This document shows, piece by piece, positions 1-64,000 of a stretch of 64,000 bases of DNA (the first letter of the stretch is position 1; the number at the start of each line of letters is the position of its first letter). This stretch comes from Sabellastarte sp. h YS-2021 (Eukaryota; Annelida; Polychaeta; Sabellida; Sabellidae), in NCBI GenBank assembly GCA_964017235.1, contig OZ024936.1, forward strand, positions 59,261,028 to 59,325,027. Direction: 5' to 3'. The position numbers and the translations under genes are program-made. The notes under the pieces are model-generated. The model made no database searches. It had not been told where the DNA came from and saw only the letters and a program-made list of their open reading frames with translations.

Positions 1-3000
1 ATTTTATGCCTATTTTAATAAATAATGAGGATATTTTAGGCGCATTTTGAACCTTACATGTCTGATCAGAAATTATTTTACCAAAATATTGTTCTAAATA
101 TAGCCCAAACTAGATGTAAATCAGCCCAAACCAGTACCAAATGTTGGTCTATAAGTCTGAAATTTGGCCCAAAAATCACTTGCCACATACTAAATCTGAC
201 TGTATAGGTTTTGAGATTACAGCTGGTATACCAGTGGTGTCATATGTCATACAGGGTTGAGGAGAGTGAAAATACAGCCTCAGATGGCTGTATCAGGAAA
301 TGCTGATATATTCTCAATTAAAGTAGATTCAACGTTGAAAACCATATTGATTCACACAGGAGTCGCCACTGAAATGAATTTTAGTAGTGTGTTCCTTCAG
401 AAATACACATGTGGCCCAAAGTACAGGTTCTGGGAGTGTAGTTGGCGAGGGATGCATAAAATGCCAGATCAGCCCACACCACCCCTTAAAGTTGGTCAAT
501 CTGGCTGAGATTTTCACAGGAAACTCAGTTTATATCAGAGAATGAATTTGTATTAGGCTGACCCACTCGAGGGCCACATTAAAAATTTCAATTTCCGGGG
601 TGTGGGGGGGCCCCATGCCACCCCTCAGGTAGGAAATTTCAAGTATATCCTAATATTGCCAATCTAAAGCCCAAATTTAATTTTATGCCTATTTTAATAA
701 ATAATGAGGATATTTTAGGCGCATTTTGAGCATCACATGTCTGGTCATAAATTATTTTACCAAAATATTGTTCTAAATATAGCCCAAAATAGATGTAAAT
801 CAGCCCAAACCAGTACCAAATGTTGGTCTATAAGTCTGAAATTTGGCCCAAAAATCACTTGCCACATACTAAATCTGACTGTATAGGTTTTGAGATTACA
901 GCTGGTATACCAGTGGTGTCATATGTGTCATACAGGGTTGAGGAGAGTGAAAATACAGCCTCAGATGGCTGTATCACGAAATGCTGATATATTCTCAATT
1001 AAGGTAGATTCAAGGTTGAAAACCATATTCATTCACACAGGAGTCGCCACTGAAATGAATTTTAGTAGTGTGTTCCTTCAGAAATACACATGTGGCCCAA
1101 AGTACAGGTTCTGGGAGTGTAGTGAGCGAGGGATGCATAAAATGCCAGATCAGCCCAAACCACCCCTTAAAGTTGGTCAATCTGGCTGAAATTTTCACAG
1201 GAAACTCAGTTTATATCAGAGAATGAATTTGTATTAGTCTGACCCACTCGAGGGCCACATTAAAAATTTCAATTTCCGGGGTGTAGTGTCGCCCCATGTC
1301 ACCCCTCAGGTACGAAATTTCAAGTATATCCTAATATTGCCAATCTGAAGCCCAAATTTAATTTTATGCCTATTTTAATAAATAATGAGGATATTTTAGG
1401 CGCATTTTGAGCATCACATGTCTGGTCATAAATTATTTTACCAAAATATTGTTCTAAATAGAGCCCAAAATAGATGTAAATCAGCCCAAACCAGTACCAA
1501 ATGTTGGTCTATAAGTCTGAAATTTGGCCCAAAAATCACTTGTCACATACTAAATCTGACTGTATAGGTTTTGAGATTACAGCTGGTATACCAGTGGTGT
1601 CATATGTGTCATACAGGGTTGAGGAGAGTGAAAATACAGCCTCAGATGGCTGTATCAGGAAGTGCTGATATATTCTCAATTAAGGTAGAGTCAAGGTTGA
1701 AAACCATATTCATTCACACAGGAGTCGCCACTGAAATGAATTTTAGTAGTGTGTTCCTTCAGAAATACACATGTGGCCCAAAGTACAGGTTCAGGGACTG
1801 TAGTTGGTGAGGGATGCATAAAATGCCAGATCAGCCCAAACCACCCCTTAAAGTTGGTCATTCTGGCTGAAATTTTCACAGGAAACTCAGTTTATATCAG
1901 AGAATGAATTTGTATTAGGCTGGCACACTCCAGGGCCACATTAAAAATTTCAATTTCCGGGGTGTAGGGGGGCCCCATGTCACCCCTCAGGTAGGAAATT
2001 TCAAGTATATCCTAATATTGCCAATCTGAACCCAAATTTAATTTTATGCCTATTTTAATAAATAATGAGGATATTTTAGGCGCATTTTGAGCATTACATG
2101 TCTGATCAGAAATTATTTTACCAAAATATTGTTCTAAATAGAGCCCAAAATAGATGTAAATCAGCCCAAACCAGTACCAAATGTTGGTCTATAAGTCTGA
2201 AATTTGGCCCAAAAATCACTTGCCACATACTAAATCTGACTGTATAGGTTTTGAGATTACAGCTGGTATACCAGTGGTGTCATATGTGTCATACAGGGTT
2301 GAGAAGAGTGAAAATACAGCCTCAGATGGCTGTATCAGGAAATGCTGATATATTCTCAATTAAGGTAGATTCAAGGTTGAAAACCATATTCATTCACACA
2401 GGAGTCGCCACTGAAATGAATTTTAGTAGTGTGTTCCTTCAGAAATACACATGTGGCCCAAAGTACAGGTTCAGGGAGTGTAGTTGGCGAGAGATGCATA
2501 CAATGCCAGATCAGCCCACACCACCCCTTAAAGTTGGTCAATCTGGCTGAGATTTTCACAGGAAACTCAGTTTATATCAGAGACTGAATTTGTATTAGGC
2601 TGACCCACTCGAGGGCCACATTAAAAATTTCAATTTCCGGGGTGTGGGGGGCCCCATGCCACCCCTCAGGTAGGAAATTTCAAGTATATCCTAATATTGC
2701 CAATCTGAAGCCCAAATTTAATTTTATGCCTATTTTAATAAATAATGAGGATATTTTAGGCGCATTTTGAGCATCACATGTCTGGTCATAAATTATTTTA
2801 CCAAAATATTGTTCTAAATAGAGCCCAAAATAGATGTAAATCAGCCCAAACCAGTACCAAATGTTGGTCTATAAGTCTGAAATTTGGCCCAAAAATCACT
2901 TGTCACATACTAAATCTGACTGTATAGGTTTTGAGATTACAGCTGGTATACCAGTGGTGTCATATGTGTCATACAGGGTTGAGGAGAGTGAAAATACAGC

Positions 3001-6000
3001 CTCAGATGGCTGTATCAGGAAGTGCTGATATATTCTCAATTAAGGTAGATTCAAGGTTGAAAACCATATTGATTCACACAGGAGTCGCCACTGAAATGAA
3101 TTTTAGTAGTGTGTTCCTTCAGAAATACACATGTGGCCCAAAGTACAGGTTCTGGGAGTGTAGTGAGCGAGGGATGCATAAAATGCCAGATCAGCCCAAA
3201 CCACCCCTTAAAGTTGGTCAATCTGGCTGAGATTTTCACAGGAAACTCAGTTTATATCACAGAATGAATTTGTATTAGGCTAGCACACTCCAGGGCCACA
3301 TTAAAAATTTCAATTTCCGGGGTGTAGGGGGGCCCCATGTCACCCCTCAGGTACGAAATTTCAAGTATATCCTAATATTGCCAATCTGAAGCCCAAATTT
3401 AATTTTATGCCTATTTTAATAAATAATGAGGATATTTTAGGCGCATTTTGAGCATCACATGTCTGGTCATAAATTATTTTACCAAAATATTGTTCTAAAT
3501 ATAGCCCAAAATAGATGTAAATCAGCCCAAACCAGTACCAAATGTTGGTCTATAAGTCTGAAATTTGGCCCAAAAATCACTTGCCACATACTAAATCTGA
3601 CTGTATAGGTTTTGAGATTACAGCTGGTATACCAGTGGTGTCATATGTGTCATACAGGGTTGAGGAGAGTGAAAATACAGCCTCAGATGGCTGTATCACG
3701 AAATGCTGATATATTCTCAATTAAGGTAGATTCAAGGTTGAAAACCATATTCATTCACACAGGAGTCGCCACTGAAATGAATTTTAGTAGTGTGTTCCTT
3801 CAGAAATACACATGTGGCCCAAAGTACAGGTTCTGGGAGTGTAGTAAGCGAGGGATGCATAAAATGCCCGATCAGCCCAAACCACCCCTTAAAGTTGGTC
3901 AATCTGGCTGAAATTTTCACAGGAAACTCAGTTTATATCAGAGAATGAATTTGTATTAGTCTGACCCACTCGAGGGCCACATTAAAAATTTCAATTTCCG
4001 GGGTGTAGTGTCGCCCCATGTCACCCCTCAGGTACGAAATTTCAAGTATATCCTAATATTGCCAATCTGAAGCCCAAATTTAATTTTATGCCTATTTTAA
4101 TAAATAATGAGGATATTTTAGGCGCATTTTGAGCATCACATGTCTGGTCATAAATTATTTTACCAAAATATTGTTCTAAATAGAGCCCAAAATAGATGTA
4201 AATCAGCCCAAACCAGTACCAAATGTTGGTCTATAAGTCTGAAATTTGGCCCAAAAATCACTTGTCACATACTAAATCTGACTGTATAGGTTTTGAGATT
4301 ACAGCTGGTATACCAGTGGTGTCATATGTGTCATACAGGGTTGAGGAGAGTGAAAATACAGCCTCAGATGGCTGTATCAGGAAGTGCTGATATATTCTCA
4401 ATTAAGGTAGAGTCAAGGTTGAAAACCATATTCATTCACACAGGAGTCGCCACTGAAATGAATTTTAGTAGTGTGTTCCTTCAGAAATACACATGTGGCC
4501 CAAAGTACAGGTTCAGGGACTGTAGTTGGTGAGGGATGCATAAAATGCCAGATCAGCCCAAACCACCCCTTAAAGTTGGTCATTCTGGCTGAAATTTTCA
4601 CAGGAAACTCAGTTTATATCAGAGAATGAATTTGTATTAGGCTGGCACACTCCAGGGCCACATTAAAAATTTCAATTTCCGGGGTGTAGGGGGGCCCCAT
4701 GTCACCCCTCAGGTAGGAAATTTCAAGTATATCCTAATATTGCCAATCTGAACCCAAATTTAATTTTATGCCTATTTTAATAAATAATGAGGATATTTTA
4801 GGCGCATTTTGAGCATTACATGTCTGATCAGAAATTATTTTACCAAAATATTGTTCTAAATGGAGCCCAAAATAGATGTAAATCAGCCCAAACCAGTACC
4901 AAATGTTGGTCTATAAGTCTGAAATTTGGCCCAAAAATCACTTGCCACATACTAAATCTGACTGTATAGGTTTTGAGATTACAGCTGGTATACCAGTGGT
5001 GTCATATGTGTCATACAGGGTTGAGAAGAGTGAAAATACAGCCTCAGATGGCTGTATCAGGAAATGCTGATATATTCTCAATTAAGGTAGATTCAAGGTT
5101 GAAAACCATATTCATTCACACAGGAGTCGCCACTGAAATGAATTTTAGTAGTGTGTTCCTTCAGAAATACACATGTGGCCCAAAGTACAGGTTCAGGGAG
5201 TGTAGTTGGCGAGAGATGCATACAATGCCAGATCAGCCCACACCACCCCTTAAAGTTGGTCAATCTGGCTGAGATTTTCACAGGAAACTCAGTTTATATC
5301 AGAGACTGAATTTGTATTAGGCTGACCCACTCGAGGGCCACATTAAAAATTTCAATTTCCGGGGTGTGGGGGGCCCCATGCCACCCCTCAGGTAGGAAAT
5401 TTCAAGTATATCCTAATATTGCCAATCTGAAGCCCAAATTTAATTTTATGCCTATTTTAATAAATAATGAGGATATTTTAGGCGCATTTTGAACCTTACA
5501 TGTCTGATCAGAAATTATTTTACCAAAATATTGTTCTAAATATAGCCCAAACTAGATGTAAATCAGCCCAAACCAGTACCAAATGTTGGTCTATAAGTCT
5601 GAAATTTGGCACAAAAATCACTTGCCACATACTAAATCTGACTGTATAGGTTTTGAGATTACAGCTGGTATACCAGTGGTGTCATATGTCATACAGGGTT
5701 GAGGAGAGTGAAAATACAGCCTCAGATGGCTGTATCAGGAAATGCTGATATATTCTCAATTAAAGTAGATTCAACGTTGAAAACCATATTGATTCACACA
5801 GGAGTCGCCACTGAAATGAATTTTAGTAGTGTGTTCCTTCAGAAATACACATGTGGCCCAAAGTACAGGTTCTGGGAGTGTAGTTGGCGAGGGATGCATA
5901 AAATGCCAGATCAGCCCACACCACCCCTTAAAGTTGGTCAATCTGGCTGAGATTTTCACAGGAAACTCAGTTTATATCAGAGAATGAATTTGTATTAGGC

Positions 6001-7481
6001 TGACCCACTCGAGGGCCACATTAAAAATTTCAATTTCCGGGGTGTGGGGGGGCCCCATGCCACCCCTCAGGTAGGAAATTTCAAGTATATCCTAATATTG
6101 CCAATCTAAAGCCCAAATTTAATTTTATGCCTATTTTAATAAATAATGAGGATATTTTAGGCGCATTTTGAGCATCACATGTCTGGTCATAAATTATTTT
6201 ACCAAAATATTGTTCTAAATATAGCCCAAAATAGATGTAAATCAGCCCAAACCAGTACCAAATGTTGGTCTATAAGTCTGAAATTTGGCCCAAAAATCAC
6301 TTGCCACATACTAAATCTGACTGTATAGGTTTTGAGATTACAGCTGGTATACCAGTGGTGTCATATGTGTCATACAGGGTTGAGGAGAGTGAAAATACAG
6401 CCTCAGATGGCTGTATCACGAAATGCTGATATATTCTCAATTAAGGTAGATTCAAGGTTGAAAACCATATTCATTCACACAGGAGTCGCCACTGAAATGA
6501 ATTTTAGTAGTGTGTTCCTTCAGAAATACACATGTGGCCCAAAGTACAGGTTCTGGGAGTGTAGTGAGCGAGGGATGCATAAAATGCCAGATCAGCCCAA
6601 ACCACCCCTTAAAGTTGGTCAATCTGGCTGAAATTTTCACAGGAAACTCAGTTTATATCAGAGAATGAATTTGTATTAGGCTGGCACACTCCAGGGCCAC
6701 ATTAAAAATTTCAATTTCCGGGGTGTAGGGGGGCCCCATGTCACCCCTCAGGTAGGAAATTTCAAGTATATCCTAATATTGCCAATCTGAACCCAAATTT
6801 AATTTTATGCCTATTTTAATAAATAATGAGGATATTTTAGGCGCATTTTGAGCATTACATGTCTGATCAGAAATTATTTTACCAAAATATTGTTCTAAAT
6901 GGAGCCCAAAATAGATGTAAATCAGCCCAAACCAGTACCAAATGTTGGTCTATAAGTCTGAAATTTGGCCCAAAAATCACTTGCCACATACTAAATCTGA
7001 CTGTATAGGTTTTGAGATTACAGCTGGTATACCAGTGGTGTCATATGTGTCATACAGGGTTGAGAAGAGTGAAAATACAGCCTCAGATGGCTGTATCAGG
7101 AAATGCTGATATATTCTCAATTAAGGTAGATTCAAGGTTGAAAACCATATTCATTCACACAGGAGTCGCCACTGAAATGAATTTTAGTAGTGTGTTCCTT
7201 CAGAAATACACATGTGGCCCAAAGTACAGGTTCAGGGAGTGTAGTTGGCGAGAGATGCATACAATGCCAGATCAGCCCACACCACCCCTTAAAGTTGGTC
7301 AATCTGGCTGAGATTTTCACAGGAAACTCAGGTTATGTCAGAGACTGAATTTGTATTAGGCTGACCCACTCGAGGGCCACATTAAAAATTTCAATTTCCG
7401 GGGTGTGGGGGGCCCCATGCCACCCCTCAGGTAGGAAATTTCAAGTATATCCTAATATTGCCAATCTGAAGCCCAAATTTA

Positions 7482-10400
7482 ATTTTATGCCTATTTTAAT
7501 AAATAATGAGGATATTTTAGGCGCATTTTGAACCTTACATGTCTGATCAGAAATTATTTTACCAAAATATTGTTCTAAATATAGCCCAAACTAGATGTAA
7601 ATCAGCCCAAACCAGTACCAAATGTTGGTCTATAAGTCTGAAATTTGGCCCAAAAATCACTTGCCACATACTAAATCTGACTGTATAGGTTTTGAGATTA
7701 CAGCTGGTATACCAGTGGTGTCATATGTCATACAGGGTTGAGGAGAGTGAAAATACAGCCTCAGATGGCTGTATCAGGAAATGCTGATATATTCTCAATT
7801 AAAGTAGATTCAACGTTGAAAACCATATTGATTCACACAGGAGTCGCCACTGAAATGAATTTTAGTAGTGTGTTCCTTCAGAAATACACATGTGGCCCAA
7901 AGTACAGGTTCTGGGAGTGTAGTTGGCGAGGGATGCATAAAATGCCAGATCAGCCCACACCACCCCTTAAAGTTGGTCAATCTGGCTGAGATTTTCACAG
8001 GAAACTCAGTTTATATCAGAGAATGAATTTGTATTAGGCTGACCCACTCGAGGGCCACATTAAAAATTTCAATTTCCGGGGTGTGGGGGGGCGCCATGCC
8101 ACCCCTCAGGTAGGAAATTTCAAGTATATCCTAATATTGCCAATCTGAAGCCCAAATTTAATTTTATGCCTATTTTAATAAATAATGAGGATATTTTAGG
8201 CGCATTTTGAACCTTACATGTCTGATCAGAAATTATTTTACCAAAATATTGTTCTAAATAGAGCCCAAAATAGATGTAAATCAGCCCAAACCAGTACCAA
8301 ATGTTGGTCTATAAGTCTAAAATTTGGCCCAAAAATCACTTGCCACATACTAAATCTGACTGTATAGGTTTTGAGATTACAGCTGGTATACCAGTGGTGT
8401 CATATGTGTCATACAGGGTTGAGGAGAGTGAAAATACAGCCTCAGATGGCTGTATCAGGAAATGCTGATATATTCTCAATTAAGGTAGATTCAAGGTTGA
8501 AAACCATATTCATTCACACAGGAGTCGCCACTGAAATGAATTTTAGTAGTGTGTTCCTTCAGAAATACACATGTGGCCCAAAGTACAGGTTCAGGGAGTG
8601 TAGTTGGTGAGGGATGCATAAAATGCCAGATCAGCCCAAACCACCCCTTAAAGTTGGTCATTCTGGCTGAAATTTTCACAGGAAACTCAGTTTATATCAG
8701 AGAATGAATTTGTATTAGGCTGGCACACTCCAGGGCCACATTAAAAATTTCAATTTCCGGGGTGTAGGGGGGCCCCATGTCACCCCTCAGGTAGGAAATT
8801 TCAAGTATATCCTAATATTGCCAATCTGAACCCAAATTTAATTTTATGCCTATTTTAATAAATAATGAGGATATTTTAGGCGCATTTTGAGCATTACATG
8901 TCTGATCAGAAATTATTTTACCAAAATATTGTTCTAAATGGAGCCCAAAATAGATGTAAATCAGCCCAAACCAGTACCAAATGTTGGTCTATAAGTCTGA
9001 AATTTGGCCCAAAAATCACTTGCCACATACTAAATCTGACTGTATAGGTTTTGAGATTACAGCTGGTATACCAGTGGTGTCATATGTGTCATACAGGGTT
9101 GAGAAGAGTGAAAATACAGCCTCAGATGGCTGTATCAGGAAATGCTGATATATTCTCAATTAAGGTAGATTCAAGGTTGAAAACCATATTCATTCACACA
9201 GGAGTCGCCACTGAAATGAATTTTAGTAGTGTGTTCCTTCAGAAATACACATGTGGCCCAAAGTACAGGTTCTGGGAGTGTAGTTGGCGAGAGATGCATA
9301 CAATGCCAGATCAGCCCACACCACCCCTTAAAGTTGGTCAATCTGGCTGAGATTTTCACAGGAAACTCAGTTTATATCAGAGACTGAATTTGTATTAGGC
9401 TGACCCACTCGAGGGCCACATTAAAAATTTCAATTTCCGGGGTGTGGGGGGCCCCATGCCACCCCTCAGGTAGGAAATTTCAAGTATATCCTAATATTGC
9501 CAATCTGAAGCCCAAATTTAATTTTATGCCTATTTTAATAAATAATGAGGATATTTTAGGCGCATTTTGAACCTTACATGTCTGATCAGAAATTATTTTA
9601 CCAAAATATTGTTCTAAATATAGCCCAAACTAGATGTAAATCAGCCCAAACCAGTACCAAATGTTGGTCTATAAGTCTGAAATTTGGCCCAAAAATCACT
9701 TGCCACATACTAAATCTGACTGTATAGGTTTTGAGATTACAGCTGGTATACCAGTGGTGTCATATGTCATACAGGGTTGAGGAGAGTGAAAATACAGCCT
9801 CAGATGGCTGTATCAGGAAATGCTGATATATTCTCAATTAAAGTAGATTCAAGGTTGAAAACCATATTGATTCACACAGGAGTCGCCACTGAAATGAATT
9901 TTAGTAGTGTGTTCCTTCAGAAATACACATGTGGCCCAAAGTACAGGTTCTGGGAGTGTAGTTGGCGAGGGATGCATAAAATGCCAGATCAGCCCGCACC
10001 ACCCCTTAAAGTTGGTCAATCTGGCTGAGATTTTCACAGGAAACTCAGTTTATATCAGAGAATGAATTTGTATTAGGCTGACCCACTCGAGGGCCACATT
10101 AAAAATTTCAATTTCCGGGGTGTGGGGGGGCCCCATGCCACCCCTCAGGTACGAAATTTCAAGTATATCCTAATATTGCCAATCTGAAGCCCAAATTTAA
10201 TTTTATGCCTATTTTAATAAATAATGAGGATATTTTAGGCGCATTTTGAACCTTACATGTCTGATCAGAAATTATTTTACCAAAATATTGTTCTAAATAG
10301 AGCCCAAAATAGATGTAAATCAGCCCAAACCAGTACCAAATGTTGGTCTATAAGTCTGAAATTTGGCCCAAAAATCACTTGGCACATACTAAATCTGACT

Positions 10401-12918
10401 GTATAGGTTTTGAGATTACAGCTGGTATACCAGTGGTGTCATATGTGTCATACAGGGTTGAGGAGAGTGAAAATACAGCCTCAGATGGCTGTATCAGGAA
10501 ATGCTGATATATTCTCAATTAAGGTAGATTCAAGGTTGAAAACCATATTCATTCACACAGGAGTCGCCACTGAAATGAATTTTAGTAGTGTGTTCCTTCA
10601 GAAATACACATGTGGCCCAAAGTACAGGTTCAGAGACTGTAGTTGGTGAGGGATGCATAAAATGCCAGATCAGCCCAAACCACCCCTTAAAGTTGGTCAT
10701 TCTGGCTGAAATTTTCACAGGAAACTCAGTTTATATCAGAGAATGAATTTGTATTAGGCTGGCACACTCCAGGGCCACATTAAAAATTTCAATTTCCGGG
10801 GTGTAGGGGGGCCCCATGTCACCCCTCAGGTAGGAAATTTCAAGTATATCCTAATATTGCTAATCTGAACCCAAATTTAATTTTATGCCTATTTTAATAA
10901 ATAATGAGGATATTTTAGGCGCATTTTGAGCATTACATGTCTGATCAGAAATTATTTTACCAAAATATTGTTCTAAATGGAGCCCAAAATAGATGTAAAT
11001 CAGCCCAAACCAGTACCAAATGTTGGTCTATAAGTCTGAAATTTGGCCCAAAAATCACTTGCCACATACTAAATCTGACTGTATAGGTTTTGAGATTACA
11101 GCTGGTATACCAGTGGTGTCATATGTGTCATACAGGGTTGAGAAGAGTGAAAATACAGCCTCAGATGGCTGTATCAGGAAATGCTGATATATTCTCAATT
11201 AAGGTAGATTCAAGGTTGAAAACCATATTCATTCACACAGGAGTCGCCACTGAAATGAATTTTAGTAGTGTGTTCCTTCAGAAATACACATGTGGCCCAA
11301 AGTACAGGTTCTGGGAGTGTAGTTGGCGAGAGATGCATACAATGCCAGATCAGCCCACACCACCCCTTAAAGTTGGTCAATCTGGCTGAGATTTTCACAG
11401 GAAACTCAGTTTATATCAGAGACTGAATTTGTATTAGGCTGACCCACTCGAGGGCCACATTAAAAATTTCAATTTCCGGGGTGTGGGGGGCCCCATGCCA
11501 CCCCTCAGGTAGGAAATTTCAAGTATATCCTAATATTGCCAATCTGAAGCCCAAATTTAATTTTATGCCTATTTTAATAAATAATGAGGATATTTTAGGC
11601 GCATTTTGAACCTTACATGTCTGATCAGAAATTATTTTACCAAAATATTGTTCTAAATATAGCCCAAACTAGATGTAAATCAGCCCAAACCAGTACCAAA
11701 TGTTGGTCTATAAGTCTGAAATTTGGCCCAAAAATCACTTGCCACATACTAAATCTGACTGTATAGGTTTTGAGATTACAGCTGGTATACCAGTGGTGTC
11801 ATATGTCATACAGGGTTGAGGAGAGTGAAAATACAGCCTCAGATGGCTGTATCAGGAAATGCTGATATATTCTCAATTAAAGTAGATTCAAGGTTGAAAA
11901 CCATATTGATTCACACAGGAGTCGCCACTGAAATGAATTTTAGTAGTGTGTTCCTTCAGAAATACACATGTGGCCCAAAGTACAGGTTCTGGGAGTGTAG
12001 TTGGCGAGGGATGCATAAAATGCCAGATCAGCCCGCACCACCCCTTAAAGTTGGTCAATCTGGCTGAGATTTTCACAGGAAACTCAGTTTATATCAGAGA
12101 ATGAATTTGTATTAGGCTGACCCACTCGAGGGCCACATTAAAAATTTCAATTTCCGGGGTGTGGGGGGGCCCCATGCCACCCCTCAGGTACGAAATTTCA
12201 AGTATATCCTAATATTGCCAATCTGAAGCCCAAATTTAATTTTATGCCTATTTTAATAAATAATGAGGATATTTTAGGCGCATTTTGAACCTTACATGTC
12301 TGATCAGAAATTATTTTACCAAAATATTGTTCTAAATAGAGCCCAAAATAGATGTAAATCAGCCCAAACCAGTACCAAATGTTGGTCTATAAGTCTGAAA
12401 TTTGGCCCAAAAATCACTTGGCACATACTAAATCTGACTGTATAGGTTTTGAGATTACAGCTGGTATACCAGTGGTGTCATATGTGTCATACAGGGTTGA
12501 GGAGAGTGAAAATACAGCCTCAGATGGCTGTATCAGGAAATGCTGATATATTCTCAATTAAGGTAGATTCAAGGTTGAAAACCATATTCATTCACACAGG
12601 AGTCGCCACTGAAATGAATTTTAGTAGTGTGTTCCTTCAGAAATACACATGTGGCCCAAAGTACAGGTTCAGAGACTGTAGTTGGTGAGGGATGCATAAA
12701 ATGCCAGATCAGCCCAAACCACCCCTTAAAGTTGGTCATTCTGGCTGAAATTTTCACAGGAAACTCAGTTTATATCAGAGAATGAATTTGTATTAGGCTG
12801 GCACACTCCAGGGCCACATTAAAAATTTCAATTTCCGGGGTGTAGGGGGGCCCCATGTCACCCCTCAGGTAGGAAATTTCAAGTATATCCTAATATTGCT
12901 AATCTGAACCCAAATTTA
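7482..12918 (+). repeat. Higher-order repeat block: A-C-D, A-C-D, A-C
   Basis: Within the satellite, class order becomes regular here: A (7482), C, D, A (9521), C, D, A (11560), C, then a class B monomer interrupts. The A-to-A distance is 2039 bp in both steps, i.e. three monomers. Copies in the same position of successive trimers are closer to each other than neighbouring monomers are: the A copies at 9521 and 11560 share GCCCGCACCACCCC, while the adjacent C and D copies do not. This is the signature of a higher-order repeat spread by unequal exchange. Confidence 0.85.
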
Positions 12919-15900
12919 ATTTTATGCCTATTTTAATAAATAATGAGGATATTTTAGGCGCATTTTGAGCATTACATGTCTGATCAGAAATTATTTTACC
13001 AAAATATTGTTCTAAATATAGCCCAAAATAGATGTAAATCAGCCCAAACCAGTACCAAATGTTGGTCTATAAGTCTGAAATTTGGCCCAAAAATCACTTG
13101 CCACATACTAAATCTGACTGTATAGGTTTTGAGATTACAGCTGGTATACCAGTGGTGTCATATGTGTCATACAGGGTTGAGGAGAGTGAAAATACAGCCT
13201 CAGATGGCTGTATCACGAAATGCTGATATATTCTCAATTAAGGTAGATTCAAGGTTGAAAACCATATTCATTCACACAGGAGTCGCCACTGAAATGAATT
13301 TTAGTAGTGTGTTCCTTCAGAAATACACATGTGGCCCAAAGTACAGGTTCTGGGAGTGTAGTGAGCGAGGGATGCATAAAATGCCAGATCAGCCCAAACC
13401 ACCCCTTAAAGTTGGTCAATCTGGCTGAAATTTTCACAGGAAACTCAGTTTATATCAGAGAATGAATTTGTATTAGTCTGACCCACTCGAGGGCCACATT
13501 AAAAATTTCAATTTCCGGGGTGTAGTGGGGCCCCATGTCACCCCTCAGGTACGAAATTTCAAGTATATCCTAATATTGCCAATCTGAAGCCCAAATTTAA
13601 TTTTATGCCTATTTTAATAAATAATGAGGATATTTTAGGCGCATTTTGAGCATCACATGTCTGGTCATAAATTATTTTACCAAAATATTGTTCTAAATAG
13701 AGCCCAAAATAGATGTAAATCAGCCCAAACCAGTACCAAATGTTGGTCTATAAGTCTGAAATTTGGCCCAAAAATCACTTGTCACATACTAAATCTGACT
13801 GTATAGGTTTTGAGATTACAGCTGGTATACCAGTGGTGTCATATGTGTCATACAGGGTTGAGGAGAGTGAAAATACAGCCTCAGATGGCTGTATCAGGAA
13901 GTGCTGATATATTCTCAATTAAGGTAGAGTCAAGGTTGAAAACCATATTCATTCACACAGGAGTCGCCACTGAAATGAATTTTAGTAGTGTGTTCCTTCA
14001 GAAATACACATGTGGCCCAAAGTACAGGTTCAGGGACTGTAGTTGGTGAGGGATGCATAAAATGCCAGATCAGCCCAAACCACCCCTTAAAGTTGGTCAT
14101 TCTGGCTGAAATTTTCACAGGAAACTCAGTTTATATCAGAGAATGAATTTGTATTAGGCTGGCACACTCCAGGGCCACATTAAAAATTTCAATTTCCGGG
14201 GTGTAGGGGGGCCCCATGTCACCCCTCAGGTAGGAAATTTCAAGTATATCCTAATATTGCCAATCTGAACCCAAATTTAATTTTATGCCTATTTTAATAA
14301 ATAATGAGGATATTTTAGGCGCATTTTGAGCATTACATGTCTGATCAGAAATTATTTTACCAAAATATTGTTCTAAATGGAGCCCAAAATAGATGTAAAT
14401 CAGCCCAAACCAGTACCAAATGTTGGTCTATAAGTCTGAAATTTGGCCCAAAAATCACTTGCCACATACTAAATCTGACTGTATAGGTTTTGAGATTACA
14501 GCTGGTATACCAGTGGTGTCATATGTGTCATACAGGGTTGAGAAGAGTGAAAATACAGCCTCAGATGGCTGTATCAGGAAATGCTGATATATTCTCAATT
14601 AAGGTAGATTCAAGGTTGAAAACCATATTCATTCACACAGGAGTCGCCACTGAAATGAATTTTAGTAGTGTGTTCCTTCAGAAATACACATGTGGCCCAA
14701 AGTACAGGTTCAGGGAGTGTAGTTGGCGAGAGATGCATACAATGCCAGATCAGCCCACACCACCCCTTAAAGTTGGTCAATCTGGCTGAGATTTTCACAG
14801 GAAACTCAGTTTATATCAGAGACTGAATTTGTATTAGGCTGACCCACTCGAGGGCCACATTAAAAATTTCAATTTCCGGGGTGTGGGGGGGCCCCATGCC
14901 ACCCCTCAGGTAGGAAATTTCAAGTATATCCTAATATTGCCAATCTGAAGCCCAAATTTAATTTTATGCCTATTTTAATAAATAATGAGGATATTTTAGG
15001 CGCATTTTGAACCTTACATGTCTGATCAGAAATTATTTTACCAAAATATTGTTCTAAATAGAGCCCAAAATAGATGTAAATCAGCCCAAACCAGTACCAA
15101 ATGTTGGTCTATAAGTCTAAAATTTGGCCCAAAAATCACTTGCCACATACTAAATCTGACTGTATAGGTTTTGAGATTACAGCTGGTATACCAGTGGTGT
15201 CATATGTGTCATACAGGGTTGAGGAGAGTGAAAATACAGCCTCAGATGGCTGTATCAGGAAATGCTGATATATTCTCAATTAAGGTAGATTCAAGGTTGA
15301 AAACCATATTCATTCACACAGGAGTCGCCACTGAAATGAATTTTAGTAGTGTGTTCCTTCAGAAATACACATGTGGCCCAAAGTACAGGTTCAGGGACTG
15401 TAGTTGGTGAGGGATGCATAAAATGCCAGATCAGCCCAAACCACCCCTTAAAGTTGGTCATTCTGGCTGAAATTTTCACAGGAAACTCAGTTTATATCAG
15501 AGAATGAATTTGTATTAGGCTGGCACACTCCAGGGCCACATTAAAAATTTCAATTTCCGGGGTGTAGGGGGGCCCCATGTCACCCCTCAGGTAGGAAATT
15601 TCAAGTATATCCTAATATTGCCAATCTGAACCCAAATTTAATTTTATGCCTATTTTAATAAATAATGAGGATATTTTAGGCGCATTTTGAGCATTACATG
15701 TCTGATCAGAAATTATTTTACCAAAATATTGTTCTAAATGGAGCCCAAAATAGATGTAAATCAGCCCAAACCAGTACCAAATGTTGGTCTATAAGTCTGA
15801 AATTTGGCCCAAAAATCACTTGCCACATACTAAATCTGACTGTATAGGTTTTGAGATTACAGCTGGTATACCAGTGGTGTCATATGTGTCATACAGGGTT

Positions 15901-16320
15901 GAGAAGAGTGAAAATACAGCCTCAGATGGCTGTATCAGGAAATGCTGATATATTCTCAATTAAGGTAGATTCAAGGTTGAAAACCATATTCATTCACACA
16001 GGAGTCGCCACTGAAATGAATTTTAGTAGTGTGTTCCTTCAGAAATACACATGTGGCCCAAAGTACAGGTTCAGGGAGTGTAGTTGGCGAGAGATGCATA
16101 CAATGCCAGATCAGCCCACACCACCCCTTAAAGTTGGTCAATCTGGCTGAGATTTTCACAGGAAACTCAGTTTATATCAGAGACTGAATTTGTATTAGGC
16201 TGACCCACTCGAGGGCCACATTAAAAATTTCAATTTCCGGGGTGTGGGGGGCCCCATGCCACCCCTCAGGTAGGAAATTTCAAGTATATCCTAATATTGC
16301 CAATCTGAAGCCCAAATTTA

Positions 16321-19300
16321 ATTTTATGCCTATTTTAATAAATAATGAGGATATTTTAGGCGCATTTTGAACCTTACATGTCTGATCAGAAATTATTTTA
16401 CCAAAATATTGTTCTAAATATAGCCCAAACTAGATGTAAATCAGCCCAAACCAGTACCAAATGTTGGTCTATAAGTCTGAAATTTGGCCCAAAAATCACT
16501 TGCCACATACTAAATCTGACTGTATAGGTTTTGAGATTACAGCTGGTATACCAGTGGTGTCATATGTCATACAGGGTTGAGGAGAGTGAAAATACAGCCT
16601 CAGATGGCTGTATCAGGAAATGCTGATATATTCTCAATTAAAGTAGATTCAAGGTTGAAAACCATATTGATTCACACAGGAGTCGCCACTGAAATGAATT
16701 TTAGTAGTGTGTTCCTTCAGAAATACACATGTGGCCCAAAGTACAGGTTCTGGGAGTGTAGTTGGCGAGGGATGCATAAAATGCCAGATCAGCCCGCACC
16801 ACCCCTTAAAGTTGGTCAATCTGGCTGAGATTTTCACAGGAAACTCAGTTTATATCAGAGAATGAATTTGTATTAGGCTGACCCACTCGAGGGCCACATT
16901 AAAAATTTCAATTTCCGGGGTGTGGGGGGGCCCCATGCCACCCCTCAGGTACGAAATTTCAAGTATATCCTAATATTGCCAATCTGAAGCCCAAATTTAA
17001 TTTTATGCCTATTTTAATAAATAATGAGGATATTTTAGGCGCATTTTGAACCTTAAATGTCTGATCAGAAATTATTTTACCAAAATATTGTTCTAAATAG
17101 AGCCCAAAATAGATGTAAATCAGCCCAAACCAGTACCAAATGTTGGTCTATAAGTCTGAAATTTGGCCCAAAAATCACTTGCCACATACTAAATCTGACT
17201 GTATAGGTTTTGAGATTACAGCTGGTATACCAGTGGTGTCATATGTGTCATACAGGGTTGAGGAGAGTGAAAATACAGCCTCAGATGGCTGTATCAGGAA
17301 ATGCTGATATATTCTCAATTAAGGTAGATTCAAGGTTGAAAACCATATTCATTCACACAGGAGTCGCCACTGAAATGAATTTTAGTAGTGTGTTCCTTCA
17401 GAAATACACATGTGGCCCAAAGTACAGGTTCAGAGACTGTAGTTGGTGAGGGATGCATAAAATGCCAGATCAGCCCAAACCACCCCTTAAAGTTGGTCAT
17501 TCTGGCTGAAATTTTCACAGGAAACTCAGTTTATATCAGAGAATGAATTTGTATTAGGCTGGCACACTCCAGGGCCACATTAAAAATTTCAATTTCCGGG
17601 GTGTGGGGGGGCCCCATGCCACCCCTCAGGTACGAAATTTCAAGTATATCCTAATATTGCCAATCTGAAGCCCAAATTTAATTTTATGCCTATTTTAATA
17701 AATAATGAGGATATTTTAGGCGCATTTTGAGCATTACATGTCTGATCAGAAATTATTTTACCAAAATATTGTTCTAAATAGAGCCCAAAATAGATGTAAA
17801 TCAGCCCAAACCAGTACCAAATGTTGGTCTATAAGTCTGAAATTTGGCCCAAAAATCACTTGCCACATACTAAATCTGACTGTATAGGTTTTGAGATTAC
17901 AGCTGGTATACCAGTGGTGTCATATGTGTCATACAGGGTTGAGAAGAGTGAAAATACAGCCTCAGATGGCTGTATCAGGAAATGCTGATATATTCTCAAT
18001 TAAGGTAGATTCAAGGTTGAAAACCATATTGATTCACACAGGAGTCGCCACTGAAATGAATTTTAGTAGTGTGTTCCTTCAGAAATACACATGTGGCCCA
18101 AAGTACAGGTTCAGGGAGTGTAGTTGGCGAGAGATGCATACAATGCCAGATCAGCCCACACCACCCCTTAAAGTTGGTCAATCTGGCTGAGATTTTCACA
18201 GGAAACTCAGTTTATATCAGAGACTGAATTTGTATTAGGCTGACCCACTCGAGGGCCACATTAAAAATTTCAATTTCCGGGGTGTGGGGGGCCCCATGCC
18301 ACCCCTCAGGTAGGAAATTTCAAGTATATCCTAATATTGCCAATCTGAAGCCCAAATTTAATTTTATGCCTATTTTAATAAATAATGAGGATATTTTAGG
18401 CGCATTTTGAACCTTACATGTCTGATCAGAAATTATTTTACCAAAATATTGTTCTAAATATAGCCCAAACTAGATGTAAATCAGCCCAAACCAGTACCAA
18501 ATGTTGGTCTATAAGTCTGAAATTTGGCCCAAAAATCACTTGCCACATACTAAATCTGACTGTATAGGTTTTGAGATTACAGCTGGTATACCAGTGGTGT
18601 CATATGTCATACAGGGTTGAGGAGAGTGAAAATACAGCCTCAGATGGCTGTATCAGGAAATGCTGATATATTCTCAATTAAGGTAGATTGAAGGTTAAAA
18701 ACCATATTGATTCACACAGGAGTCGCCACTGAAATGAATTTTAGTAGTGTGTTCCTTCAGAAATACACATGTGGCCCAAAGTACAGGTTCAGGGAGTGTA
18801 GTTGGCGAGGGATGCATAAAATGCCAGATCAGCCCACACCACCCCTTAAAGTTGGTCAATCTGGCTGAGATTTTCACAGGAAACTCAGTTTATATCAGAG
18901 AATGAATTTGTATTAGGCTGACCCACTCGAGGGCCACATTAAAAATTTCAATTTCCGGGGTGTGGGGGGGCCCCATGCCACCCCTCAGGTAGGAAATTTC
19001 AAGTATATCCTAATATTGCCAATCTGAAGCCCAAATTTAATTTTATGCCTATTTTAATAAATAATGAGGATATTTTAGGCGCATTTTGAACCTTACATGT
19101 CTGATCAGAAATTATTTTACCAAAATATTGTTCTAAATATAGCCCAAAATAGATGTAAATCAGCCCAAACCAGTACCAAATGTTGGTCTATAAGTCTGAA
19201 ATTTGGCCCAAAAATCACTTGCCACATACTAAATCTGACTGTATAGGTTTTGAGATTACAGCTGGTATACCAGTGGTGTCATATGTGTCACACAGGGTTG

Positions 19301-20399
19301 AGGAGAGTGAAAATACAGCCTCAGATGGCTGTATCAGGAAATGCTGATATATTCTCAATTAAGGTAGATTCAAGGTTGGAAACCATATTGATTCACACAG
19401 GAGTCGCCACTGAAATGAATTTTAGTAGTGTGTTCCTTCAGAAATACACATGTGGCCCAAAGTACAGGTTCAGGGACTGTAGTTGGTGAGGGATGCATAA
19501 AATGCCAGATCAGCCCAAACCACCCCTTAAAGTTGGTCATTCTGGCTGAAATTTTCACAGGAAACTCAGTTTATATCAGAGAATGAATTTGTATTAGGCT
19601 GGCACACTCCAGGGCCACATTAAAAATTTCAATTTCCGGGGTGTAGGGGGGCCCCATGTCACCCCTCAGGTAGGAAATTTCAAGTATATCCTAATATTGC
19701 CAATCTGAACCCAAATTTAATTTTATGCCTATTTTAATAAATAATGAGGATATTTTAGGCGCATTTTGAGCATTACATGTCTGATCAGAAATTATTTTAC
19801 CAAAATATTGTTCTAAATGGAGCCCAAAATAGATGTAAATCAGCCCAAACCAGTACCAAATGTTGGTCTATAAGTCTGAAATTTGGCCCAAAAATCACTT
19901 GCCACATACTAAATCTGACTGTATAGGTTTTGAGATTACAGCTGGTATACCAGTGGTGTCATATGTGTCATACAGGGTTGAGAAGAGTGAAAATACAGCC
20001 TCAGATGGCTGTATCAGGAAATGCTGATATATTCTCAATTAAGGTAGATTCAAGGTTGAAAACCATATTCATTCACACAGGAGTCGCCACTGAAATGAAT
20101 TTTAGTAGTGTGTTCCTTCAGAAATACACATGTGGCCCAAAGTACAGGTTCAGGGAGTGTAGTTGGCGAGAGATGCATACAATGCCAGATCAGCCCACAC
20201 CACCCCTTAAAGTTGGTCAATCTGGCTGAGATTTTCACAGGAAACTCAGTTTATATCAGAGACTGAATTTGTATTAGGCTGACCCACTCGAGGGCCACAT
20301 TAAAAATTTCAATTTCCGGGGTGTGGGGGGCCCCATGCCACCCCTCAGGTAGGAAATTTCAAGTATATCCTAATATTGCCAATCTGAAGCCCAAATTTA
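16321..20399 (+). repeat. Higher-order repeat block: two A-C-D trimers
   Basis: Class order is A (16321), C, D, A (about 18361), C, D, followed by A at 20400. The second trimer carries private variants: GATTGAAGGTTAAAAACC near 18687 in its A copy, and CACACAGGG plus GGTTGGAAACC near 19290-19385 in its C copy. These same variants recur at 28496-30000, which links the two regions as one duplicated segment about 10.13 kb apart. Confidence 0.82.
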
Positions 20400-23300
20400 A
20401 TTTTATGCCTATTTTAATAAATAATGAGGATATTTTAGGCGCATTTTGAACCTTACATGTCTGATCAGAAATTATTTTACCAAAATATTGTTCTAAATAT
20501 AGCCCAAACTAGATGTAAATCAGCCCAAACCAGTACCAAATGTTGGTCTATAAGTCTGAAATTTGGCCCAAAAATCACTTGCCACATACTAAATCTGACT
20601 GTATAGGTTTTGAGATTACAGCTGGTATACCAGTGGTGTCATATGTCATACAGGGTTGAGGAGAGTGAAAATACAGCCTCAGATGGCTGTATCAGGAAAT
20701 GCTGATATATTCTCAATTAAAGTAGATTCAAGGTTGAAAACCATATTGATTCACACAGGAGTCGCCACTGAAATGAATTTTAGTAGTGTGTTCCTTCAGA
20801 AATACACATGTGGCCCAAAGTACAGGTTCTGGGAGTGTAGTTGGCGAGGGATGCATAAAATGCCAGATCAGCCCGCACCACCCCTTAAAGTTGGTCAATC
20901 TGGCTGAGATTTTCACAGGAAACTCAGTTTATATCAGAGAATGAATTTGTATTAGGCTGACCCACTCGAGGGCCACATTAAAAATTTCAATTTCCGGGGT
21001 GTGGGGGGGCCCCATGCCACCCCTCAGGTACGAAATTTCAAGTATATCCTAATATTGCCAATCTGAAGCCCAAATTTAATTTTATGCCTATTTTAATAAA
21101 TAATGAGGATATTTTAGGCGCATTTTGAACCTTACATGTCTGATCAGAAATTATTTTACCAAAATATTGTTCTAAATAGAGCCCAAAATAGATGTAAATC
21201 AGCCCAAACCAGTACCAAATGTTGGTCTATAAGTCTGAAATTTGGCCCAAAAATCACTTGCCACATACTAAATCTGACTGTATAGGTTTTGAGATTACAG
21301 CTGGTATACCAGTGGTGTCATATGTGTCATACAGGGTTGAGGAGAGTGAAAATACAGCCTCAGATGGCTGTATCAGGAAATGCTGATATATTCTCAATTA
21401 AGGTAGAGTCAAGGTTGAAAACCATATTCATTCACACAGGAGTCGCCACTGAAATGAATTTTAGTAGTGTGTTCCTTCAGAAATACACATGTGGCCCAAA
21501 GTACAGGTTCAGAGACTGTAGTTGGTGAGGGATGCATAAAATGCCAGATCAGCCCAAACCACCCCTTAAAGTTGGTCATTCTGGCTGAAATTTTCACAGG
21601 AAACTCAGTTTATATCAGAGAATGAATTTGTATTAGGCTGACCCACTCGAGGGCCACATTAAAAATTTCAATTTCCGGGGTGTAGGGGGGCCCCATGTCA
21701 CCCCTCAGGTAGGAAATTTCAAGTATATCCTAATATTGCCAATCTGAACCCAAATTTAATTTTATGCCTATTTTAATAAATAATGAGGATATTTTAGGCG
21801 CATTTTGAGCATTACATGTCTGATCAGAAATTATTTTACCAAAATATTGTTCTAAATGGAGCCCAAAATAGATGTAAATCAGCCCAAACCAGTACCAAAT
21901 GTTGGTCTATAAGTCTGAAATTTGGCCCAAAAATCACTTGCCACATACTAAATCTGACTGTATAGGTTTTGAGATTACAGCTGGTATACCAGTGGTGTCA
22001 TATGTCATACAGGGTTGAGGAGAGTGAAAATACAGCCTCAGATGGCTGTATCAGGAAATGCTGATATATTCTCAATTAAAGTAGATTCAAGGTTGAAAAC
22101 CATATTGATTCACACAGGAGTCGCCACTGAAATGAATTTTAGTAGTGTGTTCCTTCAGAAATACACATGTGGCCCAAAGTACAGGTTCTGGGAGTGTAGT
22201 TGGCGAGGGATGCATAAAATGCCAGATCAGCCCGCACCACCCCTTAAAGTTGGTCAATCTGGCTGAGATTTTCACAGGAAACTCAGTTTATATCAGAGAA
22301 TGAATTTGTATTAGGCTGACCCACTCGAGGGCCACATTAAAAATTTCAATTTCCGGGGTGTGGGGGGGCCCCATGCCACCCCTCAGGTACGAAATTTCAA
22401 GTATATCCTAATATTGCCAATCTGAAGCCCAAATTTAATTTTATGCCTATTTTAATAAATAATGAGGATATTTTAGGCGCATTTTGAACCTTACATGTCT
22501 GATCAGAAATTATTTTACCAAAATATTGTTCTAAATAGAGCCCAAAATAGATGTAAATCAGCCCAAACCAGTACCAAATGTTGGTCTATAAGTCTGAAAT
22601 TTGGCCCAAAAATCACTTGCCACATACTAAATCTGACTGTATAGGTTTTGAGATTACAGCTGGTATACCAGTGGTGTCATATGTGTCATACAGGGTTGAG
22701 GAGAGTGAAAATACAGCCTCAGATGGCTGTATCAGGAAATGCTGATATATTCTCAATTAAGGTAGATTCAAGGTTGAAAACCATATTCATTCACACAGGA
22801 GTCGCCACTGAAATGAATTTTAGTAGTGTGTTCCTTCAGAAATACACATGTGGCCCAAAGTACAGGTTCAGAGACTGTAGTTGGTGAGGGATGCATAAAA
22901 TGCCAGATCAGCCCAAACCACCCCTTAAAGTTGGTCATTCTGGCTGAAATTTTCACAGGAAACTCAGTTTATATCAGAGAATGAATTTGTATTAGGCTGA
23001 CCCACTCGAGGGCCACATTAAAAATTTCAATTTCCGGGGTGTGGGGGGGCCCCATGCCACCCCTCAGGTACGAAATTTCAAGTATATCCTAATATTGCCA
23101 ATCTGAAGCCCAAATTTAATTTTATGCCTATTTTAATAAATAATGAGGATATTTTAGGCGCATTTTGAACCTTACATGTCTGATCAGAAATTATTTTACC
23201 AAAATATTGTTCTAAATAGAGCCCAAAATAGATGTAAATCAGCCCAAACCAGTACCAAATGTTGGTCTATAAGTCTGAAATTTGGCCCAAAAATCACTTG

Positions 23301-25856
23301 CCACATACTAAATCTGACTGTATAGGTTTTGAGATTACAGCTGGTATACCAGTGGTGTCATATGTGTCATACAGGGTTGAGGAGAGTGAAAATACAGCCT
23401 CAGATGGCTGTATCAGGAAATGCTGATATATTCTCAATTAAGGTAGATTCAAGGTTGAAAACCATATTCATTCACACAGGAGTCGCCACTGAAATGAATT
23501 TTAGTAGTGTGTTCCTTCAGAAATACACATGTGGCCCAAAGTACAGGTTCAGAGACTGTAGTTGGTGAGGGATGCATAAAATGCCAGATCAGCCCAAACC
23601 ACCCCTTAAAGTTGGTCATTCTGGCTGAAATTTTCACAGGAAACTCAGTTTATATCAGAGAATGAATTTGTATTAGGCTGGCACACTCCAGGGCCACATT
23701 AAAAATTTCAATTTCCGGGGTGTAGGGGGGCCCCATGTCACCCCTCAGGTAGGAAATTTCAAGTATATCCTAATATTGCTAATCTGAACCCAAATTTAAT
23801 TTTATGCCTATTTTAATAAATAATGAGGATATTTTAGGCGCATTTTGAGCATTACATGTCTGATCAGAAATTATTTTACCAAAATATTGTTCTAAATATA
23901 GCCTAAAATAGATGTAAATCAGCCCAAACCAGTACCAAATGTTGGTCTATAAGTCTGAAATTTGGCCCAAAAATCACTTGCCACATACTAAATCTGACTG
24001 TATAGGTTTTGAGATTACAGCTGGTATACCAGTGGTGTCATATGTGTCATACAGGGTTGAGGAGAGTGAAAATACAGCCTCAGATGGCTGTATCACGAAA
24101 TGCTGATATATTCTCAATTAAGGTAGATTCAAGGTTGAAAACCATATTCATTCACACAGGAGTCGCCACTGAAATGAATTTTAGTAGTGTGTTCCTTCAG
24201 AAATACACATGTGGCCCAAAGTACAGGTTCTGGGAGTGTAGTGAGCGAGGGATGCATAAAATGCCAGATCAGCCCAAACCACCCCTTAAAGTTGGTCAAT
24301 CTGGCTGAAATTTTCACAGGAAACTCAGTTTATATCAGAGAATGAATTTGTATTAGTCTGACCCACTCGAGGGCCACATTAAAAATTTCAATTTCCGGGG
24401 TGTAGTGGGGCCCCATGTCACCCCTCAGGTACGAAATTTCAAGTATATCCTAATATTGCCAATCTGAAGCCCAAATTTAATTTTATGCCTATTTTAATAA
24501 ATAATGAGGATATTTTAGGCGCATTTTGAGCATCACATGTCTGGTCATAAATTATTTTACCAAAATATTGTTCTAAATAGAGCCCAAAATAGATGTAAAT
24601 CAGCCCAAACCAGTACCAAATGTTGGTCTATAAGTCTGAAATTTGGCCCAAAAATCACTTGTCACATACTAAATCTGACTGTATAGGTTTTGAGATTACA
24701 GCTGGTATACCAGTGGTGTCATATGTGTCATACAGGGTTGAGGAGAGTGAAAATACAGCCTCAGATGGCTGTATCAGGAAGTGCTGATATATTCTCAATT
24801 AAGGTAGATTCAAGGTTGAAAACCATATTCATTCACACAGGAGTCGCCACTGAAATGAATTTTAGTAGTGTGTTCCTTCAGAAATACACATGTGGCCCGA
24901 AGTACAGGTTCAGGGACTGTAGTTGGTGAGGGATGCATAAAATGCCAGATCAGCCCAAACCACCCCTTAAAGTTGGTCATTCTGGCTGAAATTTTCACAG
25001 GAAACTCAGTTTATATCAGAGAATGAATTTGTATTAGGCTGGCACACTCCAGGGCCACATTAAAAATTTCAATTTCCGGGGTGTAGGGGGGCCCCATGTC
25101 ACCCCTCAGGTAGGAAATTTCAAGTATATCCTAATATTGCCAATCTGAACCCAAATTTAATTTTATGCCTATTTTAATAAATAATGAGGATATTTTAGGC
25201 GCATTTTGAGCATTACATGTCTGATCAGAAATTATTTTACCAAAATATTGTTCTAAATGGAGCCCAAAATAGATGTAAATCAGCCCAAACCAGTACCAAA
25301 TGTTGGTCTATAAGTCTGAAATTTGGCCCAAAAATCACTTGCCACATACTAAATCTGACTGTATAGGTTTTGAGATTACAGCTGGTATACCAGTGGTGTC
25401 ATATGTGTCATACAGGGTTGAGAAGAGTGAAAATACAGCCTCAGATGGCTGTATCAGGAAATGCTGATATATTCTCAATTAAGGTAGATTCAAGGTTGAA
25501 AACCATATTCATTCACACAGGAGTCGCCACTGAAATGAATTTTAGTAGTGTGTTCCTTCAGAAATACACATGTGGCCCAAAGTACAGGTTCAGGGAGTGT
25601 AGTTGGCGAGAGATGCATACAATGCCAGATCAGCCCACACCACCCCTTAAAGTTGGTCAATCTGGCTGAGATTTTCACAGGAAACTCAGTTTATATCAGA
25701 GACTGAATTTGTATTAGGCTGACCCACTCGAGGGCCACATTAAAAATTTCAATTTCCGGGGTGTGGGGGGCCCCATGCCACCCCTCAGGTAGGAAATTTC
25801 AAGTATATCCTAATATTGCCAATCTGAAGCCCAAATTTAATTTTATGCCTATTTTA

Positions 25857-26459
25857 ATAAATAATGAGGATATTTTAGGCGCATTTTGAACCTTACATGT
25901 CTGATCAGAAATTATTTTACCAAAATATTGTTCTAAATATAGCCCAAACTAGATGTAAATCAGCCCAAACCAGTACCAAATGTTGGTCTATAAGTCTGAA
26001 ATTTGGCCCAAAAATCACTTGCCACATACTAAATCTGACTGTATAGGTTTTGAGATTACTGGCTGTATCAGGAAATGCTGATATATTCTCAATTAAGGTA
26101 GATTCAAGGTTGAAAACCATATTGATTCACACAGGAGTCGCCACTGAAATGAATTTTAGTAGTGTGTTCCTTCAGAAATACACATGTGGCCCAAAGTACA
26201 GGTTCAGGGAGTGTAGTTGGCGAGAGATGCATACAATGCCAGATCAGCCCACACCACCCCTTAAAGTTGGTCAATCTGGCTGAGATTTTCACAGGAAACT
26301 CAGTTTATATCAGAGAATGAATTTGTATTAGGCTGACCCACTCGAGGGCCACATTAAAAATTTCAATTTCCGGGGTGTGGGGGGGCCCCATGCCACCCCT
26401 CAGGTAGGAAATTTCAAGTATATCCTAATATTGCCAATCTGAAGCCCAAATTTAATTTT
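25857..26459 (+). repeat. Satellite monomer with a ~64-bp internal deletion
   Basis: This copy reads GAGATTACTGGCTGTATCAGG at about 26051, where all other monomers have roughly 64 more bases (the GCTGGTATACCAGTGG to GCCTCAGA segment) between GATTACA and TGGCTGTATC. The 5' half is class A-like and the 3' half class D-like (GAGATGCATACAATG), so the copy also looks recombinant. It is the only large internal deletion I saw in the array. Confidence 0.85.
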
Positions 26460-28495
26460 ATGCCTATTTTAATAAATAATGAGGATATTTTAGGCGCATT
26501 TTGAACCTTACATGTCTGATCAGAAATTATTTTACCAAAATATTGTTCTAAATAGAGCCCAAAATAGATGTAAATCAGCCCAAACCAGTACCAAATGTTG
26601 GTCTATAAGTCTAAAATTTGGCCCAAAAATCACTTGCCACATACTAAATCTGACTGTATAGGTTTTGAGATTACAGCTGGTATACCAGTGGTGTCATATG
26701 TGTCATACAGGGTTGAGGAGAGTGAAAATACAGCCTCAGATGGCTGTATCAGGAAATGCTGATATATTCTCAATTAAGGTAGATTCAAGGTTGAAAACCA
26801 TATTCATTCACACAGGAGTCGCCACTGAAATGAATTTTAGTAGTGTGTTCCTTCAGAAATACACATGTGGCCCAAAGTACAGGTTCAGGGACTGTAATTG
26901 GTGAGGGATGCATAAAATGCCAGATCAGCCCACACCACCCCTTAAAGTTGGTCAATCTGGCTGAGATTTTCACAGGAAACTCAGTTTATATCAGAGAATG
27001 AATTTGTATTAGGCTGACCCACTCGAGGGCCACATTAAAAATTTCAATTTCCGGGGTGTGGGGGGGCCCCATGCCACCCCTCAGGTACGAAATTTCAAGT
27101 ATATCCTAATATTGCCAATCTGAAGCCCAAATTTAATTTTATGCCTATTTTAATAAATAATGAGGATATTTTAGGCGCATTTTGAACCTTACATGTCTGA
27201 TCAGAAATTATTTTACCAAAATATTGTTCTAAATATAGCCCAAAATAGATGTAAATCAGCCCAAACCAGTACCAAATGTTGGTCTATAAGTCTGAAATTT
27301 GGCCCAAAAATCACTTGCCACATACTAAATCTGACTGTATAGGTTTTGAGATTACAGCTGGTATACCAGTGGTGTCATATGTGTCACACAGGGTTGAGGA
27401 GAGTGAAAATACAGCCTCAGATGGCTGTATCAGGAAATGCTGATATATTCTCAATTAAGGTAGATTCAAGGTTGAAAACCATATTCATTCACACAGGAGT
27501 CGCCACTGAAATGAATTTTAGTAGTGTGTTCCTTCAGAAATACACATGTGGCCCAAAGTACAGGTTCAGAGACTGTAGTTGGTGAGGGATGCATAAAATG
27601 CCAGATCAGCCCAACCACCCCTTAAAGTTGGTCATTCTGGCTGAAATTTTCACAGGAAACTTAGTTTATATCAGAGAATGAATTTGTATTAGGCTGGCAC
27701 ATTCCAGGGCCACATTAAAAATTTCAATTTCCGGGGTGTAGGGGGGCCCCATGTCACCCCTCAGGTAGGAAATTTCAAGTATATCCTAATATTGCCAATC
27801 TGAACCCAAATTTAATTTTATGCCTATTTTAATAAATAATGAGGATATTTTAGGCGCATTTTGAGCATTACATGTCTGATCAGAAATTATTTTACCAAAA
27901 TATTGTTCTAAATATAGCCCAAAATAGATGTAAATCAGCCCAAACCAGTACCAAATGTTGGTCTATAAGTCTGAAATTTGGCCCAAAAATCACTTGCCAC
28001 ATACTAAATCTGACTGTATAGGTTTTGAGATTACAGCTGGTATACCAGTGGTGTCATATGTGTCATACAGGGTTGAGAAGAGTGAAAATACAGCCTCAGA
28101 TGGCTGTATCAGGAAATGCTGATATATTCTCAATTAAGGTAGATTCAAGGTTGAAAACCATATTGATTCACACAGGAGTCGCCACTGAAATGAATTTTAG
28201 TAGTGTGTTCCTTCAGAAATACACATGTGGCCCAAAGTACAGGTTCAGGGAGTGTAGTTGGCGAGAGATGCATACAATGCCAGATCAGCCCACACCACCC
28301 CTTAAAGTTGGTCAATCTGGCTGAGATTTTCACAGGAAACTCAGTTTATATCAGAGACTGAATTTGTATTAGGCTGACCCACTCGAGGGCCACATTAAAA
28401 ATTTCAATTTCCGGGGTGTGGGGGGCCCCATGCCACCCCTCAGGTAGGAAATTTCAAGTATATCCTAATATTGCCAATCTGAAGCCCAAATTTAA

Positions 28496-30533
28496 TTTTA
28501 TGCCTATTTTAATAAATAATGAGGATATTTTAGGCGCATTTTGAACCTTACATGTCTGATCAGAAATTATTTTACCAAAATATTGTTCTAAATATAGCCC
28601 AAACTAGATGTAAATCAGCCCAAACCAGTACCAAATGTTGGTCTATAAGTCTGAAATTTGGCCCAAAAATCACTTGCCACATACTAAATCTGACTGTATA
28701 GGTTTTGAGATTACAGCTGGTATACCAGTGGTGTCATATGTCATACAGGGTTGAGGAGAGTGAAAATACAGCCTCAGATGGCTGTATCAGGAAATGCTGA
28801 TATATTCTCAATTAAGGTAGATTGAAGGTTAAAAACCATATTGATTCACACAGGAGTCGCCACTGAAATGAATTTTAGTAGTGTGTTCCTTCAGAAATAC
28901 ACATGTGGCCCAAAGTACAGGTTCAGGGAGTGTAGTTGGCGAGGGATGCATAAAATGCCAGATCAGCCCACACCACCCCTTAAAGTTGGTCAATCTGGCT
29001 GAGATTTTCACAGGAAACTCAGTTTATATCAGAGAATGAATTTGTATTAGGCTGACCCACTCGAGGGCCACATTAAAAATTTCAATTTCCGGGGTGTGGG
29101 GGGGCCCCATGCCACCCCTCAGGTAGGAAATTTCAAGTATATCCTAATATTGCCAATCTGAAGCCCAAATTTAATTTTATGCCTATTTTAATAAATAATG
29201 AGGATATTTTAGGCGCATTTTGAACCTTACATGTCTGATCAGAAATTATTTTACCAAAATATTGTTCTAAATATAGCCCAAAATAGATGTAAATCAGCCC
29301 AAACCAGTACCAAATGTTGGTCTATAAGTCTGAAATTTGGCCCAAAAATCACTTGCCACATACTAAATCTGACTGTATAGGTTTTGAGATTACAGCTGGT
29401 ATACCAGTGGTGTCATATGTGTCACACAGGGTTGAGGAGAGTGAAAATACAGCCTCAGATGGCTGTATCAGGAAATGCTGATATATTCTCAATTAAGGTA
29501 GATTCAAGGTTGGAAACCATATTGATTCACACAGGAGTCGCCACTGAAATGAATTTTAGTAGTGTGTTCCTTCAGAAATACACATGTGGCCCAAAGTACA
29601 GGTTCAGAGACTGTAGTTGGTGAGGGATGCATAAAATGCCAGATCAGCCCAACCACCCCTTAAAGTTGGTCATTCTGGCTGAAATTTTCACAGGAAACTT
29701 AGTTTATATCAGAGAATGAATTTGTATTAGGCTGGCACATTCCAGGGCCACATTAAAAATTTCAATTTCCGGGGTGTAGGGGGGCCCCATGTCACCCCTC
29801 AGGTAGGAAATTTCAAGTATATCCTAATATTGCCAATCTGAACCCAAATTTAATTTTATGCCTATTTTAATAAATAATGAGGATATTTTAGGCGCATTTT
29901 GAGCATTACATGTCTGATCAGAAATTATTTTACCAAAATATTGTTCTAAATATAGCCCAAAATAGATGTAAATCAGCCCAAACCAGTACCAAATGTTGGT
30001 CTATAAGTCTGAAATTTGGCCCAAAAATCACTTGCCACATACTAAATCTGACTGTATAGGTTTTGAGATTACAGCTGGTATACCAGTGGTGTCATATGTG
30101 TCATACAGGGTTGAGAAGAGTGAAAATACAGCCTCAGATGGCTGTATCAGGAAATGCTGATATATTCTCAATTAAGGTAGATTCAAGGTTGAAAACCATA
30201 TTCATTCACACAGGAGTCGCCACTGAAATGAATTTTAGTAGTGTGTTCCTTCAGAAATACACATGTGGCCCAAAGTACAGGTTCAGGGAGTGTAGTTGGC
30301 GAGAGATGCATACAATGCCAGATCAGCCCAAACCACCCCTTAAAGTTGGTCAATCTGGCTCAGATTTTCACAGGAAACTCATTTTATATCAGAGACTGAA
30401 TTTGTATTAGGCTGACCCACTCGAGGGCCACATTAAAAATTTCAATTTCCGGGGTGTGGGGGGGCCCCATGCCACCCCTCAGGTAGGAAATTTCAAGTAT
30501 ATCCTAATATTGCCAATCTGAAGCCCAAATTTA
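28496..30533 (+). repeat. A-C-D trimer duplicated from, or converted with, 18361-20399
   Basis: The A copy carries the rare GATTGAAGGTTAAAAACC variant (near 28822) otherwise seen only near 18687. The following C copy carries GGTTGGAAACC (near 29510) as at 19375. The right half of that same C copy (CAGAGACTG, AGCCCAACCACC, AACTTAGTTTATATC, GCACATTCCAGG) matches the C copy at 27136-27800, not the one at about 19040. The monomer is therefore a chimera with its junction between about 29520 and 29605. Confidence 0.8.
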
Positions 30534-31007
30534 ATTTTATGCCTATTTTAATAAATAATGAGGATATTTTAGGCGCATTTTGAACCTTACATGTCTGATC
30601 AGAAATTATTTTACCAAAATATTGTTCTAAATATAGCCCAAACTAGATGTAAATCAGCCCAAACCAGTACCAAATGTTGGTCTATAAGTCTGAAATTTGG
30701 CCCAAAAATCACTTGCCACATACTAAATCTGACTGTATAGGTTTTGAGATTACAGCTGGTATACCAGTGGTGTCATATGTCATACAGGGTTGAGGAGAGT
30801 GAAAATACAGCCTCAGATGGCTGTATCAGGAAATGCTGATATATTCTCAATTAAGGTAGATTCAAGGTTGAAAACCATATTGATTCACACAGGAGTCGCC
30901 ACTGAAATGAATTTTAGTAGTGTGTTCCTTCAGAAATACACATGTGGCCCAAAGTACAGGTTCTGGGAGTGTAGTTGGCGAGGGATGCATAAAATGCCAC
31001 ACTGAAA

Positions 31008-31300
31008 ACAAAAGTTGGTTAGTCTAACAAAGAAAAGTTGGTTGATCCTACGATGTCTAATTTAACCAATTAAGTTGGTTATATTAACTAAGTGTGTTGG
31101 TTGGTCAAACAAAGAAAGTTTGTAAGACTTAACAAACTAAGTTGGTTCCACAAACAAAGCATGTTGGTTACTACAACTAAAGTCATTTGTTTGTTCTACC
31201 AGTTAACTTGGTTTGTCTAATCAAGTAAGTTAGTTACTTGAATTAATTTGGTAAGTTGGTAAGGCCAATGTAAGTTGGTTACCCAAACTGACTTCATTAG
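31008..31300 (+). repeat. Degenerate ~22-bp quasi-palindromic minisatellite (GTTGGTT...AAC)
   Basis: About a dozen imperfect units follow one another, each of the form AAGTTGGTT, about five variable bases, then AACNAAG or similar. The word GTTGGTT itself occurs at least seven times in this stretch. Because the unit pairs GTTGGTT with AAC-rich words it is nearly self-complementary. Its inverted counterpart lies at 33700-33850. Confidence 0.65.
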
Positions 31301-31569
31301 TAAGAGCTATAAGTAGGTTTATTAATCCAATTAGATGAGTTTTTATTTAATCAAATTGATTAAATATTACTGACTACATGCATGGCAAATAAGTTTATAA
31401 CTACACTTTTTTAAAATAATGCTTTGCATGACAATGAAACAAGAAACAAGTGACCCATATATCAAAATACTTTATTGCAACATCTGATGATGAGGTGATA
31501 AAATAAACATTTCAATTTTAACAAACCAGTACATACTGGTTGGCCAAGATTCTACAGTGTAAAATGTGG

Positions 31570-31690
31570 GCATTGATAAGCAACTACCAACTTTCCCACA
31601 TAGGTTGGCCCAGGGTTTAAACTGTCAACCTCAGAGGTTGATGTCAAGTGTGTGGCACTCTTCACAACTGAGCCCACAACATAGCTTCTA
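31570..31690 (-). repeat. Possible degenerate tRNA-derived SINE fragment
   Basis: Read on the minus strand, TGGGCTCAGTTGTG (about 31662-31675) resembles a pol III A box and CAGTTTAAACCC (about 31613-31625) a decayed B box, about 45 bp apart as in tRNA genes, with tRNA-like sequence between. No poly(A) or simple tail and no target duplication is evident. A chance match is possible. Confidence 0.3.
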
Positions 31691-31699
31691 AAAGCCTGT

Positions 31700-33690
31700 T
31701 TCATTACAAATAACTTTAGGTCTTCTCATAGCCTTTTTAATTGAACTTTATCCGGTTACTTGGATTTGTTTTCAAGCCAAAGGTCATTTTGGGTCTTTAT
31801 AGGTTAGACACAAGAGGTTTAAATTACATCAACATATTTTCATATTAGCATTTGAAGGAACATTGACAAAAAAGGTTTTTGCATATATACAGAAAATAAA
31901 CTATATCACTAATACATTTTTGTATTTAAAACTTACAATACCACAAAATATTAAAGTGATAATTATACCCAGAGGCCAGTATTTGCAAAGAGGTCTTAAT
32001 TCTGAGACAAAATAGTGTCAACTTTAAATTCACAGTTTCTCAGCAAGAAAAATATTGTTGTGGATGTTAAATGTTTTAGAGTCATTTTCCAGGCTAGCAA
32101 GGTTTTCCAGATCACTCTCATTATGTTAAAGTGTCAGTGACCAGATATCCTGATATCCTGTATGTTGTTATAATATACAGGGAAGATGAAAATGTAGAAA
32201 GATTCCCACACACTTCACTGAGACCTTCATGCAACAACTGGTGTTTTAATAAATTCTAATACCTATGTACATGTTAAGATCTGAATTAAAGAATTAGAAT
32301 TAAACTTGTGTTTAATTACAAATCATGGTGTCAGAAGTGGGAATAACACTTGAACCTTTTACTAAAATATCTAAGACAACAATGCATCAGTCTAAAGTTG
32401 AGATTTGGTCTAATTTATTCTGTTAATAACTAAGTAGTTTAAAATAAAAAAAATTGTCTCATTCTTGAGACCAAAACTTAGACAAAATTTGTCTCAGTAT
32501 TTTTTCTGAATGCAGGCCTTGTATATCATTTAATTTCAGATGAAATTTGACTTAAATGTAGACAAAATAAAAACACTTTAGAAATCCAATAATGAAAAGT
32601 GTAACCAAACTAACTTCACACTGAAAGCAAGTTGTACTGTATATTTGATATTTCATCCGCACTGCACAGTGAATATTTAATATTGATATTATATACAGGC
32701 TCAAGTAACTTTAAGTCAACCCTGCTTCAACTACTATATCTACTCTTTGTTCATCTCTGTAACCAGGTCCAGTCAGTTGTACAAATGTGTATAATTCCAA
32801 ATCTGCTATATAGATTCTTTCTTGCTGTATATGTTGCAGAATCATAATTATTGGATTGTGATCACTGGTATGTCTTCAACAATGTTTCCATTCTGTAAAA
32901 CAAAAACATGGTGTTTGTTGGCGAGTTACATGAAATATGTAGTTTCTTTAGGTTGAACTGATACCACCACCTACGTGATGGGTATACAAATTAAAATACA
33001 CCAAAAGGGTTGAAAAGGGTTAATAACTTATCTAAAGAAACTGCAAAATTTATCATGTAAATGAAATATTCAAACATCAGTGCTTTTAAACTTATAGTTT
33101 TCACTGAACCAAAAAAATCAAAATTATAAAATACTGAACAAAATTTAATATTTTGCTACCATCTTTTACATTTTTTTTTTGTTTTACACCAAAATTATTA
33201 AAATATAACACTTTTCTATAATTCTTTTACAAGTAACATATTTTATATCAACAGATATGAACAAATAGTTCAGCTGTCACTTAGAGTTTGCAATACACAT
33301 AAATCAATCAATAAACATGCAAAACAGCATTAAAATTTCATATTAATATTGCAATTAAATACTACATATTAAAACTTTACTTTCTGACTTTCCTCGAAAA
33401 AGTTGATTTATCCCCATGACTTCTTTATCAAGCGTAACCAATTGGCTACAATGGCATGACAATGTTGAACTCTACTTTCTTGTTTTCACATTTGGTACTT
33501 CTTGTTCTGGTATCCAACTCATTGCGTTAAATAAAGGAGGCTACATAAATATAAATAAAATGATTTCACTACTTGAGTGTACACAGAACTTCATCTGAGA
33601 TATATAGTATTCAAATTTAATAGATTTATTAATTGATTGGTCTTCAAACTGTGACATAAAGCTAAAAAAAATAGGAATTGTGAAAATAAA
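31700..33690. other. AT-rich interior of the insertion, no gene seen
   Basis: This stretch has no open frame with a recognisable domain, no tandem array and no tRNA-like sequence. It contains several A or T runs. Nothing beyond membership in the 3.3-kb insertion can be supported. Confidence 0.5.
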
Positions 33691-33699
33691 ATATTGTAA

Positions 33700-33850
33700 A
33701 AATTAACCAACCTAAAGTAGTTGGGACAACTAATTCTAACAAATGTATGTTAGTTTGGCTAACCAACTCAAAGTCTGTAGCCCCTACAAATCAGATTGGT
33801 TAACCAAACCAACGTGTTAGTTTCACTAACAAATACAATTAGTTAAACAA
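33700..33850 (-). repeat. Inverted GTTGGTT-word cluster near right end of the insertion
   Basis: AACCAACC (about 33703), CTAACCAACTC (about 33760) and TTAACCAAACCAACG (about 33800) are reverse complements of the GTTGGTT word of the left end, with CTAACAAA partners as in the left-end units. The pair of clusters gives the insertion an inverted-repeat-like symmetry without a precise terminal inverted repeat. Confidence 0.55.
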
Positions 33851-34304
33851 AATAAAAATTATTATTACACTCAATTTTGTATTGTTAACATATTTCAAAA
33901 GAAAGCAAAACAGTAATAATACATAAAGGATTAATGTTACTGTGGGATTTTCCATGAAATACATCAAATAAAGTGAATATTTAACAGTATTTATTTTAGT
34001 GGGCAGTAATACAAGATCTTATCCACCTCAAATTTACAAACCTCTCTACATAACTTATTTTGTATGAAAATTGATTGCAATGCACATCATTTTAATCTAT
34101 ACATGGTGTAGCAATAAATTTAATTCATTTTAACAAATGTAGACACTAATATTGTCATATATGAGGAAAATAACTTACCCCTGATTCAAATAATTGCGCC
34201 AAAATCCAAATGTAAACAATTCATATGGTGCATGCTCAAACTCAAACTTAGCTGGACCAAACAGGGCTCTTAGTTTTAGAAACTAAGGTGTTAGTTAAAT
34301 TTTG

Positions 34305-35179
34305 ACATTAAAAATTTCAATTTCCGGGGTGTGGGGGGGCCCCATGCCACCCCTCAGGTAGGAAATTTCAAGTATATCCTAATATTGCCAATCTGAAGCC
34401 CAAATTTAATTTTATGCCTATTTTAATAAATAATGAGGATATTTTAGGCGCATTTTGAACCTTACATGTCTGATCAGAAATTATTTTACCAAAATATTGT
34501 TCTAAATATAGCCCAAACTAGATGTAAATCAGCCCAAACCAATACCAAATGTTGGTCTATAAGTCTGAAATTTGGCCCAAAAATCACTTGCCACATACTA
34601 AATCTGACTGTATAGGTTTTGAGATTACAGCTGGTATACCAGTGGTGTCATATGTCATACAGGGTTGAGGAGAGTGAAAATACAGCCTCAGATGGCTGTA
34701 TCAGGAAATGCTGATATATTCTCAATTAAGGTAGATTCAAGGTTGAAAACCATATTGATTCACACAGGAGTCGCCACTGAAATGAATTTTAGTAGTGTTC
34801 CTTCAGAAATACACATGTGGCCCAAAGTACAGGTTCTGGGAGTGTAGCTGGCGAGGGATGCATAAAATGCCAGATCAGCCCAAACCACCCCTTAACGTTG
34901 GTCAATCTGGCTGAAATTTTCACAGGAAACTCAGTTTATATCAGAGAAGGAATTTGTATTAGGCTGGCACACTCGAGGGCCACATTAAAAATTTCAATTT
35001 CCGGCATGTAGGGGGCCCCATGCCACCCCTCAGGTAGGAAATTTCAATTATATCCTAATATTCACAATCTAAAGCCCAAATTTAATTTTATGCCTATTTT
35101 AATAAATAATGAGGATATTTTAGGTGCATTTTGAGCATTACATGTCTGATCAGAAATTATTTTACCAAAATATTTTTTT
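34305..35179 (+). repeat. Satellite, about 1.3 monomers between the insertion and the LINE
   Basis: The same ~680-bp satellite resumes in the same orientation and phase. It is a little more diverged than the main array (for example AGTAGTGTTCC lacking two bases near 34793, CCGGCATGTAG near 35002). It runs into the LINE at ACCAAAATATTTTTTT, where an undisturbed monomer would continue GTTCTAAATA. Confidence 0.95.
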
Positions 35180-35300
35180 TTTTTTATATTTTTATTTCTT
35201 TTTCGGTTTACAGAAAAGAATACTGTTACACAATTACATTAAAGTTTCTACTTTCAGTTCTACATCAGATAATCCACAAATTTTTTACATACATTTTATA
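35180..35300 (-). other. LINE 3' UTR and poly(A) tail remnant
   Basis: About 120 bp separate the ORF2 stop (35301) from the T run at 35173-35185, which is the A tail on the coding strand. The short 3' UTR ending in an A run fits L1-type retrotransposition with little 3' sequence requirement. Confidence 0.7.
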
Positions 35301-36569
35301 CTATTCAAGTTCGAAGACATTTTTCCACAAATTCCATATGTTATTAAACACATTCATTTTAAAATTAATTTGGTATAAACTTCTTTGTTCTTGATAAATC
35401 TTAAAACACTCTTTTTGAAAAAGGTAAATGTTAAGTTGAAGTTCTTTCTTTGTGGACCATAATATATACCTTCTTGACAACAGGAGAATAAAGTTTAATG
35501 GCCAAAACATTTCATCCATGATACAATAACCTAAAATTTTCATTTCATTAGTCAATGTGACAGTAATGCCAATTTTGCTTTTTATCCATTCCCGTATTTG
35601 ATTCCAAAATGATTGTACTGGGTTACATTCAGAAAATAAATGACAAATTGTCTGCTCTGCTTGCTCACAAAGGTTACAAGTACTGTTATTGGAAATTTTG
35701 ACTCTAAACAAATATTCCTTTGTAGGAATAATATTAAAAAGTATTTTGTATTGCATGCTAACAACTGCATTATCTTGTACACATTTGAAGGTAGATTTAT
35801 AAATGTTATTCCAGAATATAGGTTTATTTTCTGTTTCAACTAGAAACATCCAGAAACTTTCACATAATGGTAAAGTGTGCTGTTTTGAATCTAGAAAAAT
35901 ATTGTAAAATTCTCTACATCCCCTGTTTTGTTTTAACAAAATTTTAAGATGAAATGGACAATTTGGATGTTGTAATTTTGGGAGATTTTCATTCTTAAAA
36001 TCACTAGTGAATGATTTTATTAGTTTCCTAATTCTGAAATAGTGCAATATATTTACATTAACATTGAAAGTAGATTTCATACTTTCTAATGTCATAGCTG
36101 TACCTTCTTCTGTCGTCAAGTCTCCCACAAACATAATGCCTTTTTTAACCCAAGTTGCAAAGAATAAAGGCTCCTTTGAAAAGTGACTGTTGTACCAAAT
36201 ACAGGACTGCAGTAGTTCCTGTTTTGTCTTCGGAATATTTAATTTGCATAATTCAGACCAATTTAAAAAGACTTTTGACCAAAATTTATTTTTAACCTTC
36301 TGTGACATTTGTTCAGACCATTCACCTCCTAGATTAAAGATACTGTTTAATCCATCATGTGTTAGAGACAAAAGTATTTTCCATTCTGTCTCTTGTTGAA
36401 ACAGAATTCTTTTTATCCAGTTAACTTTTAAAGCTTTCTCAAAGCTAAAAATATCTATCATTTTTATCCCCCCACTCATATAATCTAAACATGTAGTGCT
36501 TCTTTTTATCTTGTCAGGTTTCCTACTCCATAGAAATTTAAAAAAACAGTCATTTATGTTTTTTTAAAA
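35301..36569 (-). pseudogene. LINE ORF2, C-terminal part with CCHC-like knuckle
   Basis: An open frame of 392 codons from the first Met (36479), extending upstream in the same frame to about 36569 (NDCFFKFLWSRKPDK), holds the region downstream of the RT. The FLWSRKPDK segment is the usual post-RT box of L1-like ORF2. Near codons 268-285 lies C-x2-C-x8-H-x4-C, the cysteine knuckle typical of L1/Tx1 ORF2 C-termini, preceded by YKILFNIIPTKEYLF and followed by FWNQIREW, all family-typical. The frame joins the RT fragment through a shift in the T7/A7 tract at 36559-36572. Role in L1 elements: RNA binding needed for target-primed reverse transcription. Confidence 0.85.
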
Positions 36570-38475
36570 AACCTTCCGATACAGGTAGTGATGTTAGAAG
36601 GTGAACAAGTTTTGAAAGGAGAAATGTTTTAATCACCGTTACCTTTCCAATGATTGACAGATTACGACATTCCCATTTTTTCATTTCCGTCATAATACTG
36701 CAATAGGTTTTGTTAAAGTTTAACTCTGGTATTTTAGGAATGTCAACTGAGAATTCTAGGCCTAAGATTGAAATAATTGTGTCCCCCCAATTTAATTTGT
36801 GTGGTGTTTGGAGTTTTTCTTTCGAAAATTTTTTCCGCCCTATCCAAATCATTTTAGTTTTCTCCTTGTTCATTTTCAGTCCAGAGAAGTTACCAAAAAT
36901 TTCTAGAGTATTAAGGGCTGCCTGCAGGGAAGCAGTTGATCCATTTAGAAAAAGGGTAGTATCATCTGCAAATTGTGTCAGTTTAAATTCATGGCTTTCT
37001 ATTCTAATACCTTTGATATCCTTATTAAATTTTATCATCAGAGCCATTACTTCTGCTGCAATCAAAAAGAGATATGCTGATATGGGGTCCCCTTGTCTAC
37101 AACCCCGCCGAATAGGTATTCTTTTGGACAAGAATCCACTTTGCAATACATATGTTCCTATGTCATTATTAAAAAGTTTTATCCATTGTATAAATGTTTC
37201 ACTGAAGCCATAAAATTCAAGTGTTTTATAATAAGAATTTCCAAGAGACAGAGTCGAAGGCCTTTTCAAAGTCTATAAGCATCATTAATCCGGGAATATT
37301 TTTATTTTCTGTGTATTGCATTATATCGTAAACCAATCTTGTACTATCACTAATTTGTCTTCCACTTAGGAAACCTGTTTGGGTTTTTGAGATGATTTCC
37401 TTCAATGATTCTTTTAATCTGCTTGCTATGACACCAGATGCTAATTTATATGTGACTGGGAGGAGAGAAATGGGTCTCCAGTTTTTAATAAATTTTCTAT
37501 TTTTATTGCCTTTAGGGAGGCATACCAGAATACCTTGTCTATGTGTTGGAGATAAAATTCCTTTTTTAAAGCAACTGTTTATGGACTTTGTGATAAAATA
37601 TTGTAGCTTACTGTAGAAGACTTTAAAGAACTCCGAGGTAAAGCCATCAATTCCGGGACTTTTATTGTTTTTCATTCTTTTTAAGACTTGACCAATCTCT
37701 TTTACAGTGATAGGATCCCCTAAGTTACTGTCGCAAATTTTTATATCCGTGCTTTTTTTTAATAATTCGATTAAATTTACATCCATAGACCGTTTTTCAT
37801 CAAAAAGATTTACATAGTATTCCCTGATGTGATTTAGTATTTCAAACTGATCAGTTACAGACTCCCCATTTTGTAGTTCCAGGTATTTAATTGTTTTTTC
37901 GACAAATTTTTTGTTTTCTAGACTGCCTAAGAATTTTGAAGGTTTTTCCCCCTCTTTTAGCCATTGGAGTCTTGCTCTTACACGCTCTCCTTCAAGTTTT
38001 ATTTTTCTAATATCCTCTAGTTCAGCTTTCTTGTCAGATAAGAGTGTAGAATTTGACTCAATGAGAGTCTCATTGCTTTCTAAATATTTAATATCATTAA
38101 TAAGTTCTTTTTCTTTCAAATTTTGTAATTTCTTCTGAAAAGTAGCAAACTTGATACTTTCACCTCTAAGTCTTAAAACTAATACCTCAAGAAATATATC
38201 ACTATCTATAACAAGGTCAATATTACCATAATTTGCTGGATTGTTGAGAAAATTAATATTGTATACTGGGATGGCATATTTAAAAATTTCATCCTGTATT
38301 GCATTGTTAATAAGGTTTAGATATTCCTTCTGTTTTAAGAGGCTATTATTAAATTTCCATATGCCTTTGCCACGCTTGAAGCGGTTCAGAACTATTTCTA
38401 TTTCAGTAACTGAATGGTCTGATCGATAACCTGGTCTTATATTAGCTTTATGTATTATATCTATCATGTGTGAGG
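36550..38475 (-). pseudogene. LINE ORF2, reverse transcriptase domain (frameshifted)
   Basis: Two overlapping minus-strand frames make up the RT. The upstream one (to 37226) has NNKSPGIDGFTSEFFK, LPKGNKN, NWRPISLL, the QTGF...GR box and motif A IDFEKAFDS. The downstream one (37269-36550) has GCRQGDPIS (motif B), FADD at about 36961-36972 (motif C, intact), then LKMNKEKTK and GLEF. These are the ordered RT motifs of L1-type elements. The frame changes in the TTATAATAAG stretch at about 37225-37234. Catalytic Asp residues are all present, so inactivation is by frameshift only. The segment just upstream of the RT (RSDHS at about 38400) belongs to the endonuclease. Confidence 0.9.
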
Positions 38476-38834
38476 TTATAAGGAAAAATCTAGTCTTACC
38501 TGTTTTCTAGGATTTTTTTTGCGCCATGTATGCCGTTTCTCGTCTGGATTAATATGCCTATAGACATCCATTAAGTCTAAGTGTTCCATCATATTTAGAA
38601 CGGCTGTACGTGCCTTCGGATTATTAATGTTTTTATAATTTTCAGTGTCTTTAGAAGGATCCAAGACTATATTGAAGTCTCCACATATAACTGTGTAGTC
38701 TGCTTCATTGAGGATATTTGGAATTTCATTATAGAAAGCAGGATTATCATTATTAGGCCCATATATTGTCAAGAGGTTAATTGTTATATCATAAAGCTTC
38801 ATTACCAATAGTAAGTAATTACCAACATCATCTG

Positions 38835-38986
38835 AGGTCCTCAGTGGCCTAGTGGTTAGCAAGTTTGGCATCTAATCATAGGCTGTCACCTCTGTGGGTT
38901 CGAGTCCCACAAGTGGCAATTCTGAGGACCTGTCCCAATATGACCCTGGCTGTTGAACGGGACGTAAATCTCCAACTTTGACTTTG
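38835..38986 (+). mobile_element. tRNA-derived SINE inserted in LINE ORF2
   Basis: The 152-bp element has a textbook pol III promoter: A box TGGCCTAGTGG at 38845-38855 and B box GGTTCGAGTCC at 38897-38907, in a tRNA-like head. The body continues with CAATATGACCCTGGCTGTTG and ends in a TTTGAC repeat tail instead of poly(A). It is flanked by perfect 14-bp duplications, ACCAACATCATCTG, at 38821-38834 and 38987-39000. Both duplicates encode the same LINE residues (DDVG), which confirms insertion into an already present LINE. I do not assign a SINE family name. Confidence 0.95.
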
Positions 38987-39092
38987 ACCAACATCATCTG
39001 TTTTACAATCTAAAATCTCATATTCAAAGTTGTTTTTCAATAGTATTGCTACTCCCCTGGAGTTTGTACTTCTTCCACTAATGAAGCAATCA

Positions 39093-39111
39093 CCCCCCCC
39101 CCCCCCCCCCC
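39093..39111. repeat. Poly(C) tract of 19 bases inside the LINE endonuclease
   Basis: The run codes for extra glycines between the WGG and DCF positions of the endonuclease on the minus strand. Related L1 proteins have only one or two residues here. It is either a real slippage expansion or a sequencing or assembly artefact. Confidence 0.85.
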
Positions 39112-39304
39112 ATACTTCCTTTACTTCAGAAATGTCCTTTTCACACAGGTGTGTATCTTGAAGGCATAGAACATTAATATTTTTATCTTTAAAAAAGGAT
39201 AAAACATCTCTTCTTTTTTCTAAAGTTTGTAAGCCTTGACAATTTGCAGACAATACTACTAGATTATTTCTATTTGAGCACATATTTGTAAAAAGCTTCC
39301 CCAC

Positions 39305-42022
39305 AAGTACAGTGTTTGATCTTCAAGAATTTTCAATTTTGGTTGACAGTATGATGTGTAAAGATTTGTCACTTTTACTGTAAACTGTATTTTTTCTGTT
39401 TTTTTTCAATCTTTTCTAGGCAAATTTGATTTGCTATATTGGATGTCAAGGTGTAACATGAATTGAATGTAAAAGAAGGACAATGTCGAAGTTATGTGAA
39501 AACACAAAACAAAAACTAAAGAACATATATACACTATATACATGCAGCATACATAAGCAAGTGCCATTATGGCCGTATGCACAAAAACAAATCGAAAGGA
39601 CAAAGGAGGGTCTTATAGGTGTCATTTCTAGTGCCCTCATAAAATACCGGATATGACACAATAAAACAGTATTGTATCACACAGATTTAGAATATAAGCA
39701 TGATTACATATAAAATACAGCATGATTGCACAACACAATTTACTCTTATTACATTTCTTCATGAATGCAGGCAAAATATACCGTAAATGACCTATTTAGC
39801 ACACAGTGCGCTAAGGAAAGTCTAGTTTTTGGTGAATATGATGGTGGAAAGGTTCCCCCCCAAGCGCACCCATCATGAAACACCCCCTGGGATGAGGGAC
39901 AGGTCAGTCCGGTAAGAACAACGGTGTTCTGACATTTAGAATCTACTAAAAGTGCCTACTTGCTCTAAATATGGCTGTAGATCAAAACAAACTGGAAAGT
40001 CATTACAAAAATGTGAATCTATCAAGCAAAAAACACGTACAACACACAAAAATGTGGGCACCACGCACCGCCACCGACAACACTGCCAGGGAAAAGAGGC
40101 AGGGTAAGGTTACAAGGGCGGATGCGCTAAAAAGGCCACTCACAGCATATGATGAGAATTGAAATTCTGATTTATCCTGCTATCTACTACCATATCTTAA
40201 CAATAATAAATTGGAATATAATGAGAATAAGGGTTTTCCCAATAGTTTATGTGATTATAGATAGATACACATCTAAAAAGTCCTGACATCCTCATACTAC
40301 TTACAATTTAACTCTACCAAACTTCAGTTGTTTTCATACAGGAGCCCTGATGCAGACCAAGATTAACAGACAAGTGCTCCAAAATGGGTCACATGTCTAT
40401 AGTAAACAAAGTATAAATATGCCGAAGTGAAACGTATGTAGTGGATGATTCATTCATCAACACAGGCTACTATAGATTACCAATATATTATTATCATATA
40501 AAATTATTATTACATAATTTTATTTGGTCTCCTGTGTCGAAAAATGTACAAAATCTACAAAATTGTAAAACAACTGTAGCATTCAGCATACTGAGCTTAG
40601 TATAATTTAAATCTACCAAATTCAGCCATTTTTGTTTCTTCAACCATGCTAAAGATGGAGATTAATGAACATGTAATTATGGCCATGCCAATTGTCAATT
40701 ATGGGCAAAGAGTAAATATAAATACCAGTATTACAAACTCTTATTGATCAATGTCAATGTAGGAAATTTACAATGTATAAACATGCAATTATAACTTTTT
40801 CAACTTTCATTATGAAACAGAGAATACATATATTACCATGAAATTTGCGAGCAGGTTCATCCCTTTTATAAACAGCAGTTACAAAATATTAATCATACAA
40901 AGTCTTATAAAAGTTAAGTAGCCATAATGCACAAGGTATTAATGTGAAATTACTACTACAAATAATATTTGGAAATAAAGAGAACACAAAAGAATTATAA
41001 TTGTTCCAACTTACAATATGAAACAGAGAATACATATATCACTATGCAATTTGTGAGCAGGTTCATCCCTTTTATAAACAGCAGTTATAAGTTATCAATC
41101 ATCCAAGGTTTTATAAAAGTTACATAGCCATAATGTACGAGGTGTCAACATGAAGTTACTTCTACAAATAACATTGAAATAGAGAGAACACAAATTACTG
41201 TAGTATTTAGGCAAAGATTTTTTTCGTAAATAAACCACTGTTGTAAGTGGTCATTTATGCAGATTTTTTTTTCCAAAAAAATGCTCTTTAAAAGCAGTTT
41301 ATGCAATTTTATTGATCTCCAGTGTTAACAATCTCCAAAGTCTTAAAAATTATAAACACTATAACATTTAACATTAACATAATTTATATCTACCAAGTTC
41401 AGCCCTTTTCTTACTACAACCCTACTACATACCTAAATTAACAAACATGTGATTAGAGCCTTGTCAAATGTCAATTGTGAGCAAAAAGTTCAAATATATT
41501 GCAGTAGTATGTAAGAACAGAATGGTTGATTTTTCAACACATGTCACCCTTAATTCACAGTATTACAAGCTGTTACTGATCAATGTCATTGTGAGAAATC
41601 TACAGTGTCTAATTGTGCAATTAAAACTCTTTCAAACTGGCAATTGGAAAGTGAGAATACATATATTACCATGAGATTTATGAACAGATCCATCCCTTTT
41701 ATAAGTAGCAGTTGTAAATTATCAATCCTACAAAGTCTTATGAAAGTAGCAACAATGCTCAAAGTATAAACATAAAATTACTACTACATATAGTATTAAT
41801 GTTGGAAATAATGAGTACACAAATTGGAAGAGATTATCTCCTTAAATGAAGCACTATTTTAAGTTACCATTTATGCAGATTCTTTTTAAATGCTCTTTTT
41901 CAGAAGTTTATATTTTAATTAAATATACACATTTAAATATCATATAAATGCTTTTGTGAAAGAAATGAAATCATATTTTACCTCAAAGTGATTTTTTCAC
42001 GTTTGCTTTTACCTCAGAGTTT
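39305..42022 (-). other. 2.7-kb inter-ORF spacer of the LINE, with diverged tandem repeats
   Basis: No convincing coding frame is present; a 63-codon plus-strand frame at 39971-40162 has no recognisable domain. From about 40330 to 41950 diverged repeats occur. The block TTTATAAACAGCAGTTA with its flanks is present near 40873 and 41073 and, more diverged, near 41698. The GATCAATGTCA block is at about 40747 and 41578. The TTATGCAGATT block is at about 41254 and 41871. L1-like elements normally have a far shorter gap between ORFs, so this is either a family-specific spacer or a nested insertion whose ends I could not find. ORF1 ends in CTGAGGTAAAA shortly downstream of its stop, which resembles a splice donor. 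Confidence 0.6.
40814..41190. repeat. Two ~200-bp tandem repeats in the LINE spacer
   Basis: GAAACAGAGAATACATATAT, followed by a GCAGGTTCATCCCTTTTATA block, begins at 40814 and again at about 41013. Both continue with matching TAGCCATAATG and ACTACTACAAATAA-like segments. A third, more diverged copy starts near 41650. Confidence 0.8.
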
Positions 42023-43297
42023 TTATTTCCCATTTAGGGATCTTAGAGCCTCGATTGCTGATTTCCTGATTAGGTCGAACCTTTGCTTGCCCAGGTTGTC
42101 ACCACCAAACTTCCTTGTCACAATTAAGATACAGTCATTGGCATTGTTGCCGTGTAACAGGTCATGAAGTATTGTCCCTGCTCCCCACTCACCTCCGTCG
42201 CTATAGCCAGAAATGGTCTTCCCATCCAAGTCTGTTGTGCTGTATGCATAAATGATATGATCACATGAGACAGTATCTAGATTCTGGTGGAGGGCTCTCA
42301 GGACTGAACTTGCTTCCGATCTGGTGTGTATGCAGTGTGAATAACCCTGGAAACGGCTACCTTTCACTTCCACTGGAAGGGTTGATTGGATTTGGTCATA
42401 GCTTATTGGGGCAGTATCAACAGTTATATACTTGAGTGGGTTAAATTCAAAACTGTCGGTTTTCCTAGTACCATTAATAAACAGTTTATCCTTGGAAAGA
42501 ATGGTTTTTGCATTAGAACCTGTTTCTCTGGCTTCCTTTCTAACTGAAGTTAAGAAAGGGATTTGGGCGGTACGTCTTTCTCTCATCATTTTAGGTAGCT
42601 GCTCACTTATTGAGTATGGTGTAGATCGTAAATGTCTTGCACAGGATAACACCACATCACGTCCTCTTCTTGTGGTAAATGACACCACCACTGGTCTTGG
42701 CTTATTTCCTTTAACCCCAATTCTGTGAGCCACATCTATTCTGATATTTGCTGATGGATTTTCACATGAAAAAATTTCTGATCGGGGGATCTTCAAAGCT
42801 GAGACTATAAATTCTTGTACGTTAGAGTAGACGTTTTCGTCTGGTGTTTCCTGTAGCTTATAGATGACCGCATTTTTTGACATACTGTGGGCTTCCATGG
42901 TCGTCAGTTTTTCTTCTAGTTTCTCCACCTTTTGTGATAGTTTGGATGTAATACCGTCTGATTCAAGCTGGTGGAGTTTTAGCTGCTTATTTTCCAGTTG
43001 TAGTGATTTTAGATCAAATGCTGAATTAATTGTTAGCTTTTTTAGCACAAACAGAATTTCTGTGACCTTTTCTTCCATAGTTAGATTTTTGATTCGCTCC
43101 TCAATGTTCCCCTGTCCTTCAAAGTCTGTGACTGTTGTGGCATCTCCTCCTTCATACATTGTACTCAGGCTAATGGCATCTGATAACGGAGAGCTCATTC
43201 TAGAGGTTTTGTTTGGATTTATGGCTGGACTAGCACTACTTTTTGATAAGCTACTGTAATTTCTTTTTCTGCTAGTTTCTATATCCAGTTCAGTCAT
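42023..43297 (-). CDS. LINE ORF1 protein with C-terminal UPF0029/IMPACT-like domain
   Basis: This is an intact 424-codon frame. Residues 1-62 are Ser/Thr-rich and low complexity. 64-140 are heptad-like and charged (predicted coiled coil, for trimerisation in L1 ORF1p). 141-225 match the L1 ORF1 RRM core (NAVIYKLQE, IDVAHRIG, RPVVVSF). 226-285 match the following C-terminal domain (LPKMMRERR, LFING). Residues 308-424 are extra and match the UPF0029/IMPACT/YigZ N-domain: KGSRFQGY, HIIYAY, SDGGEWGAG, and VTRKFGGDNLG, where the family has VTRYFGGxKLG. The spacing from Gly374 to Arg395 is exactly that of the family signature. ORF1 proteins coat LINE RNA as chaperones; IMPACT-family domains bind ribosomes or RNA in host proteins. 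The consequence of the fusion is unknown. ORF1 is open although ORF2 is broken. Confidence 0.85.
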   Translation of the reverse strand: MTELDIETSRKRNYSSLSKSSASPAINPNKTSRMSSPLSDAISLSTMYEGGDATTVTDFEGQGNIEERIKNLTMEEKVTEILFVLKKLTINSAFDLKSLQLENKQLKLHQLESDGITSKLSQKVEKLEEKLTTMEAHSMSKNAVIYKLQETPDENVYSNVQEFIVSALKIPRSEIFSCENPSANIRIDVAHRIGVKGNKPRPVVVSFTTRRGRDVVLSCARHLRSTPYSISEQLPKMMRERRTAQIPFLTSVRKEARETGSNAKTILSKDKLFINGTRKTDSFEFNPLKYITVDTAPISYDQIQSTLPVEVKGSRFQGYSHCIHTRSEASSVLRALHQNLDTVSCDHIIYAYSTTDLDGKTISGYSDGGEWGAGTILHDLLHGNNANDCILIVTRKFGGDNLGKQRFDLIRKSAIEALRSLNGK

Positions 43298-43663
43298 ATC
43301 AATAGAATGTGTCTATTTTGTCAACAGTAAATAATTTTTATTTTCTGAGTGCTTTCTTCTTTGTATACTTTAAGCCAAATCAAAATTCAGTCTTGTTATT
43401 TTATCCAAGCTTATACGGTTAGACTGTAACCAAATCAAAACACAAATTTGGCAGTTCTGTTTCCTAGATTTATGTTTTAATCCAGCAGGTTTTGTCTTTT
43501 CATACATAAACAAATAATGACGTCACTTTATCCTAGTGTATCAATGTTGTCATATTGGGACATACAGTTTCTGTAACTCCATTGTGGGTGTTTATGTTAC
43601 CAGTTCAATGGGTATGGTGCTTTGGTGTGTTTAATTGATTGCCTTGTCATGTACAAATCAGTT
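43298..43663 (-). promoter_or_regulatory. LINE 5' UTR with a CRE palindrome
   Basis: The ~366 bp between ORF1 and the 5' target duplication should hold the internal promoter of the element. It contains a perfect TGACGTCA (43518-43525), the CREB/ATF consensus. No TATA box is obvious, as expected for an internal L1-type promoter. Function is inferred from position only. Confidence 0.5.
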
Positions 43664-43676
43664 AAAATATTTTTTT

Positions 43677-44564
43677 CTAAATATAGCCCAAAATAGATGT
43701 AAATCAGCCCAAACCAGTACCAAATGTTGGTCTATAAGTCTGAAATTTGGGCCAAAAATTACTTGCCACATACTAAATCTGACTGTATAGGTTTTGAGAT
43801 TACATCTGGTATACCAGTGGTGTCATATGTATCATATGGGGTCGAGGAAAATGGAAATATAGCCTCAGATGGCTGTATCAGGAAATGCTAATATATTCTC
43901 TATTAAGGTATATTCATGGTTGAAAACCATATTGATTCACACAGAAGTCGCCACTGAAATGAATTTTAGTAGTGTGTTCCTTTGGAAATACACATGTAGC
44001 CCAAAGTGCAGGTTCACGGCGTGTAGTTGGCGAGAGATGCATAAAATGCCAGATCAGCCCACACCACCCCTTAGAGTTGGTCAATCTGGCTGAAATTTTC
44101 ACAGGAAACTCAGTTTGTATCAAAGAATGAATTTGTATTAGGCTGGCCCACTTGAGGGCTACATTAAAAATTTCAATTTCCGGGGTGTAGGGAGGCCCCA
44201 TGCCACCCCTTAGGTAGGAAATTTCAAGTATATCCTAATATTACCAATCTAAAGCCCAAATTTAATTTTATGCCTATTTTAATAAATAATGATGATATTT
44301 TAGGCGCATTTTGAGCATTACATGTCTGATCAGAAATTATTTTACCAAAATATTGTTCTAAATATAACCCAAAATAGATGTAAATCAGCCCAAACCAGTA
44401 CCAAATGTTGGTCTATAAGTCTGAAATTTGGCCCAAAAATCACTTGCCACATATTAAATCTGACTGCATAGGTTTTGAGATTACATCTGGTATACCAGTG
44501 GTGTCATATGTGTCATACAGGGTCGAGGAGAGTGAAAATACAGCCTCAGATGGCTATATCAGGA
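43677..44564 (+). repeat. Diverged satellite copies at the right edge of the array
   Basis: About 1.3 monomers of the ~680-bp satellite continue after the LINE, starting exactly where the left flank left off (CTAAATATAGCCC). They carry many more private differences than the main array (for example GGGCCAAAAATTACTTG, CGGCGTGTAGTTGG, ATGATGATATT), then stop within TATCAGGA at 44564. Higher divergence at the array edge is expected when exchange homogenises only the interior. Confidence 0.93.
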
Positions 44565-45311
44565 GCCATGTATGTAACTTTATATTGGAATTCTATTGAT
44601 AACTAGAATTTCACAAGTAGTGGAACACAACTCTTAGAATTGCCTTCTATGAATCGCTTCGATATATTCGATTGGGTATTAAATGAGTTGCCTTATAAAG
44701 CTTGCAGTTCTGGAATGCAGTGGTGTACGGTAAACATATTTATAAAATTTTGCTAGAAAAGCCTATCGTGGCCTCATATTTCTTCAATAATATTAATGAT
44801 GTTGGTGGATACATCAGTAGTGTGTGATATTTTATCTTTTCTTTGTAAAATTTTGCGAGAAACCCCACTATTGTCTCATATTTCCTTGGGTACAACTACC
44901 AGCATTTGATATTTTGTTTTACTTTGCAAGAAGTCAGTATTAGGTCTGCGATAGTAATATATTGCTAGATCATATATTTGTGATAAATTGCTGGAAACCC
45001 CATCATAGCCTCATATTTCTTTCACTCTGTGAGTGTACAACTACGGCATTTGACATTTTATTTGTTTTATATTGCGAGAAGACAGTAGGTGCGGTGACAG
45101 TAAAATATTGCTCTATGCTGAGTGCACAAGAACCAACATTCGATATTGCAAGTTCATAGTGCACTCCTATAATTCTTGGATCGAGTGGTGCAGTAACAAA
45201 ATATGCCTGAAGTGGTGGTAGTTTTTTGTATACTTATGTGGCCACAGCTCAAATTCATTTGTAGTCTTGACTTCACATATTTATAGACCTTTATAAGGTA
45301 TTTGACCTCAT

Positions 45312-45425
45312 TGTCAATATCTCATATGACCATAATATTTCAGCTAGGATATTACACAATCTTCGTCTTGTCAATATCTTATATGAGCATAATATTTCAG
45401 CTAGGATATTACAAAATCTTCTTCT
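45312..45425. repeat. 57-bp tandem duplication
   Basis: Two copies begin TGTCAATATC at 45312 and 45369, each containing CATAATATTTCAGCTAGG. They differ at only a few positions. Confidence 0.9.
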
Positions 45426-45869
45426 GATGTCAATTTAACTCATGAATGACCAATTAAGTCTTTTGGCTGGGAGTTGTATGGTAGCATGAAACACAAATTC
45501 TTACCATTTACTAATAGAATAGATATCAATTGTCATTCAAAAATATTTACTTTCATTAAAATGACATTTGAAAATAATTGCATTTACTGGGTTATTCATG
45601 AAATCTAACAACTTACTAGATTTCAATTTAGCCCCAGTGGTGCAAGGAATAGCTAGCCCCTCCTATCCTTTTCAAAGCCCAAATGTCAACCTTAGAAGTG
45701 TGATTGATGTTATTCAACAAAGATGTTAATGTTCTTTCATCTTGGTTCAAAGGCCTTAATGATTATGCAGAATTTACTGTGACTAATGTAATTTAATGGC
45801 TAATCAATTGTCAATAGTATATGTGTGAGTAATATAAACACTTTTGAAGATAAAATGTGGTTATCAGTT

Positions 45870-46375
45870 GCATGATGACACTTTAATAGCACCCCAGTAA
45901 ATCCAACTAATATATATGTTGGCATGATGAAACACATCCATAGCACCACTGCAAATCTGAGAATTGTATGGATGCATGATGAGACACTGTATATAACACC
46001 ACAACAAATCTCAGACAGCTTTGAAGTTAATATTTGATTATCAGTTAAAATTGTAATTAACACAGGTGGTGCAATAATAAATATTAGTTTAATTTTGATC
46101 TTAATATTACAACTAAGTGTTTACATTTTTGTGAAGTACATATCTTGGTCTTTGGATCTCATTTGTGCAACATACAGTGGGTGGCATTGATGCAATTTTT
46201 ACAGGATAAAAGTATCATCATGGATCCATGCAATTCTCATATTGCTAGTGGTGCTATAGTAATGAAATAACACTGTGTAGCAATTAAGCATTTATATGGA
46301 TCTCATGGCTCTTTTGCAGGGGTGCTATGAAAGTGTCATCATGCACTCATAAAATTCTCGGATTTGCAAAGGTAC
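45870..46375. repeat. Foldback with ~70-bp repeated arms
   Basis: The left arm holds units with TAGCACCACTGCAAATCTG, AGAATTGTATGGATGCATG and ATGA(A/G)ACAC. The right arm holds the reverse complements (AATTCTCGGATTTGCA, GGTGCTATGAAAGTGTCATC). The arms are imperfect and each has about two units, so the transcript could form a long irregular hairpin centred near 46100. Confidence 0.65.
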
Positions 46376-46434
46376 TATGAGGGGCGATGGTCAATGCATG
46401 TTTACACGTACAGTTGAGTCTTCTGTGACAACAT

Positions 46435-46870
46435 ATCTTCTCATGAATATTAATGACTACAGTATGCTTTAGGGCATGAGTTCCCAAATTTAAAGTACTT
46501 GATTTTCGGCAAGGCATCTATTTATAAAATATTGCTAAAATCCCAAGGAAAATCTGTTACCTCACATTTCCTCATGAATATTAATGAGTTGGGCACTATG
46601 GGCATCCAGTTAAAAGTATTTAATCTTTTGTGTTATAAAATATTGAGAAAAAACCCAATAGAAATCTATGAGCTCATATCTTCTCATGAATATTAATGAG
46701 ATGGGTGCTATAGCCGTGAGTTCTCCAGTTGAGTGTATTTGATCTTTGCTAAAGCTTCGATTTTGTAAAATAGTGCTGGAAAACCTCAAGAAAAATCTGT
46801 GACACATATCTTCTCATGAATATTAATGACTTGGGTGCTATGGCCGTGATTTTTAAAGTAAAATGTTGCT
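46435..46870 (+). repeat. ~125-bp degenerate tandem array, about 3.5 units
   Basis: CTCATGAATATTAATGA recurs near 46440, 46569, 46682 and 46812. Each copy is followed by a GGGCACTATGG or GGGTGCTATAG phrase and an AAAATATTGCT or AAAATAGTGCT phrase. Related sequence in the opposite orientation fills 52840-53250. Confidence 0.8.
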
Positions 46871-47756
46871 AGATCAAGTACAACCCAGCAGGCACACGCC
46901 TTGAAATGTCGTTGATTTAGAGTTGAAAACAGGTCCTGACGTTGAAATGCACATTACCAACTACTAAATCTAAGTTAGTTTTCTGACATGAAAAAGTAGT
47001 GATATTTTGACCAGAAATCATGGTGATTTGTGGCTGAAAAACTGACACTGACACAATTTCAACACTATTTCAAAGCTGGATTTCTGACTGGAAAAAGTAG
47101 TGATACTTCATAAAAAATCACCACTAAATCAAGTTACGTTTTTCGACATGAAATCTTATTCATGTTATTGAACAGAAAACAGGTTGAATATTGAGAAATG
47201 AATGACTGGTTGATTGAAAATTCGTTTTCTAGAGGGTGATATAGTGATTAAGTCTAACTTTTTGAAAGAACTATTATTGCAATTGTTTTTGACTTTGTAG
47301 GTATTTGTAAAGCAAAGACTAATTTTTAAAGATTATAAAGATGATAAAGATTATGTGTACATGTACTTGTATATTTTTATCCATTCTCCTTATTAATTAA
47401 CTGGTGCATCCAAATATAATTTTTATAATTTATAATTATATTTTGATTAATACAATTCCCGATAATTAAAAAACAAGAGGAGAGTGCCCGTGAACGGGCA
47501 CTGTGTCAGCTGACTGAGTGTTTTTGATTTGTGAAGGTGATAATGAGAAGAAAGCATAATTATCAGGGAAAGTGCTGTACAGAAGTACAGTAAATGGTAA
47601 TTGAACAGCATGTTTGAAAGAGATTCCGAAGCTGACAGAAGAAAAGGCCAAAAAAGTTGTGCCCTGCAAATGGTATTATGAAGGAAAGTAACAAGATAAC
47701 TGTTTAAGTGTAAAAAGTAGGTTAAAACATATTTAAAGAAATACTGCAAATGCAAT

Positions 47757-48483
47757 ATCCTCGTTCCACCTTGAAGAAGGGGTCCACGGTCAAATCCAAC
47801 CACACAAAAACATTCCCAGCCCATGATTTCCTATAGGATGGTTTACCATCCCAAACCTCTAGGACCAATAATAAACGAGTTATAGGCACTTTTAAGTTTG
47901 GCTATCCTTGTTTGACCTTGAAGGAGGGGTCCAAGGTCAAATCCGACTACATCAAAAGATTCCCAGTCCATGATATCCTGTAGGTTGGTTTACCATCCCA
48001 AACCTGTAGGACCAATAATAAGCGAGTTATAAGCAATTTTAAGTTTGACTATCCTCAATTAACCTTGGAGGAGGAGTCCAAGGTCAAATCTGATCACACC
48101 AAAAGAATCCCAGCCCATGATTTCCTATATGTTGGTTTACCATCCCAAACCTCTAGGACCATTAATAAGCGAGTTATAAGCACTTTTAAGTTTGGCTATC
48201 CTCGTTTGAACTTGAAGGCAGGGTCCAAGGTCAAATCTGACTACACCAAATGATTCCCAGCCCATGATTTTCTATAGGTTGGTTTTCCATTCCAAACCTG
48301 TAGGATCAATAATAAGGGAGTTATAACCACTTTTAAGTTTGGCTATCCTTGTTTGACCTTGAAGGAGGGGGTCAAAGGTCAAATCTGACCACACCAAAAG
48401 ATTCACAGCCCATGATTTCCTACAGGTTGGTTTACCATCCCAAACCTCTAGGACCAATAATAAGGGAGATATAAGCACTTTTC
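47757..48483 (+). repeat. 147-bp tandem array, five copies
   Basis: Units begin ATCCTCGTT or similar at 47757, 47904, 48051, 48198 and 48345, a strict 147-bp spacing. Each contains a CCTTGAAGGAGGGGTCCAAGG-like phrase, CCCAGCCCATGATTTCC and CTAGGACCAATAATAA. Because 147 is a multiple of three, open frames can run through several units, but there is no evidence that they are coding. An inverted partial copy lies at 60860-61085. Confidence 0.95.
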
Positions 48484-48559
48484 ATGACTGACAAAGAAAC
48501 ACCTATGGCGGCCATCTTGTTTTTCAAAATGAGGCCAAAAATATTCCCAGGCAACATTT

Positions 48560-49790
48560 TATGGTTATTAATATATCCTGCAAACTTGAGAAGGCTAGCT
48601 ATAATATTCTTTTCGTTAGAGTGGTAATGGTGAAATCTCTCTACACACTGCAGCTATCCAGTGGATACAATGATTTACTCAACAGTGAGAACCTGAAAGT
48701 AGCTATTGCTCAGCTATGCCATGACATACAGGTCTGCAATTTCACTATGTTATAGTTGACCAAAAATTACGTGAATAACATATTTAAACAAAATACTATA
48801 AATGCAATAGTTTTCAAGTTACAACTGACTTACTCAATAGTGATAACCTCAAAGTAGCTATTGCTCAGCTATGCAGTGAGCTACATGTCTGAAGTTTTAC
48901 TATGTTATAGCTGACCCAAAAGTAGGTGAACAACATATTTAAGCAAAATACTGTAAATGCAATAGTTTTCAAGCTACAACTGATTTACTCAATAGTGAGA
49001 ACCTGAAAATAGCTATTGCTCAGCTATGCCACGAGTTATAGGTCTGTAATTTCACTATGTTATAGCTGACCCAAAAGTAGGTGAACAACATATTTTAAGA
49101 AAATACTCCAAATGCAATATTTTTTCAAGTTACAACTGATTTACTCAACAGTCAGTACCTGAAAATAGCTATTGCTCAGTTGTGCCATGAGCTACAGGTC
49201 TGTAATTTCACTATGTTATAGATGACACAAAAGTAGGTGAATAACATATTTACACAAATTTCTGTAAATGCAATAGTTTTCCAATTACAACTGATTTACT
49301 CAACAGTGAGAACTTCAAAGTAGCTATTACTCAGCTATGCAATGAGCCACAGGTCTGGAACTTCACTATGTTATAGCTGACCCCAAAATAGGTGAATAAC
49401 ATATTGAAACAAAATACTCTAAATGCAATAGTTTTCAAGTTATAAGTGATTTACTCAACAGTGATAACCTAAAAGTAGCTATTACTCAGCTATGCCATGA
49501 GCTACAGGTCTGAAATTTTACTATGTTATAGCTGACCCAAAAGTAGCTGAATAACATATTTATACAAAATTCTCTAAATGCAATAGTTTTCAAGTTACAA
49601 GTGATTTTACTCATGATGGAAGTTACGGAAAAGCCCAAAAGTAGCTATTACTCACTTAGCTATTGAGACAGACACCCAAGTTATTCACCATGTTGTAGCT
49701 CTGAAAAAAGTAGCTGAATAACATATTTTAACAAAATGCTCTAAATGCAACACTTTTCAAGATATATGTGATTTAGTGCATGATTTCATG
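48560..49790 (+). repeat. 155-bp tandem array, about seven to eight copies
   Basis: TGCAATAG or TGCAATAT recurs at 48803, 48958, 49113, 49269, 49424 and 49579, with a last diverged unit near 49746, giving a 155-156-bp period. Each unit contains GATTTACTCAACAGTGA, GTAGCTATTGCTCAGC and CACTATGTTATAGCTGACC. The same family is present in the opposite orientation at 58830-60068. Confidence 0.95.
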
Positions 49791-50186
49791 AATTTTAATG
49801 CATTAAAAATTATTAAAAAAATTTATTAAAAAAAATAAGACAGATCCAGGTCTCACACTCACACAAGAGAATCTACCTTTGGCCTAGTACATATATGCAA
49901 GATTTAAGAGAAATCCCTGCAATAGTCACTGAGAAAATTGTGATAAAGTGTTGAAATTTTCACACTTTTGGTACCTCCCTTATAATGTCTCTAGCAAACA
50001 GACGAACATACAGATTTGCATGCCTTGAACACTTTTTCATCCTCGATAGATAAGGTATCTTTTAAAAAAAACAGCATGTCTCTAGGCCTTGTAGTTTTGG
50101 AGGAAATGTTGTTCACGCGGACGCGTTCGCCCATGCCGCAGAGTGACGACATAATGTCAGCTGACTGACAAGTCAGCTGACATAAA

Positions 50187-50446
50187 AACATTTTGAAGTC
50201 AAACTTATCTTAAATAAAAAAAGATAAATTCAAACTTATTCATCAAAACTTAGTAATTAGAATTTGTTTCTCAAAATTCTCCCATACACAAAGAAATAGT
50301 TTTCAGTTTGCAAGTTTACACTGAAAACTTCTCTATACAGAGAACCTAAGCTATAACATTTTATGACACAACAGTGAGGTTGGGGGGGTTCCTGGTTTTT
50401 CTTATCTGTACCCTGCTACACAGAACACTGGACCTGTGACTAAAGT
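50187..50446. other. Spacer between nested elements, nothing recognised
   Basis: About 260 bp of AT-rich sequence with no repeat, coding or structural signal that I can support. Confidence 0.5.
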
Positions 50447-50448
50447 AA

Positions 50449-50598
50449 TTATAGGAATATAGCATGAAAAAGCCGTCTAAACGCAGAATTTTAGACGGGT
50501 TGGCATGGTATAAGCACGAAGGTGAAGCCTGAGTGCTTAGATAATGCCAACCCATCTAAAATTCTGCGTTTAGACGGCTTTTGAATGCTATATTCCTA
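50449..50598. mobile_element. Foldback/MITE with ~65-70-bp arms and 15-nt loop
   Basis: The arm 50449-50517 and its near-perfect reverse complement 50533-50598 share AAGCCGTCTAAACGCAGAAT and GGGTTGGCAT, with only a few mismatches. Outside it, ATTCTAACATG (50599-50609) and its inverse CATGTTAGAAT (about 50756-50766) frame a further 150 bp that again contains TTTAGACGGCTT, so the whole element may be 50449-50767. It would form a very stable hairpin if transcribed. Confidence 0.8.
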
Positions 50599-50767
50599 TT
50601 CTAACATGGCTGTTAAAATAAAATATCTTAAATACTTGTAACATTACAAAATTATCCAATTATCGCCGCCATGTTAACAGCCGTTATGTTGATGCTGAAT
50701 TTTAGACGGCTTAGAAATCGCTCTCGACCAATCAGAATGACGGACACATCCGTGTCATGTTAGAATA

Positions 50768-51318
50768 GATAACACAGCAGGGGTGGAGGTGGGGTTTACC
50801 CTTGCTCAATTGCATGCATGGTGTTACTTCTTCAAGTCTGTTTTTTTGTGGTCAGCACTGACAACTAATTAAGGTGGGGAGTAATGGGTGGAGTTCTAAT
50901 AATGTGGCTATTCTTGTGTTTTTTTCTCAGTTTATATGCCAAAGTTGTATGAGACACAAGCATCTGAACTGAGCATTGTGGCTTTGCTACATGATTATAG
51001 CTTCTTTATAATTACAATATAATTATAGCCAACTTAATAAAAAATTTAACAGAAACTGATTGGATAAAATGCTGAAGATATAAATAATGTCACAATTGTT
51101 TGTTTTTTTACAAAGAAAAAAAAATATTTTAAAATTTCACAAAAAGAATTTCAATTGAAGACATTGAATAATACTGGTCCTATTAAAACATAAAAATGGA
51201 TATCTAGTTGGATAATATGGATTTATATGGATAGTTATTGTATAATATTATTAAGAAGCTATAATTATGACACACAAGCTACAATGATTCAAATAAAGAA
51301 GACAATGTAAATAAACTG
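50768..51318. other. AT-rich spacer inside the TIR element, no gene
   Basis: No open frame with a domain and no tandem array is visible in this stretch. It contains several A/T runs and leads directly into the 107-bp array. Confidence 0.5.
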
Positions 51319-51857
51319 ATTTTACACATTGAATTCAACCCTATTTCATACATTGGATCCAACCAAAACCTGTTTGCAAAATCTACATGTATTTCAACCA
51401 GATTTCGCACATAAATACAACCGCATTTCAACAGTTGGTTTCAACATGATTTCACTAGTTGGATCCAACCAAAAACGGTTTGCAAAATCTACACGTATTT
51501 CAACCTGATTTCACCCATTGAATTCAACCAGATTTCAACAGTTTTTTTCAACATGATTTCACCGGTTGGATCCAACCAAAAACGGTTTGCAAAATCTACA
51601 CGTATTTCAACCTGATTTCACCCATTGAATTCAACCAGATTTCAACAGTTGGTTTCAACATGATTTCACCGGTTGGATCCAACCAAAAACGGTTTGCAAA
51701 ATCTACACGTATTTCAACCTGATTTCACCCATTGAATTCAACCAGATTTCAACAGTTGGTTTCAACATGATTTCACCAGTTGGATCCAACAAAAACGGTT
51801 TGCAAAATCTACACGTATTTCAACCTGATTTCACCATTGGATTCAACCTGATTTCAA
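51319..51857 (+). repeat. 107-bp tandem array, about five copies, subterminal in the TIR element
   Basis: ATTTCAACAG starts units at 51425, 51532, 51639 and 51746, exactly 107 bp apart, with a diverged unit before and a partial one after. Each has GGTTTCAACATGATTTCAC, GTTGGATCCAACCAA (containing the palindrome TTGGATCCAA) and GGTTTGCAAAATCTAC. Its place just inside the right TIR suggests subterminal repeats of the transposon. Confidence 0.95.
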
Positions 51858-52280
51858 AGTTGCGTGCCTGCTGGGAAGTACCAGCATTACATTTTCTATT
51901 TGTATAATATTATTAGAAGACTTCAACAAAAGGTGTGGTGAGAGTAAAATATATTGTGAGGTGCGGTGAAAAGGTGCGGTAAGAGGTGTGGCTCCGAGTA
52001 AGCTCCAACTCCAGGTCCGAGTTTTATAACATACTACTAAATGATGAACTTTACATATCGACAAGTTTCAATTAAAGCGGCTGATAATGGCTGATAATCT
52101 CAAACCCGGAAATTTATAAAATAATATCTATTATCCCCAAATTTTAGTGTGAATGCAATTAAGTCTACACAATTTGGCCTTCTTGTACTTATTTCTTATT
52201 TATTAATGTCATTTTTCAGTTCGTTAGTCTTTCATATATTCAGGACAAACCTTATATCATGAAAAAAATCATTGATTTGA

Positions 52281-52288
52281 TGACGTCA
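52281..52288. promoter_or_regulatory. CRE palindrome TGACGTCA
   Basis: This is a perfect CREB/ATF consensus in the context TTGATGACGTCATTG, 124 bp upstream of the candidate start codon at 52413. A TATA-like TATATAACT lies near 52353. Position fits a pol II promoter, but one 8-mer is weak evidence. Confidence 0.4.
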
Positions 52289-52412
52289 TTGAATGTTGAC
52301 AAAAAGTGAGGAAGCTGCGAAAGGTTTCTGAAACTGAATCAGTGTATTGAAAGTATATAACTTATACATATCTTACCTTGAGGGTATAATACCGGGCACA
52401 ATAAGTGCGAAC

Positions 52413-52464
52413 ATGGCAACGCCAGCAGCAGAGGAACCTCTCGTGACAAAGGGAACTAGCCAAG
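52413..52464 (+). CDS. Candidate first coding exon of a host gene (partial)
   Basis: ATG at 52413 lies in a fair initiation context (GCGAACATGG) and opens 17 codons, MATPAAEEPLVTKGTSQ, ending at CAAG followed by the splice-donor-like GTACAG at 52465. Composition differs from the AT-rich surroundings: the stretch is Ala, Pro and Glu rich with GC-richer codons, as expected of a real N-terminus. I do not recognise the protein. No partner exon is visible downstream, where transposons fill the presumed intron. It may be chance, since short open stretches with GT are common. Confidence 0.35.
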
Positions 52465-52797
52465 GTACAGCCATATGTGAACCATCTTTCTGATCCACAC
52501 AGGGGCCCCACACAATTGTTCATACGAGAAAGCGTTCATATATCCCACCTAGGAATAATTTTTTGCTATCCATTTTGTCATACTACCAATTATTACTCGG
52601 TAGCAATTAGCGCCAGACAGAATTCAAGTACATAACTTGATCAAAAGTACATGCCAACTTTTCTAAGCATAGCAATGGCATTCTACCAGTAAATGTCCAT
52701 TCTGAAGTAAATATATTAAATTTTAATTATATAGACAGATTAATATTTTATTCTTTTACCATCAGATTATCAAATGAAGTACACCACAATTTAGACA

Positions 52798-53321
52798 ATT
52801 TACATGCAACTCGTGACCAACAACTCGTACACAAACATTTTATCAGAATAAACACTTGTGCATGCAGCTCATAATATTTATGAAGAAATATGAGATCGCC
52901 TAATTATGTGGGGTTTTCTAACAATATTTTATATTTAATAAATAGAAATGTTGCTTGAAGAGCAAGTATTTTATGTAAGAATGTCTGTTCAGTTACTCAG
53001 TAGAGATCAAATACTTCATATTCTCGTACTTCCGTGGGGGTTGCCTAGCAATATTATGAAATAAAATATGCAAATTAGAAAACGTGAGGTCATGGAATTC
53101 CCAGAGGACTTCCTAGAAGTATTATATAAAAAAAAAAAACGTGAGGAAACAAGTCCATGAATTTTCCTGCAATATTTTAAAATAAAATATGCGTATGCAA
53201 AATTGGAAAAATAAAAGTGAAGTCGGTGGGGTTTCCTGCAATATCTAAAAAAAAATCTTGGGAACGAGTTGTGGGTACGAGTTGTTGGTCACGAGCTGCC
53301 GTGGTCACGAGATGCTCGTAT
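52798..53321. mobile_element. 0.52-kb element with 12-bp direct repeats and 21-bp inverted repeats
   Basis: ACAATTTAGACA is present at 52786-52797 and 53322-53333, flanking the segment as a target duplication. A perfect 21-bp inverted repeat lies just inside (52810-52830 and 53275-53295, core CTCGTGACCAACAACTCG and its complement). The interior carries units of the same family as 44.7-46.9 kb in the opposite orientation (AGAAATATGAGATCG, TGTGGGGTTTTC, GTTTCCTGCAATATC). It is probably a short non-autonomous element that carries, or is, the unit of that repeat family. Confidence 0.7.
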
Positions 53322-53410
53322 ACAATTTAGACATGTTTATCTCAGCTCTATTTTACATGACCCCACATAAAACTGGAGATTTGCACAAATGACTTTGCTG
53401 TTGATGTAAT

Positions 53411-53902
53411 CTAGACCGAGTTTCTGTCCCGTCGCCAATTGCTATTGATACACTGATGGACACAATGGCGAGGGACAGAGTTCACATGTACTTGTTTTCT
53501 GTGTAAATCTTGAACAGCAGACAATTTTTACATTTACTTAATAAAGTCCTTGTTATGACAATACACATACATCCAGTTTATAATACATATGTTGTTACAG
53601 TAAGCTGATTTTGAAAACCAGAAATTTATTTTGTACATAACACAACAGTGATGAAGTTCTGTTGACATTTTAAAAATGTGTTGAAATGTACACATACCAA
53701 TAACATGTGCATTAAATAGTAGTGAACGGCACACATACACACCTCAAAGAATGTAAATAACACTTTATATTTATGGGAATATGTGTAGAAATATGCCGTT
53801 CAAAATTTACACAGAAAACAAGTACATGTGAGCTCTGTCCCTCGCCATTGTGTCCATCAGTGTATCAATAGCAACTGGCGACGGGACAGAAACTCGGTCT
53901 AG
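53411..53902. mobile_element. 492-bp MITE with ~98-bp terminal inverted repeats
   Basis: The left arm (53411-53508, starting CTAGACCGAGTTTCTGTCCC) and the right arm (about 53806-53902) are near-perfect reverse complements. They differ by only a couple of bases, with looser pairing further in. ATGTAAT lies outside both ends (53404-53410 and 53903-53909), a 7-bp candidate target duplication. The middle has no coding potential. Superfamily is unclear; a hAT element would normally give 8 bp. Confidence 0.88.
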
Positions 53903-54290
53903 ATGTAATCTAGATGACTAAATTTGATTTTATGCAGATGAAATCAATAAATTGTGGGGTAATAATATCAGGATTATGATATACAAGCCATTTTAGACAA
54001 CTTTTACCGAACAAACATTTTCAGTACCGTTTTTGAAAATCAGATCCGATAGAGTTAAAAATTAAATAACCTCACTTTACGTCTGCCTTGGTGCTATTAT
54101 TGAAAGAACTAATAAAATAATCTTTTTAATCTACCCCCCTTTTGACATAGTTAATTGATATTTACACATGTAAACTGCCCACTTTATCGTTTGATCCCCT
54201 TTTATCGCTCACATTCCCCGTTATCGGGGATCATCAAACTCAAAACTCAAACCCACCAAACCACTCTAATCCACTTTAAAGACCTCAAAC

Positions 54291-55004
54291 ATGATTTTCC
54301 TTTATTTTTTACTGGCAATCCAACCAGTTATTGCTTCATATCAGCACCATAGCAACTCAAGCATTAAGTGCCCTGATGTCGTCAGTTTCTGCCCCTTCAA
54401 ACCCCCCACCACCACCTTCTGTCTATATTTAATCATCAAACCTACAATCTCAATTCCACCTGCCCTACCACCCTTCCGTCTTTTCATCCTACTCCTGCTT
54501 GCTGGTGACATAAACCCAAACCCAGGACCACCCAGGTGTCCAAAGGTCACCTATGCAAACATTAGATCAATACACAACAAATATCCTGCCATTGCAAAAT
54601 TTATTTCTGATAATGACACCGATCTCTTCGCCATGTCTGAGACCTGGATAAGACCTGACACCACAAGTGCAAATCTGTCCGAAATTACCCCACCAGGCTA
54701 CAAACTCTATCAACAGCCACGAGCGGCCCGTCACGGTGGAGGATTGGGCTTTTTTGTCAAAGACGGATTGGATCCTTCCGTAGTTCCAACAAAGACCTGT
54801 ATCACCTTTGAAAATTTCCTCCTCAAGATAACCCTTCACAAAGAATCCTTTTACCTTCTGAATATATATAGACCTCCGTCCTCCAGCACTACATCCTTTT
54901 TTGACCAGTTTCAGTCACTTTTGGAGGATATTCACCATACCACGGAGAACCTGGTGATCATCGGCGACTTCAATTTTCACCTTGAAACAACATGTTCAAA
55001 TTGA
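54291..55004 (+). pseudogene. CR1/L2 LINE N-terminus: hydrophobic leader, 2A-like motif, endonuclease
   Basis: The 237-codon frame starts with a signal-like stretch (MIFLYFLLAIQPVIA). A second hydrophobic run, LFILLLLAG, leads directly into GDINPNPGP at residues 72-80 (54504-54530). This resembles the 2A ribosome-skipping consensus D-x-E-x-NPGP with Asn in place of Glu; such motifs are known at the N-terminus of CR1/L2-type ORFs. The endonuclease follows: YANIRSI (88-94), SETW (116-119), NIYRPPSS and GDFNFH (215-220). The frame ends at a TGA at 55005 where homologues would continue, and a frameshift follows near 55055-55070. Confidence 0.85.
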
Positions 55005-55062
55005 AAAACCTTTCATTCTTTGACTGATTCGTTTGATTTAACTCAGAAAGTTAACTTTTCCA

Positions 55063-56871
55063 ACTCACATTCATGGACATACACTTGACCAGGTATTAAC
55101 CAAATCTAACAATGACTATATTTCCAATGTCCATACCACTGATGCCTTTTCCGACCACTTTTCAATTAGTTTTACCCTTAATCTCTCAACCCCTACAACC
55201 CAAACCAAGGCTACTGTCACCTTTCGTAAATACCATAAAATTGATAAAGACAAATTGAAAACAGATCTCCTCGCTTCTGAACTACTTAATAATCCTTCCA
55301 AGGAAGCTGACACTCTTTATGAACAATATCATACTACTTTGTCCACCCTTATTGACAAATATGCACCACCACACACCAAAAATACCAAGGCGAAGTACAT
55401 CCCAGGATGGGTTAATGAAACGGTAATTGCGGCAAAGGAGACCAAGCGTTTGTTTGAACGTATTTGGTGCCGAAATAAATTTACCTTCAATAGATCCCAA
55501 TACATGCAGAAAGTCCACCAGTACAATAAAATCTGCATGCAGGCCAAATCTGAATTCCTCAAAGAAAAAATTCGGGACAATCACCACAACCCACAAAAAC
55601 TATGGCGAGTCCTGGGGGATGTGTTACACAGAATCCCAGCAAAGATTCTCCCATCTATAAACCCCCGAAAGCTTTTGGCTGACAGATTTGTCGAGTTCTT
55701 TACAGAAAAAATTGAAAAAATACACTCAATTTTCTCTACCTCACTCAATTTCCGACACATCACCCCAGACTCTCCTCCACCCACATTCGCCTCTTTCTCT
55801 GCTGTAACTGAAGAGCAGGTCACCAAAATCATTCAAGACTCTCCCACTAAATCATGTTCCCTTGACCCTTGGCCCACTTTTCTTGTTCTTGAATTCCTGG
55901 ATATTCTTATTACCCCCATCACCTCAATAATCAACGCCTCTCTAGCACAAGGTACGTGTCCTAATTTCTTTAAGCAGGCCCATGTAACCCCAATTCTCAA
56001 AAAATCATCCTTAGACAAGGAAGTTTTCAAAAATTACAGGCCTGTTTCCAATCTAAACTTTATTTCAAAGATACTTGAAAGGGTAGTAGCTGCCCAGCTA
56101 CAAACTCTCCTTGATGAAGCCGGCCTGATGACTGCCTTCCAGTCGGCTTATAGAAAACACCATTCTACTGAAAGTTCCCTCCTTAACATTCATAATGATA
56201 TTCTTCTCAATATGGCCAAAGGGTGTGTTACAGCCCTCACCCTTCTAGATCTCTCCGCCACTTTCGATACCATTGATCACACTGTACTCCTGGACAGACT
56301 TAATGGTTACTATGGAATCCGTGAACTGGCACTCGGCTGGTTCAAATCATACCTGTCGGAAAGGACACACTCGGTCAAGGTAGGCAGCACACTCTCAAAT
56401 CCTGTTGCCCTTCAGCATGGGGTCCCCCAGGGCTCCGTCCTTGGTCCAATTCTTTTTTCCCTTTACACCAACCCAATCAGCTCCATCATTCAATCTCACA
56501 GTAGCATCAATTACCATTTCTACGCTGTTGACACTCAGCTATACATTTCACTCTCTCCAGCAAATTTTTCTCACTCTGTACAAAAACTAAAAAATTGCCT
56601 AAACGACATCCAAAACTTCATGTTCACAAATAAATTAAAACTCAACCCTGATAAAACCAAGTTCATTTTTATAGGTTCGAAAAACAACCGTAAACAACTC
56701 CTTCCTCACTTTCCAATCAATATTCTTGGTAATCAAGTCTCACCAGCACAAAGTGTCAAGAACCTCGGAGTGGTGTTTGACTCCAATTTCACTTTCTCCG
56801 ACCATGTGTCACAGGTCATAAAGTCCACTAGAGCTCATGCAAGAGACCTCTACAGAATACGCCCCTTCTAG
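55063..56871 (+). pseudogene. CR1/L2 LINE reverse transcriptase, active-site mutated
   Basis: The frame is open from about 55063 through 55255 to 56871. Numbered from 55255 it has FKNYRPVSNL (258-267), AFQSAYRKHHSTE, motif A LDLSATFDTIDH (from 331), motif B GVPQGSVLGPILF, and FYAVDTQLY at 422-430. The expected YADD is YAVD: codon 425 is GTT (56527-56529) instead of an Asp codon, removing a catalytic metal ligand. The endonuclease end (AFSDHFSI) lies near 55145-55170. The thumb region (LKLNPDKTKFIFIG, KNLGVVFDSNF) is well preserved. The frame ends at a TAG at 56869 that a one-base shift would bypass. Confidence 0.9.
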
Positions 56872-57392
56872 ACCTTAAAACATCAGTTCTTTTAGCCAAT
56901 GCCTTGGTCAGCAGCAGACTGGACTACTGCAATTCCCTGTTTCTATCACTCACAGACTTTGAGCTAAGAAGATTGCAACTAGTACAAAACTCACTCTGCA
57001 GGGTTGTCACCCGTTCCTCAAAATTTTCTCACATCACCCCTCAACTGAAAAAACTCCATTGGCTTCCAGTTAGGTATAGGGTACAATTCAAAATAGGCCT
57101 CATTACATACAAAATCCTCAACCAAGGTCAGCCTGTTTACCTAAGAGAACTAATCCACCCCTACACTTCCTTTAGAAATACTAGACAAAGTACCCCTAAA
57201 CTCAAGTTCCTTCATACCCCCACTTTTGACCATAGAGTTCATAAATCAATTAAACACTTCTCAAATTCTTTTAGTCACTATGCCCCAGTTCTTTGGAACT
57301 CTCTCCCCTTCAAAATAAGAAACAGTCCCTCTGTCGCATCTTTCAGGAAACACCTCAAAACCCACCTTTTCAACTCTAGCTTCCAAACTTAG
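56869..57392 (+). pseudogene. CR1/L2 LINE C-terminal domain
   Basis: The next frame continues the protein (LLDLKTSVLL then SSRLDYCNSLF) to a stop at 57390-57392. It carries the family-typical blocks RLQLVQNSLCRVV, HITPQLKKLHWLPV, YRVQFKIGLITYKIL, APVLWNSLP and FRKHLKTHLF. The function of this CR1/L2 C-terminal region is not defined. The first in-frame Met is at 56904, but the homologous sequence starts at the frameshift. Confidence 0.88.
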
Positions 57393-57485
57393 TCTCCTTC
57401 CCTCTCGGTCCTACCCACAAACCTGTTACACTGACCTTGAACGCCCCTCGACTCTTCTTATAAGAAATGATTTTTGTTAACTAGC

Positions 57486-57551
57486 GCACTGAGTTCCCCT
57501 TAGTGGGGAAGATATTGCGCCTGCAAAGCAGTAGATTAGATTAGATTAGAT
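57486..57551 (+). other. LINE 3' stem-loop and (TTAGA)n tail
   Basis: GCGCACTGAG-TTCCCC-TTAGT-GGGGAA-GATATTGCGC (57485-57519) folds as a six-pair inner stem (TTCCCC/GGGGAA) within an outer GCGCA/TGCGC stem. A GATTA/TTAGA pentamer repeat follows at 57531-57551. A conserved 3' hairpin followed by a short repeat is the RT recognition signal in CR1/L2 LINEs. Confidence 0.75.
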
Positions 57552-58450
57552 ATTTGAACCAAATCTCCAGTTTTATCTGGGGTCATGCCAGAGCTCTACA
57601 TGCAAGTAAAGTAGAGCGTTCACTGGTAGGCTGGTGTTTACTGCATGGTAGAAAGCCGCTAGAACCAATTCAAAAACAAACAGAACAAATATATGTGTAG
57701 CAAAAGGCTTTCAAAAAATGTGGCCATTACTGAAATATGAACATTTTATTTACTGGTGGCAATAATTGGTAGCCTAGCAGTAGTGGTGATGGACCATTTC
57801 ATGCCCATGTATTATAGTATGTGGTGTATTCTTGTAATTGGAGTTTTCATGGAGCAGTGATTACTGCTATTTAACCCAGGGTTTAGTTTAGGGTTAGGTA
57901 ATTTCGATTCAGATTTAGTGTAATTTTCAAGTGACACCAGGTTTTCTAAATGTGAGGTTAATTGATATTTTATTCAACAACAAACTAATGTATCATTCAT
58001 GTAACCAGGCAAAATTCAGTTTTTCAGTGTGACAGAATGCTGTCTTTCTTATTTTCAGGTTTTTTAATGTTTTTTTTTCATGTCTTTCTCATGAGTAATT
58101 TTTGTGCAATAATTTATGAGTTAAACTCAAGCTATATAGTGTAATCCTGGTGTAATACTCAGTTAAACAGTTTAAAATAAAATCAATCCTCATAACTGTC
58201 AGAAGTTGTAATTAGTTTTTTACTATCACAAAAGCCCCATTGGTCACTATTAGGGCTGTGAACGGTTACTTGAGCCTCGATAGACAAGTCGGTCTTTGCT
58301 AGTACTAGAGTCCATTTTAACTACTCGATTACGCAGCGTATTGTATTATTGCCCACAAAATGAAACGTTAGTGTTAAATATGCTACATTTCTGCATTTTC
58401 TCCACATAATACCAATTGAAGTTCTGGTTTTGGCTTAAAAACATATAATT
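57552..58450. other. AT-rich spacer, no gene recognised
   Basis: No coding frame with a domain is visible. The first ~45 bp (AAATCTCCAGTTTTATCTGG, then GGTCATGCC and AGAGCTC) are an inverted match to 53342-53384. A possible repeat start, TAGGGCTGTGAACGG, lies near 58251, but no matching end was found. Confidence 0.5.
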
Positions 58451-58476
58451 GTATCCCCGACGCGAAGCGGGGATAC
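58451..58476. other. Terminal GC-rich hairpin
   Basis: A perfect 9-bp stem GTATCCCCG/CGGGGATAC with an 8-nt loop stands out in AT-rich flanks. It is directly followed by sequence containing GTCCGCGTCTGC. It resembles the end hairpins at 47483 and 61454 in position relative to an element, not in sequence. Confidence 0.75.
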
Positions 58477-58521
58477 TATGGATTCATCATCGTTGTCGTC
58501 CGCGTCTGCAGAGATTTCTTG

Positions 58522-58825
58522 TTAGCGACCTACAGTCCACATTTCTTTCCGGATTTCTTTCATATTTAGCAGGTGGCTTGATATGGTAGAGGACTTGCCA
58601 CCCTATCTTTTTGGTAGGCTTTATGTCTAAATTAGGCCTGTGGTAGACAAAAATGTCTAAAATGTGGAAAATATTGCTTGTTAGCGACCTACAGTCCACA
58701 TTTCTTTCCAGATTTCTTTCATATTTGGCAGGTGGCTTGGTATGCTAGAGGACTCGCCACCCTATCTTTTTGGTAGGCTTTATGTCTAAATTAGGCCAGT
58801 GGTAGACAAAAATGTCTAAAATGCA
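58522..58825 (-). repeat. 159-bp direct repeat, two copies
   Basis: TTAGCGACCTACAGTCCAC starts at 58522 and 58681. Both copies continue with TTTCTTTCATATTT and GGCAGGTGGCTTG and end in TAGACAAAAATGTCTAAAATG. A third partial copy (GGTAGGCTTTATGTCTAAAT) lies at about 60090. Confidence 0.93.
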
Positions 58826-58829
58826 TTAA

Positions 58830-60068
58830 AAGTCAAGAAATCATGCACTAAATCACTTATAACTTGAAAAGTGTTGCATTTAGAGCATTTTGTTAAAATA
58901 TGTTATTCAGCTACTTTTTTCATAGCTACAACATGGTGAGTAACTTGGGTGTCTGTCTCAATAGCTAAGTGAATAATAGCTACTTTTGGGCTTTTCAGTA
59001 ACTTCCATCATGAGTAAAATCACTTGTAACTTGAAAACTATTGCATTTACACAATTTTGTATAAATATGTTATTCAGCTACTTTTGGGTCAGCTATAACA
59101 TAGTAAAATTTCAGACCTGTAGCTCATGGCATAGCTGAGTAATAGGTACTTTTAGGTTATCACTGTTGAGTAAATTACTTATAACTTCAAAAGTATTACA
59201 TTTAGAGTATTTTTGTTTCAATATGTTATTCACCTATTTCAGAGTCAGCTATAACATAGTGAAGTTCCAGACCTGTGGCTCATTGCATAGCTGAGTAATA
59301 GCTACTTTGAAGTTCACACTGTTGAGTAAATCAGTTGTAATTGGAAAACTATTGCATTTACAGAAATTTGTGTAAATATGTTATTCAGCTACTTTTGGGT
59401 CAGCTATAACATAGTGAAATTACAGACCTGTAGCTCATGGCACAACTGAGCAATAGCTATTTTCAGGTACTGACTGTTGAGTAAATGACTTGTAACTTGA
59501 AAAATATTGCATTTGGAGTATTTTGTTAAAATATGTTGTTCACCTACTTTTGGGTCAGCTATAACATCGTGAAATTACAGACTTATAGCTCATGGCATAG
59601 CTGAGCAATAGCTATTTTCAGGTTCTCACTATTGAGTAAATCAGTTGTAACTTGAAAACTATTGCATTTACAGTATTTTGCTTAAATATGTTGTTCACCT
59701 AATTTTGGGTCAGCTATAACATAGAAAAAATTCAGACATGTAACTCATTGCATAGCTGAGTAATAGCTACTTTGAGGTTATCACTGTTGAGTAAATCAGT
59801 TATAACGTGAAAACTATTACATTTACAGTATTTTGTTTAAATATGTTATTCACATAATTTTTGGTCAGCTATAACAGAGTGAAATTGCAGACCTCTATGT
59901 CATGGCATAGCTTACCAATATCTACTTTCAGGTTCTCACTGTTGAGTAAATCATTGTATCCACTGGATAGCCGCAGTGTGTAGAGAGATTTCACCATTAC
60001 CGCTCTAACGAAAAAAGATATTATAGCTAGCCTTCTCAAGTTTGCAAGGTATATTAGAGGGTGCACCA
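58830..60068 (-). repeat. 155-bp array, inverted copy of 48560-49790
   Basis: Units contain ACTATTGCATTTACAG, GTTATTCACCTACTTTTGGG, TCAGCTATAACATAGTGAAA and CAGACCTGTAGCTCATGGCA, the reverse complement of the array at 48.6-49.8 kb. Even the diverged terminal unit (ACATGGTGAGTAACTTGGGT, GAAATCATGCAC) is shared, so the two loci descend from one array. Confidence 0.93.
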
Positions 60069-60114
60069 CAGTATTCTGTTGGTAGGCTTTATGTCTAAAT
60101 TAGGCCTGTGGCTA

Positions 60115-60855
60115 AATTACTTGCCTACTAAAAATGAGTAATTCTGCATTTTCTCTAAAAGTATTGCAGATAGCAAATTTTTCTTAAATAACTCATTCAC
60201 CTACTTTTGGGAGAGCTTTCACATACTGAAGTTCCAGACCTGTAGGTAATTACTCACCTACTCAAAATGAGTAAATGCAAATTATCTCTAAAAGTATTGC
60301 AGATAGCCAATTTTTGTCAACTAACTCCTTCACCTACTTTTGGGAGAGCTTTCACTTGGTGAAGTTTCAGACCCGTAGGTAATTACTCGCCTACTGAAAA
60401 TGAGTAAATGCTAATTATCTCTAAAAGTATTCCCGATAGCCAATTTTTGTCAAATAACTCCTTCACCTACTTTTGGGAGACCTTTCACTTGGTGAAGTTT
60501 CAGACCTGTAGCTAATTATTCACCTACTCAAAATGAGTAAATGCTAATTATCTCTAAAAGTATTGCAGATATCCAATTCTTATCAAATAACTCATTCATC
60601 TACTTTTAGGAGAGCTTTCACATGGTGAAGTTTCAGACCCGTAGGTAATTACTCACCTACTGAAAATGAGTAAATTCGAATTATCTCTAAAAGTATTGTA
60701 GATAGCCAATTTTTCTCAAATAACTCATTCGCCTACTTTTGAGAGAGCTTTCACTTGGTGAAGTTTCAGACCCGTAGCTAATTATTCACCTACTCAAAAT
60801 GAGTAAATGCGAATTATCTCTAGAAGTATTGCAGATAGCCAATTTTTCTCAAATA
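60115..60855 (-). repeat. 133-bp tandem array, about six copies
   Basis: The phrase C(A/G)CCTACT(C/G)AAAATGAGTAAA recurs at 60122, 60255, 60388, 60521, 60654 and 60787, exactly 133 bp apart. Units share CACCTACTTTTGGGAGAGC, TTCAGACC(T/C)GTAG and GAGTAAATGC with the 155-bp family, so the two arrays are diverged relatives with a length difference of ~22 bp. Confidence 0.95.
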
Positions 60856-60859
60856 ACTC

Positions 60860-61085
60860 ATTAATATGAAAACAACTTATAGGAAGTCATGGGCTGCAAA
60901 TCTTTTCATGTGGTCAGATTTGACCTTGGGCCCCTCCTGCTTCTTATTGGTCCTAGAGGTTTGCAATGTGAAAACGACTTATAGGAAATCATGGGCTGCG
61001 AATCTTTTGATGTGGTCAGACTTCACCTTGGGCCCCTGCTACGGGGTCAAATAAGGGTAGCCAAACTTAAAAGTGCTTTCAGCTT
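60860..61085 (-). repeat. Inverted partial copies of the 147-bp family
   Basis: Two units carry ATAGGAA(G/A)TCATGGGCTGC, GTGGTCAGA(T/C)TT and CACCTTGGGCCCC, which are reverse complements of the 147-bp units at 47.76-48.48 kb. They differ more from those units than the latter do from each other. Confidence 0.85.
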
Positions 61086-61174
61086 GCTTATTAACGAAAA
61101 ATGCTGTTTATCTTCTAAACTATGTTAGTTGGCCTTTGTCGGTGGATACATCCAGCATCTGGCCACAGATGCAT

Positions 61175-61447
61175 CCTTAGTCTAGTTTACTCCATATTTT
61201 ATAATAGCTGGTTAAATAGAAAACTTTTTTCTTCAAGAGTTTCATTACCATTTGTTTACAGAAAACTTCTAATGGTAGGTACTAAATCTTATGATTACTC
61301 AAATTCAGATCGGTTGTCAGAGTGTGGTTACTCAGGTCTGTTTTTTCCCAGCCCTAGTCACCATACCTAATCGTGCTCACCCTCAGCTTTTTTAAATTAA
61401 AGATTTCTAATTTTGACAGAAAATGCTCTCAGTGCTTCATAGATAAT
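61175..61447. other. Short spacer between elements, no gene
   Basis: AT-rich sequence with an open frame of 82 codons (61122-61370) that begins inside the preceding repeat element and has no recognisable domain. Confidence 0.45.
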
Positions 61448-61451
61448 TAAG

Positions 61452-62415
61452 TGTCCCGCAAGGGACGCTTGTTTGGATATGGGAGAAAATCAGGCTCCGC
61501 TGGCTCCACGTTTCGTTTTCCTTATAACTCTGTGACCGTTGGGCGGATTCTTTTCAAATTTGGCAGGTGTATGCAGTAGCCTTGGGGAATTTTTTTTGAA
61601 TATGCTGCAGTGACATTTTGACCAATCAGAGAGGTCACATGACCAAAAATGTCTTTTTTCGATGGCTAAGCTTGTCCGGATGATAACTTGAAAGGGATTT
61701 TAACAATTCACCTGAAACTTGGCAAATACATTCATTCTATTAAAATCTGGAAATCTTTAGATTTTGGCATTGATTGGTTAAAAAATGGCTGAGTAATTAG
61801 TGATTAATTAATCATTATAAATTTTCCAAATAAGGAAAACACAAAAATGCTTATATCTCGAAAACCGTACAAGATAGATCGATTTCGACGAAATTTTTGA
61901 CCCATAGGGTATCTCTGCAGAGTAGCCATCCCAATTTTCAAAAAAAATTTGTCGAATATTTCACAAAAATTGCAAATCACAAAAATGCTTATATCTCGAA
62001 AACCCTACTAGATAGAGCGATTTCGGCGAAATTTTTGACCCACAAGGTATCTCTGCAGAGTAGCCATCCCAAATTTCAAAAAAATTTTGTCTCACCAAAA
62101 TGGCAGCCATTTTGAATTTTCGAATTTTTCGCAAAATTGCAAAACACAGAAATGCTTATATCTTGCAAAGCTGTGCTAGATAGAGTAATTTCAACAAAAT
62201 TTTTGACCCAAGGGTAGCCATCTCAATTTTCAAAACATTTTTGTCTCACCAAAAATGCAAAACACAAAAATGCTTATATCTAGAAAACCGTGCTAGATAG
62301 AGCAGACTACTCAAACTTTGGATGCCACAACAGTATAAGGCTAGAAGCAGAACATTTTCTTTTAAGTTAATACTTTAGCACTCACCTTTATATTTTTTTG
62401 CAAGCGATCCTCTAG
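61452..62415. mobile_element. ~1-kb hairpin-ended element with internal repeats
   Basis: The left end has the hairpin GTCCCGCAAGGGAC (61454-61467) followed by GCTTGTTTGG. The right end, read in reverse, gives CTAGAGGATCGCTTGC (about 62400-62415), inverted similarity to GGGACGCTTG of the left end. The interior has four units starting ATGCTTATATCT near 61848, 61985, 62152 and 62270, each with GATTTCG-GAAATTTTTGACC and CTCTGCAGAGTAGCCATCCC-type phrases. The GCGGATTC/CAAATTTGGCAGGTG segment resembles the end unit of the 58451 element. Probably the same broad class of non-autonomous element. Confidence 0.55.
61847..62330 (+). repeat. Four degenerate 120-165-bp tandem units
   Basis: ATGCTTATATCT(C/T)G or AGAAAACC and GCTAGATAGAG recur with spacings of about 137, 167 and 119 bp. 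CTCTGCAGAG is a perfect 10-bp palindrome in the first two units. Confidence 0.85.
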
Positions 62416-63153
62416 TTATAAAATTGATTATATTCATTGGTAATTTGTTGTGTAACTGTGATTGTCTTCAATTAATTTTAGAGGTGGGCATGAATAGGTA
62501 CACTGCCATTAGCCTTAAAATTGGATATTTTACAGTGGGGGACAGTCTTTTGTGGACAGAACATTATATATTTATGACATAATGGGTCTGATCATGTCTA
62601 TAACAGTGCCTGTCATGTCTATAACACTGTCCTCTGTCTTTCCTATGGTCCTAAGAGTTATATTATGATAATGACAAAATATGTTCTGTCACATTTGTTG
62701 TAAATTTCCTGGCATTCTACCAGTTGCCAAAGTTTATCAGTTGAACTTTTTGTTAAGCAAGTTAGTGTAATACATTTTGCAGCAATATGAAGTCTAACAG
62801 AGATGTTTGACATCCTAGTCTATGAAAAAAGAAAAAAAGTGTTGGAGTGTTATTTTCACAGGCATATTTTCACGAATATTTTAAAGCTTATATTTGAAGG
62901 CTGTTTCATTGGATTTTTACAGCTAGACACTAGTGCTGCAATGAGTTTTTACAAACCAGAGTTTCAAGTCATGGGTGATATATTGAGATCACATTGATCT
63001 GTGCAATTTAAAACTCAAATGTTTTAAAAATAAATTATAAGATACACTTCGGAATCCGTTATTACAAAAAGTCACTTTGGAAACTAACGAAACAATTAAA
63101 CTTGAAGCACAATAATTATTGGTCATGTTGTATTTATATTTATCTTATGCAGG
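62416..63153. other. AT-rich spacer, no gene recognised
   Basis: A 64-codon frame at 62803-62997 has no recognisable domain and no splice or promoter context. No repeats of the window's families are present. Confidence 0.5.
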
Positions 63154-63802
63154 TGTTCCGCTGGAGCCGACAGGCCGGTAACTATGCATTTTTGTAGAGT
63201 CGGGACCAATGTTTACATGGTCGGTTAGAGTCGGTTGCAAGTTATCAGCCTGTCGGGGAGAGTCGGTGAAATATTAAACATGTTTGATATTTTTACGACC
63301 ATTGCCAACCCTTGTATCCAACCCTAATTTCAGCCCCCTAGCAACCGGCCTGTCGGTTAACTTAACAGCCTGTCAATTACACTTCCCGGCTTGTCGGTTA
63401 ATCAAACAGGTCTGTCTGTAACAAGTATCCGGCTTGTCCCAAATATGGACTTCCAGACTGTAAGTGATAACTCACCGACCGTGCGGGAAGTGTTACAGTA
63501 CAGTCAGTAACTTTAGCCGGCCTGTCTGTAAGTGTTCCAGACAGGCCTGTAAAGTTGGTAACTTTAACCGACTGGGTCCTAGAGTCAGGAAAAATTGTAA
63601 CTGACAGGCCGTAAACTGAAACAGACTAGCCGTAAACAATAACCGACAGGCCTGTAACACTAACAGACAAGCCGGGAACTGTAACCGACAGACCGGCAAT
63701 ATTTTTGCATCTTACGGCCTGTCAGTTTCAAAATCTGTGGGTATAAAAAGGCGAGTCGGTAGACACTCTGCGTATATTTGGGCTTTGACTTGTCGAGAGA
63801 CA
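63154..63802 (+). promoter_or_regulatory. Word-rich promoter region, possibly a solo or 5' LTR
   Basis: The region is GC-richer than its surroundings and packed with variants of CCGACAGGCCTGTAAC in both orientations (for example near 63167, 63351, 63525, 63540, 63601, 63645, 63716). A TATA box follows at 63742. If read as an LTR, it runs from TGTTCCG (63154) to CA (63802), followed by two bases and TGGTGTGCAG (63805 on) at the place of a primer-binding site. I cannot match that to a tRNA, and no second LTR or gag/pol is in view. A pol II promoter with repeated operator-like sites is the alternative. Confidence 0.4.
63742..63750 (+). promoter_or_regulatory. TATA box TATAAAAAG
   Basis: GGGTATAAAAAGGCGAG is an excellent metazoan TATA box with GC-rich flanks. 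Transcription would start near 63772-63780. It is the strongest core-promoter match I saw in the window. Confidence 0.6.
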
Positions 63803-63825
63803 ACTGGTGTGCAGCTTTGATTTTA

Positions 63826-64000
63826 GGCAGAAGGAGAAAGATTGAAGTACCCAGAGATACTCAACCACAGTTTGAGTTAGGAGATACAGCTGCGGATATA
63901 GAAAGAAGGAGGGAGAGAGAGGATGGAGAGAGAGAGGGAAGAGAGCCCAGAAAGAGGAGAGAAGAGAGTGCGAACTGACACGGATACTGATGTAGAATCA
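63826..64000 (+). other. Purine-rich leader or 5' end of an unidentified transcript
   Basis: Downstream of the TATA box the sequence becomes GA-rich (GAGGGAGAGAGAGGATGGAG and similar, 63900-63972). One frame stays open for 66 codons from a TTG at 63778 and gives an Arg/Glu-rich low-complexity peptide, but it lacks an ATG in that frame and stops at 63976. The window ends before any coding region can be judged. Confidence 0.35.

Follow-up and report, generated by a model that had tools for sequence, protein, structure and literature searches.

Organization of the locus

The window, a stretch of 64,000 nucleotides of contig OZ024936.1 from Sabellastarte sp. h YS-2021, carries on its minus strand a LINE element of ~8.5 kb (positions 35175..43663) composed of a 5′ leader, ORF1, a long spacer, a broken ORF2, and a poly-A tail. 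A sequence comparison between the satellite that it interrupts and uninterrupted copies of that satellite, which read ...AGAACAATATTTTGG at the insertion site, gave its boundaries. The 8-bp target-site duplication read in this way, AATATTTT, is present on the minus strand at 43664..43671 on the 5′ side and at 35167..35174 on the 3′ side, immediately past the poly-A end.

The satellite, made of ~680-bp units, occupies positions 1-30999 almost unbroken; its full-length units show 95.6-98.1% identity to the one at 34305-34980. Additional satellite pieces (34305-35177 and 43664-44564) flank the LINE, and ~3.3 kb without satellite (31000-34304) separate the first of these pieces from the array at 1-30999. 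Elsewhere in the window there is a second LINE on the plus strand (54291-57392) with endonuclease and reverse transcriptase matches, which by eye only resembles the CR1/L2 group. Tandem arrays are present at 47756-48482 (period 147), 48666-49613 (period 155), 51353-51862 (period 107), 59011-59958 (period 155), and 60115-60862 (period 133); by eye, the arrays that start at 48666 and 59011 seem to share one unit, present on opposite strands.

The ORF1 frame (42023..43297, minus strand) is intact and encodes 424 amino acids. It is separated from ORF2 by a 2.7-kb spacer (39305..42022, minus strand) with internal repeats, among them repeats of ~206 nt and longer at 40787-41917. Parts of this spacer recur at other loci of the host genome, namely at L002 with 96-98% identity, at L006 and L017 (which overlap at one place) with 97% identity, and at L003-L005 with lower identity. 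Because these parts are common to sister copies, the spacer belongs to the subfamily of the window LINE, and its interpretation as a foreign insertion is ruled out. The L004 copy holds several repeated pieces of the spacer. The ORF2 remnant (35301..39304, minus strand) is spread over several frames and retains traces of an APE-type endonuclease, a reverse transcriptase, and a zf-RVT region; the latter two give matches above the Pfam cut-off, whereas the endonuclease pieces fall below it. Within the remnant are 19 consecutive G and a SINE-like insert (38835..38987, minus strand) flanked by a 13-bp repeat, CAGATGATGTTGG, as read from the sequence. By eye this insert looks tRNA-derived; an Rfam search of the window yielded no match at gathering scores.

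ORF1 has the parts of an L1-type ORF1 protein

The initial annotation had described the ORF1 protein as a coiled coil followed by an L1 RRM core, and this description agrees with the predicted fold, which matches human LINE-1 ORF1p. The coiled coil (residues 65-138; 42884..43105, minus strand) is indicated by AlphaFold2 helices, by the alignment with 2yko, and by weak profile hits on PDB coiled coils, both designed and natural. A single L1-type RRM (residues 138-233; 42599..42886, minus strand) and an L1-type CTD (residues 236-280; 42458..42592, minus strand; elements H235-258 and E264-278 in the model) were assigned by Foldseek/VIA-align comparison with 2yko and 2ldy. The RRM-CTD structure 2ldy aligned over residues 139-279 at 5.5 Å and 2yko over residues 94-374 at 4.2 Å. 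A second model, built from the distant copy L034 (mean pLDDT 81), shows the elements in the same order, with the long helix before the RRM spanning residues 71-142 as compared with 95-137 in the window model. No PF02994 match was found in the window ORF1 at E ≤ 1, and the L1-type assignment therefore rests on structure instead; among relatives, P0026 gives a PF02994 match of 0.00093, which is below the cut-off.

A UPF0029/IMPACT domain follows the RNA-binding core

Residues 312-418 (42044..42364, minus strand) form a UPF0029/IMPACT ancient domain. The PF01205 match in the window ORF1 extends over the full profile (E = 6.3e-18), and the predicted fold of the domain matches Yih1 (6bqi), TTHA1053 (2cve), and YigZ (1vi7). 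Both the Pfam match and an IMPACT-like fold were thus found, and the additional C-terminal IMPACT/YigZ-like domain that had been proposed from sequence motifs is real. VIA-align matches were mostly to RRMs over residues 135-236 and offered no other fold for the domain, an absence that proves nothing. Thirteen aligned positions that are conserved in at least 15 of 18 LINE domains hold the same residue in Yih1 and in three bacterial proteins, and the window copy reads DGGE where the family has the DDGE motif. The same Pfam search detected neither an RWD domain nor PF09186 in the window ORF1 at E ≤ 1, and the frame stops after the UPF0029 domain; we take PF09186 to be the second C-terminal domain of YigZ. 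Overall, we are nearly certain that this is an L1-type ORF1 protein, with a disordered N-terminus, coiled coil, RRM, and CTD, to which a UPF0029 domain has been added.

Matches to PF01205 also occur in the distant copy L034, in L031 (a copy within an intact element), and in proteins P0002, P0005, P0015, and P0017. A single-sequence protein search returned 13 proteins, 11 of them with PF01205 precomputed, and a profile search returned 20, including 12 with PF01205; P0025, which we read as a bacterial YigZ-like protein, is among these 12. Three relatives (P0023, P0024, and P0026) match the ORF1 core only, without PF01205, and represent domain-free ORF1 relatives. In P0008, a family member, the domain is largely missing; in P0011, P0018, and P0019 the sequence stops ahead of the domain or inside it, or the frame of the domain is lost. 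When the domain alone was used as the query, one protein was obtained among 173 candidates, and no IMPACT protein. Nine proteins (P0009, P0010, P0012, P0013, and P0015-P0019) are each at most 49% identical to any of 54 genomic loci, and P0007 and P0014 are 77-80% identical to L035. Mean protein identities in a 22-sequence family alignment are 45% (domain), 46% (RRM), 42% (CTD), and 34% (coil).

The fusion is present in many copies, some of them in intact elements

The whole ORF1 was searched against the genome from which the window derives (1.786 Gb, 647 contigs). At least 99 places match (99 scored of 1317 candidates), with identities to the query from 100% down to 32%; the alignment reaches the domain end (query residue 411 or beyond) in 92 of the 99, and 77 have no internal stop. 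Since these copies were found with a domain-bearing query, those that never had the domain or have lost it are under-sampled. Nevertheless, the fusion occurs at many genomic places and is not confined to the window locus, which rules out a single-locus artefact.

Among four longer stretches, both ORFs are intact in L031 and L033, whose ORF2 frames span 1268 and 1271 amino acids, respectively. The ORF2 of L032 lies in several frames; that of L034 lies in two, and this stretch ends before ORF2 does. The intact copies encode an ORF2 with an APE-type endonuclease, a reverse transcriptase, and a C-terminal zinc region, and they have poly-A and target-site duplications of ~8 bp in L031 (AACTCACA) and ~15 bp in L033 (ACAACACATGGCATG); each duplication adjoins the poly-A, so that its length is exact only to within a few A. 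The best PDB match of the L033 ORF2 is human L1 ORF2p (8sxt; residues 7-1201, E = 1.5e-98). By these features the family belongs to the L1-superfamily LINEs. Within the L023-L029 subfamily, the sharp 5′ end of L024, which lies ~565 nt ahead of the ORF1 match, recurs in five of six compared copies, and L028, the sixth, is shorter; the flanks differ among copies, and L024, L025, and L026 are identical over the compared codons of the RRM, CTD, and domain. Taken together, the intact elements, their duplications, the common 5′ end with different flanks, and the identical codons point to recent movement.

The domain is constrained like the core

Constraint was assessed with 39 open copies from 51 places, giving 741 pairs that are not independent. 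Copies with stops (six among L001-L030 and four among L035-L054) and two short copies of the first group were left out, and L031-L033, which are longer stretches of L026, L010, and L021, were not counted again. Synonymous sites are saturated in 706 of the pairs; in these, mean pS is 0.78 in both regions, with a mean pN of 0.38 in the domain and 0.37 in the RRM plus CTD, and pN is smaller than pS in all 706 for either region. As judged from these codon comparisons, purifying selection on the domain is shown to equal that on the RNA-binding core. For close pairs, pooled dN/dS is ~0.32 in the domain and 0.17 in the core, values from 32 pairs that are too thin for ranking; the comparison of 39 copies included just one pair with dS of 0.1-1.2.

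These data bear on the notion that the domain is carried passively or was joined by chance at a single locus. The window copy taken by itself would fit that notion, because its ORF2 is broken and its domain differs from that of its closest relative, L002, by eight non-synonymous and two synonymous changes, which together with the DGGE variant indicate that this copy may be decaying. However, the occurrence of the fusion at 99 or more places, the intact full elements, and the uniform excess of pS over pN in diverged pairs, as in the core, leave the passenger account with almost no probability.

Origin of the domain

In a tree limited to the 18 LINE domains and four references (Yih1, YigZ, TTHA1053, and the bacterial P0025), the LINE domains split from the references with a support of 93. 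The LINE domains share with Yih1 an R-F pair after LG/IG and a shorter DDGE loop, both of which are absent from the three bacterial sequences, and these common indels suggest that the domain was captured once, from a eukaryotic IMPACT gene. The family profile matches Yih1 at 2.8e-19, as compared with 0.22 and 0.6 for TTHA1053 and YigZ. Identity to Yih1 ranges from 25 to 34%, and its mean (28%) does not favour Yih1 over the bacterial proteins (23, 29, and 32%). An origin from YigZ, or bacterial contamination, is accordingly disfavoured by the indels and profile scores but not by mean identity. On sequence grounds, a single capture from a eukaryotic IMPACT/Yih1 gene is very probable.

Exchanging the core and domain trees between the two alignments costs 70 and 38 log units, whereas label-shuffled trees cost at least 265 log units (16 of 50 listed). 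Identity of the two trees is rejected by the AU test (p = 0.004 and 1.2e-5) but not by the SH test (0.45 and 0.18). We read these outcomes as mostly joint descent with some exchange; some exchange of domains between subfamilies is likely.

Possible roles of the domain

Natural fusions often join proteins of one pathway. In the fusion described here, these would be ORF1p-RNA particles and the ribosome or stress axis, and we suggest that a LINE family with a selected IMPACT-related domain may work with the host machinery for making proteins. ORF1p is needed for L1 movement, and its function is described in the available text of PMC10202459 as poorly understood. In the proposed mechanism, the RRM and CTD would coat the RNA of the element, as in L1, and the added domain, which keeps residues common to bacterial and yeast proteins, would act as a protein-docking module through which the ORF1p particle contacts an old partner in the translation machinery, so that the RNA-protein particle would be held at translating ribosomes or its translation protected under stress. 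A captured docking module on the ORF1p particle is the best explanation as a whole, although we place it slightly short of an even chance; that the docking is to the translation machinery is a little more tentative. A precedent for contact between ORF1p and translation comes from mouse L1 ORF1p, for which the portions of PMC10289378 available describe co-sedimentation with polysomes and enrichment in their fractions.

The charge of the domain bears on the choice between docking and a role in which it provides an extra RNA-binding surface that helps ORF1p to coat or remodel the element RNA, with no host partner. Accessory RNA-binding parts would not be foreign to such proteins, given that PMC4120745 (in part) treats CCHC knuckles and the CTD as probable accessory domains for RNA binding in ORF1s, and the domain sits close behind the RRM and CTD in the models. 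However, it is neutral to acidic (net charge of 0 or below) in 16 of 18 sequences, with a mean net charge of −2.2 as compared with +9.4 for the RRM/CTD, which favours protein docking over bulk RNA binding, and none of the UPF0029 structures among the matches listed is an RNA complex by its title. We consider an RNA-binding role unlikely.

The initial annotation had linked the domain to GCN1/GCN2 signalling, and one form of this idea is that the domain mimics IMPACT and competes for GCN1, thereby damping GCN2 and eIF2alpha phosphorylation. Its homology to the C-terminal domain of IMPACT/Yih1 accords with mimicry, as do reports that IMPACT and Yih1 bind Gcn1, ribosomes, and actin (PMC4503747, in part) and that mouse L1 ORF1p, by another route that involves PRKRA, has been proposed to curb eIF2alpha phosphorylation; the excerpted text of the latter source also gives phospho-eIF2alpha as unchanged in Mael mutant testis (PMC10289378). 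However, the available portions of PMC4503747 and PMC7140605 attribute Gcn1 binding and competition for GCN1 to the RWD domain at the N-terminus of Yih1/IMPACT; they give the function of the C-terminal ancient domain as unknown and place its invariant features in loops on one side. The RWD domain alone, when overexpressed, inhibits the starvation response (PMC7140605, in part), and none was detected in the window ORF1. Because the RWD is absent, competition for GCN1 is rated lower and is improbable: the specific link to GCN1/GCN2 is weak, while the broader suggestion of a role at ribosomes or in translation is plausible.

A further alternative is that the domain acts not in translation but in assembly or traffic, such as particle packing, actin contact, or nuclear entry. 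G-actin and Cdc28 are also among the partners of Yih1, and the mapping can be read as placing a separate Cdc28 site in the ancient domain (PMC4503747, in part); moreover, a trimeric ORF1p, as deduced from 2yko, would present three copies of the domain. In the same partial source (PMC4503747), however, the major determinant of Cdc28 binding takes in the linker and overlaps with the regions that bind actin, Gcn1, and ribosomes, and a role in assembly or traffic is, in our judgment, quite unlikely.

Returning to docking at the translation machinery, a bolder version holds that this LINE radiation uses the captured IMPACT piece against host translational shut-down, or to keep its particle on ribosomes. 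We regard this version as somewhat unlikely. If true, it would amount to a retrotransposon counter-measure to the stress response built from a captured IMPACT piece. An old, selected fusion of this kind offers a test of what the ancient UPF0029 domain binds and of how a LINE particle meets the translation machinery.

Comparison with known systems

The initial annotation knew of no standard L1 ORF1 architecture with this domain, and we likewise found no description of a UPF0029/IMPACT domain on a LINE ORF1 in the freely accessible literature searched. The papers that match UPF0029/PF01205 together with transposition wording concern, in the text available, domain coevolution (PMC6822775) and root bacteria (PMC10719396), and UPF0029 is absent from the main text of a bivalve transposon paper (PMC10294476) and of the hard clam genome paper (PMC8905726).

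Human LINE-1 ORF1p (type II; 2yko, 2w7a, 2ldy) has the same coiled coil, single RRM, and CTD in the same order and fold, but the ORF1 protein described here has ~120 further residues that form the UPF0029 domain; the ORF2 partner, with its APE-type endonuclease, reverse transcriptase, and C-terminal zinc region, is like that of human L1. IMPACT/Yih1 (6bqi) shares the fold of the ancient domain and its motifs, among them the R-F pair and the short DDGE loop, whereas the domain here is without an RWD and is fused to a retrotransposon RNA-binding protein. Compared with YigZ and TTHA1053 (1vi7, 2cve), the second C-terminal domain is missing and the sequence is set apart by indels. Added domains are described in other LINE proteins, namely an esterase and a PHD in CR1/L2 ORF1 and a viral helicase in TRAS ORF2 (PMC3905857, PMC5563155, and PMC4120745, each in part); the present case is likewise a LINE protein with an added domain, but the domain and the LINE clade are different. 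The combination of ORF1 with UPF0029 lies outside the five ORF1 types quoted in the available portion of PMC4120745.
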